Shown here: positions 1 to 64,000 of the stretch, in pieces
Position numbering within the stretch: position 1 is the stretch's first letter
Layout of the letters: each line of letters starts with the position of its first letter
Assembly (NCBI GenBank): GCA_016109435.1
Contig: JAEILR010000003.1
Span: 1 to 64,000 of the forward strand
Length of the DNA stretch: 64,000 nt
Direction of reading: 5' to 3'
Origin: Methanomassiliicoccus sp.
Lineage (GTDB): Archaea; Thermoplasmatota; Thermoplasmata; Methanomassiliicoccales; Methanomassiliicoccaceae
The notes under the pieces: model-generated
What the model was told of the DNA's origin: nothing
Seen by the model: only the letters and a program-made list of their open reading frames with translations
Database searches by the model: none
Position numbers and translations under genes: made by a program

Positions 1-544
1 CGGAAACGTGACCGTTTCCGCCTATGGACCATCGTCCGGAGGCGGTTTTGGTGGTCTGAAAACGAGGTGTCAAATTCTAAAACATAGTGAAAACGATGGG
101 GTCAGGTGTCAAACTCAGGGTGCAAATGAAGAGATGAGAACTCATTTGACCAATTGGGGGCGAGGAGGTGCTGCCATTACTTTTTCAGCTCTGCCATATC
201 AGTCAGCTTGGTTTCAAAGAAATGCTAGATATCTCTCGCGAGCAATCCTGTTGCGAGTATTAACGATGTAGTTGCTCACCTCGCATCACCTACTTAGGGT
301 GCCTGCCTCAATTGCCCCAGGGCAGAGCCTTCATGGTAAAAGCCAATTAGAGAACTTATTAGCGTTCCCAAATTGTCCCCGAGAGGTGTCGCCGTCCTAA
401 TCTTTTATTGGCTCATGAAAACGGCCCCCATCCAAGTCAAGGATTTCCCCCCGAACTCAGCGGAACACCGATTAGTGTGCCGGGCGGCCTGGTTCGGCAC
501 GCTCACCGAAAAGCACTTTTAGTACCATACGGTGAGTTCTCCGG
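1..544. other. gene-poor left edge
   Basis: I see no convincing gene here. Base composition is clearly lower in GC than the following genes, and the one long reading frame (8-271) has no recognisable motif. A perfect short hairpin lies at 1-20 (CGGAAACG, loop TGAC, CGTTTCCG). Two imperfect copies of AGGTGTCAAA occur near 66 and 104. The stretch could be intergenic DNA or a decayed mobile element; nothing visible decides this. A weak TATA-like TTTTAGTA at about 517-524 could serve the downstream helicase as a leaderless promoter. Confidence 0.35.
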
Positions 545-2440
545 ATGGACCTCTTCCCGTATGCCCCCAGGCCTCACCAGGTAGAACTGGTCAGCGCCAT
601 CGCCGCCAGCGCGAGGTCGCAGTCCCACCTGGCGGTGGAGTCGGGCACCGGCACGGGGAAGACCATCTGCGCGCTGGCCGGTACGTTGCGGACCGCGCGG
701 GAGAAGGGCAAGAAGGTCATCTACCTCACCCGCACCAACTCGCAGCAGCGGCAGGTCATGCTGGAGCTGAGGAATATCAACAACCTCCGTCCGGTGTTCG
801 GTATCGGCCTGCAGGGCCGGCAGAGCACCTGCCCCCTCATCCAGCGCGATCCTGAGCTTCGCTCCGGCTCCCCTGAGGAGCTGTCCAAGTTGTGCGCCGA
901 GCGGAAGGCCCGCTCACGGCAGGGGAAGGAGGGCGGCTGCCGCTTCTACGATGCTGTGCTCTCAACCGACATCAAGGACATCGAGCATCACTGCCGGGAG
1001 AACCTGCCGACGGTGGAGGAGTTCGTGGCCTTCTGCGACGAGAAGGGGCTGTGCCCCCACGAGCTGACCAAGGACCTGCTGCCCCAGGCGACGGTGGTGA
1101 CCGCTCCCTACGCCTACTTCTTCATGCCCTTCATTCGCCACAACCTCCTCGACTGGATGAACATCCCCATGTCCGACGCGATCGTGGTCGTGGACGAGGC
1201 CCACAACCTTCCCGACTACGCCAGGGAGATCCGATCGGTGTCCCTGTCCTCCCGCCTGCTGGAACTGGTGCGGAAGGAGGTGGATGACTACGGGGACATC
1301 GAGATCGCCGAGGGCATAAGCGCCCTGGACCTCTTGCAGCAGTGCGAGAAGCGGCTGCAGGAGGCGCTGGACGAGTTCCTCATCGAGGACGACGGCCTCA
1401 TCCCCCCGCCCTTCTTGGAGGAGGGATTGATGAGCGCGTTCAAGACCCCCTCCACCGGATTGGTGAGCATGGCCAAGTCCCTGATGGCCTTCGGGGAGGC
1501 GATCCGCGAGGACAAGCGGAAGAAGGGACGGCTGCCCCGCTCGTACATCTACTCCCTGGGGGGCTTCATGCAGTTCTGGCTGGACCTTGATGAGGAGTGC
1601 TACGTCAAGCTGGTGACGGGGGGCGAGAACCCTTCCTTCGAGGCCTACTGTATGGACCCCTCCCTGGCCTGCCGCGCAGTGCTGGAATGCCATTCCTCGG
1701 TCCACATGTCCGGGACCCTGCAGCCGCTCAACGAATACCGCGATTCCATCGGACTGCCCCGCTCGTCCCCCATGCTGACCCTGCCCTCTCCTTTTCCCCC
1801 GGAGAACCGTCAGGTGCTGTTCCTCGAGGACGTGACCACACGGTACGAGGACATCGTGAAGGACGAGGAGATCATCACCAGGATGGAGGACTACACGGTC
1901 TCGTTGTGCAACGTCCTGGACCGCAACACCGTGGTGTTCTTCCCCTCCTACGCGCTGATGGACCGCTTCATCGGCGACGGCATCCTGCACCGCATCCGGC
2001 GGAAGGTGCACCTCGAGAAGAGGGGCATGGCCCAGAACGATCTGATGGAGGAGGTCGGAAAGTTCAAGGCGTGCGAGGAAGGCGCGGTTCTGTTCGCGGT
2101 CATGGGCGGCCGCATCAGCGAGGGCATCGACTTCCCCGACCGGGAGCTGGAGGCGGCCATCGTGGCCGGGATACCGTACCCCAAGCCGACGGCCAAGCAG
2201 CGCGCGCTGCTGCACTACTACGAGATAAAGTTCGGCCGGGGATGGGAGTACACGGTGAAAGCGCCGGTGACCAGGAAGTTGCTCCAGGCCATCGGCCGGC
2301 TGATACGCACGGAGACGGACGTCGGCGTGGCGGTGGTGCTCGACCGGCGGGCGAACCAGTTCTCCGACCGCATGGACGTGGTCAGTTCGGAGTTCGTGGT
2401 CAACGATGTCCTAAATTTCTTTGTCCGGCATGGCCGCTGA
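545..2440 (+). CDS. XPD/Rad3-family Fe-S DNA helicase
   Basis: Superfamily 2 helicase of the XPD (ERCC2/DinG-like) family, expected to unwind DNA 5'-3' in repair. Walker A GTGTGKT is at residues 34-40 and the DEAH box at 217-220. Between them sit the four cysteines expected for the XPD 4Fe-4S cluster (C96, C117, C132, C170). Near the C-terminus the arginine-finger motif reads QAIGRLIR. The length of 631 aa is normal for archaeal XPD. The start at 545 is the first ATG and puts the conserved RPHQ motif at residues 9-12. The gene stands alone, with a new promoter after it. Family is clear; the specific repair role is by homology. Confidence 0.93.
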   Translation: MDLFPYAPRPHQVELVSAIAASARSQSHLAVESGTGTGKTICALAGTLRTAREKGKKVIYLTRTNSQQRQVMLELRNINNLRPVFGIGLQGRQSTCPLIQRDPELRSGSPEELSKLCAERKARSRQGKEGGCRFYDAVLSTDIKDIEHHCRENLPTVEEFVAFCDEKGLCPHELTKDLLPQATVVTAPYAYFFMPFIRHNLLDWMNIPMSDAIVVVDEAHNLPDYAREIRSVSLSSRLLELVRKEVDDYGDIEIAEGISALDLLQQCEKRLQEALDEFLIEDDGLIPPPFLEEGLMSAFKTPSTGLVSMAKSLMAFGEAIREDKRKKGRLPRSYIYSLGGFMQFWLDLDEECYVKLVTGGENPSFEAYCMDPSLACRAVLECHSSVHMSGTLQPLNEYRDSIGLPRSSPMLTLPSPFPPENRQVLFLEDVTTRYEDIVKDEEIITRMEDYTVSLCNVLDRNTVVFFPSYALMDRFIGDGILHRIRRKVHLEKRGMAQNDLMEEVGKFKACEEGAVLFAVMGGRISEGIDFPDRELEAAIVAGIPYPKPTAKQRALLHYYEIKFGRGWEYTVKAPVTRKLLQAIGRLIRTETDVGVAVVLDRRANQFSDRMDVVSSEFVVNDVLNFFVRHGR

Positions 2441-2485
2441 TGTTCCTCGCAGTGGGGCGCCGATCTTGAGGGCCGTTAACAGATT

Positions 2486-2497
2486 TTTTTAAATACC
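2486..2497 (+). promoter_or_regulatory. TATA box of acetate-transporter gene
   Basis: An AT-rich run (TTTTTTAAATAC) in an otherwise GC-rich gap. Transcription starting about 25 bases downstream would fall near 2512-2516, implying a leaderless or nearly leaderless message. Confidence 0.55.
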
Positions 2498-2511
2498 AAC
2501 TTCAGGGTCCA

Positions 2512-3153
2512 GTGCCGGAACCTATGAACGCTGCCTCGATCGGGACGATCATCAAGGACAGTACTGCCAACCCCGCCCCCCTGGGGCTCATGGGGTTCGG
2601 AATGACCACTATCATGCTCAGCCTGCACAACGCCGGTTTGATACCGTTGGGAGCGGCGATATTGTCCATGGGGATCTTCTTCGGCGGGATAGCCCAGACG
2701 ATCGCCGGCCTCATGGAATGGAAGAAGGGCAACACCTTCGGTATGACCGTGTTCACCTCCTTCGGCTTCTTCTGGCTAATCGTCGTAGCGATCCTTCTGG
2801 CGCCGGTCACTGGCATGGCGGGGACCGAGGCCCCGGAGGCCATGGCGGTCCTGTTCTTCCTATGGGGCCTGTTCGCCGCCTACCTGACCATCGGGACCAT
2901 CGGCACCAACCGGGTCACTCAGATGGTCTTCGTGGCCCTGTCCACGGTGCTCTTCCTGCTGGCCGCCGCCGAGGTCCTGGCGTCCGCCGACGTGAAGGCC
3001 CTGGCCGGGTACCTGGGTGTCCTGGCCGGCGCCGGGGCGGTGTACTCGGCGATGGGGCAGGTCCTCAACGAAACCCTGGGCCGCGAACTCGTGCCCATGT
3101 TCAAGGTGAACCGGGCGGCGAAGAAGAACGCCGAAAAAAGCGCCGCGGAGTGA
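2512..3153 (+). CDS. GPR1/FUN34/YaaH (SatP) family acetate/succinate transporter
   Basis: Six-helix membrane protein of the acetate uptake family. The family signature NPAPLGL is near residue 21, followed by hydrophobic segments with the typical Gly-rich spacing; 213 aa is the usual length. Homologues carry acetate or succinate with protons, so acetate exchange is the likely role, though the substrate is not provable from sequence. The reading frame opens with GTG at 2512; an in-frame ATG at 2524 lies better relative to the TATA box and may be the true start. The lysine/alanine-rich C-terminal tail is cytoplasmic. It is transcribed alone. Confidence 0.88.
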   Translation: MPEPMNAASIGTIIKDSTANPAPLGLMGFGMTTIMLSLHNAGLIPLGAAILSMGIFFGGIAQTIAGLMEWKKGNTFGMTVFTSFGFFWLIVVAILLAPVTGMAGTEAPEAMAVLFFLWGLFAAYLTIGTIGTNRVTQMVFVALSTVLFLLAAAEVLASADVKALAGYLGVLAGAGAVYSAMGQVLNETLGRELVPMFKVNRAAKKNAEKSAAE

Positions 3154-3200
3154 GACGCCCCCACCAGCGTGCCGATGCGTCGACGGTCGAACGAGGGCCT

Positions 3201-3956
3201 TCAGGGCTTCCGTTCGAAGATCAACGCCTGCTTGGGGCATACGTCGATGCATCGTCCGCAATAGTAGCATCCTTCCATGGTGGCCCCTGCCTTCGGTTCT
3301 CCCGTCGGGCAGGTCCTCACGCAGCGACCGCAATCAATGCAATCCTCATTCCGACGGAGCCGTAACACGCTCCTGCGGGACGCGAGAGAAGCCAGTGCTC
3401 CAAAGGGGCACAGAAGATTGCACCACGGGCGATAAATGAACAGTGAGGCCGCCATGATGGCGGAGAAGGCGATGGCCGGGAGGAGCGCCCAATTCAGGTT
3501 GAAGAAGGCGAACGGATCGTACTTCGGATATGACGTCGTCAAAACGGCCAGGGCCACAAAGAGCACGAGGAAGCCCCATCGAACGCGGTCCGCCCATGCC
3601 CTTTTGATCTTAACCTTTCGCTTCACCGGCACCGACAACAGCTCCTGGGCCGCTCCAAGAGGGCAGGCATGGCCGCAGAAAGCCCTTCCCGCGATCAGGG
3701 CGGTCACCAGCAGCAGCCCCAATCCGATCAGGGGCAACAAAGGCAGCTGTTCGTGCGCAACAGACCGCACCGCTGAGTCCAGTTGTGCCACCGGATCGGG
3801 GACACCCCCCAGCAGCAGTCCGGCAACGAGCATTACCGCGAACTGCATCGAGATGGCCGTCCTCCGCGTCAATCGCTGTAGCCGCAACAGGATGGCCAGC
3901 AGTACGATCATCATTAACGCGAAGGCCAAGCCGATGAGCATAGGTGGAAGGACCAT
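3201..3956 (-). CDS. NapH/CcoG-like membrane protein with ferredoxin domains
   Basis: Integral membrane Fe-S protein. Four or five hydrophobic segments carry two membrane-edge cysteine motifs (CGHACPLG and CNLLCPFG), as in the NapH/NosR/CcoG group. The C-terminal domain has two ferredoxin clusters, CIDCGRCVRTCP and CYYCGRCIDVCP. It probably moves electrons between a quinone-like or membrane donor and soluble partners. I chose the ATG at 3956 (251 aa), which has a GAGGGGGTG ribosome site just upstream. The longest frame begins at 4049 but would overlap the divergent regulator. The TrmB-type gene shares its 64-base promoter gap and may regulate it. Confidence 0.8.
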   Translation of the reverse strand: MVLPPMLIGLAFALMMIVLLAILLRLQRLTRRTAISMQFAVMLVAGLLLGGVPDPVAQLDSAVRSVAHEQLPLLPLIGLGLLLVTALIAGRAFCGHACPLGAAQELLSVPVKRKVKIKRAWADRVRWGFLVLFVALAVLTTSYPKYDPFAFFNLNWALLPAIAFSAIMAASLFIYRPWCNLLCPFGALASLASRRSVLRLRRNEDCIDCGRCVRTCPTGEPKAGATMEGCYYCGRCIDVCPKQALIFERKP

Positions 3957-4020
3957 GGGCACCCCCTCGATCACGAGGATACTTATTGTTGGTGTCACTC
4001 TGTGAGGGTGTTGCGGTAAG

Positions 4021-4800
4021 ATGAGGTACGACGAGAAGTTGATTGCCAATCTCCGGATGCTGGGCTTGACCCATTACGGGGCCAAGGCCTATCTGGCCCT
4101 AGTGACCCTTGGCCCGCTGGGCGCTGCCGCGGTCGCCGAAGCCTCAGAGGTCCCTCGTTCCAAGGTCTACGATGTGCTCCGGCGCCTGGTACGGGAGGAT
4201 TGGATCACCACCACGGGGACCCGTCCGATGAGCTATGCGGCTCGGGACCCCCGGGAGGTCATGGGCTCTCGCCGGGAGAGGATGAACGATGAACTGGACT
4301 CGATGACCGCCGAGCTGCGGACCAGGTTCGACGGGGTGATGGAGAAGGAGCCGCCCAATGCCTGGATGATACGGGGCTCTCGGAACATCGCCGCCAGGGT
4401 GAGAGACATGACGGGGCGCGCCCGCGAGGAGGTCCTAATGCTGGGCGCCCTTTATCTGCCGGAAGAGCTCGAAGCATTGAGGGATGTTGCTCCGGAACTC
4501 CGCCGGAAAGGGGTGAGGGTAAGGATACTAACCCGGTCCATGATCGTCACTGCCGATGGTCCCATCGACCTGGTAGAGGAGTTGCGGCCGCTGACAGAGG
4601 AAGTACGGACTATAGGCGCCCCTATGATCAAGTTCATCGTGACCGATGGGCGGGACATAATGATCATGTTCTCACCTGTGGCCGGGGAGGTGCCCGACGT
4701 AGCGGGTTCGATAGCGATCTGGATGCCCCGGTCAGAGGTGGCCGCGCAGATGAGGGGCAACTTCAATATGATCTGGGATGGGATGGATCCCGGGTCATAG
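4021..4800 (+). CDS. TrmB-family transcriptional regulator
   Basis: Residues 1-75 form a TrmB winged helix-turn-helix (MLGLTHYGAKAYLAL, then SKVYDVLRRL), followed by a short coiled segment and a C-terminal effector domain of about 150 residues of the phospholipase-D-like TrmB type. The length of 259 aa is typical. These proteins sense sugars or other small molecules and act as repressors or activators. Divergence from the membrane ferredoxin gene, with a common intergenic region of 64 bases, suggests that gene as a target. The C-terminus overlaps the convergent cupin gene by six bases. Confidence 0.87.
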   Translation: MRYDEKLIANLRMLGLTHYGAKAYLALVTLGPLGAAAVAEASEVPRSKVYDVLRRLVREDWITTTGTRPMSYAARDPREVMGSRRERMNDELDSMTAELRTRFDGVMEKEPPNAWMIRGSRNIAARVRDMTGRAREEVLMLGALYLPEELEALRDVAPELRRKGVRVRILTRSMIVTADGPIDLVEELRPLTEEVRTIGAPMIKFIVTDGRDIMIMFSPVAGEVPDVAGSIAIWMPRSEVAAQMRGNFNMIWDGMDPGS

Positions 4801-5133
4801 CATCTTGCTCTTATCTACCGGCCGCGGGAGCTTGATGACCATGATGCGCAGGGGACCGTCGGAAACGTTGCGCCACATGTGCGGGATGCCTTTCGGACTC
4901 TCAACCATGGCGTCCTGCCCTACCGTTTCCTTCTCTTCCCCGATCTCCACCTCGCCCCGGCCCTCGAGGACGTAGAACGCCACGTCCACCGGGGTGATGT
5001 GCTTCTTCAACGCCTGCCCCGGTTGCAGCATCAGGTGGGAGATGAGCGCGTGCTCATGACTATAGACGTTCTTCGCCTCAACCCCATGGGGGTTGGCCTT
5101 GCACACGGCATCGCACAGGTTGACGATCTTCAT
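4795..5133 (-). CDS. single-domain cupin protein
   Basis: Small beta-barrel cupin of 112 aa. Cupin motif 1 is visible as QPGQALKKHITPVDVAFYVLEGRGEVEIG and motif 2 as the SPKGIPHMWRN region, with histidines in the metal-binding positions. Such proteins bind a divalent metal; the role could be a small-molecule isomerase, a dioxygenase-like activity or simple ligand binding. Substrate unknown. It runs tail-to-tail into the TrmB gene, so it is not in that operon. Confidence 0.78.
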   Translation of the reverse strand: MKIVNLCDAVCKANPHGVEAKNVYSHEHALISHLMLQPGQALKKHITPVDVAFYVLEGRGEVEIGEEKETVGQDAMVESPKGIPHMWRNVSDGPLRIMVIKLPRPVDKSKML

Positions 5134-5253
5134 GAGGCTTGCAACTGCGATTGAGATGTTAGCGTTTCTCCCGAACGCTTAGGGTTTCAGCGAACGAGCG
5201 GAGGCGACGCGATCATGAGGTCTCCCCTCCGTCGTCCGCGGCCTCCTCCTCGG

Positions 5254-5274
5254 CCGATAAAGGTAATCTATCGG
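5254..5274. promoter_or_regulatory. inverted repeat over putative carS TATA box
   Basis: CCGATA (5254-5259) and TATCGG (5269-5274) form a 6+6 inverted repeat with a 9-base spacer containing the AT-rich part of the promoter. The carS start is 20 bases downstream. It could be an operator for the carS-pyrE-udg operon or just promoter composition. Confidence 0.35.
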
Positions 5275-5293
5275 ATGCGCCATCCTGCCAACG

Positions 5294-5857
5294 ATGGACC
5301 TCATACTGGTCGCCCTCAGCGGCATATTCCTGTTCCTCCCCGCCCTCGTCCCCAACTCCGCGGCGGTACTGTTCGGAGGCGGAACGCCGGTGGACTTCGG
5401 ACGGACGTGGAGGGGGAAGCGCATCCTGGGGGACGGCAAGACCTGGACCGGCCTCATCGGCGGGGTCGCCGCGGGGACGTCCCTGGGCATAATCCTGGTG
5501 CTGATCACCATGGGGTTGGACGTCCAGGCCCCGCTGAACTGGGGCGAGGGGCTGGAGGCCCTTGGCGTGGTGTTCGCCCTGTCCCTGGGCTCACTGCTGG
5601 GGGACATGGTGGGCGCGTTCATCAAGCGCCGGCTGGGTATGGAGAGGGGGCACAAGGCGCCTATACTCGATCAGTACGACTTCGTGGCCGGAGCGCTGGG
5701 CCTGACCGCTCTGCTGTTCCCCGCTTGGGTCGCCTCCCGGTACGTGAGCGGGGAGAGCATCATCGCCCTGATCGCCCTCCTGGTGTTCGTGCCGGTGCTG
5801 CACCGCGTCGTCAACATCATCGGGTTCAAGATGGGCAAGAAGAAGGAGCCGTGGTGA
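5294..5857 (+). CDS. carS: CDP-archaeol synthase
   Basis: Integral membrane CTP transferase (CarS/DUF46) that activates unsaturated archaeol to CDP-archaeol, the precursor of polar archaeal phospholipids. The family block VLFGGGTPVDFGRTWRG and ILGDGKTWTG is near residues 25-55, followed by hydrophobic helices and the conserved LGDMVGAFIKRRLG segment. The length of 187 aa matches the family. This gene marks the window as archaeal. The stop is followed after one base by pyrE, so the two are probably cotranscribed. Confidence 0.94.
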   Translation: MDLILVALSGIFLFLPALVPNSAAVLFGGGTPVDFGRTWRGKRILGDGKTWTGLIGGVAAGTSLGIILVLITMGLDVQAPLNWGEGLEALGVVFALSLGSLLGDMVGAFIKRRLGMERGHKAPILDQYDFVAGALGLTALLFPAWVASRYVSGESIIALIALLVFVPVLHRVVNIIGFKMGKKKEPW

Positions 5858-5858
5858 G

Positions 5859-6389
5859 ATGAACAAAAGGACCAAGGAGGCGCTGGTGCGCTGCAACGCC
5901 CTGATGTACGGGGATTTCACGCTGGCATCGGGGAAGAAGAGCGAGTACTACATCGACATCAAGAAGGCCAGCACCGATCCCTACGTGCTGGAGACCATCG
6001 CCGACGATATGGCGAGGGAGATCCAGCTCCGCGGCCTGGCGGTGGACAAGATCGCCGGGGTCGTCCTCGGCTCCATCCCCCTGGCGGTGGCGCTGTCCCT
6101 GCGGACCAAGATCCCGTTCATCATGGTGCGCAAGGAGAAGAAGGACCACGGCACCCAGAAGATGATCGAAGGCTCGTTGCGGGAGGGGGAATCGGTCCTC
6201 ATGGTGGAGGACGTGGTCACGTCCGCCGGCTCGGTCCTTGAGGCCATCGGGATCGTACGCGCCGCCGGGGGCAAGGTAGACGACGTGCTGTGCGTGGTGA
6301 ACCGCCAGGAGGGCGGGGAGCAGAAGCTGGAAGCCATCGGGGTAAAGCTCTCGGCCCTGGTCACCGCCGAGGACATACTGAAGCGATGA
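5859..6389 (+). CDS. pyrE: orotate phosphoribosyltransferase
   Basis: Catalyses orotate + PRPP to OMP in UMP synthesis. The PRPP-binding motif VLMVEDVVTSAGS is near residues 112-124, and the flexible catalytic loop is represented by MVRKEKKDHGTQK. At 176 aa it is a normal archaeal PyrE. It begins one base after carS and its stop overlaps the next start (ATGA), so carS-pyrE-udg form one translationally coupled operon. Confidence 0.94.
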   Translation: MNKRTKEALVRCNALMYGDFTLASGKKSEYYIDIKKASTDPYVLETIADDMAREIQLRGLAVDKIAGVVLGSIPLAVALSLRTKIPFIMVRKEKKDHGTQKMIEGSLREGESVLMVEDVVTSAGSVLEAIGIVRAAGGKVDDVLCVVNRQEGGEQKLEAIGVKLSALVTAEDILKR

Positions 6390-6919
6390 GGCCGCCGGAG
6401 GACTGCAGACGCTGCGCGCTGTGCGCGGGGCGGACCAACGTGGTAATGCCGGACGGCGATCCGTCCTCTCCCATCGCCTTCGTGGGAGAGGCCCCCGGGG
6501 CCAAGGAGGACGCCGCCGGCCGTCCGTTCGTCGGCTCTTCCGGCAAGGTGCTCAACCAGCTCCTGGAAGAAGGAGGGCTTCCGAGGGAGAGGGTGTTCAT
6601 CACCAACACCGTGAAGTGCCGCCCGCCCAACAACCGGGCGCCCACCCAGGCGGAGATGGATGCCTGCCTGCCGTGCCTGGAGTCGGAGCTGGAGGGCCGG
6701 AAGGTCATCGTCACACTGGGGCGCTCGGCGGCCAGGGACCTGCTGAAGAGGGACATCGTGATGAAGGACGAGGTCAACCGGCCGACGAAGGTGACCATCA
6801 GGGGAAAGGAGATCGTCCTCATCCCTGCCTACCATCCCGCGGCCAGCTTTTACAACCGGACGGTCAAGGACAGCCTGAGGGAGACCATCAGGGTCGCAAG
6901 GACTTATCTCGAGGGCTGA
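6386..6919 (+). CDS. udg: type 4 (Fe-S) uracil-DNA glycosylase
   Basis: Removes uracil from DNA. Motif A is seen as GEAPGAKED, motif B as the HPAA segment near the C-terminus. Cysteines at the N-terminus (C7, C10, C13) and in VKCRPPN / DACLPC provide the 4Fe-4S ligands expected of family 4. The start at 6386 overlaps the pyrE stop; a longer frame from 6290 would run through pyrE and is not credible. The protein is 177 aa. Its 3' end overlaps the convergent glycosyltransferase gene by 32 bases. Confidence 0.9.
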   Translation: MRPPEDCRRCALCAGRTNVVMPDGDPSSPIAFVGEAPGAKEDAAGRPFVGSSGKVLNQLLEEGGLPRERVFITNTVKCRPPNNRAPTQAEMDACLPCLESELEGRKVIVTLGRSAARDLLKRDIVMKDEVNRPTKVTIRGKEIVLIPAYHPAASFYNRTVKDSLRETIRVARTYLEG

Positions 6920-7586
6920 GGAACCGCTTCTCCCACAGGAACTTGAAGTTGAACCAGCCGTCCTTCCACGAGGACAGCTTGACCTCCCCGACCCTGCGAC
7001 GGTAGGCGATCATGACCTCCCTGGAGCGGAGCTTGCGGAACGCCTCGATCTTGATCTCCTCGGAGAAGGGCATGCCGTCGGCCTGCACGTTGATCTTGGC
7101 CAGCGCCTCGCGGCGGAACACCCACATCCCGCTCTGGGAATCTCGTATATGCCGCCCGAACAGCAGGCGGGTGGTGAACGACAGGGCCAGGTTCCCGATC
7201 TTGTGCATGTCGCTCATGGCCCCCGGCTCCATGTGGCCGAAGCGGTCGGTGGTGATGAACTCCAGGTCCTCGTCGTCGAGCATCTTCATCAACGGCACGA
7301 TGGACTCGGTGGGATAGGTGCAGTCACCGTCCAGGGTGGCGATGACTTCCCCCCGGACATTCTCGAAGCCGGTCTTGTATGCACGACCGTAGCCCTTGCG
7401 GGGCTCCTCCACCACCACCGCGCCCTTTTCCCGGGCGATCTCCCGGGTATTGTCAGTAGAGCGGCCGTCCACGATCACGATCTCGTAATCAAACCCCTTG
7501 CCGTCGAGGTCGGACCGGAGATCGTCGATGACCTGACCGATGCACTCCGACTCGTTCAGGGTGGGGATTACGACGCTAAGCCTCAA
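6888..7586 (-). CDS. family 2 glycosyltransferase, DPM1-like
   Basis: GT-A fold glycosyltransferase of the dolichyl-phosphate mannose/glucose synthase type. It opens with LRLSVVIPTLNES, has the DGRSTDNT metal/nucleotide region and the ATLDGDCTYP DxD-like motif. There are no membrane helices. Likely transfers a sugar from NDP-sugar to a polyprenyl phosphate for protein N-glycosylation. Start is uncertain: TTG at 7586 follows a GAGG ribosome site by three bases and gives the usual family N-terminus; an upstream TTG at 7610 adds eight residues. A TATA-like TTATTATATT lies just upstream. Confidence 0.85.
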   Translation of the reverse strand: MRLSVVIPTLNESECIGQVIDDLRSDLDGKGFDYEIVIVDGRSTDNTREIAREKGAVVVEEPRKGYGRAYKTGFENVRGEVIATLDGDCTYPTESIVPLMKMLDDEDLEFITTDRFGHMEPGAMSDMHKIGNLALSFTTRLLFGRHIRDSQSGMWVFRREALAKINVQADGMPFSEEIKIEAFRKLRSREVMIAYRRRVGEVKLSSWKDGWFNFKFLWEKRFLSPRDKSLRP

Positions 7587-7641
7587 GACCTCATCATGAT
7601 GGAGCAGCAATATAATAATGACCCGGTATGGCTCGCCCCGG

Positions 7642-8451
7642 TCAGTTGCCTGGAGCCCTCTTCTTCCCGTAGGGGCCCTTGTCGTCGAACAGCTTGAAGC
7701 CGATGTACCCCATCATGGCCACCACCAGCCGGGTGAGGGCCCAGAAGCTCATCTTCTGCTTGAACATGCGCAGCGGATCGTACCGTCCCCACAGGTTGCC
7801 GTGCTTCAGGGTGAGCTGCTTCCTCCCAGCGCCGTTCCAGAACGCCTGCTTGAAGAAGCCGTAGACCGTGGACTTGGTCCTCCGGTACACGATGGCATCG
7901 GGGTTCCAGGTGATCTTGTACCCGGCGTCGATGGCGCGGTAGTTGAGGTCGATGTCCTCCGCGGTGATGAACCAGGTGTCGAACCCGCCCACCTTCTGGA
8001 GCACCTCTCGCCGGAAGCCCATATTGGCCGAGGGGTAGGAGACGTCGTACCCCTTGTGGAACAGCTCGACCCGGTCGAGGTCCTCCCAGGCCTTCAGACC
8101 GATCATGATCGAACGTCCGGCCACGATGTCCGCCCCCTGCTCGAAGCTCTTCCGCAGCTCCCTGATCCAGTTGGGGTTGGCCAGGTCATCCCCTCCGGTG
8201 AAGGCGACGACCTCCCCTTTAGCCTGGGAGATGCCGAAGTTGGTGCTTTCTCCCCTCCTCCCGGGATGCACGTACATCCTGATGGACGGGTATCTCTCCT
8301 CGTACTTCCGCACGATCTCCTGGGTGCGGTCCTCCGAGGCGGCGTCGACCACCACGATCTCCAGGGGACCCTCCTGTATGACCAGGCTGTCCAGGAGGTC
8401 GGCGATGTACCGCTCCTCGTTCATGATGTTCAGGACCACGCTCACTAGCAT
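7642..8451 (-). CDS. family 2 glycosyltransferase, AglG/AglI-like
   Basis: A 269-residue GT2 enzyme. MLVSVVLNIMNEERYI at the start, VVVDAASEDRT as the first acidic motif, GGDDLANPNW as the DxD equivalent and TAEDIDLNYRA as the ED acceptor-site motif. The C-terminus is basic and amphipathic (LTRLVVAMMGYIGFKLF), suggesting membrane attachment. Probably adds a sugar to a lipid-linked glycan. It is followed on the same strand by the DPM1-like gene with a 55-base gap containing a separate TATA-like box. Confidence 0.84.
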   Translation of the reverse strand: MLVSVVLNIMNEERYIADLLDSLVIQEGPLEIVVVDAASEDRTQEIVRKYEERYPSIRMYVHPGRRGESTNFGISQAKGEVVAFTGGDDLANPNWIRELRKSFEQGADIVAGRSIMIGLKAWEDLDRVELFHKGYDVSYPSANMGFRREVLQKVGGFDTWFITAEDIDLNYRAIDAGYKITWNPDAIVYRRTKSTVYGFFKQAFWNGAGRKQLTLKHGNLWGRYDPLRMFKQKMSFWALTRLVVAMMGYIGFKLFDDKGPYGKKRAPGN

Positions 8452-8532
8452 GAGAGGTCCATGTTATGTCCTAACTGAGATAAAACGGTTGGCGATGCAT
8501 AGGGATATGTCCTGCCATGATGTTAGCGCATC

Positions 8533-8994
8533 ATGCGCCTGTGGAGCATCCATCCCCGCTATCTGGACCCTCCCGGGCTGGGAGGTCTGTGGCGGGAGGC
8601 CCTGCTGGCCCAGGGGGTCGTGGCAGGCCGGACCGCCGCATACCGGAACCACCCCCAGGCCAGGAGAGTGCTGGAACAGGCGGACCCCTGGGGAGCGGTC
8701 CATGACTACCTGGTGGGGGTGTGGGAGGAGGGCCATCGCCGTGGATATCGGTACGATAGGTCCCGCATCCTGCCCCATTCAGGACGATACGCCATGGAGG
8801 TCCCGCGGGGGCAGATGATGTACGAGGTCGAGCTCCTGCGCCTCAAGCTGGAGGGACGAAACCCCCAGTACCTCGACAGACTGCCACCTCCCGATAATGT
8901 CGCTCCCCATCCCAGCATCCAGGTGGTGGACGGCGGCATCGCCCGGTGGGAGCGGCCCAGAGAGGATGTCCTTCGGCGCATGGAAAGCAGGTAG
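8533..8994 (+). CDS. pyrimidine dimer DNA glycosylase homologue (Pyr_excise)
   Basis: The N-terminus MRLWSIHPRYLD and the GYRNHPQ-like segment (AAYRNHPQARR) match the family of phage T4 endonuclease V-like proteins annotated as pyrimidine dimer glycosylases. 153 aa. T4 DenV uses an N-terminal Thr amine and Glu23; here the Glu in GLWREALLAQ (about residue 22) sits in a similar place. Activity in this distant branch is unproven. It diverges from the glycosyltransferase gene across an 81-base gap. Confidence 0.7.
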   Translation: MRLWSIHPRYLDPPGLGGLWREALLAQGVVAGRTAAYRNHPQARRVLEQADPWGAVHDYLVGVWEEGHRRGYRYDRSRILPHSGRYAMEVPRGQMMYEVELLRLKLEGRNPQYLDRLPPPDNVAPHPSIQVVDGGIARWERPREDVLRRMESR

Positions 8995-9029
8995 AGGATG
9001 CATCGGCCGGGCGAGTCTGCGATGCGAGC

Positions 9030-10004
9030 TCAGACCTTCACGCGGCAGCCTTCTCGCATCGATCTCAGGGCCGCGGCGCATATGGACACGTTCTGCAGCG
9101 CGTTCCATCCGTCGCATTCCGACCTCCCGCCCTTCTCCGCGGCTTCGATGAAGCTCATCAGCTCCCTCTTCAGCGGCTCCTCCTTCCTGACGTACACCTG
9201 GTGGGTGTCCAGCTCGATAGGTATGGAGGCCATGTTGGAGGTGTCCACATGGTCCATGCGGGAGGTGGAGAACTGCAGGCTCTGGTCCATGTAGTCCATG
9301 ACCGCGTAGCCGTCGGAGCAGGTGATGGAGACCTTACGTACCTTCATGGGGGTGAGCCAGTTGACCTCCACCATGCCGGTGGAACCCCCGGCGGTCTGCA
9401 GCAAGAGGGTGGCGTGGTCCTCGAAGCGGTCGTTGGCCATCTTTCCTCCGAGAGCGTACACCGACTCGATGCTCTCACCGGTGAGATAGCGGATGACGTC
9501 CACGTCGTGGATGGCCAGGTCCATGATCACTCCCACGTCGCGGATGCGGAAAGGGTACGAGGACACCCGGCGGGAGGCGATGGACACCACCTTGCCGAAG
9601 CGGCCGGAGGCGATGGCGTCCTTGGTGGCGGCGACGACCGGATTGAAGCGCTCCACGAACCCGGAGGCGATGGTGACGCCCTTCCTCTCCGCCAGCTCGC
9701 ACAGCTCCCTGGCCTTCTCCACCTCCCCAGTGAACGGCTTCTCCACCAGCACCGAGCGGCCCTGGGAGATGGCCTTCGCCGCCGCGTCAAAATGATACTG
9801 GGTGGGGGTGCAGACGCTCACCGCGTCAACCTCCGCGATCATCGCGTCCATGTCCGAATACGGTTTGACGCCAAACCTCAGGGAGATCCTTCCCGCGGCC
9901 CCGGCGTCAACATCGAACACGCCGGCGAGGCATCCCATCTCCGAATAGATGCGGGCATGGTTCTGCCCCATCGAGCCGGTGCCGATCACTCCCACCCTAA
10001 GCAT
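9030..10004 (-). CDS. Gfo/Idh/MocA-family oxidoreductase, probable UDP-sugar 3-dehydrogenase
   Basis: NAD(P)-dependent sugar dehydrogenase of 324 aa. The Rossmann motif GVIGTGSMG is at residues 5-13, the catalytic EKP motif (LVEKPF) near residue 94, and the conserved DLAIHDVDVI segment near 175. In glycan clusters this subgroup often oxidises UDP-GlcNAc or UDP-GlcNAcA at C3. It diverges from the nucleotide-sugar 6-dehydrogenase across about 100 bases, which supports a UDP-aminosugar role. A second family member lies at 18950-19903, so the division of labour is unclear. Confidence 0.82.
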   Translation of the reverse strand: MLRVGVIGTGSMGQNHARIYSEMGCLAGVFDVDAGAAGRISLRFGVKPYSDMDAMIAEVDAVSVCTPTQYHFDAAAKAISQGRSVLVEKPFTGEVEKARELCELAERKGVTIASGFVERFNPVVAATKDAIASGRFGKVVSIASRRVSSYPFRIRDVGVIMDLAIHDVDVIRYLTGESIESVYALGGKMANDRFEDHATLLLQTAGGSTGMVEVNWLTPMKVRKVSITCSDGYAVMDYMDQSLQFSTSRMDHVDTSNMASIPIELDTHQVYVRKEEPLKRELMSFIEAAEKGGRSECDGWNALQNVSICAAALRSMREGCRVKV

Positions 10005-10105
10005 GCTGCGGGAAGCGCTGTCCTCGCTTCTAAACCTTTTCCAAGCTGTGCCAGCAGGACAACGGGCTCAAAACCCTTAAGTCCGGCGTCCCCGTTGATG
10101 GCGCC

Positions 10106-11407
10106 ATGAGCATCCGGTCGGTCGCGGTCGTCGGCGCGGGTTATGTCGGTCTGCCAGTCGCGTGCATGTTCGCCTCCAAGGGCATATCCACGCTGGCGGT
10201 GGACATCGACACGGCGCGCGTGGACAAGATCAACCGCGGCATCTCGCCCATCGAGGGAGAGGAGCCCGGACTGGCCGATCTCATCTCGACCGCTGTGAAC
10301 GGCGGGTCGCTCACCGCGACGACCGATTACGCTCGAACATCGGAGGCGGACGCCATCATCGTATGCGTGGACACGCCCATCGATGAGGGGACCAGGCAAC
10401 CGGTGCTCAAAATACTCAGATCGGCGACGAGGTCGGTGGCCGAGCACATGAGGCCCGGAGCGCTGGTATCCATCGAGTCGACGCTCCCCCCGCGCACCAT
10501 GCAGGACGTCGTGATCCCGATCCTGGAGGAGGCCAGCGGGATGAGGGTCGGGAGGGACTTCCTTCTGGTGCACTGCCCGGAGCGGGTCATGCCCGGCCGG
10601 CTGCTGAGGAACCTCTCCGAGTACGACAGGGTCCTGGGCGGTTATGACGGTGCATCGGTGGAGGCCGGGAAGGAGCTGTACTCGATAATCATGGGCGGAA
10701 AGCTGCACACCGCCGACCTTCTCCACGCTGAGATATCGAAGACCCTGGAGAACGCCTACCGGGACGTCCAGATCGCGTTCGCCAACGAAGTGGCGCTCGC
10801 CTGCGAGGAGCTCGGTGCGGACGCGTTCGAAGTTCGACGCCTCGTCAACACCTGCCCGTTCCGCGACATGCACATCCCCGGGGCCGGCGTGGGCGGTCAC
10901 TGCCTGCCGAAGGACTCGTGGCTGTTCGCTTCGTCATTGAAAGAGTTCGAACCGAAGATCATCACCACCGCTCGGGAAACGAACGAGCGCATGCCGGTGC
11001 ACATGGTCGAGCTGATCGAGAGAGGTCTTGCCGAAGCGGGCAGAGATCTCTCGAACTCCAAGATCACCATCCTCGGCCTGGCGTTCCTCCGCGACTCCGA
11101 CGACACGAGGCACTCGCCGGCCCTGACCATCATCGACCGGCTGCACGGCCGCGCCGAGCTTGTCGTCCACGACCCGTACGTGGCCAAGGAGTACCGCGCT
11201 CCCCTGCTGCGAAACCTCAATGACGCGGTCAAAGATTCGGACTGCATGGTGATCGTGACCGATCACTCCTGCTACAGGGGTCTCGATCTTGAGAGGGTTC
11301 GAAGCCTTATGCGGACGCCGGTGATCGTGGACGGAAGGAACCTGCTGTCGGCCGATGGATGCCGCTATGCGGGGTTCGTGTACCGGGGTATCGGGAAGGG
11401 AGCCTGA
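10106..11407 (+). CDS. UDP-N-acetylhexosamine 6-dehydrogenase (WecC/WbpA-like)
   Basis: UDP-sugar dehydrogenase that oxidises a UDP-HexNAc to its uronic acid in two NAD+-dependent steps. N-terminal Rossmann motif VVGAGYVGLP (residues 7-16), the VDTPI loop near 90, and the catalytic cysteine in GVGGHCLPKDSW (C266); C-terminal NAD/UDP-binding domain contains LGLAFLRDSDDTRHSP. 433 aa is normal. I cannot tell UDP-ManNAc from UDP-GlcNAc specificity by eye. With the genes at 17401-19903 it could feed a 2,3-diacetamido uronate pathway used in archaeal N-glycans. Confidence 0.86.
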   Translation: MSIRSVAVVGAGYVGLPVACMFASKGISTLAVDIDTARVDKINRGISPIEGEEPGLADLISTAVNGGSLTATTDYARTSEADAIIVCVDTPIDEGTRQPVLKILRSATRSVAEHMRPGALVSIESTLPPRTMQDVVIPILEEASGMRVGRDFLLVHCPERVMPGRLLRNLSEYDRVLGGYDGASVEAGKELYSIIMGGKLHTADLLHAEISKTLENAYRDVQIAFANEVALACEELGADAFEVRRLVNTCPFRDMHIPGAGVGGHCLPKDSWLFASSLKEFEPKIITTARETNERMPVHMVELIERGLAEAGRDLSNSKITILGLAFLRDSDDTRHSPALTIIDRLHGRAELVVHDPYVAKEYRAPLLRNLNDAVKDSDCMVIVTDHSCYRGLDLERVRSLMRTPVIVDGRNLLSADGCRYAGFVYRGIGKGA

Positions 11408-11441
11408 GGGGCGCGGGCTGAGTTAGTCTGAGATTAGGCGA

Positions 11442-11678
11442 TTAACAAAACGCATCATCGACGGCCATCTCGGCATCTCCAGGAGCGAGCGCCACATAGA
11501 TTGGGCGATCAAGTATTCCTTGCGGGAACACCTGGAACGCGTCCCCTATCTTCATCATCGTCTGTATGGCGCTCAGCACCGAGTTCGTTAGCTGACAGAT
11601 CAGCTTCACCCCGGCCCGATATACCATCGGCAAAGCGCAAGGGTCAAGCGGAGCATGCATACTCGTTTGTAACAGCAA
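11442..11678 (-). pseudogene. inverted fragment related to the C-terminus of the neighbouring giant protein
   Basis: The reverse frame contains MVYRAGVKLICQLTNSV... followed by SAIQ and DAFQVF (codons within 11526-11627). It aligns with residues about 1643-1678 of the 1751-aa protein encoded at 11870-17125 (MMYQAGVRLISTITNAY, then SVIR and DAFEAF): the Y-AGV-LI---TN---S-I-----DAF pattern is kept. The rest of this 78-codon frame does not match and lacks a clear start or domain. I read it as a decayed piece of a second copy, in opposite orientation. Confidence 0.6.
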
Positions 11679-11821
11679 GCATCAACCTCTCGACTATTCT
11701 CTGAGGTCTTATCGAGCCGATCCTTCCTATTGAGCGACGCTCGCTTCCGCCCTTTCTTCGACCATTGATATCAAATCAGATATAGTTAATATTATCGTTC
11801 TTATATGATTAGATAAAAATA

Positions 11822-11864
11822 ATTTTATATTCCTGATAACCGGATTCCAAAATCGGAAGAAGGA
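11822..11864 (+). promoter_or_regulatory. TATA box and ribosome site for the giant secreted protein
   Basis: ATTTTATAT at 11822-11830 lies in a strongly AT-rich stretch (11740-11835). GGAAGAAGGA at 11855-11864 is a good Shine-Dalgarno site five bases before the ATG at 11870. Confidence 0.6.
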
Positions 11865-11869
11865 TAGAA

Positions 11870-14800
11870 ATGGTTTCCATCACCGGAAAGTTGTTCGCCG
11901 TAGCGTGCGTGCTGGCCCTGCTGTTGACCGTGTTCCAAGCGTCGATCGACGCGGCCGCTGGTGAGGCAGGAACTATCGAAGAGATCTCATCGTTAGATGT
12001 CCCGGCCAAGCGCCTCACCATGTCCGAATCTTCAGCTCACGACTCTGAGGTCGTGACCTCCGGAGCGTTCACTCACCTTGTTTGGATCGACTCATCGAAC
12101 GGCGGCGATACGGTGCTCTGGAAGAGAACGAACGGCGACGGCACTTACACCTCGACCGAATCACTGTCCCAGCGCTTAGAGAGCATTGTCGGCATCGATA
12201 TCTCGGCGGACGACGAGGCCGTCGTCGTCGCTTACTTGGCAATGTCGAACGGCACCGCGTCCGCGTATGTGGTGTGCTCGTCCGATAACGGTCAGAGCTG
12301 GGGTAACAACTATCTTCTGGGAGAGGGCAGTGCTGTCTCGGCCTCTGTGATCGACGATCGCGCATACGTCTGCATGGCGACCACGATCGAAGGAAACGAC
12401 ACCACTGCAGTGATTGGGGCCGACATAGAAAGCGGTACACCATCGAACGCCAGCATGCTCATCGCACTGCCGTTTTCAGCGGCGTTCGTCGATGTGCTCG
12501 GCGACGAAACGGGAGTGCACTACGCCGCGGCATCGTCGAGTGTGGCGATCTACGGCCACATCGGCAACGAACTTTCGCAGCCGGTGATGATCCACGGGCA
12601 ATCCGAGGGGGAGATAGCCGACATCAAACTGATGTCCCTTGATGGGGTCGCTTCGGTGCTCATCGCCTCCGACCTTCCAACGTGCTCCCTGATATTCCTG
12701 GCCGAGAGCTTCGATGGTCCTACGCACTGGTCGGAAAGGATCCTGGCGAGCGGAGAGGGTCCGATCTTCGATCTTAGCTATGTCGATAACGGTGCCGTGA
12801 AGATCGTCTCCTGGTGCAGCGGCACAGGCGCGGTCCAGGCCCTCGAACTGGGCGGAGAGGTCCGTCAGTGGACCATCGTCAACGGTACCGCATCGTCGGC
12901 ATCAGTGTTCCTCGAAGGCGACGGCATCTCCTGCGTGTGGTCCGAGGACCGCGGCGACGGCCTGGAGCTGTACACTATATCCCACGTCCAGTTCCGTGCT
13001 ACTTCGTTCGGCGAACTGCTGAGCTACGCCGCCTCGCTCGACGAGGTGGTCTTCCGGCCTGATGTCCATGACGCGAAGGAGCATTTCCTTGACGATCTCG
13101 AGGCCATCGGAACGAGCATATTCCTCGGCGACACCGAAGGAGCGGAAGAAGGCATCGTCCATGTCATGGAGCACATCGACGGTTTCATCGTGCTCTCGCA
13201 GAGCGATGATCTCGTTCTATCGACGGCCATCAGCGAGAACATCTTCGGAAAGCTGCAGGCCGTCAGGAACGAGATCCGGACCGTCGGCCTCACGGCGGAC
13301 CCGTTCGAGGCATGGAAGATATCTCCGGCGGCGGTCCGCGCCGCCGTTCCGCCGATGCCCGCCTTCGATGAGGGCATGTCCCCTGCTTTCGGGGGCATGA
13401 CCATGTCCGTCAACGGCGAGGAGGGCGGGGACGCCCCCGGCGAGCTGGCGAACGCGGTCATGGTGGAAACCGGACGGTTCACCGGCTCGGTGAGCGGCTC
13501 GGACACCACGGACTGCTTCAAGTTCAGAGTGTACAACCCTCCGTACCACAACCAGATGATCTACATCGACCTGGACGTTCCGAGCGGTTTTGACATCGAT
13601 ATGAAGCTGTACACCCCGTCCGGGGCGCTGGTACGGACCGCGGAGCTGGGGACGGGCATCGATGAGCACATCGAGTACCTGACCTCGGCGGAAGGCTACC
13701 ACGTGGTCCAGATCTACTGGTATTCGGGCAGCGGGACCGCGAACTACGAGTGCGAGGTGAAGGTCGCCGGAGGCTTGGACTATTTCATGCTGGATGTCGG
13801 GGAGAGCAGCGACACCAACGTCGTCCTGCCCGGGCTGTCGATCAAGGACGGCAGCGGATGGAGCACGCCATCTTCATCACAGCGTAACGGTGCCGAGAAC
13901 TCGACCATCCTTCTGAACCTGTTCTCCTCTTCATACCAGGACAACACCTCGTACCTCGTCGGGTTCCGGTACTACTCTTCTTATGACGTCACCGTCTCCG
14001 TTTACAACGGAGGAGGCTGGGTGAACATCGGAACGCTGCCCGGGAAGTCTTCCTTATGGACCGCCAATCTCGTCGTTCCGAGCGAGCATTTCTACGACTC
14101 TCTTCCGGATACCATGGGCATGAACGTCATGCTCCGGTTCTCCAAGCAGATCTCCTTGGACTACGTGGACGCCGTTGGGTACTCCTACACCACCGGCGCC
14201 GCTCCGGGCGGGGCGTACCACAACCCCGGGGTTAGCTTCGAATCTGGATGGAGCTTCGACGGGGCGGTGGCCAATGGCACCTCCGGAGCGACGATCCTCG
14301 TCAACGTCCCGGTGCAGACGATGGTGTTCTCACTGGAGATCGCCTATTCCGATGCTACGGAATACATCGAGGTGCAGCAGCTTACCTCTTCCGGTTACGT
14401 GTCGATCGGGAACCTGTACCGCTGGGGCGGCTCGGCGGTGATATCGCTCAAGCGCGATCTGTACCACGACACCGATGCCTCCGCTCCCGGCTACAACATC
14501 CGGCTGAAGTTCGTCTCCTCGATAACCAACGTCACCTCGGTGACCATGCGGCCGTGCGACCTGTACACCATCGTCGGCGGGGTTTACGACGACAGCGGCC
14601 GATACCGGAACCCGGGAGTCAACATATACAACAACGGCCACTGGTCGTCGTCCTTGTCGGACGGCGGACGAAGCTATCGCTCCACGCTGGACGGCAGCGC
14701 CACCTTCTTCGTGAACGGCCCTGTCTCCGGCAACTTCCACGAGCTCGAGCTGGTGTATCGGTCAGCGAGTTCGTTCACGGTGTCGCAGTGGACCGGTTCC

Positions 14801-17125
14801 TCGTTCGTCGCTGTTCACGATGTTCCGGCGAGCGCGTCGTGGACGACCGCGTCGTTCCGCACGAGTTCGAACTTCGTCGACTACATGTGGAGCACCCAGC
14901 TGAATGTCCTCTTCCGGATCGGCACAGCTTCGGTCTCGGTCGCAGAGATCCACCTGCTCATCGACAGCGATAACGACGGCTCGGTCGACCGCATGGAAGC
15001 GGACCGCAGCGCCGGCCGGTACCTCGATCCGTTCTCCAAGGACACCGACTCTGACGGCATCGATGATATCGACGAGGGCTACTTCGGAACGGTCTACGGC
15101 CACACCAGCCCGTGGGACCCCGACACCGATAACGACGGCCTGCTGGACGGAGCTGAACGATGGTCGCAGAGCTGGTCCACCGACAAGTTCTACAAGGTGC
15201 CGAACGGCTCTTGGACCGACCGAGCGGTGATGGCCATAACCGTACCTTCCATCCCGAGCTCGGTGGAGATCACCGCAGTCAGGGTGCACGTCGGAGTCAT
15301 CACCGACCGCGCCGAGGATATCGAGATATGGATGTACAAGGTCGGCTCCGGACTGCCTAACCTGTGCCTCTATGACAACTGGAATACTGGAGCGAACGTG
15401 TTCGAGACCTATGTTCCGCTCTCGCCGCACTATACGATGTCTCTGTACTATCAGGGAGGCACCTTCGAGTTCATGGTTGCCGATCTGAACTCCGCCGGAT
15501 CGGACGGTCAGGTGCAGTATATTACATTGGTGATCGAGGGACGGACGGACCCGCTGGACAGAGACACTGATGACGACGGCATCTGGGACGGGGAAGAGGT
15601 GAACCTAGGCAATGACGGCTGGATCACCAACCCGACACTAAGAGATACCGATGATGATGGGATTTTGGATCTCAGTGAAATCATATGCGTCACGCCGTGC
15701 GGCAGGCCTCTTGACCCTACATCCGTAGATACCGACGGGGACGGCTTCAAGGACAACGTGGACAAATACCTCGGGGACATGATGCTGCACGTAAACATCA
15801 ACTGGCTCAACTTGTGGGAGAGCATCAACACTGGCAATAAGCACAATATCTTCTTCGTCTTGACCTATTACGACGATATCACCGATACAACGGTCTCTCT
15901 ATCCACCGAACGCCTGATCGACGTGTGGACTCACGAGGGCCGGTACTTCAACTTCAACTATTACATTTCTGTGGACGATACCGGGACGAGCAAGAACTTC
16001 AAGTTCATGGCGGTGGCCGATAACGCCGGCACGATTGGTGACGATATCCTTCTTGATTGCGAGGCAACCGGGGTCGACACCTGCGAATATTATCTGACAT
16101 GTAACTATACCGATGGGAGAACCGACTTCGCCGCCAAGGCCGAGCTCTATGGCGGCAGTGACTGGAACTCCGAATGCGAGGTCCGTTTTTACATTGAACC
16201 GGTGATCGCTCCGAAGAGCAACCTCATCATCGTCAACTCGACCGAGGAGAACAGCGACCTCTACGTTGTATACCGGAGCATCTACCCCGACTACCGCTAC
16301 ACTGCCGATGGGCAGGTGTACATGCTGTACATCACCGTGCCGGGCAACAGCGCGCACTTCTCCCCTGGGGTAAATACCATCATCGTGCCCCGCTACTTGG
16401 CGCTCGAATCGAAGTTCAGCGATGTACTGACCTCGAACCCTTCGGGGAGCGAGCTGTCCGGCGGGCAGTTCTATTCCACCGATGGTTCACAGGCTTTCAG
16501 CTCCGGGCACATCGTTGCGGTGTTCGAGAAGACGATGAGCAATTACGCGGCGGAGGAACTACTGGGGGAACTGACGCACAATTCGACGAACGCGCAAATC
16601 GCCAACACAGTTCAAGTGAGCGGGGAGGCGTTATACCGCCTCCATCTCCCGGCCGACATGCAGTCCCGGATACCATACAATATCCAATCATCGGAGATTG
16701 GGGAGCCGTATGACTTCCTGACCGTCGGCGAGGTCCTCGAGTTCGTCTTCGATTGCCTGGTCTGGATCGGCACCACGCTCTACAACCTCGCCGACATGAT
16801 GTACCAGGCCGGGGTCAGGCTGATCAGCACCATCACGAACGCCTACATATCGGTGATACGGACGGCGGTCGACAAGATCGTCGACGCCTTCGAGGCGTTC
16901 GTGACGTGGGCGGTGGAGTTCATAGAAAGCGTTATCGATACTGTACTTGGTCCGATAATAGATGAGATTCAGCTGGCGATCGACGATTATGGTCAAGGAG
17001 CGGTCAGCGCCCTTGCCAGGGCGGAAAGCGACTACGAGGCCTTCGGAAGCGTCAAGGCATCGACCATTTCCTCGTTCTCCAACGCCCTCGGTGGAAGTTT
17101 GTACCAGATCATAATCGCTTTGTAA
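11870..17125 (+). CDS. giant secreted/surface protein with PPC-like, beta-sandwich and TSP3 repeats
   Basis: A 1751-residue protein with an N-terminal signal peptide (hydrophobic core about residues 6-24). Residues 30-500 resemble a beta-propeller-type exoprotein region. About 521-634 is a PPC-like (pre-peptidase C-terminal) domain. About 634-1030 holds tandem beta-sandwich modules that resemble one another. Thrombospondin type 3/calcium-binding repeats lie at about 1031-1096 and 1225-1301 (DTDSDGIDD, DTDNDGLLDG, DTDDDGIWDG, DTDDDGILDL, DTDGDGFKDN), separated by a P-domain-like sandwich. The last ~135 residues are predicted amphipathic helices, not a sortase or PGF-type anchor. Likely an extracellular calcium-binding surface protein; function unknown. 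It interrupts an aminosugar-biosynthesis region. Confidence 0.85.
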   Translation: MVSITGKLFAVACVLALLLTVFQASIDAAAGEAGTIEEISSLDVPAKRLTMSESSAHDSEVVTSGAFTHLVWIDSSNGGDTVLWKRTNGDGTYTSTESLSQRLESIVGIDISADDEAVVVAYLAMSNGTASAYVVCSSDNGQSWGNNYLLGEGSAVSASVIDDRAYVCMATTIEGNDTTAVIGADIESGTPSNASMLIALPFSAAFVDVLGDETGVHYAAASSSVAIYGHIGNELSQPVMIHGQSEGEIADIKLMSLDGVASVLIASDLPTCSLIFLAESFDGPTHWSERILASGEGPIFDLSYVDNGAVKIVSWCSGTGAVQALELGGEVRQWTIVNGTASSASVFLEGDGISCVWSEDRGDGLELYTISHVQFRATSFGELLSYAASLDEVVFRPDVHDAKEHFLDDLEAIGTSIFLGDTEGAEEGIVHVMEHIDGFIVLSQSDDLVLSTAISENIFGKLQAVRNEIRTVGLTADPFEAWKISPAAVRAAVPPMPAFDEGMSPAFGGMTMSVNGEEGGDAPGELANAVMVETGRFTGSVSGSDTTDCFKFRVYNPPYHNQMIYIDLDVPSGFDIDMKLYTPSGALVRTAELGTGIDEHIEYLTSAEGYHVVQIYWYSGSGTANYECEVKVAGGLDYFMLDVGESSDTNVVLPGLSIKDGSGWSTPSSSQRNGAENSTILLNLFSSSYQDNTSYLVGFRYYSSYDVTVSVYNGGGWVNIGTLPGKSSLWTANLVVPSEHFYDSLPDTMGMNVMLRFSKQISLDYVDAVGYSYTTGAAPGGAYHNPGVSFESGWSFDGAVANGTSGATILVNVPVQTMVFSLEIAYSDATEYIEVQQLTSSGYVSIGNLYRWGGSAVISLKRDLYHDTDASAPGYNIRLKFVSSITNVTSVTMRPCDLYTIVGGVYDDSGRYRNPGVNIYNNGHWSSSLSDGGRSYRSTLDGSATFFVNGPVSGNFHELELVYRSASSFTVSQWTGSSFVAVHDVPASASWTTASFRTSSNFVDYMWSTQLNVLFRIGTASVSVAEIHLLIDSDNDGSVDRMEADRSAGRYLDPFSKDTDSDGIDDIDEGYFGTVYGHTSPWDPDTDNDGLLDGAERWSQSWSTDKFYKVPNGSWTDRAVMAITVPSIPSSVEITAVRVHVGVITDRAEDIEIWMYKVGSGLPNLCLYDNWNTGANVFETYVPLSPHYTMSLYYQGGTFEFMVADLNSAGSDGQVQYITLVIEGRTDPLDRDTDDDGIWDGEEVNLGNDGWITNPTLRDTDDDGILDLSEIICVTPCGRPLDPTSVDTDGDGFKDNVDKYLGDMMLHVNINWLNLWESINTGNKHNIFFVLTYYDDITDTTVSLSTERLIDVWTHEGRYFNFNYYISVDDTGTSKNFKFMAVADNAGTIGDDILLDCEATGVDTCEYYLTCNYTDGRTDFAAKAELYGGSDWNSECEVRFYIEPVIAPKSNLIIVNSTEENSDLYVVYRSIYPDYRYTADGQVYMLYITVPGNSAHFSPGVNTIIVPRYLALESKFSDVLTSNPSGSELSGGQFYSTDGSQAFSSGHIVAVFEKTMSNYAAEELLGELTHNSTNAQIANTVQVSGEALYRLHLPADMQSRIPYNIQSSEIGEPYDFLTVGEVLEFVFDCLVWIGTTLYNLADMMYQAGVRLISTITNAYISVIRTAVDKIVDAFEAFVTWAVEFIESVIDTVLGPIIDEIQLAIDDYGQGAVSALARAESDYEAFGSVKASTISSFSNALGGSLYQIIIAL

Positions 17126-17400
17126 GTGCCGGTGGCCGCATCCTTGCTGTAGTATGGCCATGGTGTGTGGCCCCATCGGATGCGGATATCGGGCATTCCT
17201 GAAGCAGCATCTTTTTGTCCGTAGATGGTCGATAGGGCAGCGTTAATCCCTACTTAGTAGGTCCGGTGCCCATAGTTCGCAGATCACGGAACACGAGAAG
17301 TTGATGGATGGCCGCTATTAACACGGACAAGCAATCGTCCAATGGTCGGCTGCGATCAACCACCAAATGTTTATTGGCAAATAGATGTTACGCAGGCCAG
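17126..17400. other. intergenic region upstream of the LbH acetyltransferase
   Basis: No gene with a recognisable motif. A T-run (CTTTTTG, about 17210) could end the giant-protein message. TTTATTGGCAAAT near 17370-17382 is a TATA-like box about 20-30 bases before the ATG at 17401. A frame from 17308 would extend the acetyltransferase by 31 residues of unconvincing sequence. Confidence 0.4.
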
Positions 17401-17853
17401 ATGAAGCTCTTGGCCAAGTATTACCTGATAAATGATTGCGAGATCGGAGAGGACACTATCGTCCGCGATTTCGTCAACTTATACGGGTGCAAGATCGGCC
17501 GAGAGTGCAGGATCGCCGCCTATGTCGAGATCCAGCGCGGCGTGGTCATCGGTGACCGAGTGAAGGTGGAAGCCTTCGCCTTCATCCCTTCGGGCGTCAC
17601 CATCGAGGACGAGGTCTTCATCGGACCGCGGGCGACGTTCACCAACGACCTCCATCCCCGGGCGGTGGGGGACTGGGAGATCATCCCCACCCTGGTCAAG
17701 AAAGGGGCCTCCATCGGCGCCGGCGCGGTCATCGTATGCGGCGTGACGATAGGCGAGAACGCCATGGTGGGCGCCGGCGCGGTGGTCACCAGGGACGTGC
17801 CCCCGGGAGCGGTGGTGGCCGGCAACCCGGCCCGCGAGATCAAGAGGAAGTGA
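17401..17853 (+). CDS. left-handed beta-helix acetyltransferase (WbpD/WlbB-like)
   Basis: Hexapeptide-repeat transferase of 150 aa. Repeats such as CEIGEDTIVRDFVNLYG, GVTIEDEVFIGPRATF and GASIGAGAVIVCGVTIGENAMVGAGAVV run through the whole chain and end in VVAGNPAREIKRK. This matches UDP-2-acetamido-3-amino-uronate N-acetyltransferases, which acetylate the 3-amino group made by the next gene's product. The ATG at 17401 follows a TATA-like box. Five bases separate it from the aminotransferase gene. Confidence 0.83.
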   Translation: MKLLAKYYLINDCEIGEDTIVRDFVNLYGCKIGRECRIAAYVEIQRGVVIGDRVKVEAFAFIPSGVTIEDEVFIGPRATFTNDLHPRAVGDWEIIPTLVKKGASIGAGAVIVCGVTIGENAMVGAGAVVTRDVPPGAVVAGNPAREIKRK

Positions 17854-17858
17854 GCAAG

Positions 17859-18953
17859 ATGAACAAGATCCCTGTATCCAGGCCGACCGTCACCGACGAG
17901 ATGGTGGCGGCCATGGCCGATGCGGTGCGCAACGAGCGGATGGTCCTCGGCGAGAGCGTGTTCCGCTTCGAAGAAGAGTTCGCCCGCTACATCGGCACCA
18001 AGCATGCCATATCCGTTTCCTCGGGGACGGACGCGCTCATCCTCACCATGATGGCGCTCAACGTCCGGGGGAGAGAGGTCATCACCACCCCCCTCTCCTT
18101 CATCGCCACTGCCAATGCCATCGTTCACGCCGGGGCCACCCCCATCTTCGCCGACGCCTCGCTGAAGGATTACAACATCGAGCCGTCGGAGGTTCGTCCC
18201 GGGCGGGACACCGCGGCAGTGATGCCGGTGCACCTGTTCGGGTACCCCGCGCGGATGGACGAGATCCGGGAGAACGCCGGAGAGAGGGTCAAGATCGTGG
18301 AGGACGCCTGCCAGGCCCATGGGGCGGTGTACAAGGGGAGGAAGGTCGGAGCCCTGGGCGATGCCGGCTGCTTCTCCTTCTATGCCACCAAGAACATGAC
18401 CGTGGGCGGGGACGGGGGGATGATCACCACCAGCGATGACCGCCTGGCCGCCGACCTGCGGAAGCTGCGGGACTGCGGGCGGGTCTCGAGATACGAGCAC
18501 GACGTGTTCGGCTTCACCGCCCGCCTCAACACCGCCAACGCCGCCTTCGGCCGGGTGCAGCTGCGCCATCTGGACGGGTGGAACGAGCGGCGGCGGGCGA
18601 TCGCCCGGCGGTACGCCGAGAGGCTGAAGGACGTCGAGGAGATCGTCCTCCCGCCCACGGGGTCCAGGGACGTCGTCCCGGTGTTCCACCTGTTCGTCAT
18701 CCAGGCCGAGGACCGCGACGCCCTGGCCCGAACGCTGCTGGAAAGGAACATCGAGGCCCTGGTGCACTATCCGATACCGATCCACCTCCAGCCGGTGTAC
18801 CGCGACGCCCTGGGCATGTCCGAGGGCTCCTACCCCGACAGCGAGAGGCTGGCGGGAAGAGTGCTCTCCCTTCCCATATTCCCCACCCTCACCGACGAGG
18901 AAGTGGACTGGGTGTGCCAGGCCATCGTCGAGCACTACGGGGGAAAGGCATGA
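17859..18953 (+). CDS. DegT/DnrJ/EryC1 PLP aminotransferase (WbpE-like)
   Basis: Sugar aminotransferase of 364 aa that installs an amino group on a keto-sugar nucleotide. Family features: SSGTDALIL near residue 53, EDACQAHGA, and the PLP lysine in FYATKNMTVGGDGG. The FNxR/LNTANAAFGRVQL segment supports a WbpE/GnnB-type 3-aminotransferase. The ATG at 17859 follows a ribosome-like GAGCAAG and sits right after the acetyltransferase; upstream frame extension would overlap that gene. The stop overlaps the next start (ATGA). Confidence 0.87.
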   Translation: MNKIPVSRPTVTDEMVAAMADAVRNERMVLGESVFRFEEEFARYIGTKHAISVSSGTDALILTMMALNVRGREVITTPLSFIATANAIVHAGATPIFADASLKDYNIEPSEVRPGRDTAAVMPVHLFGYPARMDEIRENAGERVKIVEDACQAHGAVYKGRKVGALGDAGCFSFYATKNMTVGGDGGMITTSDDRLAADLRKLRDCGRVSRYEHDVFGFTARLNTANAAFGRVQLRHLDGWNERRRAIARRYAERLKDVEEIVLPPTGSRDVVPVFHLFVIQAEDRDALARTLLERNIEALVHYPIPIHLQPVYRDALGMSEGSYPDSERLAGRVLSLPIFPTLTDEEVDWVCQAIVEHYGGKA

Positions 18954-19903
18954 GGAGGATCGAGGTCGCCGTCCTCGGAGTTGGCTACTGGGGCAAGAAG
19001 ATCGTCGACGAGTACAGCAACATCCCCGGAGTGAAGGTCAAGGCGGTCTCGGACCAGCTGGACAAGAACCTGGAGTTCTGCCGGGACCGCTACAAGGTGG
19101 AGAACCTCTACCACGATTACCGAGAGGTGCTGGAGGACGACGGCATTACCGCGGTCAACGTCTGCCTGCCCAACGTGCTCCACTACCAGGCCTGCAAGGA
19201 CGCCCTGGAAGCGGGCAAGCACGTCCTGGTGGAGAAGCCGATCACCCTGAGCTCGCAGGAGGGTCGCGAACTGGTGGAGATGGCCGGGGAGAGGAACCTG
19301 ACCCTTTCGGTCGGGCACATCTACCGGTTCAACAACGCGCTGCTGGAGGTGCGGCGGCTGATGGGCCAGAACTTCTTCGGCAAGCCGTACAACATGAACT
19401 TCGTGTGGATGAACCTGGAGCCGGCGTTCCCCGACCGGGACGTCATCGTCGACCTCGCTCCTCACTTCTTCGATATGGTCAACTTCATCTTCGATTCCTG
19501 GCCGTCCCGGATCACCTGCGTGGGAAGACCGTACCGGAGGAAGGAGATGGAGGAGCTGGCGTACATCACCTGCGAGATGCCGTCGGGGGTGCTGGCGAAC
19601 GCCACCCTGAGCTGGCTGGCCCCCCGCAAGGTGCGCCAGATCGAGATCGTGGGGGAGAACCGCTCCGCGCTCATCGACGCGGTGGGCCAGGAGGTCACGG
19701 TCTACGAGAGCGGGTACACCTACAAGCTGGGGATCGAGCGCAACAATACCATCCGCACCGAGCTGATAAACTTCCTGCAGTCCATCGGCGACCCGTCCAC
19801 CGAGACCCGGAACTCCGGCACCATCGGCGTGAGGACGGTGGAGATGATCGAGAAGAGCATGGATTCCCTGAGGGGCGGCAGGACGGTCGACACCGGCATC
19901 TGA
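18950..19903 (+). CDS. Gfo/Idh/MocA-family oxidoreductase (WbpB/WlbA-like)
   Basis: A 317-aa sugar-nucleotide dehydrogenase. Rossmann start VAVLGVGYWGKK (residues 6-17), LVEKPITL near 93 carrying the catalytic EKP, and DLAPHFFDMVNF in the C-terminal domain. The adjoining aminotransferase and acetyltransferase make it the best candidate for the C3 dehydrogenase that supplies the 3-keto sugar. Coupled translation: its ATG overlaps the previous stop, and its own stop overlaps the next ATG. Confidence 0.85.
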   Translation: MRRIEVAVLGVGYWGKKIVDEYSNIPGVKVKAVSDQLDKNLEFCRDRYKVENLYHDYREVLEDDGITAVNVCLPNVLHYQACKDALEAGKHVLVEKPITLSSQEGRELVEMAGERNLTLSVGHIYRFNNALLEVRRLMGQNFFGKPYNMNFVWMNLEPAFPDRDVIVDLAPHFFDMVNFIFDSWPSRITCVGRPYRRKEMEELAYITCEMPSGVLANATLSWLAPRKVRQIEIVGENRSALIDAVGQEVTVYESGYTYKLGIERNNTIRTELINFLQSIGDPSTETRNSGTIGVRTVEMIEKSMDSLRGGRTVDTGI

Positions 19904-21027
19904 TGGCCATGAGCGACGTCCTGATGCTGGTCACCAACGAGTACCGCCCCGACCCCAGGGTGCACAAGGAGGCGAAGGCGCTCATCGACGGCGGCCACGT
20001 GGTCACCGTCGCGGCGTGGGACCGGCTGCGGTCGCGACCGCCCGTCGAGGAGGTGGAGGGAGTGCGCCTCCACCGCGTCCGGACCGGGAAGGTCGGTGGC
20101 CAGCTCGCTCTGGTGCTGAACTACCCGCTGTTCCTGCTCCGCTCGCTGGGGGCGGCCCGGGCGATCCGTCCGGACATCGTCCACGCTCATGATCTCGATA
20201 CACTCCCCATCGGCCTGCTCATCGCCCGGCTGAGGCGCATCCCCGTCGTCTACGACGCCCACGAGCGTTACGCCAAGATGATCGCCATGGACGTGCCCGC
20301 CGCGGTGTCGCGCCTGGTGGAAAGGTTCGAGCGGTCGCTGCTGCCGAAGGCGGACCTGGTCATCACCATCAACGAGGCCATGGCCGCGGAGCTGGAGAAG
20401 CATTCCCGGGACGAGGTGGTGGTCATCATGAACGTCATCGAGCTTCCTCCAGCCTCGAAGGTGAAGGCGCACCGGCCGCACGACGTCATCGTGCTCTTCA
20501 ACCCCGTGACCTTCGAGCCGATGCGGTACCTCGAGGAGAGCATGGAGGCGGCAGCGAAGATCAACGGCTGTATCCTCAGGCTCGCCGGCTCCGGCCGGCT
20601 GCTGCCGGCGGTGGAGAGGGCGGCGAAGGAGCATGCCAACGTCGAGTTCCTCGGTCACCTGCCGTTCACCAAGTTGATGGAGGAGTACGAGAAGGTAGAC
20701 GTGGTGCTAATCCTGGCCGACCCGGCCAACGAGAACTACCGCACCGGAACGGCGAACAAGATGGGGGAAGGCATGGCGTTCGGCCTTCCGCTGCTGGCCT
20801 CCCGGGGCACGCTGAGCGCCGATGTAGTGGAGAGGGAGGGCTGCGGCCTCACCTTTGACTGGAGCGAGGAGAACTTCAGGCAGGCCATCGACCGCTTGAG
20901 GGACGCGGCCTTCAGGGAGGAGATGGGCCGAAAGGGCCGGGCCGCGGCGGAACGGGAGTACAACTGGGGGGCGATGAGGGAGCGGCTGCAGGCCGCCTAC
21001 CGCCGCCTCCTGTCCCCCGCCCAGTGA
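19903..21027 (+). CDS. family 4 glycosyltransferase (GT-B)
   Basis: GT-B glycosyltransferase of 374 aa. N-terminal acceptor domain begins [19 protein letters not shown]; the middle has [14 protein letters not shown]; the C-terminal donor domain contains [16 protein letters not shown] with a shortened E-X7-E-like motif. No membrane segment beyond a hydrophobic patch. Start ATG at 19903 (TGATG overlap with the upstream gene); 19909 is an alternative. Likely builds the glycan that uses the aminosugar made by the upstream genes. Confidence 0.86.
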
Positions 21028-21158
21028 CGTCCTCGACAGCGCTGGATGCTCCAACCGACTTGCCGTTTCGAAGGGTTTATCAGCCTCCCAGCGGATTGTC
21101 GCCACGGGACCTGGGTCGGGCGGACACGCGATCCGGGCGGCATCCGGTCCCGGGAGCG

Positions 21159-22076
21159 GTGCTTACTCTGCCCATCACCCTGAATGATATTCTTGACGTG
21201 ATCCGATGCCAGCATACCGTCGTGGGGCCGAAGGACCGCAGCGTGGACGGGCCGTCCCCCATCGACACGGCCGGGGAGCGATCACTGACCTTCTGCAACC
21301 GGCAGGGAGAGAGGGGAAGTAAAATGCTGGAGGCCACCGCCGCAGGTATCGTCATCACCGGCCGAGAGCACGAAGGGCTGTGCCGCGACCTCGGCGGCCG
21401 CACCTTCGTCCTGGTCGATGACCCCCGGCTGGCCTTCGCCCGGGTGCTGGACCGCTACTTCTCGGTGAGCTGGCCCGCGGGGATCAGCGATGACGCCCGC
21501 GTCAGCGAGGATGCGATCATCGGCAAGGAGGTTCACATCGGCCCGTTCTGCGCCGTGGGCAGGGACGTTATCATAGGCGACGGGTCCCGTCTGGAAGGAT
21601 CGGTCACGGTGCATGACGGGGTCACCATCGGGCGGAACGTCATTATCCGCGCCGGGGCGGTCATCGGGACCGACGGGTTCGGGTTCAACCGCAACGAAGC
21701 CGGCGCGTTGGAGAAGTTCCCCCAGGTGGGCGGAGTGGTGATCGAGGACGACGTGGAGATCGGCAGCAACGTGTGCGTGGCCCGGGGCACCATGGCCGAC
21801 ACCCGCATCGGGCGGGGGACCAAGATCGACAACCTGGTGCAGGTGGCCCACAACGTCCAGATCGGGGAGGACGGCCTCATCACTTCCATGGTGTGGCTGG
21901 GGGGCAGCGTGAGAATCGGGGACCGCTGCTGGCTCTCGCCCATGGTGTCGGTATTGAACGGAGTTTGCATCGGTGATGATGTCACAGTGGCCATGGGCTC
22001 CTCGGTCATCAGGGACGTGCCCTCGGGGCAGTTCGTAGCCGGCAACCCCGCCCGGCCGACCATCCGGAAGGAGTAA
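21159..22076 (+). CDS. LpxD-like left-handed beta-helix acyltransferase
   Basis: About 305 aa. The N-terminal part ([18 protein letters not shown]...LTFCNR...[18 protein letters not shown]) resembles the uridine-binding domain of LpxD, then hexapeptide repeats cover about residues 110-300, including [11 protein letters not shown], which in LpxD precedes the catalytic histidine; here [12 protein letters not shown] supplies the histidine. LpxD transfers acyl groups from ACP to the amine of UDP-3-acyl-GlcN. In an archaeon without lipid A the acceptor is unknown. GTG at 21159 is my preferred start; no better in-frame start is seen. acpS follows two bases after its stop. Confidence 0.78.
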
Positions 22077-22078
22077 GC

Positions 22079-22489
22079 ATGGCCGGTGAGCGTAACCGCG
22101 GCCCTGTTCCGGGCGCGAGCGTGGCGGGCATCGGGGTGGACATGGTGGAGGTGGCCAGGTTCCGAGGCCTGGGGCGGGACAGTGGCCTGGTGGCACAGTT
22201 CCTCTCCCCGGCGGAGATCGAGGATGCCTTCTCCAGGAAGGAGCCGGCTCCGACTTTAGCCGGCCGGTTCGCGGCCAAGGAAGCGGTCATCAAGGCCGTG
22301 GGACCTGCTCTGGCCCGCCTCGTGCTACACCTCGACATAATCATCGGTCACGACGTGACCGGAGCGCCCCAGGCCACCATCCTGGGGGACGATGCTGGCA
22401 ATCTCCAAATATTACTAAGTATCTCCCACGCCAAGGAGCACGCCGTCGCCTTCGCGATGGTGTTCCGGAAGGATGATCATGATGGATGA
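22079..22489 (+). CDS. acpS: holo-[acyl-carrier-protein] synthase
   Basis: 4'-phosphopantetheinyl transferase of the AcpS type, 136 aa. The two signature blocks are present: GIGVDMVEVARF (residues 17-28) and LAGRFAAKEAVIKA (about 60-73), the latter with the Mg-binding glutamate and lysine. It should convert apo-ACP to holo-ACP using CoA, and its partner ACP gene overlaps it by 11 bases. Such dedicated pairs are uncommon in archaea. Confidence 0.88.
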   Translation: MAGERNRGPVPGASVAGIGVDMVEVARFRGLGRDSGLVAQFLSPAEIEDAFSRKEPAPTLAGRFAAKEAVIKAVGPALARLVLHLDIIIGHDVTGAPQATILGDDAGNLQILLSISHAKEHAVAFAMVFRKDDHDG

Positions 22490-22727
22490 GGCCCGACTCG
22501 CAACGCTCAGGACGATATTCCGCGAGGAACTGAACATCTCCGACCAAGACCTCGTCGATTCCACTGCCTACAACGGGCTGGAGGCATGGGACTCCCTGAC
22601 CCACCTTAAGATCGTGGCCAGGATCGAGGAGGCATTCACCGTGGAGATGGAGGTGGACGACATCATCGCCATGGAGAACTTCGGGAAGGCGAAGGAGATC
22701 GTCAGCAGGTACTTAGCGAAGGGCTAG
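22479..22727 (+). CDS. acyl carrier protein
   Basis: Acidic four-helix carrier of 82 aa. The phosphopantetheine serine is S39 in AWDSLTHLKIV, with the expected upstream LVDSTAYNGLE helix-loop. Three ATGs are possible (22473, 22479, 22482); GGAAGG six bases before 22479 favours that one. Lies within a chain of overlapping genes for its activator (acpS), a ligase and reductases. Confidence 0.88.
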   Translation: MMDEARLATLRTIFREELNISDQDLVDSTAYNGLEAWDSLTHLKIVARIEEAFTVEMEVDDIIAMENFGKAKEIVSRYLAKG

Positions 22728-22733
22728 GTTCGG

Positions 22734-24218
22734 ATGACGATGAACTTCGTCGAGTTCCTGTTCGAGAATTCCCGCTTCTCTGACCAGGAGTTCATCGCCG
22801 GGACCGGTGAGAAGATCACCTTCCGGGAACTGTATGACAGGGTCGAGGACCTGTCCCGATGGATGGCCCGGGAGCATGGTTCTGGGAACGAGGTCCTCAT
22901 CCTGGCGGACAACAGCGTGTTCTTCGTCCTCGCCTACCTCGCCACCATGAGGAGCGGGAACGTCCCCCTGCTAGTGGAGACCCGCATCTCCGGGGAGGAC
23001 CTCGCCGCGCTCATGTCCGCCTGCCATCCGTTGATGGCGTTCGTGCAGAGGCGTCTTGCCGCCAAAGCGGTGCCTGGGCTGCCGACGCTCACCGAGGACG
23101 ACCTGCCCGAAGCGGTCGCGGAGGACGTCCGTGCGCGGGTATCGGAGGACGACCTGGCGGTGGTTGTGTTCACCTCCGGCAGCACCGGCAATAAGAAGGG
23201 GGTGATGATCACCCATGGAAACCTTATCGCCAACACCTCGTCCATCGTGGAATACCTTGACCTGACCGCAGAGGACCGCATGATGGTGGTCCTCCCGTTC
23301 TACTACTGCTACGGGGCGTCCCTGCTGCACACCCACCTGCGCGCCGGCGGCAGCCTGGTGCTCAGCCAAAGCATCTTCCTGGGAGCGGTGCTGGCCGACA
23401 TCGACCGATACGAGTGCACCGGGCTGGCGGGAGTACCTTCGACCTTCCAGATCCTGATGGCCCGCACCAAGTTCCTGGAGCGTCGCTTTCCTACCCTCCG
23501 CTACATGACCCAGGCCGGCGGCCGCCTGGAGCCGAAGGCCATCATCGCCATCGCCGACGCGTTCCCTGACGTCCGGTTCTACGTGATGTACGGAGCCACG
23601 GAGGCCACCGCCCGCCTGTCGTACCTTCCGCCGGACCTGCTGAGGTCAAAGACGGCGTCCATCGGGAAGGGCATATCAGGCGTTAGCCTGGAGGTCCTGG
23701 ACGAGAACGGCCGGCCGGTCCGCCCGGGCCAGACCGGGGAGGTGGTGGCCGCGGGCAGGAACATCATGAAGGGCTACTACGGCGACGAGGAGGGGACCAG
23801 GGAGGTGCTGACCGACGGCCGGTACCGCACCGGGGACCTGGCCACGGTCGACGAGGACGGATACATCTACATCGTCGGAAGGGCTCGGGACATCATCAAG
23901 TGCGCCGGCTACCGCGTCTCGCCGTACGAGATCGAGAGCGTGGTGGCGGCCGCCGATGGGGTCGACACCTCGGCCGTGGTCGGAGTTCCGGACGACCTCC
24001 TGGGAGAGGCCATCGTGGCCGCGGTGCTGAGGAAGGGCGGGACCTCCGAAGAAGAGGTCAAGGAGAGCGTTCTGGCGCGCTGCCGTCAGGCTCTCCCGTC
24101 GTACAAGGTCCCGAAGCTTGTCGTCTTCCTGGAGGAGATGCCGCTCAACTCCTCCAACAAGGTGGACAAGATCCGAATCCGGCAGATGCTGGCAAGAGGT
24201 GAGCTCCCTGTCCGGTGA
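22734..24218 (+). CDS. AMP-forming acyl-(ACP/CoA) ligase
   Basis: ANL-superfamily adenylate-forming enzyme of 494 aa. P-loop VVFTSGSTGNKKG at about residues 144-156, YGATEATARLSYLPP near 283, YRTGDLATVDEDGY near 365, hinge GRARDIIKCAGYRVSPYEIE and the C-terminal catalytic lysine in NSSNKVDKIR. Because the ACP gene is immediately upstream, it may load a carboxylic acid directly on ACP rather than on CoA. ATG at 22734; ATG at 22740 is also possible. Its stop lies past the next start, giving a 20-base overlap. Confidence 0.87.
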   Translation: MTMNFVEFLFENSRFSDQEFIAGTGEKITFRELYDRVEDLSRWMAREHGSGNEVLILADNSVFFVLAYLATMRSGNVPLLVETRISGEDLAALMSACHPLMAFVQRRLAAKAVPGLPTLTEDDLPEAVAEDVRARVSEDDLAVVVFTSGSTGNKKGVMITHGNLIANTSSIVEYLDLTAEDRMMVVLPFYYCYGASLLHTHLRAGGSLVLSQSIFLGAVLADIDRYECTGLAGVPSTFQILMARTKFLERRFPTLRYMTQAGGRLEPKAIIAIADAFPDVRFYVMYGATEATARLSYLPPDLLRSKTASIGKGISGVSLEVLDENGRPVRPGQTGEVVAAGRNIMKGYYGDEEGTREVLTDGRYRTGDLATVDEDGYIYIVGRARDIIKCAGYRVSPYEIESVVAAADGVDTSAVVGVPDDLLGEAIVAAVLRKGGTSEEEVKESVLARCRQALPSYKVPKLVVFLEEMPLNSSNKVDKIRIRQMLARGELPVR

Positions 24219-25302
24219 CCTCGACGAGCTGCTGCGCATCCCTCCTTACTCCTTGCGTGAGGAGGACAAGGAGGCCCGCCTTCTGGCACTGATCCGCTCC
24301 GGGGCCCGGAGAGCGCAGTCCAACATCCACATCCGTTCGATGTACTCCAAGCTGGGCGTCGTCCCTGAGGTCATTCCCTCGCTCTCGTCCGTTCCTGCGG
24401 TGCCCGTCCGCATGTTCAAGGACTTCGACCTGGCCACCTGCGCGCCGGAGGACGTGATCAGGGTCCTGCGTTCCAGCGGGACCACCTCCCAGCGGCCCAG
24501 CGTCGTCCCGCTGGACAAGGCCACCGCGAGCAACCAGACCAAGGCGCTCAGAAGCATCCTGGGGGCGTACCTCGGCGAGCGCAGGAGGGTCATGCTGGTC
24601 ATCGACCATCCGGGGGTGAACGCCCCGGGCCGGGAGCTGAGCGCCCGGGGGGCAGGGGTCAGGGGACTATCCATATTCGCCCGCGAGGTGATCTACCTCC
24701 TCCGGGAGGAGGACGGACGGCTGGTGGTGGACGAGCAGGCGCTGGACCGGGCGAGGGAGCTGTCATCCACCAACGAGGTCTACGTCTTCGGGTTCACGTT
24801 CATCATCTGGTCGGCGTTCTGCGCCCAGATGGAGGAACGGGGCTGGAAGCTAAACCTCCCCCAGGCGGTGGTGTTCCACGGGGGCGGGTGGAAGAAGCTC
24901 AAGGACAAGAAGGTCGGCCGGGGAGCGTTCTCCGCCCGGCTGTCGTCCATCCTGGGCTGTGATCCGGCGGAGGTTCGGGACTTCTACGGCATGGCCGAGC
25001 AGACCGGGGTCATCTTCGTGGACTGCGAGCTGGGAAGGAAGCACGTCCCGGCGTTCGGGCAGGTGATCATCCGGGACGTCCAGACCCTGAAGGAGTGCCC
25101 GGTGGGCAAGAGGGGCCTCATCGAGGTGATGAGCGTGCTGGGTGAGAGCTACTACGGCCAGGCGGTCCTCACCGAGGACGCGGGAACACTGCTGGGCATC
25201 GACGACTGCCCATGCGGGCGGAAGGGCCGGTACTTCGTGGTGGAGGGAAGGGCGGAGCAGGCCGAGGCCAGGGGCTGCGGCGACACCTTCCGGGAGCGGT
25301 GA
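24199..25302 (+). CDS. LuxE/PaaK-like acyl-protein synthetase
   Basis: 367 aa, adenylate-forming LuxE family. The ATP/acyl-adenylate motif LRSSGTTSQRPSVVPLDK begins at about residue 90, and DFYGMAEQTGVIFVDCELG and a GYYG/SYYGQAVLTED region follow. LuxE activates a fatty acid and holds it as an acyl-enzyme for LuxC. No luciferase genes are present. GTG at 24199 is the only sensible start (a longer frame would overlap the ligase deeply). luxC follows one base after its stop. Confidence 0.8.
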   Translation: MSSLSGDLDELLRIPPYSLREEDKEARLLALIRSGARRAQSNIHIRSMYSKLGVVPEVIPSLSSVPAVPVRMFKDFDLATCAPEDVIRVLRSSGTTSQRPSVVPLDKATASNQTKALRSILGAYLGERRRVMLVIDHPGVNAPGRELSARGAGVRGLSIFAREVIYLLREEDGRLVVDEQALDRARELSSTNEVYVFGFTFIIWSAFCAQMEERGWKLNLPQAVVFHGGGWKKLKDKKVGRGAFSARLSSILGCDPAEVRDFYGMAEQTGVIFVDCELGRKHVPAFGQVIIRDVQTLKECPVGKRGLIEVMSVLGESYYGQAVLTEDAGTLLGIDDCPCGRKGRYFVVEGRAEQAEARGCGDTFRER

Positions 25303-25303
25303 G

Positions 25304-26605
25304 ATGATGAGATGCCACCTCCTGGACGGAAGGTTCGAGGACACCGAGATCGATGACCTGGACGATGTCGTGGCCGTCCTGGAGGAGCGGCGCGGGGAGC
25401 TGCACCGTCTGACGATGGGGGACATCATTGATCTTCTCGACAAGCTGGGGAAGGAGCTGATACGAGACCCGGCCACGAGTAGCGTGGATGGGGCGAGCTA
25501 CATCGGCCTGTGGCTGAGGAGGGAGAACCTCGAGCGGCTGTGCTCCCTTAACTACGGCCGCTCGGAGATGCTCGACCGCCCCTGCGAGGTGCGGCCGGGG
25601 ACCCTCATGAGAGCCCAGCCCCGGGGGATATCCTGCCACTGGCTGCCCAACAACGTCGCCACCATGGCCTTCTTCTCCCTCATGCTGAGCATACTTTCCA
25701 AGAACGCATCCCTGCTCAAGGTGTCCGAGGTCAGCCGGCCGGTGCTGACCCCGGTGCTGAGGAAGCTTGGGGAGATATCGATGGAGAGGGACGGCAGGAA
25801 AGTGTCCGGAGCGACGGTCCTCGCCGCGGTGTGCATGATCTCCTTCGACTCGTCCCGCACCGAGGACAACGTCCGCATGTCCAGGGCCGCGGACGTCCGC
25901 GTGGTGTGGGGCGGGAGCGAGGCGGTGCAGGGTGTCGCCGCCCTGCCGCAGAAGGACACCTGCGATACCCTCCTGTTCGGCCCCAAGTACTCCCTGGCGG
26001 TGTTCGACCAGGCGTACCTGGAGCGGGAGGGCATCGACCGCACCATGCGCCAGCTGGCGATGGACGCGGCGCTCTTCAATCAGTCCGCGTGCTCCTCCCC
26101 CCAGGTCGTCCTGCTGGAACGGGGGAGGGTCACGGCCAAGGAGTTCGCCAAACGCCTGGCGGAAGGGTTCGAGAGCCTGCCCCCGCGATTGCTGGGCGCG
26201 GAGAAGCCGGAATCGATGTGCCTGGACGTGATCAACGCCCGGGGACGGTACCTGCTGTCGGAGGACCGCGACATCGTGATGTCCCCCGACCTCGGCTGGA
26301 CGGTCCTCATCGACAGCGAGGAAGGCCTGCCCGAGCCGGTCCAGGGGCGGTGCGTGTTCGTACGGGAGGTCGATGACCTGCTCCGCGCGGCGGGATGGCT
26401 CACCAGGAAGGTGCAGACCGTGGCGCTGTGCGTCGGGGACACGAGGAAGAGGGAGGAGTTCGCGGAGAGGGCTTCCTACGCCGGGGTGGACCGGTTCGTC
26501 CTCCCCGGGGAGATGAACGATTTCACCCTGCCCTGGGACGGCATGCTCCCGCTGGGCAGGATGGTGCGCTGGGTTACGGTAAGGAGGGAAAAGGATGCTC
26601 AATGA
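25304..26605 (+). CDS. LuxC-like acyl-CoA/acyl-protein reductase
   Basis: NADPH-dependent acyl reductase of the aldehyde-dehydrogenase superfamily, 433 aa. The catalytic cysteine is C263 in FNQSACSSPQVV, the family consensus QQACxSPQ. WLPNNVATMAFFSLMLSILSKNASLLK forms the cofactor-fold region. LuxC reduces the acyl group presented by LuxE to an aldehyde. Here it lies between LuxE-like and FabG-like genes, with an 11-base overlap into the latter. Confidence 0.8.
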   Translation: MMRCHLLDGRFEDTEIDDLDDVVAVLEERRGELHRLTMGDIIDLLDKLGKELIRDPATSSVDGASYIGLWLRRENLERLCSLNYGRSEMLDRPCEVRPGTLMRAQPRGISCHWLPNNVATMAFFSLMLSILSKNASLLKVSEVSRPVLTPVLRKLGEISMERDGRKVSGATVLAAVCMISFDSSRTEDNVRMSRAADVRVVWGGSEAVQGVAALPQKDTCDTLLFGPKYSLAVFDQAYLEREGIDRTMRQLAMDAALFNQSACSSPQVVLLERGRVTAKEFAKRLAEGFESLPPRLLGAEKPESMCLDVINARGRYLLSEDRDIVMSPDLGWTVLIDSEEGLPEPVQGRCVFVREVDDLLRAAGWLTRKVQTVALCVGDTRKREEFAERASYAGVDRFVLPGEMNDFTLPWDGMLPLGRMVRWVTVRREKDAQ

Positions 26606-27335
26606 CAAGATCGTGCTGGTCACCGGGGCCGGCCGCGGGATCGGAAGGGCGATCGCCAGGGCCGCCGCCGAGGCCGGCGCGCTGGTCATCATCAACTACA
26701 ATAGCAGCTGGGTCGAGGCTCTCAGCCTGGTCGAGGAGCTGAACAAGAAGGGGCTGAGGGCCGAGAGCTACAAGGCCGACGTGTCCTCGGAGCAGGACGT
26801 CCAGTCGATGTTCAAGTTCGTCCGGGAGAGGTTCGGCCGCCTGGATGTGCTGGTCAACAACGCCGGGGTCATGAGCAGCACCTTAATACAGATGACCTCG
26901 GCCGAGGATCTGGATAAGGTCATGAACGTCAACTGCCGCGGCTCCTTCCTGTGCCTGCGGGCGGCCGCCAAGATGATGTCCCGGCAAAAGGACGGACGGA
27001 TCATCAATATGACCTCCATCGTCGGCCGTACGGGCAATCGCGGGCAGGTCGCTTACTCGGCGAGCAAGGCGTTCATTATCGGCATGACGCTGTCCGCGGC
27101 CGAGGAGCTGGGACCGAGCGGCATCCGGGTCAACGCCATCGCCCCGGGGTTCATCGAAACGGATATGACCAAGGGCCTCAAGGAGGAGGTGAGGAAGGAG
27201 AGGATCGCCGACACCCCCCTGGGCCGTGCCGGCACGCCCGAGGACGTCGCCGCAGTAGCGCTCTTCCTCATGTCCGATCAGAGCGGCTTCATCAACGGCC
27301 AGGTCATCGGGGTCGACGGCGGCCAGAGGATGTGA
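26595..27335 (+). CDS. SDR-family 3-oxoacyl-ACP reductase-like protein
   Basis: FabG-type short-chain dehydrogenase of 246 aa. Cofactor motif TGAGRGIG at residues 10-17, NNAG in VLVNNAGV, catalytic Ser in NMTSIVGRTGNRG, and Y154-x3-K158 in VAYSASKAF; the C-terminus GQVIGVDGGQRM is typical. Neighbouring ACP and reductase genes suggest it reduces a 3-oxoacyl-ACP or the aldehyde produced by LuxC. It overlaps luxC-like and ends three bases before the convergent PIG-L gene. Confidence 0.87.
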   Translation: MLNDKIVLVTGAGRGIGRAIARAAAEAGALVIINYNSSWVEALSLVEELNKKGLRAESYKADVSSEQDVQSMFKFVRERFGRLDVLVNNAGVMSSTLIQMTSAEDLDKVMNVNCRGSFLCLRAAAKMMSRQKDGRIINMTSIVGRTGNRGQVAYSASKAFIIGMTLSAAEELGPSGIRVNAIAPGFIETDMTKGLKEEVRKERIADTPLGRAGTPEDVAAVALFLMSDQSGFINGQVIGVDGGQRM

Positions 27336-27338
27336 GGC

Positions 27339-27971
27339 TCACAGCCTCCACCGGATGACCTCGAAGGCCTCGGCGAAGGTGTTGTTGCACTGCACCCCGT
27401 GCATGCGGGCCATGCCGAAGATGAACTCCCTTTCGAAGTAGCCGCGATGGTTGACCATCTGGGAGCGGTACTCCTGCAGGGCGTCCCACTTCCTCTGCAT
27501 ATGCCTCTCCTCCAGAGGTACGAACAACTGGCTGTCGAACCTGACGTTGTTCCAGGGAAGCTCGTAGCTGATGATGCTGGACGAGGACTTGAAGGCGCGG
27601 ACCATCTCGTTGGCCACGACCTGATGGTCCTGATGGTAATCGTGCATCGACGGGCCGATGACGATGTCCGGGGAGAACTTCGAGCGAATCTTCACCAGGT
27701 GGTCGAGGACCTCCTGCCGGTGCTCGCTCATGTGCCGGACCCTGAACCCCAGTATCTCCCTTTGCTCCTCTCCCAGGCCATATCCCTGGACCACCTTCTC
27801 GAACTCCCTGGCCAAGGTGTCCTTGGGCATGCCCGCGGGCAGGGAGTCCTCGGCCACCGAGAACGCGATCCACAGGATCTCATGGCCCTGCTCGATGAAC
27901 TTGGCCACGCTCCCTCCGCATCCCAGTTCCACGTCGTCGGTGTGCGGTGACAGCAGCAGGGTCCTCGTCAT
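27339..27971 (-). CDS. PIG-L/LmbE-family deacetylase
   Basis: Zinc hydrolase that removes N-acyl groups from GlcNAc-type substrates. The zinc motif SPHTDDVELGCGGS (residues 8-21) and the second zinc histidine in HDYHQDHQ are present. 210 aa from ATG at 27971, which lies 24-32 bases downstream of a TATA box; a longer frame from 28112 has no support. It points toward the acyl operon and could expose the amine acylated by the LpxD-like enzyme, but this is only inference. Confidence 0.85.
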   Translation of the reverse strand: MTRTLLLSPHTDDVELGCGGSVAKFIEQGHEILWIAFSVAEDSLPAGMPKDTLAREFEKVVQGYGLGEEQREILGFRVRHMSEHRQEVLDHLVKIRSKFSPDIVIGPSMHDYHQDHQVVANEMVRAFKSSSSIISYELPWNNVRFDSQLFVPLEERHMQRKWDALQEYRSQMVNHRGYFEREFIFGMARMHGVQCNNTFAEAFEVIRWRL

Positions 27972-27994
27972 CGCCCGGGGAACGGCCGTTCGGC

Positions 27995-28003
27995 TCTTAT
28001 ACC
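27995..28003 (-). promoter_or_regulatory. TATA box of the PIG-L gene
   Basis: On the minus strand reads GGTATAAGA, 24-32 bases before the ATG at 27971, implying a leaderless transcript. Confidence 0.55.
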
Positions 28004-28199
28004 TAGCGTCCCGCCGGGGCGGGGGCGGGAGGAGGACGGATAGGTTAGCGGGCACCGCCGACGATGAGGCCGCGGCAGTACGGCCTGACCGCCCAAGGGG
28101 TGCCCGAAGCAAATAATCGACCGATTTTAATACAATTTTTTATTGACATACTGGCTCGGAGGTCGGGAGAGGGGTCGAAATTCGGTATGGGGGCAACAA

Positions 28200-28325
28200 A
28201 ACTTATATATTGACAATTTCATTCTTTCTATCGTCCGACACGCGTCGGACTTAGGATGATGGGATGCGCGAACTGGGGACCAGCTGTGCTGGTGGCCCTC
28301 CTTCGCCTCCGACCGCGGAGGACGA
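28200..28325 (+). promoter_or_regulatory. smc promoter and structured leader
   Basis: TATA box ACTTATATATTG at 28201-28212 predicts transcription from about 28235. The leader can form three hairpins: GTCCGAC/GTCGGAC (28233-28250), ACCAGC/GCTGGT (28279-28293) and CCTCCG/CGGAGG (28306-28321). The last stem contains the GGAGG ribosome site that lies four bases before the smc ATG, so folding would hide it. The first repeat could instead be a DNA operator at the transcription start. Confidence 0.5.
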
Positions 28326-31300
28326 ATGTATCTTAAACAGATCGAGCTGGAGAACTTCAAGTCGTTCGGCAAGAAGCTTACGGTACCGTTGCTAGAGGGC
28401 TACACCGCTGTCACCGGACCGAACGGTTCAGGCAAGTCCAACATCTCCGATGCCATCCTTTTCGTCCTCGGTCCTAAAAGCTCGAGGGCCATCCGCGCCG
28501 GCAAGCTCACCGATCTCATCTTCAACGGCGGCAACAACAAGCAGCCCGCCGATCACTGCAAGGCGTCCTTGGTGTTCGACAACAAGGACCGATTGATCCC
28601 CATCGACGATGATATCGTGCGCCTCACCCGGCTGGTGAGGCGGTCCTCGGAGGGCGACGGCTACAGTTCGTACTTCTACGTGAACGACCGCAAGTCGTCC
28701 CTAGGAGAGTTCGACATGCTGCTGTCCAACGCTCGCATCAGCGCGGACGGTTACAACTTCGTGCAGCAGGGCGACGTGACCAGGGTGGTGACCATGTCCA
28801 ACCTGGAACGCCGGAGGATCCTCGACGAGATATCGGGCATCGCCAAGTTCGACGAGGAGATCCTGAAGGCCCAGGGGGAGAGAGGGGAGGCGGATGCCAA
28901 CATCGACCGCATCTCCATCATATTGTCCGAGCTGCAGAGGCAGATCGACCAGTTGGAGCAGGAGAAGGAGGTCGCCATGACCTATCTCCGGACCAAGGAG
29001 ACCCTGGTGCGCTCCAAGGCCCAGCTGACCCACCGGCAGAAGGAGGCGGCCGAGACGGAGATCTCCAGCACCCAGCGGCAGGTGGCGAGCATCCAGGCGG
29101 AGGTGGTCAAGCTCCGCGAGCGCAAGGTCCAGATCGCCGACCGGGTGCGGGAGCTGGACGAGGGCATGGTCCAGGTGGAGAAGGAGCTGGATGCCAAAGG
29201 CGGGCAGGAGTTCCGGGAGCTGAAGGAGAAGATCGATGCCCTGAAGATCCTGGTGGCCAGGTCGGACGATCGCGCCGCCTCCTCGTCCCAGACGGTCGAG
29301 GAGCTGCGCTCCGAGCTGGAGGACCGGATCGAGGAGGGCGAGGCCACCGCCGCGGAGGTCACCTCCCTGGTGGCGGAGCATGACCGGACCGCGGAGCAAC
29401 TGGAGAAGGCCACCGCCGACCTCGCCGAGAGGAAGGGGCAGCTGGCCGAGGTCCAGGGAAAGATATCGGCCTGCGATAGCGAGCTCGCCGATTTGGAGAA
29501 GGACATCGCGGCGAGGGAGAAGGACGTCCGCGAGCGCGAGGAGGCCCAGAACCGCCTGGAGATGGAGCGGGAGCGCCTCGAGGACCGCCGGGGCCGGTTG
29601 GAGACGGAGGCGGTGTCCTTCGACGAGGACCTCAAGGCCCACGAGTTCGGGATCACCGACGCGGAATGGAAGATCAAGGAGATCAAGGACCAGGACCGGG
29701 GCTCGGGCAAGGAGCTGAAGGCCCTCAGCGAGGAATACCTCCAGAAGAAGGCCGCTGAGACCAGGATGTCCCGCGAGGCCGGGGAGCTGGAGCAGGCCAT
29801 CCGGACCCTGCAGCGCGATCATGCCCGGCTCAAGGCCGAAGAGGAGGCCGCCGGGGACATCGCCCGGGGGTACAACCGCGCGGTGCGGGGAATGATGGAG
29901 GCCAGGGACATGCGGACCATCCGCGGGATCCACGGCACCATCGCCGAGCTGGCGGAGGTGGACCCCCGGTACCAGACCGCGCTCAACATCGCCGCCGGCA
30001 ACCGCATGCAGGCCATCATCGTGGACGATGACGAGGTCGCGTCACAGTGCATCCAATACCTGAAGAGGAACGGGCTGGGAAGAGCGACGTTCCTTCCGCT
30101 GACCAAGATGCTGGACGGCCGGCCGAGAGGCAAGGCCATAATGGCAGCAAAGGAGGCCGCCGGCTTCGCCATCGACCTGGTCAAGTTCGATGAGAGGTAC
30201 CGCGCGGCGTTCTGGTACGTGCTCGGCGACACCGTGGTGGTGGACACCCTGGACAAGGCCCGCAGGCTCATGGGCGGGGTCCGGCTGGTCACCCAGGGAG
30301 GCGAGTTGCTGGAGGCCTCGGGGGCGATGGTCGGAGGGAACGTGGAGCAGTCCCAGCTGAAGTTCGGGGCGGCCTCCAAGGGCAAGCTGGAGGAGGTAGC
30401 GTCCAAGCTGGACGAGGCCATCCAGGCCTCCACCAAGCTCCAGGCCGACCTGTCCCAGGTGCGCTCGGACATGATATCGGTGGAGGCCCGCATCCGGGAG
30501 CTGACCGGGGCCGGGGGCGCCTCGACCGTCACCCTGGGCGCATTGGAGCGGCAGCGGGACGACCTCCGCGCCAAGCTCGCTCAGGTCACCGGAGAGAAGG
30601 AGAAGAAGCTGGCGGAGATGGCCCAGCTCACCACGTCGATCACCGATCTGGCCGGCAAGGCCGGGCAGGCCAGGGAGGAGCTGGCGGTCCGAAGGACGGC
30701 CAGGGACGAGGCCCGCGAGAAGCTGGAGAGGCTGGCCCCCAGAGAGATGTCCCAGAAGCTGAAGGCCCTGCAGGCCGAGGTGGCCGAGCTGACCGGGCGG
30801 GCATCAGAGCTGCGCTCCGCCCGGGACACCCTGGACGCGCGCATCAAGCTCACCCAGAAGCGGGCCGACGAGATCGTCGAGGTCCGCCGGCAGCTCACCG
30901 AGAAGATCGCCCGGTTCAAGAAGGAAGGCGAGGAGGCGGCGGCCCTGGCGGTGCGGTCGAAGACCGACCTGGCGGCCCTCAGGAAGATCGAGGACTCCAT
31001 GGGCCAAGAGATGAACGGCCTCCGCCAGAGGAAAGAGCAGCTGTTCCGGGAGAAGACCGGACTGGAAGGGGAGAGGGACCGCCTGATCGCCACGGTGGAC
31101 ACCAAGGGCGAGATCGTCATCGGCCTCAACACCCGGATCGCCCAGACCCAGGTGAGGATCGGGGAGCTGGAGGAGGAACTGAAGCAGCTCAATACTCCGG
31201 TAGTGCTCCCCGCCCCGTCCATGGAAACGCTGAAGGACACCATCCGGCAGTGCGAGAACGCCATCAACTCGATGGGGCCGGTGAACCTGAAGGCGGTGGA

Positions 31301-31928
31301 CGACTACGGGGAGAAGGTGAAGCGCCACGAGGATCTGAGCGGGGAGACCAGGCGCCTGGAGGCCCAGCGCAGGGACCTGCTGCGGCTGGAGGGAGACCTG
31401 AACGAGAAGAAGAAGGTCTCCCTGAACCAGGTGTACGAGGCGGTCAACAGCAACTTCCGGAGGGCGTACGCCGACCTGTCCCAGGGGGGCGAGGCCGAGC
31501 TGATCCTAGAGAACAAGGAGGAACCGTTCCAGGGCGGGCTGGCGATCAAGGCGAAGCCCAAGCAGGGCAAGGTCCTGCGGCTGGAGGCGCTCAGCGGCGG
31601 GGAGAAATCGCTCACCGCGCTGGCGTTCATCTTCGCCATTCAGGAATACCAGCCCTCGCCGTTCTACCTGCTGGACGAGGTGGACATGTTCCTCGACGGC
31701 ATCAACGCGGACATGGTGGCCAGGCGCGTGCAGAAATCGTCGAAGACCGCCCAGTTCGTGCAAATATCATTAAGGAAGATCACTCTGACCAAGGCCGATC
31801 ATATAATCGGAGTTACAAAGCAGGAGGGCGGGATATCGCACGTCATCATGCGACCGAACATATCTGACGTGAGCGAACTGCCGCCAGAACTGAGGATCTC
31901 GGACGAGAAGATGGAGGGAACATCATGA
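28326..31928 (+). CDS. smc: chromosome partition/condensin ATPase SMC
   Basis: A 1200-residue SMC. Walker A GPNGSGKSN is at residues 31-39, Q-loop NFVQQGDVTRV near 147, then long coiled coils (about 170-505 and 680-1010) flank the hinge domain (about 515-665, with GNRMQAIIVDDDEVA). The C-terminal head has LSGGEKSLTALAFIFA near 1088 and the Walker B YLLDEVDMFLD. It forms the loop-extruding chromosome complex with the two downstream genes; scpA overlaps by four bases (ATGA). Confidence 0.96.
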   Translation: MYLKQIELENFKSFGKKLTVPLLEGYTAVTGPNGSGKSNISDAILFVLGPKSSRAIRAGKLTDLIFNGGNNKQPADHCKASLVFDNKDRLIPIDDDIVRLTRLVRRSSEGDGYSSYFYVNDRKSSLGEFDMLLSNARISADGYNFVQQGDVTRVVTMSNLERRRILDEISGIAKFDEEILKAQGERGEADANIDRISIILSELQRQIDQLEQEKEVAMTYLRTKETLVRSKAQLTHRQKEAAETEISSTQRQVASIQAEVVKLRERKVQIADRVRELDEGMVQVEKELDAKGGQEFRELKEKIDALKILVARSDDRAASSSQTVEELRSELEDRIEEGEATAAEVTSLVAEHDRTAEQLEKATADLAERKGQLAEVQGKISACDSELADLEKDIAAREKDVREREEAQNRLEMERERLEDRRGRLETEAVSFDEDLKAHEFGITDAEWKIKEIKDQDRGSGKELKALSEEYLQKKAAETRMSREAGELEQAIRTLQRDHARLKAEEEAAGDIARGYNRAVRGMMEARDMRTIRGIHGTIAELAEVDPRYQTALNIAAGNRMQAIIVDDDEVASQCIQYLKRNGLGRATFLPLTKMLDGRPRGKAIMAAKEAAGFAIDLVKFDERYRAAFWYVLGDTVVVDTLDKARRLMGGVRLVTQGGELLEASGAMVGGNVEQSQLKFGAASKGKLEEVASKLDEAIQASTKLQADLSQVRSDMISVEARIRELTGAGGASTVTLGALERQRDDLRAKLAQVTGEKEKKLAEMAQLTTSITDLAGKAGQAREELAVRRTARDEAREKLERLAPREMSQKLKALQAEVAELTGRASELRSARDTLDARIKLTQKRADEIVEVRRQLTEKIARFKKEGEEAAALAVRSKTDLAALRKIEDSMGQEMNGLRQRKEQLFREKTGLEGERDRLIATVDTKGEIVIGLNTRIAQTQVRIGELEEELKQLNTPVVLPAPSMETLKDTIRQCENAINSMGPVNLKAVDDYGEKVKRHEDLSGETRRLEAQRRDLLRLEGDLNEKKKVSLNQVYEAVNSNFRRAYADLSQGGEAELILENKEEPFQGGLAIKAKPKQGKVLRLEALSGGEKSLTALAFIFAIQEYQPSPFYLLDEVDMFLDGINADMVARRVQKSSKTAQFVQISLRKITLTKADHIIGVTKQEGGISHVIMRPNISDVSELPPELRISDEKMEGTS

Positions 31929-32827
31929 TCGCAGACCAGGCCGCGGAAGGAGTGCTGAGCCATCTCCTGTTCCACAAGGCGATGATCGACGAGGACGCCG
32001 GTGCGGAGAAGATCGACCGCTACCTCAACGTGCTGGGGGAGGCCGCCGGTGCATCGTCGGCGCGTGATCCGCTGGACCGCTCCATCGAAACGGTGTTCGA
32101 ACTAGTGCTGTCCAACGACCTCGACCCCTGGGACATCGACCTGATGCGGTTCACCAAGCTTTACACCGAGAAGGTCAAGGAGGAGGAAGTGAACTTCGTC
32201 CTCGCCGGCAAGCTCATGCTGATGGCCTGGTCCATCCTGCGCATGCAGAGCGAGCAGGTGCTCACCAACTCCGAGCCGCGAAACGATGAGTTCCTGGACG
32301 ACCTCGGGGAGGTTGAGTTCACTTCGGAGGAGCCGAGAATGGTGTACCGCATGCCCGAGGACATCGAGCTGGACGAAGTGGTGCGCCACCGCGGATCGCG
32401 CCCGGTGACCCTGCTGGAGCTGCTTGACGCGTTCGAGGAGGCCCAGCGGGAGGAGGAGCGCAACGTCGTCCGGGAGAGGATCAGGGCGGTCAACCGCGCC
32501 AAACTGGAAGGTGTTTTCGACACCAAGGCGCATAACGACGATTTGGAAAGGGACGTCGAGGACGTGTGGCAGCGCATCGTCAAGTGTGGCTCCGGCCCGG
32601 TGGACATCCAGGACATCTGGAACGGGGGAAGGGACGACCTCGTCACCGCCTTCGTGTCCCTCCTGTTCCTTGCCCGCCACGGCCGCATCTCGGTCTGGCA
32701 GGACGACCTGCCGTACGGAACGGTCAAACTGGAGGTTCGGCTGGACTGGGACATCGGTACCCTGGAGGACGCTCCTCCCATGCCCGCCCCCCAGGCCAGG
32801 CCGTCGAACATGGAACCGGTGATGTGA
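31925..32827 (+). CDS. scpA: segregation and condensation protein A
   Basis: Kleisin subunit of the SMC complex, 300 aa. The N-terminal helix that contacts the SMC neck includes the conserved DLDPWDIDLMRFTKLY; the C-terminal winged helix follows an acidic linker (residues about 100-170). The start overlaps the smc stop, and scpB follows one base after its own stop, so stoichiometric, coupled expression is expected. Confidence 0.92.
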   Translation: MIADQAAEGVLSHLLFHKAMIDEDAGAEKIDRYLNVLGEAAGASSARDPLDRSIETVFELVLSNDLDPWDIDLMRFTKLYTEKVKEEEVNFVLAGKLMLMAWSILRMQSEQVLTNSEPRNDEFLDDLGEVEFTSEEPRMVYRMPEDIELDEVVRHRGSRPVTLLELLDAFEEAQREEERNVVRERIRAVNRAKLEGVFDTKAHNDDLERDVEDVWQRIVKCGSGPVDIQDIWNGGRDDLVTAFVSLLFLARHGRISVWQDDLPYGTVKLEVRLDWDIGTLEDAPPMPAPQARPSNMEPVM

Positions 32828-32828
32828 G

Positions 32829-33335
32829 GTGGAACTGGACCCCGTCCGCATCGTGGAGACCGTCCTGTTCTCCTCCTCCCAGCCGGTCAAGGTCTCGGAC
32901 ATGGAGGTCCAGACCCAGCTGGAAGCGGCGGTGGTGCGCCGGGCGCTCAAGAAGCTGCAGCAGGAGTATGACGAGCGGGGCTCGGCCATGGAGGTGGCCA
33001 AGACCGGCGCGGGATACTGCCTCATCGTCCGGGAGCAGTACCGTCCGTTCGGGAGGCAGTTCGCCCCAAAGGAGGTGCCCGACGAGGTGCTGCGCACCGC
33101 GGCCATGATCGCCTACCACCAGCCGATATTGCAGAGCGATCTGGCCAGGTCACTGGGGAGCAGGGTCTACGATGACGTCAGGACGCTGCATCAGCTCGGC
33201 CTGGTCACCGCCAAGAAGAAGGGGCAGACTTTCCTCCTGACCACCACCAAGCGGTTCTGCGAGTACTTTGGCATCGAGGGGACCAGCAAGACCGCGGTGA
33301 AGAAGTGGATGGAAGAGCGGTCCCGGGCGCCCTAG
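32829..33335 (+). CDS. scpB: segregation and condensation protein B
   Basis: Small winged-helix kite subunit, 168 aa, two WHD domains. IVETVLFSSSQPVKVSDM, then LRTAAMIAYHQPILQSDLARSLG and the VYDDVRTLHQLGLVTAKKKGQT region are diagnostic. GTG start at 32829. The stop overlaps the convergent antiporter gene by four bases. Confidence 0.9.
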   Translation: MELDPVRIVETVLFSSSQPVKVSDMEVQTQLEAAVVRRALKKLQQEYDERGSAMEVAKTGAGYCLIVREQYRPFGRQFAPKEVPDEVLRTAAMIAYHQPILQSDLARSLGSRVYDDVRTLHQLGLVTAKKKGQTFLLTTTKRFCEYFGIEGTSKTAVKKWMEERSRAP

Positions 33336-35131
33336 TCCTCGCAGACGATCCTTTCCCTGAACTCCTCCTCATCATCGTCCATCAGGACCATTTTGGCCAG
33401 GAAGGCGGAGGAGGCTCGATTGAAGACCGGACGGAGCAGCCCCCACGACAGCGCGGACAGCGTCACCACCAGCACCACGGTGGCCAGCAGCGCGGTGCCG
33501 TCGAGGGTCCCGACCTTGGGGAGGAAGGGGATGAACATCAGCAGAAGCATGGCCGTGACCAGCAGCTGGCCAACGTTCCTGAAGATGCGGTAGATGCGCA
33601 TCCGCCCGGAGATGGAATGCCTGCCGCCCTCGGACACGTTTATCATAATGAAGAACGCGATGAGCCGCAGCCGGGCCACGATGTTGACCACCACCGGGGC
33701 GATGAGCACGATGGTGGTCACGAAGAGGAGGAAGGGGGGCAGGAGGTGGAGATCGGTGGCCACCGGGGTCAGGAGCTCCCTCACCGGCGAGATCAGGTTG
33801 AACACGATGAGGAGGGTGATGATGATCACCAGGTCCACGAACACCAGGAGGAGCTGGCGGCGGACCTCCAGCCGGAACTCCGGGGAGATGCTCATCTTTC
33901 TGCGCACCTCTCCCCGTATGCGCTCCATGCGGCGAACGATCTCGATGATCCACGAGGGGGCCGATCTCGAGGCGGCGCCGTATATGCGCGGACCGGAGCG
34001 GGAAAGGAGGGGCAGGGCGATCATGGTTATGAGGGCGGCCCCGATCACCGTCGAGTACATGGCCAGGCCGATGATGTCGGCGCCGAGGGCCAGGGCGGCG
34101 ATGATGAACCCGAACTCCCCCATGGCCACCATGCTGGTGGAGAGATAGAAACTGGACCTCAGGTCCATGGTGGTGAGGTAGCTGGCGAACAAAATGGTGG
34201 ACAGCTTGCCCACGATGAACACGGCGGCGATGGCCAGGCAGAGCACGATGTTGTCTAGGACCAGACCGACATCGATGCGCATCCCGATGGCGATGAAGAA
34301 CACGGCGATGAACACCTCCTTCATCGGCTCGATCCTCCTGCGGACGATGTTGTGGCAGGTGGACTCGGAGATGATGAGGCCGGCCAGGAACGCCCCGATG
34401 GCCACCGACAGCCCGATGAACCCCGAGAAGAAGGCCATGACGAAGCACAGGGCCAGGGCCACGATGAGCACGGTCTCCTTGGAATAGTGCCTCCGCAGCC
34501 AGTCCAGGCAGCGGGGCAGCACCGCCAGACCGATCACGATGCTCAGGCCCATGAATGCGATGATCTCCAGCACGATCCAGTACTCGTTCCCCGGAACCCT
34601 GACGGTCCCGGTGGCCAGGGGGGAGGCCAGGGTCAGGATGACGATCTGGCCGATGTCCTCGAACACCATGACCGACATCAGGGCCCTGGACAGGTCCTTG
34701 TCGATGTGGGCGTTCTCCTTTGCCACCAGCAGCACCGCCGCGGTGCTGGCGCCGGAGAGGATGGCCCCCAGGAAGATCGACTGGACCTCGCTTAGGCCGA
34801 TGAGCAGGCCGAAATAGTAGCCGATGATGACCATCAGGGTCATCTCGATGGACACGATCAGGAATGCCGAGGGGCCGGAGTGCCTCAGCCCCTTGAGGTT
34901 CAGCTCGATGCCGATGAAGAACATCAGCAGGATTATGCCGATGGTCGAGAAAACCGAAAGGGTCGCCTCGTCCATCTGCAGTCCCGGCACGATGCTGGAG
35001 CCCAGCAGCACACCGCCGGCGAGGTAGCCGATGACGGTGGGCATCCTCAGCTTCCCGAACAGGATGCTCAGCAGGCCCGCTGAACCTAGGATCAGGGCGA
35101 TGTCGAGGATCAGCCGGGTTTCGGAATCCAT
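33332..35131 (-). CDS. CPA2-family cation:proton antiporter (Kef-type)
   Basis: Monovalent cation/H+ antiporter of about 599 aa. N-terminal transport domain of 12 or so helices with PTVIGYLAGGVLLG, GIELNLKGL, GAFLAGLIISES and SMVAMGEFGFIIAAL. A C-terminal region with three to four further membrane segments replaces the soluble TrkA-N domain often fused to Kef proteins; none is seen here. Likely Na+ or K+/H+ exchange. The frame opens at 35176, but a TATA box (35161-35169, minus strand) inside that extension favours the ATG at 35131. Confidence 0.86.
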   Translation of the reverse strand: MDSETRLILDIALILGSAGLLSILFGKLRMPTVIGYLAGGVLLGSSIVPGLQMDEATLSVFSTIGIILLMFFIGIELNLKGLRHSGPSAFLIVSIEMTLMVIIGYYFGLLIGLSEVQSIFLGAILSGASTAAVLLVAKENAHIDKDLSRALMSVMVFEDIGQIVILTLASPLATGTVRVPGNEYWIVLEIIAFMGLSIVIGLAVLPRCLDWLRRHYSKETVLIVALALCFVMAFFSGFIGLSVAIGAFLAGLIISESTCHNIVRRRIEPMKEVFIAVFFIAIGMRIDVGLVLDNIVLCLAIAAVFIVGKLSTILFASYLTTMDLRSSFYLSTSMVAMGEFGFIIAALALGADIIGLAMYSTVIGAALITMIALPLLSRSGPRIYGAASRSAPSWIIEIVRRMERIRGEVRRKMSISPEFRLEVRRQLLLVFVDLVIIITLLIVFNLISPVRELLTPVATDLHLLPPFLLFVTTIVLIAPVVVNIVARLRLIAFFIMINVSEGGRHSISGRMRIYRIFRNVGQLLVTAMLLLMFIPFLPKVGTLDGTALLATVVLVVTLSALSWGLLRPVFNRASSAFLAKMVLMDDDEEEFRERIVCED

Positions 35132-35242
35132 GTTAAGTGCGATTTCAACAATTTCCCCGGATATAATGGATTCCATCGCTACGGAACGGGGGTCATCAGG
35201 CGGATGGCCACCACGGACAGGCTGCCATCACCGTTACGGAAA

Positions 35243-35251
35243 GCTTAAATC
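35243..35251 (+). promoter_or_regulatory. TATA box of lsm gene
   Basis: GCTTAAATC lies about 35-40 bases before the lsm ATG at 35285 in a short divergent intergenic region. Confidence 0.45.
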
Positions 35252-35284
35252 ACGCCCCTACAATCCCACGGCAAGTGATTATTT

Positions 35285-35500
35285 ATGGTAATGCCGCTCG
35301 CGTTGCTCGAGAAGTCCATGGACCACCGGATCTCTCTCCTGCTCAAGGACAGCAGAGTATTGGAGGGAAAACTGGTCGGTTACGATGATTATATGAACAT
35401 GGTCCTGGAGGACACCGAGGAGCGCACCTCCGAGCAGACCAGGCGCCTGGGCACCGTCGTCCTGCGCGGCAACAACGTGGTCAGCATTTCCCCGCTGTAG
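35285..35500 (+). CDS. Sm-like archaeal RNA-binding protein (Lsm)
   Basis: A 71-aa Lsm monomer expected to form a heptameric or hexameric RNA-binding ring. Sm1 motif HRISLLLKDSRVLEGKLVGYDDYMNMVLEDTEE and Sm2 motif VVLRGNNVVSISPL are both intact. ATG at 35285; an internal ATG at 35291 is possible. Downstream, the sugar nucleotidyltransferase gene follows after 30 bases, so cotranscription is plausible but the functions are unrelated. Confidence 0.9.
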   Translation: MVMPLALLEKSMDHRISLLLKDSRVLEGKLVGYDDYMNMVLEDTEERTSEQTRRLGTVVLRGNNVVSISPL

Positions 35501-35530
35501 GCCTGAAGCACCGGCGGTCATCAAGTGGCG

Positions 35531-36499
35531 ATGAAAGCACTTATCCTGGCCGGGGGCCTGGGCACCCGTCTTAGGCCATTGACCTATTACCTGCCCAAGC
35601 CATTGGTGCCGCTGCTGGGCAAACCCCTGGTCAGGCACATCATCGACCCGCTACCGGCGGAGGTGGACACTGTTATCCTCGCGGTGTCGTACATGAAGGA
35701 CGCGTTGGAGGAGTACTTCCGCACCCACGATGTCGGCCGGAAGGTCATTTTGGTCAACGAGGACCAGCCTCTCGGCACCGGGGGAGCGATAAAGAACGTG
35801 TCCCGGTACCTGGACGGCACGTTCATCGCGTTCAACGGCGACGTCGTCTGCTCCATCGACCTGAAGGACATGCTCAGGTTCCACCGCTCTCACGGCGGCA
35901 TCGGCACGATGTCGCTCTGGCAGGTGGAGGACCCCTCCGCCTTCGGGGTGGTGGGAAGGGACGGTCGCGGCCGCATCACCGCCTTCCAGGAGAAGCCCAG
36001 GAAGGAAGAGGCCATCTCCCGGGCCATCAATGCCGGCGTGTACATCTTCGAGAGGGAGATCCTCGATCACATACCTGACGGGGTGGTGTCCATGGAGAGG
36101 CAGGTCTTCCCCAATGTGCTGGACCGCGGTCTCCACGGCTACGAGTTCAAGGGCTACTGGGTGGACTGCGGGACCAGGGAGAGCATCATCGCCGCCCAGC
36201 GGACCCTCTTGGACCTGGGCGGCGGTAAGGTTTCCCCGGAGCTTATCCAGGAGGACGACGCCACCGTGGTCGGCGCCAACCTGATCATGCGCGCGCACCT
36301 GCGTGGATGCCGGGTCGGTCCGCACGTCTACATCGAGGACGATGTCCTGGTCTCCAGGGGTGCGGAGGTCTCCGAGAGCATCCTCCTGCGCGGCGCTCTG
36401 GTGGAGGAAGGCGCTAAGGTCCGCGGCAGCATCATCGGGCCGGGGCACGTCGTGGCCAAGGGCCAAGATGTCAAGGACGAGATACTTGCCCGGTCCTAG
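35531..36499 (+). CDS. NDP-sugar pyrophosphorylase (GT-A/LbH type)
   Basis: Sugar-1-phosphate nucleotidyltransferase of about 322 aa. It begins MKALILAGGLGTRLRPLT, has the signature KPLVPLLGKPLV, EDQPLGTGGAI, the metal DxD-like FNGDVV and YWVDCGTRES. The C-terminal third has hexapeptide repeats (VGANLIMRAHLRGCRVGP...). It resembles mannose-1-phosphate guanylyltransferase or glucose/GlcNAc-1-P uridylyltransferases; the nucleotide is not decidable by eye. A GTG at 35525 would add two residues. Confidence 0.85.
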   Translation: MKALILAGGLGTRLRPLTYYLPKPLVPLLGKPLVRHIIDPLPAEVDTVILAVSYMKDALEEYFRTHDVGRKVILVNEDQPLGTGGAIKNVSRYLDGTFIAFNGDVVCSIDLKDMLRFHRSHGGIGTMSLWQVEDPSAFGVVGRDGRGRITAFQEKPRKEEAISRAINAGVYIFEREILDHIPDGVVSMERQVFPNVLDRGLHGYEFKGYWVDCGTRESIIAAQRTLLDLGGGKVSPELIQEDDATVVGANLIMRAHLRGCRVGPHVYIEDDVLVSRGAEVSESILLRGALVEEGAKVRGSIIGPGHVVAKGQDVKDEILARS

Positions 36500-36607
36500 A
36501 GCGACCGGCGTTCCGCCGGCATTGCCGTCGGCCGAAAGCATACACGTCCCATAGAGGTCCTGGCAAGCTCCCGGTCCGGCCCCTGAGGCAACGGTGCCCT
36601 CGGTCAG

Positions 36608-36619
36608 TAAATATTTATC
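36608..36619 (+). promoter_or_regulatory. TATA box of ABC transporter operon
   Basis: TAAATATTTATC lies about 42-53 bases before the ATG at 36661, which makes an earlier ATG at 36628 too close to the box to be translated. Confidence 0.55.
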
Positions 36620-36660
36620 ATTTCAGTATGTACCGGGGCACAGACCTGCAGGGCTGGCCA

Positions 36661-38322
36661 ATGAATCAGAAGGATAGGTTCCTAGATTTCATCAACGGCA
36701 AGGGTTTCCGTAAAGGATGGAACTCCTTCATCATCGCCTTCTTTCTCATCTTCGTCATCCTTCCGACGGTCTATGTCGTCACCTACGCGTTCACCGACTG
36801 GGATGCCATCAGCACCACCGTGCTGAGCGACCCGGAGAGCCTGGCGATGATCCGGGACGCGGTGATAGCATCCTTCTCCATCGCGACCATAGTCACCATA
36901 ATCGATTTCCTGGCCGGGCTCCCGGTGGCCTGGATGCTCGTCCGCAAGGACTTCAAAGGAAAGGAGCTGCTGGACACGTTGATAGACATGCCCCTGGCGG
37001 TCCCCACCGCGGCATTGGGATTCTCTGCCGCGGTGTTCTGGGTCGTCGATCCATCCCCTCCCCCCTTCTCCCTTTCGGTCATATCTTCCCCAATGCTTCT
37101 CATCATCCTCCTGCACGTGGTGTTCTCCTATCCGTACATGGTCCGCTCCCTGGCGGCCATCCTCGAGGAGATCGATGAGACCTACGAAACGGCGGGACGG
37201 ACGCTGGGAGCGAGCAAGATGACCGCCGCCCGGACCATCACTCTGCCCCTCTTCCGGGCCGGACTGGCCACCGGGGTCATCCTGTGCTTCTCGCGCAGCA
37301 TGAGCGAGACCGGGGGGACGATGATCGCCCTGAGCACGATGTCCCGCCTGGGCATCGGCGCGGCGGACACCTTCGCCACCGGCCCGACCCTGATCGGGGA
37401 CTGGAAGACGCTGTCCCTCACCGACCCCAGCTACACCCCCGCTCTCGCTTTCGTCAGCATCGTGCTCATCATCCTGGCCCTCATCCTGCTGGTAGTGCTG
37501 AAGCTGCTGATCATGAAGTTCCACCTTCCCCTGCGAAAGGTCTGGCCGATGCCGGAGAAGATGCTCAGCAGGGGACTGTTCCCCAAGCTCAAGGACGGAG
37601 GCGCCCTGTTCTTTCTGGCCATGATCGTCCTGGTGCCATCCTTCTTCATCTTCACCTACGTCCTGTTCGCCACCCCGGAGTCGGGGGACTGGGGACCGTT
37701 CTTCACCGCCCTGGGCTACTCCTTCCTAGTGGCGGGCGTCGTCACGGTGATCGACATCGCCCTGGGGATCCCCTTCGCGCTATACATCTCCAAGCACCGG
37801 GACCGCCGATCTTCGCACGCACTGGACGTGCTGGTCAACGTGCCCCTCATCGTCCCCACCGCGGCGCTGGGGATATCTCTCAGCCTATTCTGGAGCCAGG
37901 CCGGGGTGCTCAGCGGCGCGGACTTCATCATCCTGATCCTGGCGCACGTGGCGTTCACATACCCCTTGGTGGTGAGGAACGTGGCCGGGGCGGTGGAAGA
38001 GGTCGATCCCTCGTTCGAGGAGACCGCCCGGACTCTGGGGGCCAACCCCATGCAGAGCTTCCGGAGGGTTCTCTACCCTCTGGTCAAGGGGTCCATCCTG
38101 GCGGGGGCGATCATGGCCTTCACCCGCAGCCTGGGGGAGACCGGGGCGACCCAGGCGATCCTGGGCAACAACGCGCCGACCGCGCCGGTGTTCATCGTCA
38201 GTCTGGTCAATTCCAACGCCTTCTTCCAGGCCGGTCTGGCGTGCATCATCCTGATCATCGTGTCCTATGTGTTCATGCTGATGCTGCGATATGTCACCAG
38301 GAAGCGCAAGGAGGTGATGTGA
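36661..38322 (+). CDS. fused ABC transporter permease (two BPD domains)
   Basis: About 553 aa, with two complete binding-protein-dependent permease domains in tandem (each roughly six helices). EAA loops are visible twice: EIDETYETAGRTLGASKMTA and EVDPSFEETARTLGANPMQS. This FbpB/ThiP-like organisation gives a one-chain channel. Substrate cannot be read from sequence; PhoU-like context hints at an oxyanion. ATG at 36661 fits the TATA position. The ATPase gene follows in the same frame beyond the TGA at 38320-38322. No substrate-binding protein gene is in the window. Confidence 0.85.
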   Translation: MNQKDRFLDFINGKGFRKGWNSFIIAFFLIFVILPTVYVVTYAFTDWDAISTTVLSDPESLAMIRDAVIASFSIATIVTIIDFLAGLPVAWMLVRKDFKGKELLDTLIDMPLAVPTAALGFSAAVFWVVDPSPPPFSLSVISSPMLLIILLHVVFSYPYMVRSLAAILEEIDETYETAGRTLGASKMTAARTITLPLFRAGLATGVILCFSRSMSETGGTMIALSTMSRLGIGAADTFATGPTLIGDWKTLSLTDPSYTPALAFVSIVLIILALILLVVLKLLIMKFHLPLRKVWPMPEKMLSRGLFPKLKDGGALFFLAMIVLVPSFFIFTYVLFATPESGDWGPFFTALGYSFLVAGVVTVIDIALGIPFALYISKHRDRRSSHALDVLVNVPLIVPTAALGISLSLFWSQAGVLSGADFIILILAHVAFTYPLVVRNVAGAVEEVDPSFEETARTLGANPMQSFRRVLYPLVKGSILAGAIMAFTRSLGETGATQAILGNNAPTAPVFIVSLVNSNAFFQAGLACIILIIVSYVFMLMLRYVTRKRKEVM

Positions 38323-38367
38323 GCGCCCAGCATCACCCTCCGGGGGATCAGCAAGAGGTACCAGGAC

Positions 38368-39420
38368 GTGGTGGCCGCCGACGGTCTGGACCTGGTGGTG
38401 GAGAACGGTGAGTACCTCTGCCTCCTGGGACCGACCGGCGCGGGGAAGACCACCGCCCTAAGGATAATCGCCGGGCTGACCGCGCCGGACTCCGGGCAGG
38501 TGTTGCTGGACTCCAGGAACGTCACTCGCCTGGAGCCGGAGAAGCGCAACGCCGTGCTGCTGTCCCAGAGCTACTCCCTGTTCCCGACCATGACGGTGGC
38601 CCAGAACATCATGTTCGGCCCGGAGATCAGAGGAGTGCCTGAGGAGGACCGGAAGCGGACCCTCATCGAGCTCCTGGACCTGGTTCGGCTGACCAAGCGG
38701 GCGGACGCCTACCCCCGCGAACTGTCCGGGGGGATGCAGCAGAGGAACGCCCTGGCCCGGGCGCTGGCCACCAATCCCGACGTCCTCCTGCTGGACGAAC
38801 CGCTGAGGGCCCTCGACGCCAGGCTGAGGATCGACCTGCGGTACGAGCTGAGGTCGATGGCCAAGGCCCTGGGGCTGACGGTCATCCACGTCACCCACGA
38901 CCAGGACGAGGCGCTGGTCATGGCCGACCGCATCGCCGTCATCCGGGATGGGCGGATCGTGCAGGTGGGGACGCCCAGGGAGGTGTTCGACAACCCCGCC
39001 TCGCCGTTCGTGGCCAACTTCGTGGGGCAGTCTAACTTCTTCACCGGGACGGTGCTGTGCTCCGGCCACGGCCGCACCACCACGGTTAACGACGAGGAGG
39101 GCCGCATCGTCTTCGCCCGGCCGAGCACCCTGCCGGTCGATTCCAGGGTGGTGGTGGCCATCAAGGTCGGCAGCACCAGGGTGGTGAAGAAGAGCGACGC
39201 CTTCCTGACCGGGACGGTGGAGAGGACGCTGTTCGAGGGCCGCATCGTCCACCTGGATGTGGACGTTCCCGGCCTGGGCCGTTACTCCGTGAAGCTGCCG
39301 GCCTCGCGCAAGGACCAGATCGCGGTCGGCGATGAGGTCGGCCTCAACTGGAACGTGCAGAAGGCCTCGGTGTTCGCGTACCCCGATGGCGGGCTGGAGA
39401 AGGAACTGAGGGTGGACTGA
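38368..39420 (+). CDS. ABC transporter ATPase 1, damaged or misread start
   Basis: ATPase with Walker A LGPTGAGKTT, signature LSGGMQQRNALARAL, Walker B LLLDEPLRALD (usual S replaced by R), H-loop THDQDEA and a C-terminal TOBE domain. The first in-frame start is GTG at 38368, but the family N-terminus, including the A-loop tyrosine (SITLRGISKRYQD), is encoded from 38329 without an in-frame start. A perfect AAGGAGGTGAT site precedes a GTG at 38319 in another frame; a one-base change in the GCCC at 38325-38328 would join it to the gene. The stop overlaps the next ATG by one base. Confidence 0.8.
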   Translation: MVAADGLDLVVENGEYLCLLGPTGAGKTTALRIIAGLTAPDSGQVLLDSRNVTRLEPEKRNAVLLSQSYSLFPTMTVAQNIMFGPEIRGVPEEDRKRTLIELLDLVRLTKRADAYPRELSGGMQQRNALARALATNPDVLLLDEPLRALDARLRIDLRYELRSMAKALGLTVIHVTHDQDEALVMADRIAVIRDGRIVQVGTPREVFDNPASPFVANFVGQSNFFTGTVLCSGHGRTTTVNDEEGRIVFARPSTLPVDSRVVVAIKVGSTRVVKKSDAFLTGTVERTLFEGRIVHLDVDVPGLGRYSVKLPASRKDQIAVGDEVGLNWNVQKASVFAYPDGGLEKELRVD

Positions 39421-40505
39421 TGCCGGAAGTGGAGCTGAGGGACATCATGAAGCGGTTCGGGAACGTCACCGCGTCCAGCGACATCAACCTGAAGATCGCC
39501 GATGGTGAGTACGTGACCATCCTGGGGCCGTCGGGCTGCGGGAAGACCACCCTCATCCGCATGATCGCCGGGATCATCGAGCCGACCGAGGGCAAGGTGT
39601 TCATCGGCGGAAAGGACATGGAGGGGGTGCCCATCGAGGAGCGGGACATTGGGTACGTGTTCCAGAACATCGCCCTGTTCCCTCATCTGACCGCCCTGGG
39701 GAACGTCTCCTACGGCCCCATCGTCAAGGACATGGACCGCAAGGAGGCAGAGGAGGTCCCCCGGCGCTACCTCGAGCTGGTCAGGCTGCTGGACCGCATG
39801 GCCATGTTCCCCAACGAGCTGTCCGGGGGCGAACAGCAGAAGGTCTCACTGGCCCGGGCCCTGGCCTCCGGCGCGAGATTATTGCTTCTGGACGAGCCCC
39901 TCTCGGCCCTGGACGCCAGGGTGCGCATGGATCTGCGGTACGAGCTGAGAAGGATCACCAAGGACCTGAGGCTGACGGTCGTCCACGTCACCCACGATCA
40001 GGAGGAGGCCATGACCGTGTCCGATCGCATCGTGCTGATGCGCAACGGCCGGATCGTGGAGACCAACACCCCGGAGCTGCTGTACCTGCAGCCCAAGGAC
40101 CTCTTCACCGCCAACTTCATAGGGGAGACCAACTTTCTGGAGGGAGCGGTCAGAGAGGTCCTGGAGGACCGTACCCTGGTCGAGCTGAGGGACGGCACGG
40201 TGGTGGAGGCGAGGTCGTCCCAGTTCGGGAGCGGCGACGCGGTGGTGCTTTCGATACGGCCGGAGCGGGTGCATCCAGCTTCAGAGGGGCTTCGCTCGGT
40301 GGTCCGGAACATAACCTACATGGGAACCTATATACGGATAGCCGTCGAAACGGACAGCGAGGACCGGGTCAACTTCGATGTGAGCACATCGGAGGACCGA
40401 GATTATAATATCGGGGATCGTGTGGACCTCATCTGGAGCAAGAGGTCCGGAATGCTTTACCCCAGACCGCCCGAGGGTGTGTCGGAGGCGATTAAACTTG
40501 AATGA
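39420..40505 (+). CDS. ABC transporter ATPase 2
   Basis: 361 aa. Walker A LGPSGCGKTT, signature LSGGEQQKVSLARAL, Walker B LLLDEPLSALD, H-loop THDQEEA, TOBE C-terminal domain. PotA/FbpC-type. It is clearly different from the upstream ATPase, so the transporter may use a heterodimer. The last codons overlap the start of the DUF47 gene by eight bases. Confidence 0.9.
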   Translation: MPEVELRDIMKRFGNVTASSDINLKIADGEYVTILGPSGCGKTTLIRMIAGIIEPTEGKVFIGGKDMEGVPIEERDIGYVFQNIALFPHLTALGNVSYGPIVKDMDRKEAEEVPRRYLELVRLLDRMAMFPNELSGGEQQKVSLARALASGARLLLLDEPLSALDARVRMDLRYELRRITKDLRLTVVHVTHDQEEAMTVSDRIVLMRNGRIVETNTPELLYLQPKDLFTANFIGETNFLEGAVREVLEDRTLVELRDGTVVEARSSQFGSGDAVVLSIRPERVHPASEGLRSVVRNITYMGTYIRIAVETDSEDRVNFDVSTSEDRDYNIGDRVDLIWSKRSGMLYPRPPEGVSEAIKLE

Positions 40506-41184
40506 ACGCAAGTCGTTACTGGAATGGTTCGGGAAGCGTCGCGAGACGGTAGTCATGAGCGGGATACGCGACCACGTGCGCATCGTAGGGGATGCAGCTT
40601 CCGAGCTCAACCGGGCGGTCACCGCCCTATGCGGCTCCGACTCGGAGAAGGCCATGGAGGCCCTGAACCGGATGCTGCTCTCGGAGAAGGAAGCGGACAC
40701 CCTGGAGGAGAGGATCAGCCTCGAGCTCAGCAAGGGGGACATGGAACCCAAGGAGCGTGAGGACCTCATGCGGCTGGTGCGCCGCATGGACTTCATCGCC
40801 GACTGGTCCAAGGAGGCGGGGATGAACCTGCAGCTGATCCTTGAGGCCAAGGTCAAGGTGCCGTGCAGCCTGTGGTCCCACTATCACGAGATGACCATCG
40901 AGCTGGAGCGGGCCACCAAGGAGCTGAGGGCCAGCATCGAGAACCTAGGGGTCAACGATGAGAGGGCGGGGAGGCACTCCCGAGAGGTGGAGAGGCTGGA
41001 GCACGTGCTCGACGAGCTGTACTTCGTCACCAAGAAGGAGATCCTGTTCTCGGACATCGATCCCCGCGCGGTGTTCCTGCTGAGGGACATGCTCCACGGC
41101 ATCGAGAACGCCTCCGACTCATGCAAGGACGTCGCTGACATTATACACATCCTCATCACTTCCGAGGCCCACAAGGTGCGGTGA
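40498..41184 (+). CDS. PhoU-like DUF47 family protein
   Basis: All-helical 228-residue protein of the TIGR00153/DUF47 group, with conserved LLSEKEADTLEERISLELS and RLVRRMDFIADWSKEAG segments. Homologues resemble PhoU and often sit with phosphate transporters (Pit or Pst). Start TTG at 40498 is preceded by GGAGGCG eight bases upstream and is coupled to the ATPase gene; ORF extension upstream is antisense-like padding. Suggests regulation of the ABC system or phosphate-type transport. Confidence 0.8.
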   Translation: MNERKSLLEWFGKRRETVVMSGIRDHVRIVGDAASELNRAVTALCGSDSEKAMEALNRMLLSEKEADTLEERISLELSKGDMEPKEREDLMRLVRRMDFIADWSKEAGMNLQLILEAKVKVPCSLWSHYHEMTIELERATKELRASIENLGVNDERAGRHSREVERLEHVLDELYFVTKKEILFSDIDPRAVFLLRDMLHGIENASDSCKDVADIIHILITSEAHKVR

Positions 41185-41187
41185 ACT

Positions 41188-42537
41188 ATGGCACAAAGGC
41201 TGTTCGGGACCAACGGGGTCAGGGGCATCATCAACAAGGACATGAACGTCCAGCTGGCGCTGGACCTGGGCAAGGCAATTGGCACGTTCATGGGCGGGAG
41301 GGTGGCTATCGGTAACGATTCAAGGACCTCGGCCACCATGATCAAGAGCGCGGTATCGTCCGGCCTGATGTGCGCCGGCGCGGAGGTCCTCGACCTCGGC
41401 CTGGTGCCCACCCCGGTAGTGCAGCACTACGTGAAGAGCAACGGGCTGGCCGGAGGGATCATGATCACCGCCTCCCATAACCCTCCGGAGTTCAACGGCA
41501 TCAAGTGCGTCGATTCCGACGGCACCGAGATGCCCCGCTCCAAGGAGGAGGAGATCGAGCGCCTTTACTTCACCCGGAGCTTCCTGAACAAGGAGTGGAG
41601 GGACGTCGGCGATCTCCGCCAGGTCAGCGGAGCGGTGCCATCGTACCTCGCTTCGATCAAGCGGCTGGTCGACGCCGACGCCATCCGCGGGGCCGGCCTG
41701 ACCGTGGTTCTGGACTGCGCCAACGGGGCCGGGGCCGTGGCCACGCCGCAGCTCCTGGAGGACCTCAACGTGCGGGCGGTCACCCTTAACTGCAACCCCC
41801 AGGGCTCCTTCCCCGGCCACCCGTCCGAACCGGTAGAATCGCATCTCAAGGACCTCATCGCCCTGGTCAAGGACACCGGGGCGGACATGGGCATCGCCCA
41901 CGACGGCGACGCCGACCGCACCATCTTCATCGATGACCGCGGTCGCTACATGTACGGCGACAAGTCCCTGGCCATCGTCGCGGAGGCTATGGTCAGGGAG
42001 AACGGCGGCGGCACTGTGGTCACCCCGGTATCGTCGTCCATGGCCGTGGAGGACGTGGTCAGGCGGGCGGGCGGAGAGGTCATCTACACCCGGGTCGGGG
42101 CGCCGGTGGTGTCCAGGAGGATGATGGAGGTCGACGCCCTGTTCGGCGGAGAGGAGAACGGCGGGCTGATCTTCCCCCTCCACCAATATTGCCGTGACGC
42201 GGCCATGACCGTGGCCAAGATGCTGGAGATCGTCGCCCGGGACGGGCCGCTGTCCATGCTGGTCGACGCCATCCCCAGCTACTGCCAGGACAAGCGCAAG
42301 CTGGTGTGCCCGGACGAGCGGAAGGAGAGGGTGCTGGCAGCGCTGGTGCGATACTATGCCTCGCAGAGGGTGGACACCACCGACGGGGTGAAGATCTGCT
42401 ACGATGACGGCTGGACCCTGGTGCGGCCGTCGGGCACCGAGCCGCTGTTCCGGGTGTACTCCGAGGCGAGGACCGTGGAGGATGCCAGGAAGCGCTCGGA
42501 GGAATGCGAGAAGGTCCTGGACGATCTGATCGGTTAG
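41188..42537 (+). CDS. glmM: phosphoglucosamine mutase / phosphohexomutase
   Basis: Alpha-D-phosphohexomutase of 449 aa. It begins RLFGTNGVRG, has the phosphoserine loop TASHNPPEFNGIK near residue 98, metal-binding HDGDADR near 235, the sugar loop GGEENGG near 322 and the phosphate-binding RPSGTEPLFRVYSEA at the end. Archaeal GlmM and phosphomannomutases are hard to separate; the 'FGTNGVRG' start fits GlmM. It would provide GlcN-1-P for UDP-GlcNAc, feeding the aminosugar genes. It follows DUF47 by three bases. Confidence 0.84.
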   Translation: MAQRLFGTNGVRGIINKDMNVQLALDLGKAIGTFMGGRVAIGNDSRTSATMIKSAVSSGLMCAGAEVLDLGLVPTPVVQHYVKSNGLAGGIMITASHNPPEFNGIKCVDSDGTEMPRSKEEEIERLYFTRSFLNKEWRDVGDLRQVSGAVPSYLASIKRLVDADAIRGAGLTVVLDCANGAGAVATPQLLEDLNVRAVTLNCNPQGSFPGHPSEPVESHLKDLIALVKDTGADMGIAHDGDADRTIFIDDRGRYMYGDKSLAIVAEAMVRENGGGTVVTPVSSSMAVEDVVRRAGGEVIYTRVGAPVVSRRMMEVDALFGGEENGGLIFPLHQYCRDAAMTVAKMLEIVARDGPLSMLVDAIPSYCQDKRKLVCPDERKERVLAALVRYYASQRVDTTDGVKICYDDGWTLVRPSGTEPLFRVYSEARTVEDARKRSEECEKVLDDLIG

Positions 42538-42544
42538 AAGAAGA

Positions 42545-43450
42545 CTACGGCCGTTCGCGCTTCCAGAACGGGCGCGGCGCGGCCTGCTCTTTCTCGCCCT
42601 TGCGGTACTTCCAGGCCACTGCCAGGGCCTCCTGTACCATCCTTGCCCCCAGCGCGGCGGTGTTCCCCTTGTCGTAGGGCGGGGAGATCTCCACCACGTC
42701 GAAGCCGACCAGGCGGGGGCCGAGCAGGTTGATGCACTTCTTGACATCCAGGGACGTGAGGCCGAAGGGCTCGGGCATGGAGGCCGCGGGGGCGAACGCC
42801 GGGTCGATGCCGTCGACGTCCAGGCTCAGGTAGATCTTGTCCTTCTTGATGATGTTCAACGCGCGCTTGAACGCCTTCTCCACCCCTTCCTGGGCGATGC
42901 TGAACGCGTCGATGTACTCAGGGAGGCCGCCTTCAGCGTGCTCGCCCCGGGAGAACGAGCGAACGCCGAACACTAGGACGTTGTCCTTGCCCACGTGCTC
43001 GGCGACCCGCCGGGTGACGGTATCGTGATTGTACCGCCCTCCCCGGGCCGTATCGTTGTAGTTCAGATGGGCATCGATGAAGATGACCCCGATGTCCTCG
43101 AAGGCCTCCACCGCCGGTACGGTGATGGTGTGCTCACCGCCAAGGATCACCGGGAACTTACCGTCGGAGACCAGGGTCTTGGCCGCGGCCCTGGTGCCAT
43201 CTACCATCTCCTCCACCGTGGCGTGGTCGGGTAGGTTGCCCATGTCATGCAGGCTGATGTCCCCGAGGTCGAGGTCATGTTCCAGGAGGTAGCTCTCAAA
43301 GTGGAAGGATGCCTCGCGGACACTGTTGGGAGCGGCGCGCGCCCCCGGACGGAATGTGGTGGTGAGGTCGAAAGGGACCCCTAGTACTACGGACCTGGAA
43401 GAAGAGTATGGCGTTTCTGCGCCCAGGAAATGGATTCCTGGAAGGGGCAT
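42545..43450 (-). CDS. speB: agmatinase-family ureohydrolase linked to aIF5A
   Basis: Ureohydrolase of 301 aa with Mn-site motifs GGEHT (residues 104-108), DAHLN (126-130) and SLDVDGIDP (D211, D213). In arginases and agmatinases the second motif is DAHxD; here the last metal-ligand aspartate is replaced by asparagine (codon AAC). The gene lies ten bases downstream of aIF5A on the same strand. Work in haloarchaea has implicated aIF5A-linked agmatinase homologues in lysine modification of aIF5A, so the substrate may be protein-bound rather than free agmatine. Free agmatine hydrolysis is not assured. Confidence 0.78.
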   Translation of the reverse strand: MPLPGIHFLGAETPYSSSRSVVLGVPFDLTTTFRPGARAAPNSVREASFHFESYLLEHDLDLGDISLHDMGNLPDHATVEEMVDGTRAAAKTLVSDGKFPVILGGEHTITVPAVEAFEDIGVIFIDAHLNYNDTARGGRYNHDTVTRRVAEHVGKDNVLVFGVRSFSRGEHAEGGLPEYIDAFSIAQEGVEKAFKRALNIIKKDKIYLSLDVDGIDPAFAPAASMPEPFGLTSLDVKKCINLLGPRLVGFDVVEISPPYDKGNTAALGARMVQEALAVAWKYRKGEKEQAAPRPFWKRERP

Positions 43451-43460
43451 GAGGTCTCCC

Positions 43461-43844
43461 TCATACCTTGGTTATCTTTCTCTTGCCCATTGCCACCATG
43501 TAGAGGACCTCGTCACCAGGGTTCAACTGTCCCTTGAGCTCCTCGTCCATTGGCAGGGTGAACTGTTCGTAGGTCTCCAGGTCCATCATCTGGGCCTCGT
43601 CCCCGGCGATGGCCAGGATCTGACCCTTCCGCTTGTCGATCATCGGCACTTGGACCTTGTGCTTGACGGGGTGAACGACGCTGCGCTTCTTGCCGTCGTA
43701 CAGCCCGACGGCGTCGATGCGGCTCTTGGCCTCGCCGTGCTTGCCGGGCTTGGAAGTGTCGATGGAGATGATCTTGCAGGGTTCGTCATCGATGAGCATG
43801 TAGCGCCCTACCTTGAGCTCCCTGACCTCAGCCTGTGTCCACAT
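43461..43844 (-). CDS. translation initiation factor 5A
   Basis: aIF5A of 127 aa, N-terminal SH3-like and C-terminal OB fold. The modified-lysine loop reads [14 protein letters not shown]35 is the residue that would become (deoxy)hypusine. Its promoter (minus-strand AAGTATATAGC, 43876-43886) lies about 35 bases upstream of the ATG. Followed by the agmatinase-like gene, a neighbour that suggests a coupled modification pathway. Confidence 0.94.
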
Positions 43845-43971
43845 AATATATCGATTCAGGGAATTAGCCGCCCGGCTATATACTTTGCTTCATTCCCCGG
43901 CGTACCACGATACTGACGCCCAGTATCGGCCTGCGGCATCCTCACCCCCGTGGCGGGGAAACGATGCCAGA

Positions 43972-45102
43972 CTATCTCCGCCCCTTCTTCCCGCCCCACG
44001 CCTGAGGACGGCGCTGATCGCCACGGCCGCCCTGGCGGTTGTCCCTCGGCCGGAAGTCCCTGCGGGGTGGGGGGGCCTGAGGCTTCTTGGGCGGCTCGGG
44101 GTACTTCTTCATGACCTCCTCCACCCGGCGGGCGATGTCCTCGTTGAGCTTGTCCCCGATGAACTCGCCCTTGAAGTAGTCGACCTTGGAGGCGATGGCC
44201 AGCTTCCCGCCCATGGTGCGCGAGATGTTGCCCCTCTGCCAGTACGGGGCGCGGTGCACGGTGGGATGCTGGAAGATGACGCCGTGCTTGGGCGGTTTCT
44301 TCCCCTGCTTCAGGTGGGCGAACAGGGCCTTCTCCGCCCCCAGGAGCTGCACGGTCCCCGCGGGCATCTGGGACAGGCGTTTCAATCCTCCGGCGATGGA
44401 GATGAGCCGGGCTCCCAGGCTGGCCCCCAGGATGGAGGTGAGGTTGGGGGCGGCCTCCTGCATGCGGTCGGCGATGTACTCCTCCAGCCGTTCCTTCTCT
44501 TCGTACAGCAGGAGGAGGGTGGAAGCGAAGCCCCTGACCACCTCCAGGTCCTTCTCCTCCAGCTCCGAGCCCACCGATTCCAGCTGCAGGTCCAGAGCGT
44601 CGAGGATGGTCTCGCGGACCCCCTTCTCGGCGATGAGCCGGGCGTAGCGCTCCTCCCGGGCGTAGTCGGCCAGCTCGGGGAAGTGCAGGCCGTACCACTC
44701 GTGCAGCCGCTCGCTCATCAGGTTGATCATCTCGATGGTGTCGTCCAGCGCGCGCACCGCTTGCACGATGAAGCGGTCGGCGGGCAGGGGCTCCCGGGTG
44801 CGGATCTTGCCCAGCTCCACCATTACCTTCTGCATCAACTGGGGCGAGAACCCGTAGTCCTCCGGCCGGATGAATGCGGAGTCGACGAACTCCGGCTTTC
44901 CCAGGGATGACAGGCGCGGCTCGGCCACCCTCACCTTCTTCTGGGCCATGGAGGCTTCTTCCGGCAGCACCTCCCCCTTCTGGACCTGAGCGAGCTTCGC
45001 GGCGATGACCTTAGGCTCCTTCTCGAAGAGGACATGGCGCATTACCTTCTGCTTCTCCTTGTCCACCAGGAACACGCCGAACCACTTCGTGACGATGATC
45101 AT
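43972..45102 (-). CDS. nop5: C/D box snoRNP protein Nop5 (Nop56/58)
   Basis: Core subunit of archaeal C/D RNPs that guide 2'-O-methylation. The NOP domain has GASLGARLISIAGGLKRLSQMPAGTVQLLGAEKALF and HGVIFQHPTVHRAP, the RNA/fibrillarin-binding features. 376 aa with a basic, Arg/Gln-Gly-rich tail (about 340-376). Fibrillarin usually sits next door in archaea but is not nearby here; instead the upstream neighbour is the aldolase gene, 26 bases away on the same strand. Confidence 0.92.
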   Translation of the reverse strand: MIIVTKWFGVFLVDKEKQKVMRHVLFEKEPKVIAAKLAQVQKGEVLPEEASMAQKKVRVAEPRLSSLGKPEFVDSAFIRPEDYGFSPQLMQKVMVELGKIRTREPLPADRFIVQAVRALDDTIEMINLMSERLHEWYGLHFPELADYAREERYARLIAEKGVRETILDALDLQLESVGSELEEKDLEVVRGFASTLLLLYEEKERLEEYIADRMQEAAPNLTSILGASLGARLISIAGGLKRLSQMPAGTVQLLGAEKALFAHLKQGKKPPKHGVIFQHPTVHRAPYWQRGNISRTMGGKLAIASKVDYFKGEFIGDKLNEDIARRVEEVMKKYPEPPKKPQAPPPRRDFRPRDNRQGGRGDQRRPQAWGGKKGRR

Positions 45103-45128
45103 CCTGACACCCAGCGCTTACCTGTTCA

Positions 45129-45752
45129 TCAATCTTTGGACAGCATCCTCGCGATCTCCTGCGGGGGGAGGTCGTCCAGTCCGCCCAGCGTCTCGCAGCC
45201 GAGCTGCAGGGAGGCGATATACTCCAGGGTCTCCATCCTGCCGAAGGCGTCCATGATGTCCTTCCCTACCGCCAGCGCCCCGTGGCTCCGCAGCAGGCAG
45301 GCATTGCAGCTGCCTAGCTGGGTGACGATGTTGTCGGCCAGCGCTCCCGTCCCCGGAGTGGCGTAATCGATCATGGGCACCCGTTCTCCCAGGACCAGCA
45401 CTCCTTCAGGGGTGATCGCCGGGCGGAGGTTCCGGCCGATCACCGCCAGGGTGGTGGAGGACGGCGGGTGCAGGTGCACCACCGCCCCCACCTCCGGCCT
45501 GGCGCGATATAGCCCGGTATGGAAAGGGGTCTCCATCGACGGCCTGCCCGAGGCGGCCTTACCGGTGTGGATGTCCACCCTGATCATCTGCTCCGGGGTC
45601 AGCAGTCCTTTTATCGCTCCCGAGGGGGTGATGAGCGCGGTGCGGTCGTCCAGGCGGAGGCTCAGGTTGCCCCCGGCCCCGAAGGTGAGCCGACGGTCGT
45701 ACGCCAGCCTGGAGATGGTGGCCAGATCTTTCCGGCCCTGCTCCTCGTTCAG
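45129..45752 (-). CDS. class II aldolase, fuculose-phosphate aldolase-like
   Basis: About 207 aa. Zinc-binding and catalytic features: HLHPPSS (first two histidines), SHGALAVG (third), GAGGNLSLR phosphate loop near residue 26. Closest known roles are 5-deoxyribulose-1-P / methylthioribulose-1-P cleavage in the DHAP shunt and fuculose-1-P cleavage. The start seems to be a CTG at 45752: it overlaps the mtnA stop (CTGA), follows a GGGGAGGGGG site by five bases and gives the usual N-terminus (MNEEQGRKDL). The first ATG (45587) would delete 55 conserved residues. Confidence 0.8.
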   Translation of the reverse strand: MNEEQGRKDLATISRLAYDRRLTFGAGGNLSLRLDDRTALITPSGAIKGLLTPEQMIRVDIHTGKAASGRPSMETPFHTGLYRARPEVGAVVHLHPPSSTTLAVIGRNLRPAITPEGVLVLGERVPMIDYATPGTGALADNIVTQLGSCNACLLRSHGALAVGKDIMDAFGRMETLEYIASLQLGCETLGGLDDLPPQEIARMLSKD

Positions 45753-46774
45753 AGGTCCCCCTCCCCGGCGAACTTCTCCCTGCGCACCCTGTCGATCTCC
45801 GCGGGACGGAGGATCCCCACCTCGGTGATGAAGCCGGTGACGTACTTGGCCGGGGTCATGTCGAACGATGGGTTCAGCGCCGTTGAGCCCTTGGGGGCCA
45901 GGCGCTCCCTCCCCACGCGGATGACCTCGTCCTCGGAGCGGTCCTCGATGACGATGTCATTGCCGCCGGGAATGGAGAAGTCGAAGGTGGAGATGGGGGC
46001 GGCGACGTAGAACGGCACTGCCAGTTCGTTGCATAGAACCGCTTTGTCGAACGTCCCGATCTTGTTGGCGAAGTCCCCGTTGGCGGCGATGCGGTCCGCC
46101 CCGACGATGACCATGTTGACGTCCTTGCGCAGGAAGTGGCCGGCCGCGCCGTCCACCACTATGGAGTGCGGTATCCCCTCGTTGTACAATTCCCAGGCGG
46201 TCAGGCGCATGCCCTGCAGGCGGGGCCTGGTCTCGGACACGTAAACATAGATGTGCCTCCCCTCGTTCCACGCCGCGCGGATGGGGGCCAAGGCGGTACC
46301 GATGTCCACCGTGGCCAGGGCCCCGGCGTTACAGTGGGTCATGATCTTCTGCTCGTCCTCGATCAGCTCGGCCCCGTGCTTGCCGATCAGGCGGCAGCGC
46401 TCCACCACCTGGTCGGCGTAGCCGTCGGCGGCCTTGACCGGATCGTCCCCCAGCTCCAGGGAGTTCACCATGTGGTCCACCGCGTAGAAGAGATCATAGG
46501 CGGTGGGGCGGGTTCCGCGCAGGGTGTTCGCGGCCTCCCCCAGATCGACCCCGTTGCGTGCCGCCAGGGCCATGCCGTAGGCCGCGGCCGCGCCGATGGA
46601 GGGCGCGCCTCTGACGGTCATGTTCCGGATGGCCTCGGCGACCTGGAAGTGATCTCCCATGTCCAGGACCTTGAACCGCTGGGGGATCAGGCGCTGGTCG
46701 ATCATGCGCACCATGCCGTTCTCGAACCACACCGCTCTGGCCTCGATGCTCCTCTTGCCTTTCTTAACCCTCAT
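45749..46774 (-). CDS. mtnA: S-methyl-5-thioribose-1-phosphate isomerase
   Basis: Aldose-ketose isomerase of 341 aa acting on methylthioribose-1-P (and, in methanogens, 5-deoxyribose-1-P). Motifs: RNMTVRGAPSIG, the catalytic cysteine in THCNAGALATVDIGTALAP, SETRPRLQG, and the catalytic aspartate in VGADRIAANGD. The ATG at 46774 is 27-37 bases from a TATA-like box at 46801-46811, so a longer frame from 46798 is unlikely. With the overlapping aldolase gene it should convert the isomerised product to DHAP and an aldehyde. Confidence 0.92.
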   Translation of the reverse strand: MRVKKGKRSIEARAVWFENGMVRMIDQRLIPQRFKVLDMGDHFQVAEAIRNMTVRGAPSIGAAAAYGMALAARNGVDLGEAANTLRGTRPTAYDLFYAVDHMVNSLELGDDPVKAADGYADQVVERCRLIGKHGAELIEDEQKIMTHCNAGALATVDIGTALAPIRAAWNEGRHIYVYVSETRPRLQGMRLTAWELYNEGIPHSIVVDGAAGHFLRKDVNMVIVGADRIAANGDFANKIGTFDKAVLCNELAVPFYVAAPISTFDFSIPGGNDIVIEDRSEDEVIRVGRERLAPKGSTALNPSFDMTPAKYVTGFITEVGILRPAEIDRVRREKFAGEGDL

Positions 46775-46938
46775 GGTATGCCTCTGTGTCATTCCCAACG
46801 GATATACTAAGATATTTGTGTGAACTACCTCGCCCTTTCGGAGGAGGCTTCATGGAGGCAACTTGCACATCGCTCGATGGCATCTGCAGCGATCTCCCAT
46901 CTACAAGCGTGATTTCCGGTCGTTCCGACCGTATCTTC

Positions 46939-46962
46939 CGTGATCCTCGATCGAGGATCACG
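46939..46962. promoter_or_regulatory. 24-bp perfect palindrome
   Basis: Two 12-base arms (CGTGATCCTCGA and its exact complement, no spacer) at 46939-46962, in the 418-base gap between mtnA (starts 46774) and the V4R regulator (47193). The rest of the gap has no convincing gene. It is a plausible protein-binding site or a transcript hairpin. Confidence 0.5.
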
Positions 46963-47123
46963 AGCGTCCTTCCTCCTTGTTCGGATAGAAACGGAACTTG
47001 TAGGCCAGTATCTTCCTCGTCGTCTTGATGCCTTGAGATGATCAACGTCTTCGGGGAGGCGACCAAGAGTGCTCATGTTCGCTCTCATCCCCTCGCTGTG
47101 GCAAGAGGACTTCCCGCTCGCTC

Positions 47124-47163
47124 GTGTTAACAGTGTTAAGCGAACATTCGCAATAAATTAATA
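47124..47163 (+). promoter_or_regulatory. promoter and repeats upstream of V4R regulator
   Basis: TATA box AATAAATTAATA at 47152-47163, 30-41 bases before the ATG. Immediately upstream are two direct GTGTTAA units (47124-47130, 47133-47139) and an inverted repeat GCGAA/TTCGC (47140-47151). An autoregulatory operator is likely for this sort of gene. Confidence 0.5.
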
Positions 47164-47192
47164 CGCACTGAACCATTTGTCCAACGAGGCCG

Positions 47193-47942
47193 ATGAAGAA
47201 GAGCTCCGCTCTCGACGTTTACTCCACTAGTTCCGGGCTGAAGCAGATCTCCAACCCGGTGCGCCAGAAGATCCTTAGCGAGCTTCAGAGACGTGACCTC
47301 AGTCTGTCGGAGATCGCCCAGCTCACTGGGAAGGCCCAGTCGACCCTATCGGTGCACCTGGACAAGATGGTCAAGGAGGGCCTGGTGGCCTCCCGGGACG
47401 ATCCCTCGGACAACCGCCGCAAGATCTTCTACCTGGTATCCAAGCCGGTGGGCTCATCCGTCGTCCCGCGCGAGGACCTCACCAAGGCGGTCACCGGCAT
47501 CATCGACAAGAGCATCGGCTCGCCGACGCGTTTCCTCAAAGGGGAGCTGAGGGCGCTGGTCATCGGCGTGGAGGCCATCGGGCTGAACATGGACCCGGTG
47601 CTCAAGGACATCGGCCGGCAGATCGGGGTGGCCATCTCCAGGCACATGAAGTCCACCGACGTCAAGGGCCTGGTGGACGAGGTCAAGGAGTTCTTCGGCC
47701 AGCACGATCTGGGGGACGTGAACGTGTACTCCCTGGTGCCCCTGACCCTAATCGTGAAGGACGACTATGACATGTCCGACACCCCGGACGTGGGCAAGAC
47801 CCTTTGCATCCTCAACGAAGGCATCATCGAGGCCATCTTCGACACCCGGACCGGGGTCCCCCTGCGGGTGACCCAATCGGAGTGCTTCGGCACCAAGAGC
47901 AATTTCTGCAAGTTCGTTCTGGAGCCCGCGCTGTACGATTAA
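47193..47942 (+). CDS. ArsR-type HTH regulator with V4R domain
   Basis: 249 aa. Residues about 15-75 form an ArsR winged helix (ISNPVRQKILSELQRRDLSLSEIAQLTGKAQSTLSVHLDKM). Residues about 150-249 are a 4-vinyl-reductase (V4R) domain ending with ECFGTKSNFCKF. That cysteine pair, plus C in KTLCIL, recalls MsvR, a methanogen redox-responsive V4R regulator; the match is a domain resemblance only. Convergent, four-base overlap with the radical SAM gene. Confidence 0.83.
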   Translation: MKKSSALDVYSTSSGLKQISNPVRQKILSELQRRDLSLSEIAQLTGKAQSTLSVHLDKMVKEGLVASRDDPSDNRRKIFYLVSKPVGSSVVPREDLTKAVTGIIDKSIGSPTRFLKGELRALVIGVEAIGLNMDPVLKDIGRQIGVAISRHMKSTDVKGLVDEVKEFFGQHDLGDVNVYSLVPLTLIVKDDYDMSDTPDVGKTLCILNEGIIEAIFDTRTGVPLRVTQSECFGTKSNFCKFVLEPALYD

Positions 47943-49018
47943 TACGGCAGGTGCCCCTTCGGCTGGTCGACGTTCAACGGGCAGATGGGGTCCTTGAGGT
48001 ACGCTCCCCCTCCGAAGTAGAACGCGTTGGCTCGGCAGCCCCAGCACAGCTCCTTGTCGCAGGCCCCGCACACCACCTCCTCGGAATAGTTCCTGAACCC
48101 GGTGAAGAACAGCGAGGACGTCCCGGCGGCCACGATGTCCTCGAGGGTGTTCTCGCGCACCGAGCCGATATAACGGCGAAGCGAGTAGCACGAGGACACC
48201 CGGCCGTCCAGGGACATGAACAGGGTGGTCCCGCAGTACTCCCGGGGAAAGTCCTGGCAGCCCATCCCCTTTCCGGACATGAAGATGGAATCACGCAACC
48301 TGTAAGCTTCGGCCACGTCCTCCGGGCGGGGCAGGAGGGGATATAGCTTCCCGGTCTCGTCCACCGGCTTCAGGGACATCAAGCAGGTCCGGATGCCGTA
48401 ACTGTCGTACAGGTGGGTCATCGTGGACCCGATGTCCTCGACATCCTGGGCATTGGTCATCATAAGCAGGTTGCCGATCTCCCGGGGAGATTTGCCCATA
48501 TCCAGAAGCAGCTCTATCCCTCTCAGCGTATCCCTCGTCGTCCGGGGGTTGTAGGATGAACGCATCGAGCGCAGGACGTCCGGGTCCAGGGAGTCCAGGT
48601 GGACCATGATGTAGCCGCCGCGGGTGAGATCGATGGCCCACTTGGCCTGACCCACGTCGTTGAGCCGGGCCCCGCAGGTCCACAGGTTGTTGGTCATGCC
48701 GTTGTACCGGGCGGTCTGCAGGAGATCGATCCAATCCGGCCTCTCCATGGGGTCCCCGCCCATCCAGTCGATCTGCCTGATGCCCAGGCCGGCCGCCCGC
48801 CGGAGGATGCCCTTCAGTTCCCGCGACGACAGCGGCTCCCCGGTCGGAACGCTCCGGGCGTAGCAGTAGCTGCACTCCGCCGAGCACTCCGAGGCGCACT
48901 CGATCTGCAGCCTGAAGGGGGCCATTCGGTAGAAATGGGAGGATTGCTGCCTGGTCGCGGGGGAGTCATGGGCATACATCGCGTCCAGGGCCGAGTCTTC
49001 TGAGGGCAGTCGTGTCAC
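47939..49018 (-). CDS. radical SAM/SPASM protein
   Basis: 359 aa. Radical SAM motif CSAECSYC with C45, C49, C52 (C41 is an extra). The C-terminal SPASM region holds further cysteines (GCQDFP, YCGTT, SSCYS, VCGACDKELCWGC, ICPLN), enough for one or two auxiliary Fe-S clusters. Such enzymes modify peptides or proteins or make heme-like cofactors. No precursor peptide gene is visible nearby. GTG start at 49018; a TATA-like TTATTAAGAGG lies 34-45 bases upstream. Confidence 0.83.
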   Translation of the reverse strand: MTRLPSEDSALDAMYAHDSPATRQQSSHFYRMAPFRLQIECASECSAECSYCYARSVPTGEPLSSRELKGILRRAAGLGIRQIDWMGGDPMERPDWIDLLQTARYNGMTNNLWTCGARLNDVGQAKWAIDLTRGGYIMVHLDSLDPDVLRSMRSSYNPRTTRDTLRGIELLLDMGKSPREIGNLLMMTNAQDVEDIGSTMTHLYDSYGIRTCLMSLKPVDETGKLYPLLPRPEDVAEAYRLRDSIFMSGKGMGCQDFPREYCGTTLFMSLDGRVSSCYSLRRYIGSVRENTLEDIVAAGTSSLFFTGFRNYSEEVVCGACDKELCWGCRANAFYFGGGAYLKDPICPLNVDQPKGHLPY

Positions 49019-49126
49019 GCTCCAGTGGGGTGCCCGGCCATCACTGCCGACCTCTTAATAACCTTTGGGGGGAAGTTTAGCAGCCCCTCGATGCTAATCC
49101 CTGATGCCTCGTAGCATGACGATGGA

Positions 49127-50167
49127 TCAGTGCCGGTGCCGATGCTCTTCGTCCGGCCAGTGCTCATGCTCATGGCTGACCCCCTCATGCCCGTGGGTGT
49201 GGGAGTGCCGCTCCGGCGTCCCCGGGAGGTGGTCATGTCGGTGGTGCGGGTCATGCTCGTGAACATGCTCGTGCGTTTCGGGAGGATGCCAATGAACGTG
49301 CGAGTGCCGTTCCGACAGCAGGAGGTAGGTCCCCAAGGCCATGAGCGCGCCGGCAGGGACCATGCTCAGCCCGGGAGCCTCCCCCAGTAAGGGGATCGAG
49401 ATCGCCGCCCCGATGAACGGGCCCAGGGCGAAGAAGGCCCCCGTCCTCGCCGATCCCAGCGAGCCGAGGGCCATGATGAACAGGACCAGGCTGACGCCGT
49501 AGCTGAGGGCGCCCAGGACGAGCGCGGCCAACACGTCCGCTCCAAGGGGCGGCAAAATTCCCAGCAAGAAGGCCAGGGACAGCGAGGTGCTTCCGGCGAT
49601 CAGGCCCTTGATCATGGCGATGCGCTGCGCCCCGGTCCCCGCGATCTTCCTGGCCAGATTATTGTCTAGCCCCCAGAAGACCATGGCCAGCACGATCAGC
49701 CCGGCGCCCTCGGCGGACGCCCCCCCGCCGACCTCGAACGTCAGCAGGACCCCGGCCGCGGTCATCATCACCAGGGCGGCCCAGGTCCTCCTTCCCACCA
49801 CCTCGCCGAACGCCAGCCAGGCGATCAGCGCGGTGGCCACCCCTTCCAGGTTCAGAAGGAGAGAGGACGCCACCCCGGTGACCGAGGCGATCCCGGTCAT
49901 CAGCAGGATGGGGGCGATGACCCCGCCGGAGAGGATGGAGCCGAAGAGGTAGGGAAGGTCCCTCTTCCTCAGAGGCGCCTCCTCCGCTCTCTTCCGGGAT
50001 ACCAGCCGCAGCAGGGCCAGTCCCAGGAACGCGCCGGCGTACAGCAGCCCGGCCAGGGCTACCGGGGAGATGTCGGACACCAGCAGCTTGGAGACCGGAG
50101 CGCTGATCCCGAACAGGGCGGCGGACACGGCCACGTAGACGAACGGGCGAAGGCGGCCGCTCTCCAC
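49127..50167 (-). CDS. EamA/DMT-family transporter with histidine-rich tail
   Basis: Ten-helix drug/metabolite transporter of 346 aa with the two EamA repeats (about 1-145 and 150-285; GVASSLLLNLEGVATALIAW is a conserved segment of the first). The last ~60 residues contain 22 histidines in HxH patterns, as found in Ni, Co or Zn handling proteins. Start GTG at 50167 behind GGGAGGCGATGAG. The tail suggests metal binding or metal-dependent control of an otherwise metabolite-type exporter. Confidence 0.82.
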   Translation of the reverse strand: MESGRLRPFVYVAVSAALFGISAPVSKLLVSDISPVALAGLLYAGAFLGLALLRLVSRKRAEEAPLRKRDLPYLFGSILSGGVIAPILLMTGIASVTGVASSLLLNLEGVATALIAWLAFGEVVGRRTWAALVMMTAAGVLLTFEVGGGASAEGAGLIVLAMVFWGLDNNLARKIAGTGAQRIAMIKGLIAGSTSLSLAFLLGILPPLGADVLAALVLGALSYGVSLVLFIMALGSLGSARTGAFFALGPFIGAAISIPLLGEAPGLSMVPAGALMALGTYLLLSERHSHVHWHPPETHEHVHEHDPHHRHDHLPGTPERHSHTHGHEGVSHEHEHWPDEEHRHRH

Positions 50168-50227
50168 CTCATCGCCTCCCTGGACCTGCGGCCATGTCCG
50201 GTCCGGCCGAGGAAAACGTCGCGGCCG

Positions 50228-50479
50228 TCACTCCCCGATCATCAAGCCGTTGGTCACGACCCCCATCTCCTGGAAGATGAGCTTGTCGTCCTCGTATACG
50301 GTGAGCCCGTACCGGGAGGCGGAGGAGATGTCGTCAGTGCGGTGCCCTTCCCGGTCGAGCAGCAGGATGGTGAACTGGGCCCGGGGGTGGTCGCTGACCA
50401 GTTGCCGCAGGTCCTCCCTGAGGCTGTCGAACTCCCTCTTTGTCAGTCCGCCCCTCATAGGCGGCTTCTTTTCCTTCAT
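50228..50479 (-). CDS. small conserved-looking hypothetical protein
   Basis: An 83-aa acidic/basic mixed protein beginning MKEKKPPMRGGLTKREFDSLREDL. No family is recognised. It has a plausible alpha/beta secondary-structure pattern (QFTILLLDREGH, then TVYEDDKLIFQEMG) and a TATA-like TATTATCG (minus strand) 20-30 bases upstream, indicating a leaderless transcript. Neighbours give no functional hint. Confidence 0.5.
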   Translation of the reverse strand: MKEKKPPMRGGLTKREFDSLREDLRQLVSDHPRAQFTILLLDREGHRTDDISSASRYGLTVYEDDKLIFQEMGVVTNGLMIGE

Positions 50480-50669
50480 TCTGGCGTCCTCGCCCTCGAT
50501 AATACCTACTGCCTCATGAACCTGTGGCCAGTGCCAACGTCCGCGGGAAGCCGACGCCTCGGCTGTGATCGGACGGGGTCAGTGGTGCTAAAATTGAAAA
50601 TAACCCATCTCCATGTCGCCGCGGCCGCACGCCTCGGATGCCGCGGGCGGCGGTCTCAGGGGTCTAAAG

Positions 50670-51467
50670 ATGGAAGCAAGCACGTTCTCGGAGCTGTTCC
50701 GGCGTCTCAGGGAGATGAGGCCGCTGGTCCACCACATCACCAACTACGTAACGGTGAACGATTGCGCGAACATCACCATGTTCATCGGAGCCGCACCGGT
50801 GATGGCCGAGGCCAAGGAGGAGGTGGCCGACATGGTGTCCATGGCCGGGGCCCTGGTGCTCAACATCGGCACCCTGCGGCGGGAGCAAGTGGACTCCATG
50901 CTCATCGCCGGCCACCGGGCCAACGAGCTGGGCGTTCCCGTGATCATGGACCCGGTGGGCGCCGGGGCCACCCGGTACCGCACCGAGGTGGCGGCGAAGC
51001 TGATGCAGGAGCTAGAGATCGCCATCATCAAGGGCAACGCCGGAGAGATAGGGACCCTGGCGGGGACGGGAGGGACGGTCCGGGGGGTCGAATCAGGGGG
51101 AATGAGCGGCGATCCGGTGCAAGTGTGCCGTTCCCTCGCCGCCGCCAGCGGTTCGGTGGTGGTCATGAGCGGACCCGCCGACATAGTGACCGACGGCCGG
51201 CGGACGGTGCTGGTTGACAACGGCCACGAGATGATGGGGCGCATTTCCGGGACGGGATGCATGGCCTCCTCCCTCGTCGGCGCCTTTGCCGCGGTGTCCG
51301 AGGATCGCGTCTCGACCTCCGCGGCGGCGCTGGTGGCCTTCGGCATTGCCGGCGAGCGGGCGGCGGCCGTTCCCAGGGCCCCGTACGCGTTCAAGGCCGC
51401 CCTGCTCGACGAGGTGGCTGCGCTGACCCCGGCCGACCTGGCTGAAGCCAGAACGAGGTCGTTCTGA
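50670..51467 (+). CDS. thiM: hydroxyethylthiazole kinase
   Basis: Phosphorylates the thiazole alcohol for thiamine salvage. Family motifs: [14 protein letters not shown] near residue 21, [15 protein letters not shown], and the nucleotide/catalytic cysteine loop [10 protein letters not shown]. 265 aa from ATG at 50670; the earlier frame from 50613 is weak. TATA-like CTAAAATTGAAAATAAC lies at about 50588-50604. I looked for a TPP riboswitch and saw none. Confidence 0.9.
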
Positions 51468-51544
51468 GGCCGGTCCCTCAACCCCTAGGCTGATGGAGCG
51501 GAAGGGAGGTTGAGATTCCTAAATGACTCTAGCGCATAATCATG

Positions 51545-51568
51545 TTTAAATAAATTAACAATCGTTAC
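51545..51568 (+). promoter_or_regulatory. TATA box with adjacent dyad, upstream of cysK
   Basis: TATA TTTAAATAAATT at 51545-51556 followed directly by AACAATCGTT. The same TATA, followed by the exact reverse complement AACGATTGTT, occurs upstream of the homocysteine operon at 55837-55860. Both are near-palindromes of the form AACRATYGTT. Confidence 0.6.
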
Positions 51569-51610
51569 ATCCTCATCCGGAACGAACGTACCGGACGGGA
51601 AGGTATCGAC

Positions 51611-51787
51611 ATGTATCGCAGGAACGAACATGAGCGCCCGGGAGCACCGGGCGACCGGACCACGGCGGCCATAGTCCAACGCGACGCCGCGCGGTCCGAG
51701 GCCGGGACGCAGGAGGTAGACTTCGTTTTCACGGAGACCTCTGGATGTATGCGTCTGATCCCATATTTCTCAATGGCCTGCATGTGA
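51611..51787 (+). CDS. possible 58-codon leader ORF
   Basis: ATG at 51611 follows GGAAGG with a seven-base gap and sits about 35 bases downstream of the probable transcription start. The 58-residue product has no recognised family; it ends near GCMRLIPYFSMACM. It includes a hairpin (51635-51653: CGCCCGG, loop GAGCA, CCGGGCG). It may be a translated leader of cysK or chance; codon usage is unremarkable. Confidence 0.3.
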   Translation: MYRRNEHERPGAPGDRTTAAIVQRDAARSEAGTQEVDFVFTETSGCMRLIPYFSMACM

Positions 51788-51865
51788 ACATCGGATGGAA
51801 AGCGGTCATCATGATGACAATGCTTATTCCGGCCTGAACCCAATCATACCGACGAGGTGACGCTC

Positions 51866-52792
51866 ATGAAGTTCAACAACATACTGGAAACGATCGGAAG
51901 GACCCCCCTGGTGAGGCTGAACAAGCTCCCGGCCAACGGCTCCGCCGAGGTGTACGTCAAACTGGAATCCTCCAACCCGATGAGGTCGGTGAAGGACCGC
52001 ATCGCCCTGGCCATGATCGAGAACGCCGAGAGGGAGGGCAAGATCCGTCCCGGGTCCGAGGTCCTCCTGGTGGAGCCGACCTCCGGCAACACCGGCATAG
52101 GGCTGGCCATGGTGTGCGCGGTGAGGGGCTACAAGCTTGTGCTCACCATGCCGGAGAGCATGTCCCTGGAGCGGCGGAGGCTGCTCAAGGCCATGGGGGC
52201 GGAGCTGGTGCTGACCCCCCGGGCCGGGGGAATGACCGCAGCGGTGGAGCGGGCCAGACAGATCGCATTGGAGCGGCCGAACGTGGTGATGCCCCAACAG
52301 TTCGACAACCCCTCCAATCCGGAGGTGCACTACCGCACCACCGGGGCGGAGATACTGCAGGACCTGCCCGATCTCGACGCCTTCGTTGCCGGGGTGGGCA
52401 CCGGGGGCACCATCACCGGCGTGGGCCGGAGGCTCCGCACCGAGGGGAGCAAGGCGTTGCTGGTGGCCGTGGAGCCGGCGGCCTCGCCCGTGCTCTCCGG
52501 CGGCAAGCCCGGGCCGCATACCATCCAGGGGATCGGCGCCGGCTTCGTCCCCTCGGTGCTGGACCTCAAGCTCGTGGACCGCATCGTTCAAGTGAAGGAC
52601 GAGGACGCCAAGGCCACCGCCCGGGACATGGCCCTGAAGGAGGGCATGTTCGTGGGGACCTCGTCCGGAGCGGCGGTGTATGCCACGCTGCAGCTGGCAA
52701 AGGAATTGGGCGAGGGCAGGAAGGTCGTGACGGTGGCTCCTGACTTCGGAGAGAGGTACCTGAGCACCGACCTGTTCCCCGAGGATCCCTGA
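51866..52792 (+). CDS. cysK: O-acetylserine sulfhydrylase / cysteine synthase
   Basis: PLP enzyme of the CysK/CBS type, 308 aa. The PLP lysine sits in NPMRSVKDR (the second and third residues differ from the usual NPGGSVKDR); TSGNTG substrate loop and GVGTGGTITGVG phosphate-binding loop are intact. ATG at 51866 follows GAGGTGACGCTC; a GTG at 51857 is possible. A leader of roughly 290 bases from the predicted promoter is unusual for this organism. It could also act in a cystathionine-type reaction. Confidence 0.87.
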   Translation: MKFNNILETIGRTPLVRLNKLPANGSAEVYVKLESSNPMRSVKDRIALAMIENAEREGKIRPGSEVLLVEPTSGNTGIGLAMVCAVRGYKLVLTMPESMSLERRRLLKAMGAELVLTPRAGGMTAAVERARQIALERPNVVMPQQFDNPSNPEVHYRTTGAEILQDLPDLDAFVAGVGTGGTITGVGRRLRTEGSKALLVAVEPAASPVLSGGKPGPHTIQGIGAGFVPSVLDLKLVDRIVQVKDEDAKATARDMALKEGMFVGTSSGAAVYATLQLAKELGEGRKVVTVAPDFGERYLSTDLFPEDP

Positions 52793-52809
52793 GAAAGAGA
52801 GCGGGATAG

Positions 52810-54237
<1,428 letters not shown>

Positions 54238-54240
54238 ACG

Positions 54241-55710
54241 ATGAACCATGGACTGGGCACCGTTGAAACGAGATACGTCGAGTTCCCCGGCCCCCTCGAG
54301 CTCGAGGGGGACGAGAAGCTCGCCCCGGTCCGCATAGCATACGAGACCTACGGGCGGCTGAACTCGGAGAAGAGCAATGCCATCCTCATCTGCCACGCAT
54401 TATCCGGTGATGCCCATGCCGCAGGATACCATCCCGGGGACACTCGGCCAGGATGGTGGGACATGGCCATCGGGCCGGGCAAGGGGTTCGACACCGACAA
54501 GTATTTCGTCATATGCTCGAACGTGCTCGGAGGCTGCCAGGGAAGCACCGGCCCGTCGTCCCTCGATCCCGCCACCGGGCGGCCGTACGGCACCGACTTC
54601 CCGGTGATCACCATCGGGGACATGGTGAACGCCCAGAAGCTGCTGGTCGACCACCTGGAGATACGGCAGTTGCTGGCCGTCGCCGGCGGGTCCATGGGAG
54701 GGATGCAGGCCCTGCAGTGGGCGGTGTCGTATCCGGACATGATGAGGAGGGCAGTCATTATCGCCAGCACCGGCTGTTCGACCCCCCAGCAGATCGCGTT
54801 CAACGCCGTAGGTCGAAGGGCCATAACCTCGGACCCTGACTGGAACGGCGGTGACTACTACGGGAGCAAGCCACCATCCGGAGGCCTATCTCTTGCCCGG
54901 ATGGTCGGCCACATCACCTATCTCAGCGACGATTCCATGCTGAACAAGTTCGGACGGAGGCTGCAAGGTAAGGAGAGGGTCGGTTTCGACTTCTCCACCG
55001 ATTTCCAGGTGGAAAGTTACCTCTTCCACAACGGCGACAAGTTCATTGAGAGGTTTGACCCCAACTCCTACCTCTACCTCACCAAGGCCATGGACTATTT
55101 CGACCTCACGGCAGACGGGTCGCTCATCGGTGGGCTGTCCGGGGTCAAGGCCAAGGTGCTGGTGGCGGGGATATCCTCGGACTGGCTGTATCCGGCGTAC
55201 CAGTCCCAGGAGATCGTGTCGGCCTTGTCGGCGAGCAACATTGCCGCCCGATACAGCGAGATCCGCTCCTCCTACGGCCACGACGCATTCCTCATCGAGG
55301 ATGGCCAGTTGAACTATCTGCTGAAGAGCTTCTTCGATCACCTCACCTCCGGGGATGTGATGATGTCCCCGGTCAGGACCATAACCGAAGGGACGACCAT
55401 CGAGACCGCCGCCGAGCTGATGATACATCTGGGGGTCAATCACCTCCCTGTCGTTTCCGGGGAGGGCAGGATGATAGGCATCGTCACCTCCTGGGACGTC
55501 GCCAAAGCGGTCGCCAGGCGGTACACCGATCTCCGCCAGATAACTACCAGCCCGGTGATCACCACGATCGCGGAGGAAACCATCGAAGAAGTGCTCCGGA
55601 AGATGGAGGACAATGACATCTCGGCGTTGCCGGTGGTCGATGCTGGAGACCGGGTCGTAGGCCTGGTCTCGCACGAGAGCATGAGCGGCCTGGTCGGCCG
55701 GTGCAGGTGA
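54241..55710 (+). CDS. metX: homoserine O-acetyltransferase with C-terminal CBS pair
   Basis: 489 aa. Alpha/beta-hydrolase acetyltransferase domain with ICHALSGDAHAAG and nucleophile elbow GGSMGGMQ (S151) and YGHDAFL near the C-terminal catalytic His; then two CBS domains (about residues 370-487, MMSPVRTITEGTTIETAAELM and SPVITTIAEETIEEVLRKM). CBS pairs typically bind adenosyl ligands such as AMP, ATP or SAM, so feedback control by SAM is plausible. Adjacent metY uses its product. Confidence 0.92.
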   Translation: MNHGLGTVETRYVEFPGPLELEGDEKLAPVRIAYETYGRLNSEKSNAILICHALSGDAHAAGYHPGDTRPGWWDMAIGPGKGFDTDKYFVICSNVLGGCQGSTGPSSLDPATGRPYGTDFPVITIGDMVNAQKLLVDHLEIRQLLAVAGGSMGGMQALQWAVSYPDMMRRAVIIASTGCSTPQQIAFNAVGRRAITSDPDWNGGDYYGSKPPSGGLSLARMVGHITYLSDDSMLNKFGRRLQGKERVGFDFSTDFQVESYLFHNGDKFIERFDPNSYLYLTKAMDYFDLTADGSLIGGLSGVKAKVLVAGISSDWLYPAYQSQEIVSALSASNIAARYSEIRSSYGHDAFLIEDGQLNYLLKSFFDHLTSGDVMMSPVRTITEGTTIETAAELMIHLGVNHLPVVSGEGRMIGIVTSWDVAKAVARRYTDLRQITTSPVITTIAEETIEEVLRKMEDNDISALPVVDAGDRVVGLVSHESMSGLVGRCR

Positions 55711-55836
55711 GCCCGGAAGGCGGCATTCATTTCCGGCGGTGATCGACCATGCCGCGGGCATCCGATATGCCTCTCTCGACCACTCCGGGGCCATCGAGGG
55801 CAGGACCGCTCCCCCTGTATGCCCCCGAAAACAACC

Positions 55837-55860
55837 ATTAAATAAATTAACGATTGTTAC
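55837..55860 (+). promoter_or_regulatory. TATA box with dyad upstream of the homocysteine operon
   Basis: ATTAAATAAATT followed by AACGATTGTT, the mirror of the element before cysK (51545-51568). It lies about 50 bases before the ATG of the sulfurtransferase gene. Confidence 0.6.
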
Positions 55861-55911
55861 AGGCTCGGGGCCGTGGCCTAAGGCGAACGAGGCAGGCTCG
55901 AAGGTGAACCA

Positions 55912-57075
55912 ATGAGCAAGAGCTACGAGGAGATCAACGCCAAGATCGAGAAGGGCGACGCCGTGGTGCTCACGGCCGAGGAGGTCAAGTCCGTCGTCCA
56001 GGAACAGGGCGTGGAGAGGACCGCCCGGGAAGTGGACGTTGTAACGACGGGCACCTTCGGCGCCATGTGCTCCTCGGGAGCGTTCATCAACTTCGGGCAC
56101 GCCGAGCCGCCGATCAAGATGACCAAGGTGTGGCTTAACGACGTTCCGGCGTACACCGGCCTAGCCGCGGTGGACGCGTACATCGGGGCCACCGAGCTGA
56201 GGGAGGGCGACGGCATGGACTACGGCGGGGCGAAGGTGATCGAGGAGCTGGTCTCCGGCCGGCCGATCAAGCTACGCTCGACCGCATACGGAACCGACTG
56301 CTATCCCCGCAAGAGCATCGAGACCTACATCTCCTTGAGGACGGTCAACCAGGCCTACCTCTTCAACCCCAGGAACATGTACCAGAATTACGGCGTGGCG
56401 ACGAACTCGTCCGACGAGCTTCTGTACACTTACATGGGAAAGCTGCTCCCCCGCAACGGAAACGCCACCTTCTGCAGCGCCGGACAGCTCTCGCCGCTGC
56501 TCAACGACCCTCAGCTTAGGACCATCGGGTTGGGCACCAGGATCTTCCTCGGCGGGGGCGTCGGGTACGTCTCCTGGGAGGGAACCCAGTTCAAGACCAA
56601 CGTGCCGGTCAGGAACGGCGTTCCGGCGGCCGCGGCCCGCGCCCTGGCGGTTATTGGCGACCTCAAACAGATGACCCCGGAGTACGTCCGGGGGTTGAAC
56701 TTTACCGGGTACGGATGGTCTCTGGGACTGGGCATCGGAGTGCCGATCCCCATACTGGACGAGGAAGTGGTGCGCTCGGTGGCCATCACCGACGACAAGA
56801 TCTACGCCCCGGTGCTGGACTACGCCGTGGAGTCCCGGGCTCGCAAGCCGGTCAAAGAGGTCAACTACGCCCAGCTGCGCAGCGGGACCATTGACATCGA
56901 CGGTAGGGAGGTCAGGACCTCCTCTCTGTCCTCCTACCGCAAGGCCAGGGATATATCCATGGAGCTGAAGAGATGGATCCAGGAGGGCAAGTTCCTCCTC
57001 TCCCGGCCGGTGGCCTCGCTGCCGGCCGAGCAGGCGCAGAGGACGCTGGACATCTGCTCCCGGACGGAGGTGTGA
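55912..57075 (+). CDS. L-aspartate semialdehyde sulfurtransferase (MA1821-type, DUF39)
   Basis: 387 aa, homocysteine-biosynthesis (DUF39) family. Cysteines in FGAMCSSGAFINFGHAEPPIK (C53 region), TDCYPRKS and TFCSAGQ are conserved; one is expected to carry a persulfide. In Methanosarcina the MA1821-MA1822 pair makes homocysteine from aspartate semialdehyde and sulfide-derived sulfur without acetylhomoserine. The ferredoxin partner follows two bases after its stop. Confidence 0.9.
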   Translation: MSKSYEEINAKIEKGDAVVLTAEEVKSVVQEQGVERTAREVDVVTTGTFGAMCSSGAFINFGHAEPPIKMTKVWLNDVPAYTGLAAVDAYIGATELREGDGMDYGGAKVIEELVSGRPIKLRSTAYGTDCYPRKSIETYISLRTVNQAYLFNPRNMYQNYGVATNSSDELLYTYMGKLLPRNGNATFCSAGQLSPLLNDPQLRTIGLGTRIFLGGGVGYVSWEGTQFKTNVPVRNGVPAAAARALAVIGDLKQMTPEYVRGLNFTGYGWSLGLGIGVPIPILDEEVVRSVAITDDKIYAPVLDYAVESRARKPVKEVNYAQLRSGTIDIDGREVRTSSLSSYRKARDISMELKRWIQEGKFLLSRPVASLPAEQAQRTLDICSRTEV

Positions 57076-57077
57076 AC

Positions 57078-57500
57078 ATGGCCGAGAAGAAGCTGATCCT
57101 CACCTTCGCCCCCGGGCAGGTGAACTCGCCGATAACCTCGCGCATGGCCAGGGATTTCGACCTTGATGTCAGCATCCTCCGGGCGGAAGTGAACGAGCGG
57201 GGCGGCAAGCTCATCATCTCCCTGAGCGGGACGGAGGACGGGATTTGCCGGGCCATCGAGTACCTGGAAGGGCTGGACGTGCAGATCGATGAGGTCACCA
57301 AGTTCGTGGTGCGGGACGGGCACAGGTGCACTGACTGCTCCATGTGCGTTTCCATATGCCCGGTCCTGGCCTACCGGCTGGACCGGCGCACCTGGAGGGT
57401 CATGTTCGAGCAGGACCTGTGCATCGCCTGCGGGCTGTGCGTGGACGCCTGCCCGGCAGGCGCCCTGAGCCGCGGGCTTATGCTGACCCAGACGGTTTGA
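57078..57500 (+). CDS. NIL-domain ferredoxin (MA1822-type)
   Basis: 140 aa. Residues about 1-78 are a NIL ligand-binding domain; then two [4Fe-4S] ferredoxin motifs at C84-C87-C90-C94 (CTDCSMCVSICP) and C115-C118-C121-C125 (CIACGLCVDACP). Partners the upstream sulfurtransferase, presumably for electron supply to release the thiol. ATG at 57078; a longer frame starting within the upstream gene is not credible. Ends two bases before the convergent aguA gene. Confidence 0.9.
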   Translation: MAEKKLILTFAPGQVNSPITSRMARDFDLDVSILRAEVNERGGKLIISLSGTEDGICRAIEYLEGLDVQIDEVTKFVVRDGHRCTDCSMCVSICPVLAYRLDRRTWRVMFEQDLCIACGLCVDACPAGALSRGLMLTQTV

Positions 57501-57502
57501 CC

Positions 57503-58597
57503 TCAGGCCTTGGGCAAGTTCTTCGCGTCCACTGCGGGCTCCTGCTGGGTCACGCAGTGGAATCCGCCGTAACCGTACACTAGGTCCCGGGCGGGTATCG
57601 GCACCGTGCGCCGGCCGGGGAAGCACCCGGCGATGATGCGGACCGCCTCCTCGTCGTTGGGGTCGTCGAAAACCGGCACCAGCACGACATCGTTGCCGAT
57701 GTAGAAGTTGGCATAGCTGGCCGGCAGCACCCGGTCCTCCTCTTCCAGCGGGATGGGGGCGGGCATGGGCAGGGTCAGGACCTTCAGCGGGCGTCCGTAG
57801 CTGTCGCGGTAGTCCCTCAATATCTTCAGGTTGGTGGCCAGGACCATGGGGTTGTGGCCGGCGCCCTCATCGGAATGGGCGCACACCACCGTGTCCGGGC
57901 TGACGAACCGGGCGAAGTCATCGACATGGCCGTCGGTATCATCGCCTTCGATGCCCGAGATCAGCCAGATCACCGAGCTGATGTTCAGGTACTGCTCGAG
58001 GTAACTCTCGATGTCCTCCCGCTTCAGGAGGGGGTTGCGGTTCTTATTGAGCAGGCACTGCTCGGTGGTGAGCACGATGCCCCTGCCGTTGACATCGATC
58101 GATCCGCCCTCCATGACGATGCCTGGCCGGAAGATCTTGACCCTCGATTCCAGCACCACCTCCTCTCCGGCGATGTCATCGTACATCAGGTCGTCGTACT
58201 TCCCTCCCCAGGCGTTGAACCGCCACTTCACCCCGGCCTTCCACGGTTTCTTCGAGTTCAGCAGGAAGGTGGGGCCGTAGTCCCGGATCCACACGTCGGC
58301 GCTGACGATCTGCAGGAAGATGACGTTCTCCATGTTCGCCCCCGAGCCGTCCAGAAGCCGTCGGACATGGTCCTCCGCCTCCTGGTTGTCGACCAGCACC
58401 TTGACCTTCTCCCCGCCGCTGAGGGCGGCGATCATCTGGACGTAAACCTTCTCCACGCCCTGCATCACCTCGCCGGGGAAGGTCAGGGGGTTCTTGGGCC
58501 AGGACAGCCAGGTGGCCTCATGCCTGGTCCACTCCGCGGGCATGTAGTAGTCTAGGGACCTCGGGGTCGTCTTCTCCATCTTTATCTCTCCCATCAT
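57503..58597 (-). CDS. aguA: agmatine deiminase
   Basis: Hydrolyses agmatine to N-carbamoylputrescine and ammonia. 364 aa, GM (guanidine-modifying) fold: WIRDYGPTF, MEGGSIDVNG, DTDGHVDDFARF with the catalytic acid and histidine, and the nucleophile C348 in GFHCVTQQEPA. Coupled to aguB upstream (four-base overlap). Gives this organism an agmatine route that does not need the agmatinase-like protein at 42545. Confidence 0.94.
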   Translation of the reverse strand: MMGEIKMEKTTPRSLDYYMPAEWTRHEATWLSWPKNPLTFPGEVMQGVEKVYVQMIAALSGGEKVKVLVDNQEAEDHVRRLLDGSGANMENVIFLQIVSADVWIRDYGPTFLLNSKKPWKAGVKWRFNAWGGKYDDLMYDDIAGEEVVLESRVKIFRPGIVMEGGSIDVNGRGIVLTTEQCLLNKNRNPLLKREDIESYLEQYLNISSVIWLISGIEGDDTDGHVDDFARFVSPDTVVCAHSDEGAGHNPMVLATNLKILRDYRDSYGRPLKVLTLPMPAPIPLEEEDRVLPASYANFYIGNDVVLVPVFDDPNDEEAVRIIAGCFPGRRTVPIPARDLVYGYGGFHCVTQQEPAVDAKNLPKA

Positions 58598-59466
58598 CTG
58601 ATGTTCTTCACTATCTCACCGTAGCACTCCGGCCGGCGGTTGGGGAAGAACCTCCAGCCCTTGCGCACGTTCTCGCCATGTTCCAGGTCCACCGTCGCCA
58701 GCACCGTCTCCTCGCGGTACGAGCCGCGGGCCAGGGTCTTGCCGAAGGCATCGATGACGAAGCTGCCTCCCCAGAACTCCATCTGGTCCTCCGTGCCTAC
58801 CCGGTTGCAGGCTGCCACCACCATGCCGTTGGCTATGGCGTGGCCGCGCATGACGTTCTCCCACGCCTGCTGCCAGTCGCCCTCGGTCTGCTCGATCCCC
58901 TTGGCCGTGCCGATGGCGGTGGGGTATAACACCATCTCCGCCCCCATCAGGGCGTTGCACCTGGCAGCTTCGGGATACCACTGGTCATAGCATATCATCG
59001 TTCCGATGCGTCCCCTGGGGGTGGGGAAGACACGGAAGCCGGTATCGCCCTGGTCGAAGTAGCTCTGCTCGTAAAAGTCCTCGTCGTGAGGTATGTGCGT
59101 CTTGCGGTAGGAGCCCATCATGGAGCCGTCCGCCCCCAGCACCGGAGCGGTGTTGAACAGCTTGGAACCGGCGCGCTCGTATATCGAGCCGCCGACGACG
59201 ATGACCCCGGCCTGACGGGCCGCTCTGGCGAGCGTATCGGTGGTCGGCCCGGGGACCGTCTCGTTGTAGACCGTCTCCCTCTTTCGAACCTCGTCAGTGT
59301 TGTACTGCGGAAAGTACGGGGTCGAGAACAGCTCGGGAAGGCACACTACCTGAGCTCCCTTGCTGGCAGCCTCCGCGATCATCCCCACGGCCTTGCGGAT
59401 GTTAGCCTCCGGATCCTGCACCATGCTCATCTGGACGAGCCCGATGGTGACCTCACGAGAACTCAA
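58594..59466 (-). CDS. aguB: N-carbamoylputrescine amidohydrolase
   Basis: Nitrilase-superfamily enzyme of 290 aa that completes agmatine to putrescine. Catalytic triad: Glu in CLPELFSTPYF, Lys in SYRKTHIP and Cys in MICYDQWYPEAAR. The start is a TTG at 59466 (MSSREVTIGLVQ), behind AAGAGGTG and about 35-45 bases from the TATA box at 59501-59511; the frame opens at 59490 but that would sit too near the box. aguA follows in coupled fashion. Confidence 0.92.
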   Translation of the reverse strand: MSSREVTIGLVQMSMVQDPEANIRKAVGMIAEAASKGAQVVCLPELFSTPYFPQYNTDEVRKRETVYNETVPGPTTDTLARAARQAGVIVVGGSIYERAGSKLFNTAPVLGADGSMMGSYRKTHIPHDEDFYEQSYFDQGDTGFRVFPTPRGRIGTMICYDQWYPEAARCNALMGAEMVLYPTAIGTAKGIEQTEGDWQQAWENVMRGHAIANGMVVAACNRVGTEDQMEFWGGSFVIDAFGKTLARGSYREETVLATVDLEHGENVRKGWRFFPNRRPECYGEIVKNIR

Positions 59467-59500
59467 TGGTCGACACCTCTTCAGGACCAATGACCGGGCC

Positions 59501-59511
59501 GATTAATTAAT
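59501..59511 (-). promoter_or_regulatory. TATA box of aguB-aguA
   Basis: Minus-strand TTAATTAATC, about 35 bases upstream of the TTG start at 59466. Confidence 0.5.
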
Positions 59512-59540
59512 GTGACTGCCGCCCGGCGCCGGTTGCCGCT

Positions 59541-60086
59541 TCACTCCTCTATCCCCATGGCCCGGAGGCGGTCCAGCGCGTATTGGGCGCTGCGGCGCAC
59601 GCTCTCGTAGCGGTCATCGAGCAGCTTGCCCAGGGGGGCCATGGAGGTCTGGAACCCCATGTTCAGCCGCTCGGCCATCCGTCCCAGGGCCCAGGCGGCC
59701 ATCCCCCGAGCGCTGCCGCTCTCATCGCCCAGCAGGTGGTTCAGGTGCTCGATGGTGCCCAGGGACCCGATCCTCATCCCGGTCAGCTCTCCGAGGCACC
59801 AGGCCGCGTTCTCCCGGACCTCCGGGTCGTCGTCGTGCAACAGGTTGTTCAGCTCTTCCACCGGCCAGAAGGTGCAGGCCTTGTTCTGGGCCAGCTTGCC
59901 GATGAGCCAGGAGGCCCTCCTTCGGGTCTCGTCATCGGGGGCGTGAAGCACGGGGATGAGGTAGGTGACCGCCCGACCGTCGTCGCTGCCCTTCCGCAGG
60001 AGGTCCTCCAGAGCGTCCATGGCCGCCGCCCTGGTGTCCTCGACGAGCATCCTATCGAGGAGGTCCAACATCTCTTCCGGGGACAT
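59541..60086 (-). CDS. HEAT-repeat protein
   Basis: 181 aa made of four or five helical HEAT/PBS-type repeats (RRRASWLIGKLAQ, VRENAAWCLGELTG, ARGMAAWALGRMAE, VRRSAQYALDRLRA). Usually a scaffold for protein-protein contact. ATG at 60086 follows GAGGTG, five bases after the small Cys gene, so the two are likely one operon. No catalytic residues. Confidence 0.8.
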   Translation of the reverse strand: MSPEEMLDLLDRMLVEDTRAAAMDALEDLLRKGSDDGRAVTYLIPVLHAPDDETRRRASWLIGKLAQNKACTFWPVEELNNLLHDDDPEVRENAAWCLGELTGMRIGSLGTIEHLNHLLGDESGSARGMAAWALGRMAERLNMGFQTSMAPLGKLLDDRYESVRRSAQYALDRLRAMGIEE

Positions 60087-60091
60087 CGGTA

Positions 60092-60280
60092 TCACCTCTT
60101 GGGCACTGGCTTCTCCACGAAGAACTCGCATCCCTCGTAGTCCTGCTCCTTCACGCACATCTCGTAGTCCTTGATCCTCATCACGTCGTTCCTGATCCTT
60201 CGGGCTTTGCAGTTGGAGCAGCGTCCGTCGGCCGCATGCCAAAGACAGCGTTCCCTTGGCTTGGGGATGACCTCGGCCAT
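60092..60280 (-). CDS. small cysteine-containing protein
   Basis: 62 aa with six or so cysteines/histidines: RCLWHAADGRCSNCKARR and MCVKEQDYEGCEFF, which could form a zinc or Fe-S site. No family name recognised. The ATG at 60280 is 22-30 bases from a clear TATA (minus-strand GTTTATATC at 60302-60310), so translation is leaderless. The HEAT-repeat gene follows. Confidence 0.6.
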   Translation of the reverse strand: MAEVIPKPRERCLWHAADGRCSNCKARRIRNDVMRIKDYEMCVKEQDYEGCEFFVEKPVPKR

Positions 60281-60368
60281 GAAGCTCGAATGACGTGGGG
60301 CGATATAAACATGAAACGGGCGTTCGTTCGATAGGTACAAGTCCGGCCCACTCCATTTATCGTCATGG

Positions 60369-61379
60369 ATGATGCGTTCGTCGCTTTACTTCACGGCCCC
60401 CCGGGAGGTCAGGGTACGGCAGGAGGAGGTCCCTCCTCCCGGACGGGATGAGGTCCAGGTGCGCAGCCTGGTGTCGGGCATCAGCGCCGGGACGGAGATG
60501 CTCTTCTACCGCGGCCAGGTGGACGAGGGAACCCCCCTGGACACCAACATACCATCGCTCAGCGGGGGACTGCGTCGCCCGTTCAAGTATGGTTATTCCA
60601 CCGTGGGGGTGGTGGAGCGCGTCGGTGGCGGGCTGCCCGCGTCGTGGGAAGGGAGGACGGTCTTCAGCTTCCACAGCCATGAGAGCAGGTTCAACATCGT
60701 CCCGGCCGAGGTCGTCCCGGTCCCCCCGGGCATAGGGACGGAGGACGCCGTCATGCTGCCCAGCATGGAGACCGCGCTGTCGTTGGTGATGGACGCGGCG
60801 CCCATCGTGGGGGAGAGGGCGGTGGTGCTGGGGCAGGGGACCATCGGTCTGCTCACCACCGCGGTCCTGGCCATGATGCCCCTGGCCAGCCTGGTGACCG
60901 CCGATCTGCTTCCCCTCCGCCGGGAGCGCGGCCTGAGCATGGGCGCTGACCGGACCTTCGATCCCTCGCGCCCGGAAGCCGTCCGGGAGGCCGTGCCGGA
61001 GCCGGTCGACCTGGTCATGGAGCTGAGCGGGAACCCCCGGGCGCTGGAGCTGGCCACCCGCCTCGCCGGACACGAGGGCAGGGTGGTGGTCGGTTCCTGG
61101 TACGGCAACCGGGCCCTCGATTGCAGCCTGGGCGAGGATTTCCACCGCAAGCGGCTGCGGATCATAAGCAGCCAGGTGAGCAGGATCGACGGTTTCCTCT
61201 CCCCCCGATGGACCAAGGAGAGGCGGATGGAGGTGGCCTGGAACATGGTGCGGCGCGTCGCGCCCTCGAGGCTCATAACCCATCGGACACCCATCGAGGA
61301 CGCCCCCTCGGCGTACCGTCTGCTCGACGAGAACGGCGCCGAGGTCCTGCAGATCGTGCTGACCTACCCGGAGGACTGA
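60369..61379 (+). CDS. MDR-family (zinc alcohol dehydrogenase-like) oxidoreductase
   Basis: 336 aa. N-terminal GroES-like fold (VRSLVSGISAGTEMLFYRG) lacks the catalytic-zinc cysteine seen in true alcohol dehydrogenases; Rossmann part is VVLGQGTIGLLTTAVLAMMP. The C-terminal half has VVVGSWYGNRALDC. The next two genes, a pterin synthase homologue and a glycosyltransferase, follow two bases and four bases away, so this is probably one pathway. Confidence 0.8.
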   Translation: MMRSSLYFTAPREVRVRQEEVPPPGRDEVQVRSLVSGISAGTEMLFYRGQVDEGTPLDTNIPSLSGGLRRPFKYGYSTVGVVERVGGGLPASWEGRTVFSFHSHESRFNIVPAEVVPVPPGIGTEDAVMLPSMETALSLVMDAAPIVGERAVVLGQGTIGLLTTAVLAMMPLASLVTADLLPLRRERGLSMGADRTFDPSRPEAVREAVPEPVDLVMELSGNPRALELATRLAGHEGRVVVGSWYGNRALDCSLGEDFHRKRLRIISSQVSRIDGFLSPRWTKERRMEVAWNMVRRVAPSRLITHRTPIEDAPSAYRLLDENGAEVLQIVLTYPED

Positions 61380-61381
61380 GG

Positions 61382-61759
61382 ATGTACGGTACCGGGTTCA
61401 AGATGAAGCTGGCGGCCCGACATTTCCTTCCCGATGCACCTTCGGGGGAGGCGTCCGAGCATTCCCACGATTATGCCGTTGAGGTCACGGTGATCGGTGA
61501 CGCGGTCGATGATAAGGGCTACCTGGTGGACATCAACTCCCTGCGGGCTTCTCTTGACACGGTCCTCGCCCGGTACGATGGCCGGTGCCTCAACGCCTTC
61601 CCAGAGTTCGATGCCGACGCACCTTCGATGGAGAACCTGGCAAGGGAGATATGGAAGCGCGTCACGCCTTACCTGAGCAAGGATAGGGTGCGCTCCCTGA
61701 CCGTCCGGGTGTGGGAGGACGATGACGCCTGGGCCGGCTTCGAGGGACCGGTCCAATGA
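61382..61759 (+). CDS. 6-pyruvoyltetrahydropterin synthase / QueD-family protein
   Basis: 125 aa, T-fold. The zinc histidines are H14 (ARHFL), H27 and H29 (EHSHDY). The catalytic cysteine of QueD/PTPS (C-x3-H-G-H) is replaced by E23 (E-A-S-E-H-S-H), which recalls Glu-variant PTPS enzymes that release 6-hydroxymethyl-dihydropterin. LDTVLARYDGRCLN and WEDDDAWAGFEG complete the fold. Start ATG at 61382; stop overlaps the next start. Confidence 0.82.
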   Translation: MYGTGFKMKLAARHFLPDAPSGEASEHSHDYAVEVTVIGDAVDDKGYLVDINSLRASLDTVLARYDGRCLNAFPEFDADAPSMENLAREIWKRVTPYLSKDRVRSLTVRVWEDDDAWAGFEGPVQ

Positions 61760-62817
61760 GGGCAGGGTTGATCATCTACGGCTCCCTGAACACCCCCACC
61801 GGAGGATACCTGTACGACAGGATGCTGGTCCGCCACCTGGAGGACAACGGGGACGAGGTGGAGGTGATGGCCCTCCATTTACGGCGATGGGGACTGCCGG
61901 ACAATGTCGACCCCCGGCTCCTGAGGCGGCTGCTGGCCCTGGACGCCGATGTCCTGCTTGAGGACGAGCTCGCCCATCCTTCCCTGTGCCTTCTCAACCG
62001 TCGGCTGCGCCGTTCCTCCCCAACGCCCATGGTGGCGGTGGTGCACCACCTGGCCTACCGGGCGGAGAGATCGCCGCCGCGCTCGGCGGCGCACCGGCAG
62101 CTGGAGCGGCTGTTCCTGTACTCGGTCGACGGCTTCATCTTCAACAGCGATGCCACCAGGGCATCGGTCAGATCGCTGGCGCCCTGGGCCGAGGGAGTGG
62201 TGGCCCGCCCGGGCAAGGACCACGTCACGCCCTGCCACCGCGTCCCCGATCGCGGAGGCGCCCCCCTCCGGGTCCTGTACCTGGGGAACGTGCTGCCGCA
62301 CAAGGGGTTGGACGACCTGGTCCGGGCCGTCGCCCTCCTCCCGCGGGGAGCGGTCCGCCTGGAGGCGGTCGGCGCGCCCCTGGACCTCCAGTTCCTGATC
62401 GAGGTCCAGGAGCTGGTCGTCTCCGCCGGCATGGAGGGCCTCGTTCACTTCCACGGCCGTCTGGACGACCGGCGGCGGGACGAGATGCTGCGGGGCTGCG
62501 ACGTCCTCGCCGTTCCATCCTATCACGAAGGGTACGGTCTGGTGATAGTGGAAGCGATGGCCCAGGGGCTTCCGGTCATCGCCCCGGCCTCCGGAGGGGC
62601 GGGGGAGATCGTCACCCACGGGGAGGAAGGCTATCTGCTGCAGGGAGGGGACGTTGACGGCATGGCCGATCGCCTCCGCGCATTGTATGAGGACGCGACG
62701 CTCCGCCGTGACATGTCCCAACGTTCGAGGAGGAGGTTCGACACCCTCCCGACGTGGGAAGAGGGGATGAGCAGGGCGAGGGAATACCTCATCAGGGTGG
62801 TCGAAGGGGCTCGATAG
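61756..62817 (+). CDS. family 4 glycosyltransferase (GT-B)
   Basis: 353 aa. MRAGLIIYGSLNTPTGGYLYDRMLV at the start with a Gly-rich loop, VHHLAYRAERS in the acceptor domain, and the donor motif PSYHEGYGLVIVEAMAQGLPVIAP (E-x7-E). Sits last in the MDR-PTPS-GT operon. A glycosylated pterin or deazapurine is one possible product; surface glycan is another. Confidence 0.82.
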   Translation: MRAGLIIYGSLNTPTGGYLYDRMLVRHLEDNGDEVEVMALHLRRWGLPDNVDPRLLRRLLALDADVLLEDELAHPSLCLLNRRLRRSSPTPMVAVVHHLAYRAERSPPRSAAHRQLERLFLYSVDGFIFNSDATRASVRSLAPWAEGVVARPGKDHVTPCHRVPDRGGAPLRVLYLGNVLPHKGLDDLVRAVALLPRGAVRLEAVGAPLDLQFLIEVQELVVSAGMEGLVHFHGRLDDRRRDEMLRGCDVLAVPSYHEGYGLVIVEAMAQGLPVIAPASGGAGEIVTHGEEGYLLQGGDVDGMADRLRALYEDATLRRDMSQRSRRRFDTLPTWEEGMSRAREYLIRVVEGAR

Positions 62818-62829
62818 TGTTATCATTAT

Positions 62830-62930
62830 AGAGTCTAGATAAATAAATATCTTGGAACACTGGACTGGCTCGCTCGACTCTCCCGGCCGGCGATCAAGAA
62901 ATTAATATTTATCATTTTATATTCTCAAAA
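62830..62930 (+). promoter_or_regulatory. AT-rich promoter region of the right-edge gene
   Basis: Two TATA-like tracts: TAGATAAATAAATAT at 62836-62850 and ATTAATATTTATCATTTTAT at 62901-62920. The gap to the gene start at 63010 leaves a leader of roughly 60 bases ending in GTGAGGGATAGG. Confidence 0.5.
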
Positions 62931-63009
62931 TCTAATCTTACTTTTCAAGGTGAAATGTTCAAGTACCCTTCACCCCGGTCGTCGGGTTAAGCTTCGTGAG
63001 GGATAGGCT

Positions 63010-64000
63010 TTGAAGAATATATATCGCAAATTAGCGGTAGCGCTGGCGGTCACCGCCTTGCTATTGCCTGCAATGATCACTATCTACGGTACGCCCTCTG
63101 CTTCGGCAGCGTCCTCCTACGGCCGGTTCGGCGTGTCCGGTACCAACATCCTCATCAACGGCGAGGTGACCTCCCAGAAGTTCTTCGGCGTCGTGGAGAC
63201 CACCGCCCTGCAGTGGGCCATCCTCGCCTACATCTATGGTGAGACCGGAGTGGCGGGGAAGACCTCCCATCTGAACGGTCCGGACACCTCGGACAAGGGA
63301 TACATTCCATATCACGAAACGCCGGAACAGTTCTGGCACCAGTACTTCGCCATCTCCGCCTATTATGACTGCAACATGGTCAGGATGGGGGCCGGCGACA
63401 AGTGGGGTACCTCCCTCCAGTACAACGCCTGGGTCGAGCACCGCGAGCAGTACTTCGATCTCCTGAGGATCATGTGCGACGAGGCGGAGGAGCACGGCGT
63501 ATGGCTGTGCTTCGTCATGGCCGGCTCCCAGGAGTATCCCACCTTCACCTACGGCGGTTCCGGCTCGGTGTTCGACACCTCCAGCTCAGCCTATTCCAAC
63601 TACCTCGCTTACTGCAAGGATACCATGAGGGCGCTGGAGGGAGAGGTTTCCATCGCCATGTGGGACGTGTTCAACGAGCCGGACCACGATATCGTTGCCA
63701 CCAACTACTGGAAGAACGACAAGGTGAAGTTCAATACCTGGTCCAAGGCCGTGGCCTCGGCCACCGCCGGCATCAGCGCCCATCCCCGCACCATGGGGAT
63801 CGCCGGCCTGGGCAAGATGTTCTCCTGGGGCCAGAGCGACTTCAACCTTGCCACCGGCAACTGCGGGTTCGAGATCCTGCACCGCCACTACTATGCCTCG
63901 GCCACCGGTGCCAGCAACGCCTACCTGTTCAGCGACCCGGAGAAGTGGGCCGACGCGGTGGGAAAGCCCCTGTACTGGGGAGAGATCGCCTACAACGGCG
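63010..64000 (+). CDS. secreted glycoside hydrolase (GH5-like), partial at right edge
   Basis: 330 codons readable to the window end, no stop. Start TTG at 63010 behind GAGGGATAGG. Signal peptide about residues 1-33 (MKNIYRKLAVALAVTALLLP...ASA). A TIM-barrel hydrolase pattern follows, with VFNEPDH giving the likely acid/base Glu (E223) and LYWGEIAYNG the likely nucleophile Glu (E325), as in clan GH-A families such as GH5. Expected to cleave beta-linked polysaccharide outside the cell. The C-terminus and any anchor lie beyond the window. Confidence 0.75.
   Translation, partial: MKNIYRKLAVALAVTALLLPAMITIYGTPSASAASSYGRFGVSGTNILINGEVTSQKFFGVVETTALQWAILAYIYGETGVAGKTSHLNGPDTSDKGYIPYHETPEQFWHQYFAISAYYDCNMVRMGAGDKWGTSLQYNAWVEHREQYFDLLRIMCDEAEEHGVWLCFVMAGSQEYPTFTYGGSGSVFDTSSSAYSNYLAYCKDTMRALEGEVSIAMWDVFNEPDHDIVATNYWKNDKVKFNTWSKAVASATAGISAHPRTMGIAGLGKMFSWGQSDFNLATGNCGFEILHRHYYASATGASNAYLFSDPEKWADAVGKPLYWGEIAYNG

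Follow-up and report, generated by a model that had tools for sequence, protein, structure and literature searches.

A predicted LpxD-like acyltransferase encoded with an acyl carrier protein cassette in a methanogen glycan locus

In bioluminescence, an acid is activated and then reduced to the aldehyde by LuxE and LuxC. The two families are found together with an acyl carrier protein (ACP), a FabG-type SDR and an AMP ligase in flagellin glycosylation islands of Aeromonas (group II; PMC7874193) and of Enterobacteriaceae (PMC4875605). The authors of these island surveys suggested a liposugar as the product (PMC7874193, PMC4875605); no biochemical study of the ACP/ligase/LuxE/LuxC/FabG module was found among the papers searched. 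In P. syringae, the viosamine island (VioB, acp, VioR, VioS) yields an amino sugar with an N-(3-hydroxybutyryl) group, as was tested genetically (PMC3927599). The few fatty acids of archaea are thought to be made without ACP, which has been recognised in a small number of archaea that acquired it from bacteria (PMC3533463).

We analysed the window, i.e. the whole stretch of 64,000 nucleotides, and all five families of the flagellin-island module were found together in a glycan locus. They belong to a cassette of seven tightly packed or overlapping genes in the order LpxD-like, AcpS, ACP, AMP ligase, LuxE, LuxC, FabG. The relevant genes are:

5294-5857, plus strand: CarS, CDP-archaeol synthase, a marker of archaeal membrane lipids (PF01864, 148.6 bits)
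10106-11407, plus strand: UDP-sugar 6-dehydrogenase family protein with UDP-ManNAcA / GalNAcA dehydrogenases among its relatives
17308-17853, plus strand: hexapeptide N-acetyltransferase in the flanking conserved operon; nearest solved relatives WxcM-like, 7s43, WlbB (3mqg) and QdtC
17859-18953, plus strand: DegT-family sugar aminotransferase; closest relatives a scyllo-inositol transaminase and QdtB, while WbpE ranks lower
18950-19903, plus strand: Gfo/Idh/MocA-type oxidoreductase, putative sugar 3-dehydrogenase
19903-21027, plus strand: GT4 glycosyltransferase, bordering the cassette on the left
21159-22076, plus strand: LpxD-like N-acyltransferase (predicted), 305 aa, GTG start; codon of the catalytic His231 at 21849-21851; DGFGF loop
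22079-22489, plus strand: AcpS-type 4'-phosphopantetheinyl transferase; no other PF01648 match was found in the genome
22473-22727, plus strand: acyl carrier protein, 84 aa, WDSL attachment motif with Ser41 (codon 22593-22595), the only PF00550 match found in the genome
22734-24218, plus strand: AMP-forming acyl ligase, presumed to load the ACP; best NCBIfam match ligase_PEP_1, below cut-off
24208-25302, plus strand: LuxE-type acyl-protein synthetase (start codon uncertain) that shares its C-terminal Cys with LuxE of 7xc6
25304-26605, plus strand: LuxC-type acyl-thioester reductase; its active-site Cys lies in FNQSACSSPQ, which aligns with LuxC of 7xc6
26595-27335, plus strand: FabG-like short-chain reductase, final gene of the cassette
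27339-28112, minus strand: PIG-L/LmbE-type deacetylase, right border of the cassette; retained in the cassette-less genome G006

From left to right, the locus runs from the hexapeptide N-acetyltransferase through DegT, Gfo/Idh and GT4 to the seven-gene cassette, followed by the PIG-L gene on the opposite strand and, beyond it, smc. A gap of 131 bases separates the GT4 gene from the LpxD-like gene. All seven cassette genes are under purifying selection (dN/dS about 0.1-0.4); for the LpxD-like gene this follows from a dN/dS of about 0.2-0.35 among four same-genus orthologues of 59-74% identity. Just upstream of the amino-sugar operon, at 11870-17125 of the window, a protein of 1751 aa with an apparent signal peptide and no Pfam match is encoded, a candidate glycosylated surface protein. 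Elsewhere in the window we noticed adjacent agmatine-deiminase-type (PAD_porph) and carbon-nitrogen hydrolase genes (57506-59490, minus strand), a pairing typical of the route from agmatine to putrescine, and an arginase-family gene at 42548-43450.

The archaeal cassette differs from the flagellin islands in carrying its own AcpS and an LpxD-like transferase. Further bacterial ACP/LuxE/LuxC modules were sampled from plasmid records and papers. In those on plasmids of Deinococcus sp. NW-56, Rhizobium and Ponticoccus, LuxE is 38-42% and ACP 28-38% identical to the window proteins, and a ligase, LuxC and an SDR are present too; these plasmid modules likewise stand in polysaccharide or other glycan loci. 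The Deinococcus and Rhizobium modules have a NeuD/VioB-like hexapeptide partner beside or near them (family assigned by eye), whereas the archaeon has the LpxD-like protein; no hexapeptide partner is annotated for the Ponticoccus module. AcpS is annotated in none of the three, in contrast to the archaeal cassette, and the hosts of these modules are expected to have an AcpS of their own. In the archaeal cassette, an LpxD-like protein fills the slot of the hexapeptide transferase, and AcpS is an addition. The plasmid LuxE proteins are closer to that of the window than are its relatives in the phylum (25-33% identity), which mostly occur with LuxC but without the ACP block and were rejected as the same system; such pairs lie at L133, L134, L135, L136, L138 and L139. 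In the viosamine island, much as we propose here, a nucleotide amino sugar is N-acylated with the help of a sugar acyltransferase, an ACP reserved for the island and a ketoreductase (PMC3927599). VioB, however, belongs to another transferase family (213 aa, annotated as an acetyltransferase), chain building relies there on the KASIII VioS, which is absent from the cassette, and LuxE and LuxC are absent there.

Pfam recognised in the window protein the LpxD N-domain PF04613 (43.7 bits, cut-off 30.8) and, beside it, five hexapeptide stretches, so that both features of the LpxD superfamily, the N-terminal domain and the left-handed hexapeptide helix, are present. The NCBIfam LpxD subfamily NF002060 scored 265.9 (cut-off 207); with the lipid A LpxD equivalog TIGR01853 the protein stayed just under the cut-off (238.1 vs 242.5), which the orthologue of G003 (L103 11646-12578) exceeded with 254.4. 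The beta-helix with an FGF-type loop, described earlier from the sequence, was borne out by the five stretches and the loop IGTDGFGF. The catalytic His lies in AHNVQIG, where His231 corresponds to E. coli His239. In a phmmer search, LpxD crystal structures came first (2.8e-40), followed by LpxA and acetyltransferases. An AlphaFold2 model, computed from an input of 40 window and bacterial sequences, had a mean pLDDT of 95.6. All 25 of its best PDB matches were LpxDs, with 310-321 columns aligned and TM up to 0.86, and the ACP-bound LpxD 4ihh was among the whole-chain matches (TM 0.86). The N-terminal domain, whose failure to superpose with LpxD would have refuted the sequence-only reading, is thus included in the match, and LpxA (TM about 0.58) and QdtC (TM 0.42) were well behind. 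The profiles and the model identify the protein as a predicted member of the LpxD superfamily with the LpxD fold along the entire chain. Its nearest matches in the genome collection were mostly bacterial LpxDs, many of them in fabZ/lpxA operons, and were uninformative on function.

Residue by residue, we aligned the protein with LpxD using the roles given in PMC6286764 and E. coli numbering; that paper prints R193 as an ACP-contacting residue, but E. coli 193 is Val, so R293 was taken as meant. Equivalents of His239, Gly257, Phe41, Phe183 and Asp232 are retained, those of H239, G257 and D232 in all five genus orthologues, and His231 and Gly249 (of GGS) are conserved in all aligned homologues. 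The position of the beta-hydroxyl-binding Q236 is Q or H in the orthologues, as in most lipid A LpxDs, and that of R293 is basic (R/K). The two-domain fold, FGF loop, catalytic His, oxyanion Gly and beta-hydroxyl-binding Asp are shared with the lipid A LpxDs of E. coli, C. trachomatis and P. aeruginosa, whereas the C-terminal ACP-binding helix domain, His276 and Tyr47 are not. His276 was found in 28 of 28 LpxDs from lipid A loci and in 0 of 10 proteins of the window protein's clade, and Asp216 is lost in all five genus orthologues. From position 308 on, 7 residues are left, compared with 27-52 in LpxDs, and the chain ends in a GNPAR motif. Motifs of the GNPAR type are usual in acetyl-CoA enzymes. 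In a quick tree with some long branches and an unsure inner order, the genus clade was joined by LpxD-like proteins of two other archaeal orders, of a Sphingomonas polysaccharide plasmid and of two Bacillota, and this group stood on a branch apart from the lipid A LpxDs (SH-aLRT 97).

In E. coli LpxD, His276 binds pyrophosphate and the H276A exchange reduces kcat 32-fold, while Y47A is almost silent (PMC6286764). Since His276 is lost here, the alignment indicates that the phosphate region of the acceptor must be handled differently than in LpxD. The N-terminus had earlier been described as uridine-binding-like; the LpxD N-domain is indeed there, but the uracil-stacking Tyr47 and the pyrophosphate-binding His276 are gone, so the case for uridine binding is weaker than that description implied.

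The sequence-only reading had seen an LpxD-like acyltransferase in an organism without lipid A, and the domains, the fold and the host agree with it. The host genome contains mcrA and the host is a methanogen, whose order comprises relatives with small genomes, and the use of carS as a marker of archaeal lipids was confirmed by the PF01864 match. LpxC was not found in the host genome, and there is no lpxA, lpxC, fabZ or lpxB at the locus. In a methanogen that has CarS and lacks LpxC, the enzyme does not serve lipid A synthesis, which is also ruled out by the separate tree branch and the loss of His276, Tyr47 and the C-terminal domain. It could be argued that the gene is a lipid A lpxD on a contaminating bacterial contig, as the estimated contamination of the genome is 5.7% and the protein nearly reaches TIGR01853. 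However, CarS, a Nop-domain protein and smc are encoded on the same contig, the codon third positions of the cassette agree with those of its flanks, and the protein falls outside the lipid A LpxDs in the tree; moreover, the cassette is syntenic across five genomes in separate assemblies, which refutes contamination, and we regard its probability as negligible.

The whole cassette is present in five of the seven genomes of the genus, in identical order and at the same site (LpxD-like proteins 58-74% identical). In G006 the flanking operon and PIG-L are retained, but the space from GT4 to PIG-L is filled by ATP-grasp and PHP-type genes, and in G002 ATP-grasp and PHP-type genes follow GT4 as far as the contig end. 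Such genes (PHP-type phosphatase-like; families assigned by eye) were seen at the cassette site of two sister genomes at L106 7742-9516 and L107 5034-6461. In another genus of the family a GT2 gene occupies this position (two genomes checked). The position suggests a swap site for glycan-modifying gene sets. Presence among relatives is all or none, and the seven genes are therefore gained or lost as one unit. The AcpS and ACP families occur in exactly the five cassette-bearing genomes of 21 relatives, in one copy each, inside the cassette. This uniqueness is valid for the host genome and its near relatives and not for the order, in which genus g17 has a PPTase-family protein; such proteins are also found in other parts of the phylum.

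LpxD-like proteins in the absence of lipid A are not unique to this host; one is also encoded in a bacterium of the Lachnospiraceae. Proteins with the LpxD N-terminal domain are encoded in glycan loci on plasmids of the haloarchaea Halorientalis and Halobaculum; they lie on a far branch of the tree and, unlike here, no ACP gene is annotated near them. In the archaeon G381, of another order, an LpxD-like gene adjoins one that resembles polysaccharide deacetylase genes (L119 9534-18502); its only detected ACP lies with an AMP ligase and AcpS 4-9 kb from the LpxD-like gene, with opposite-strand genes between. Directly before the LpxD-like gene, three distant lineages encode a protein of 238-260 aa (L119 10448-11227, L120 8895-9659, L028 8277-8990). 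Its two archaeal copies resemble polysaccharide deacetylases, with weak Pfam matches below cut-off, and the Lachnospiraceae copy is similar by eye and has no Pfam match. The protein and the LpxD-like enzyme may form a deacetylate-then-reacylate pair.

What donor does the enzyme use? As the earlier reading also held, an ACP-dependent donor is the likeliest, because the adjoining genes are the only AcpS and the only ACP detected in the genome, and this genomic linkage is the evidence for acyl-ACP use, together with the similar, looser linkage in G381; we favour acyl-ACP with moderate confidence and consider acyl-CoA rather unlikely. In the latter case, to which as a whole we give a similarly low probability, the protein would be a sugar N-acetyltransferase using acetyl-CoA or a short acyl-CoA, like WbpD, WlbB and QdtC, and the product of the module would merely share the glycan. 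The missing ACP-binding C-terminal domain of E. coli LpxD and the acetyltransferase-like GNPAR end point in this direction and count against acyl-ACP. So does the related archaeon G348 (92% complete genome), which has an LpxD-like homologue but no detected ACP, and the LpxD-like clade therefore need not use ACP; likewise, the homologues on the Sphingomonas, Halorientalis and Halobaculum plasmids have no ACP gene among their annotated neighbours. On the other hand, the LpxD-like gene stands directly before AcpS and ACP and is gained and lost with them as a block, the fold is closest to LpxD, with LpxA and QdtC clearly behind, and the orthologues retain D232 and the Q/H236 position, which in LpxD hold the beta-hydroxyacyl chain.

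On balance, we lean towards an acyl-ACP-dependent N-acyltransferase that modifies a nucleotide-activated amino sugar for a surface glycan and is served by a self-contained acyl-ACP kit. We infer the following course. AcpS would arm the cassette's own ACP, the AMP ligase would load a carboxylic acid onto it, and FabG could reduce the 3-oxo to the 3-hydroxy acyl-ACP. The nucleotide-activated amino sugar would then receive, on its free amine, an acyl group (perhaps 3-hydroxyacyl and short) from the LpxD-like trimer, with His231 as the base and Gly249 (GGS) forming the oxyanion hole, and glycosyltransferases would incorporate the acylated sugar into the surface glycan. It is unlikely that chains are built de novo on this ACP, because the single ketoacyl-synthase match in the host genome is weak (19 bits). 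Two observations do not fit easily: LuxE and LuxC would yield an aldehyde, which N-acylation does not require, and the sugar-pathway acetyltransferase is retained in relatives without the cassette. A fatty aldehyde or alcohol made by LuxE and LuxC could instead be the main product, with the LpxD-like enzyme adding a long acyl chain that anchors the glycan in the membrane. The catalytic cysteines are kept in both proteins, and a liposugar was suggested for the same module (PMC7874193, PMC4875605), but without a convincing ketoacyl synthase the chains would have to be scavenged, the genome lacks LpxC and chain length cannot be read here from the ruler position (E. coli M290), so we consider such a lipo-sugar improbable.

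The flanking operon offers a candidate for the sugar acceptor. The relatives of its DegT and acetyltransferase proteins, together with the UDP-sugar dehydrogenase, make a 3-amino or 2,3-diamino sugar pathway likely. The gene had been placed directly after such a 2,3-diaminosugar-type pathway; the acetyltransferase, DegT and Gfo/Idh genes are real, but GT4 (about 19903-21027) lies between. The pathway as such is likely, but its sugar is less convincing as the acceptor, as the pathway already includes an acetyltransferase (17308-17853) and also occurs in relatives without the LpxD-like gene; for the same reason, the enzyme may act on an amine other than that of this pathway. An amino-sugar acceptor in general is supported by analogy: the Halobaculum LpxD-like gene adjoins Gfo/Idh, DegT and acyltransferase genes, and that of Pseudobutyrivibrio (Lachnospiraceae) adjoins Gfo/Idh and DegT genes.

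Automated annotation may misname archaeal glycan enzymes as lipid A LpxD, because one orthologue (G003) passes the curated TIGR01853 cut-off. Beyond this, it is a tentative proposal, to which we give slightly less than an even chance, that a methanogen took over a complete, portable acyl-ACP kit of bacterial origin, AcpS included, in which an LpxD derivative adds a non-acetyl (hydroxy)acyl group to an amino sugar of the surface glycan. If true, acyl-ACP chemistry would be at work in an archaeon otherwise without detectable ACP or bacterial fatty acid synthase. The only detected ACP and AcpS lie in a cassette tied to an amino-sugar/glycosyltransferase operon, and the sister genomes without it are a natural control; together they allow a clear test of the role of ACP in an archaeon. 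The same system could show the product of the LuxE/LuxC module in bacterial flagellin-glycan islands.
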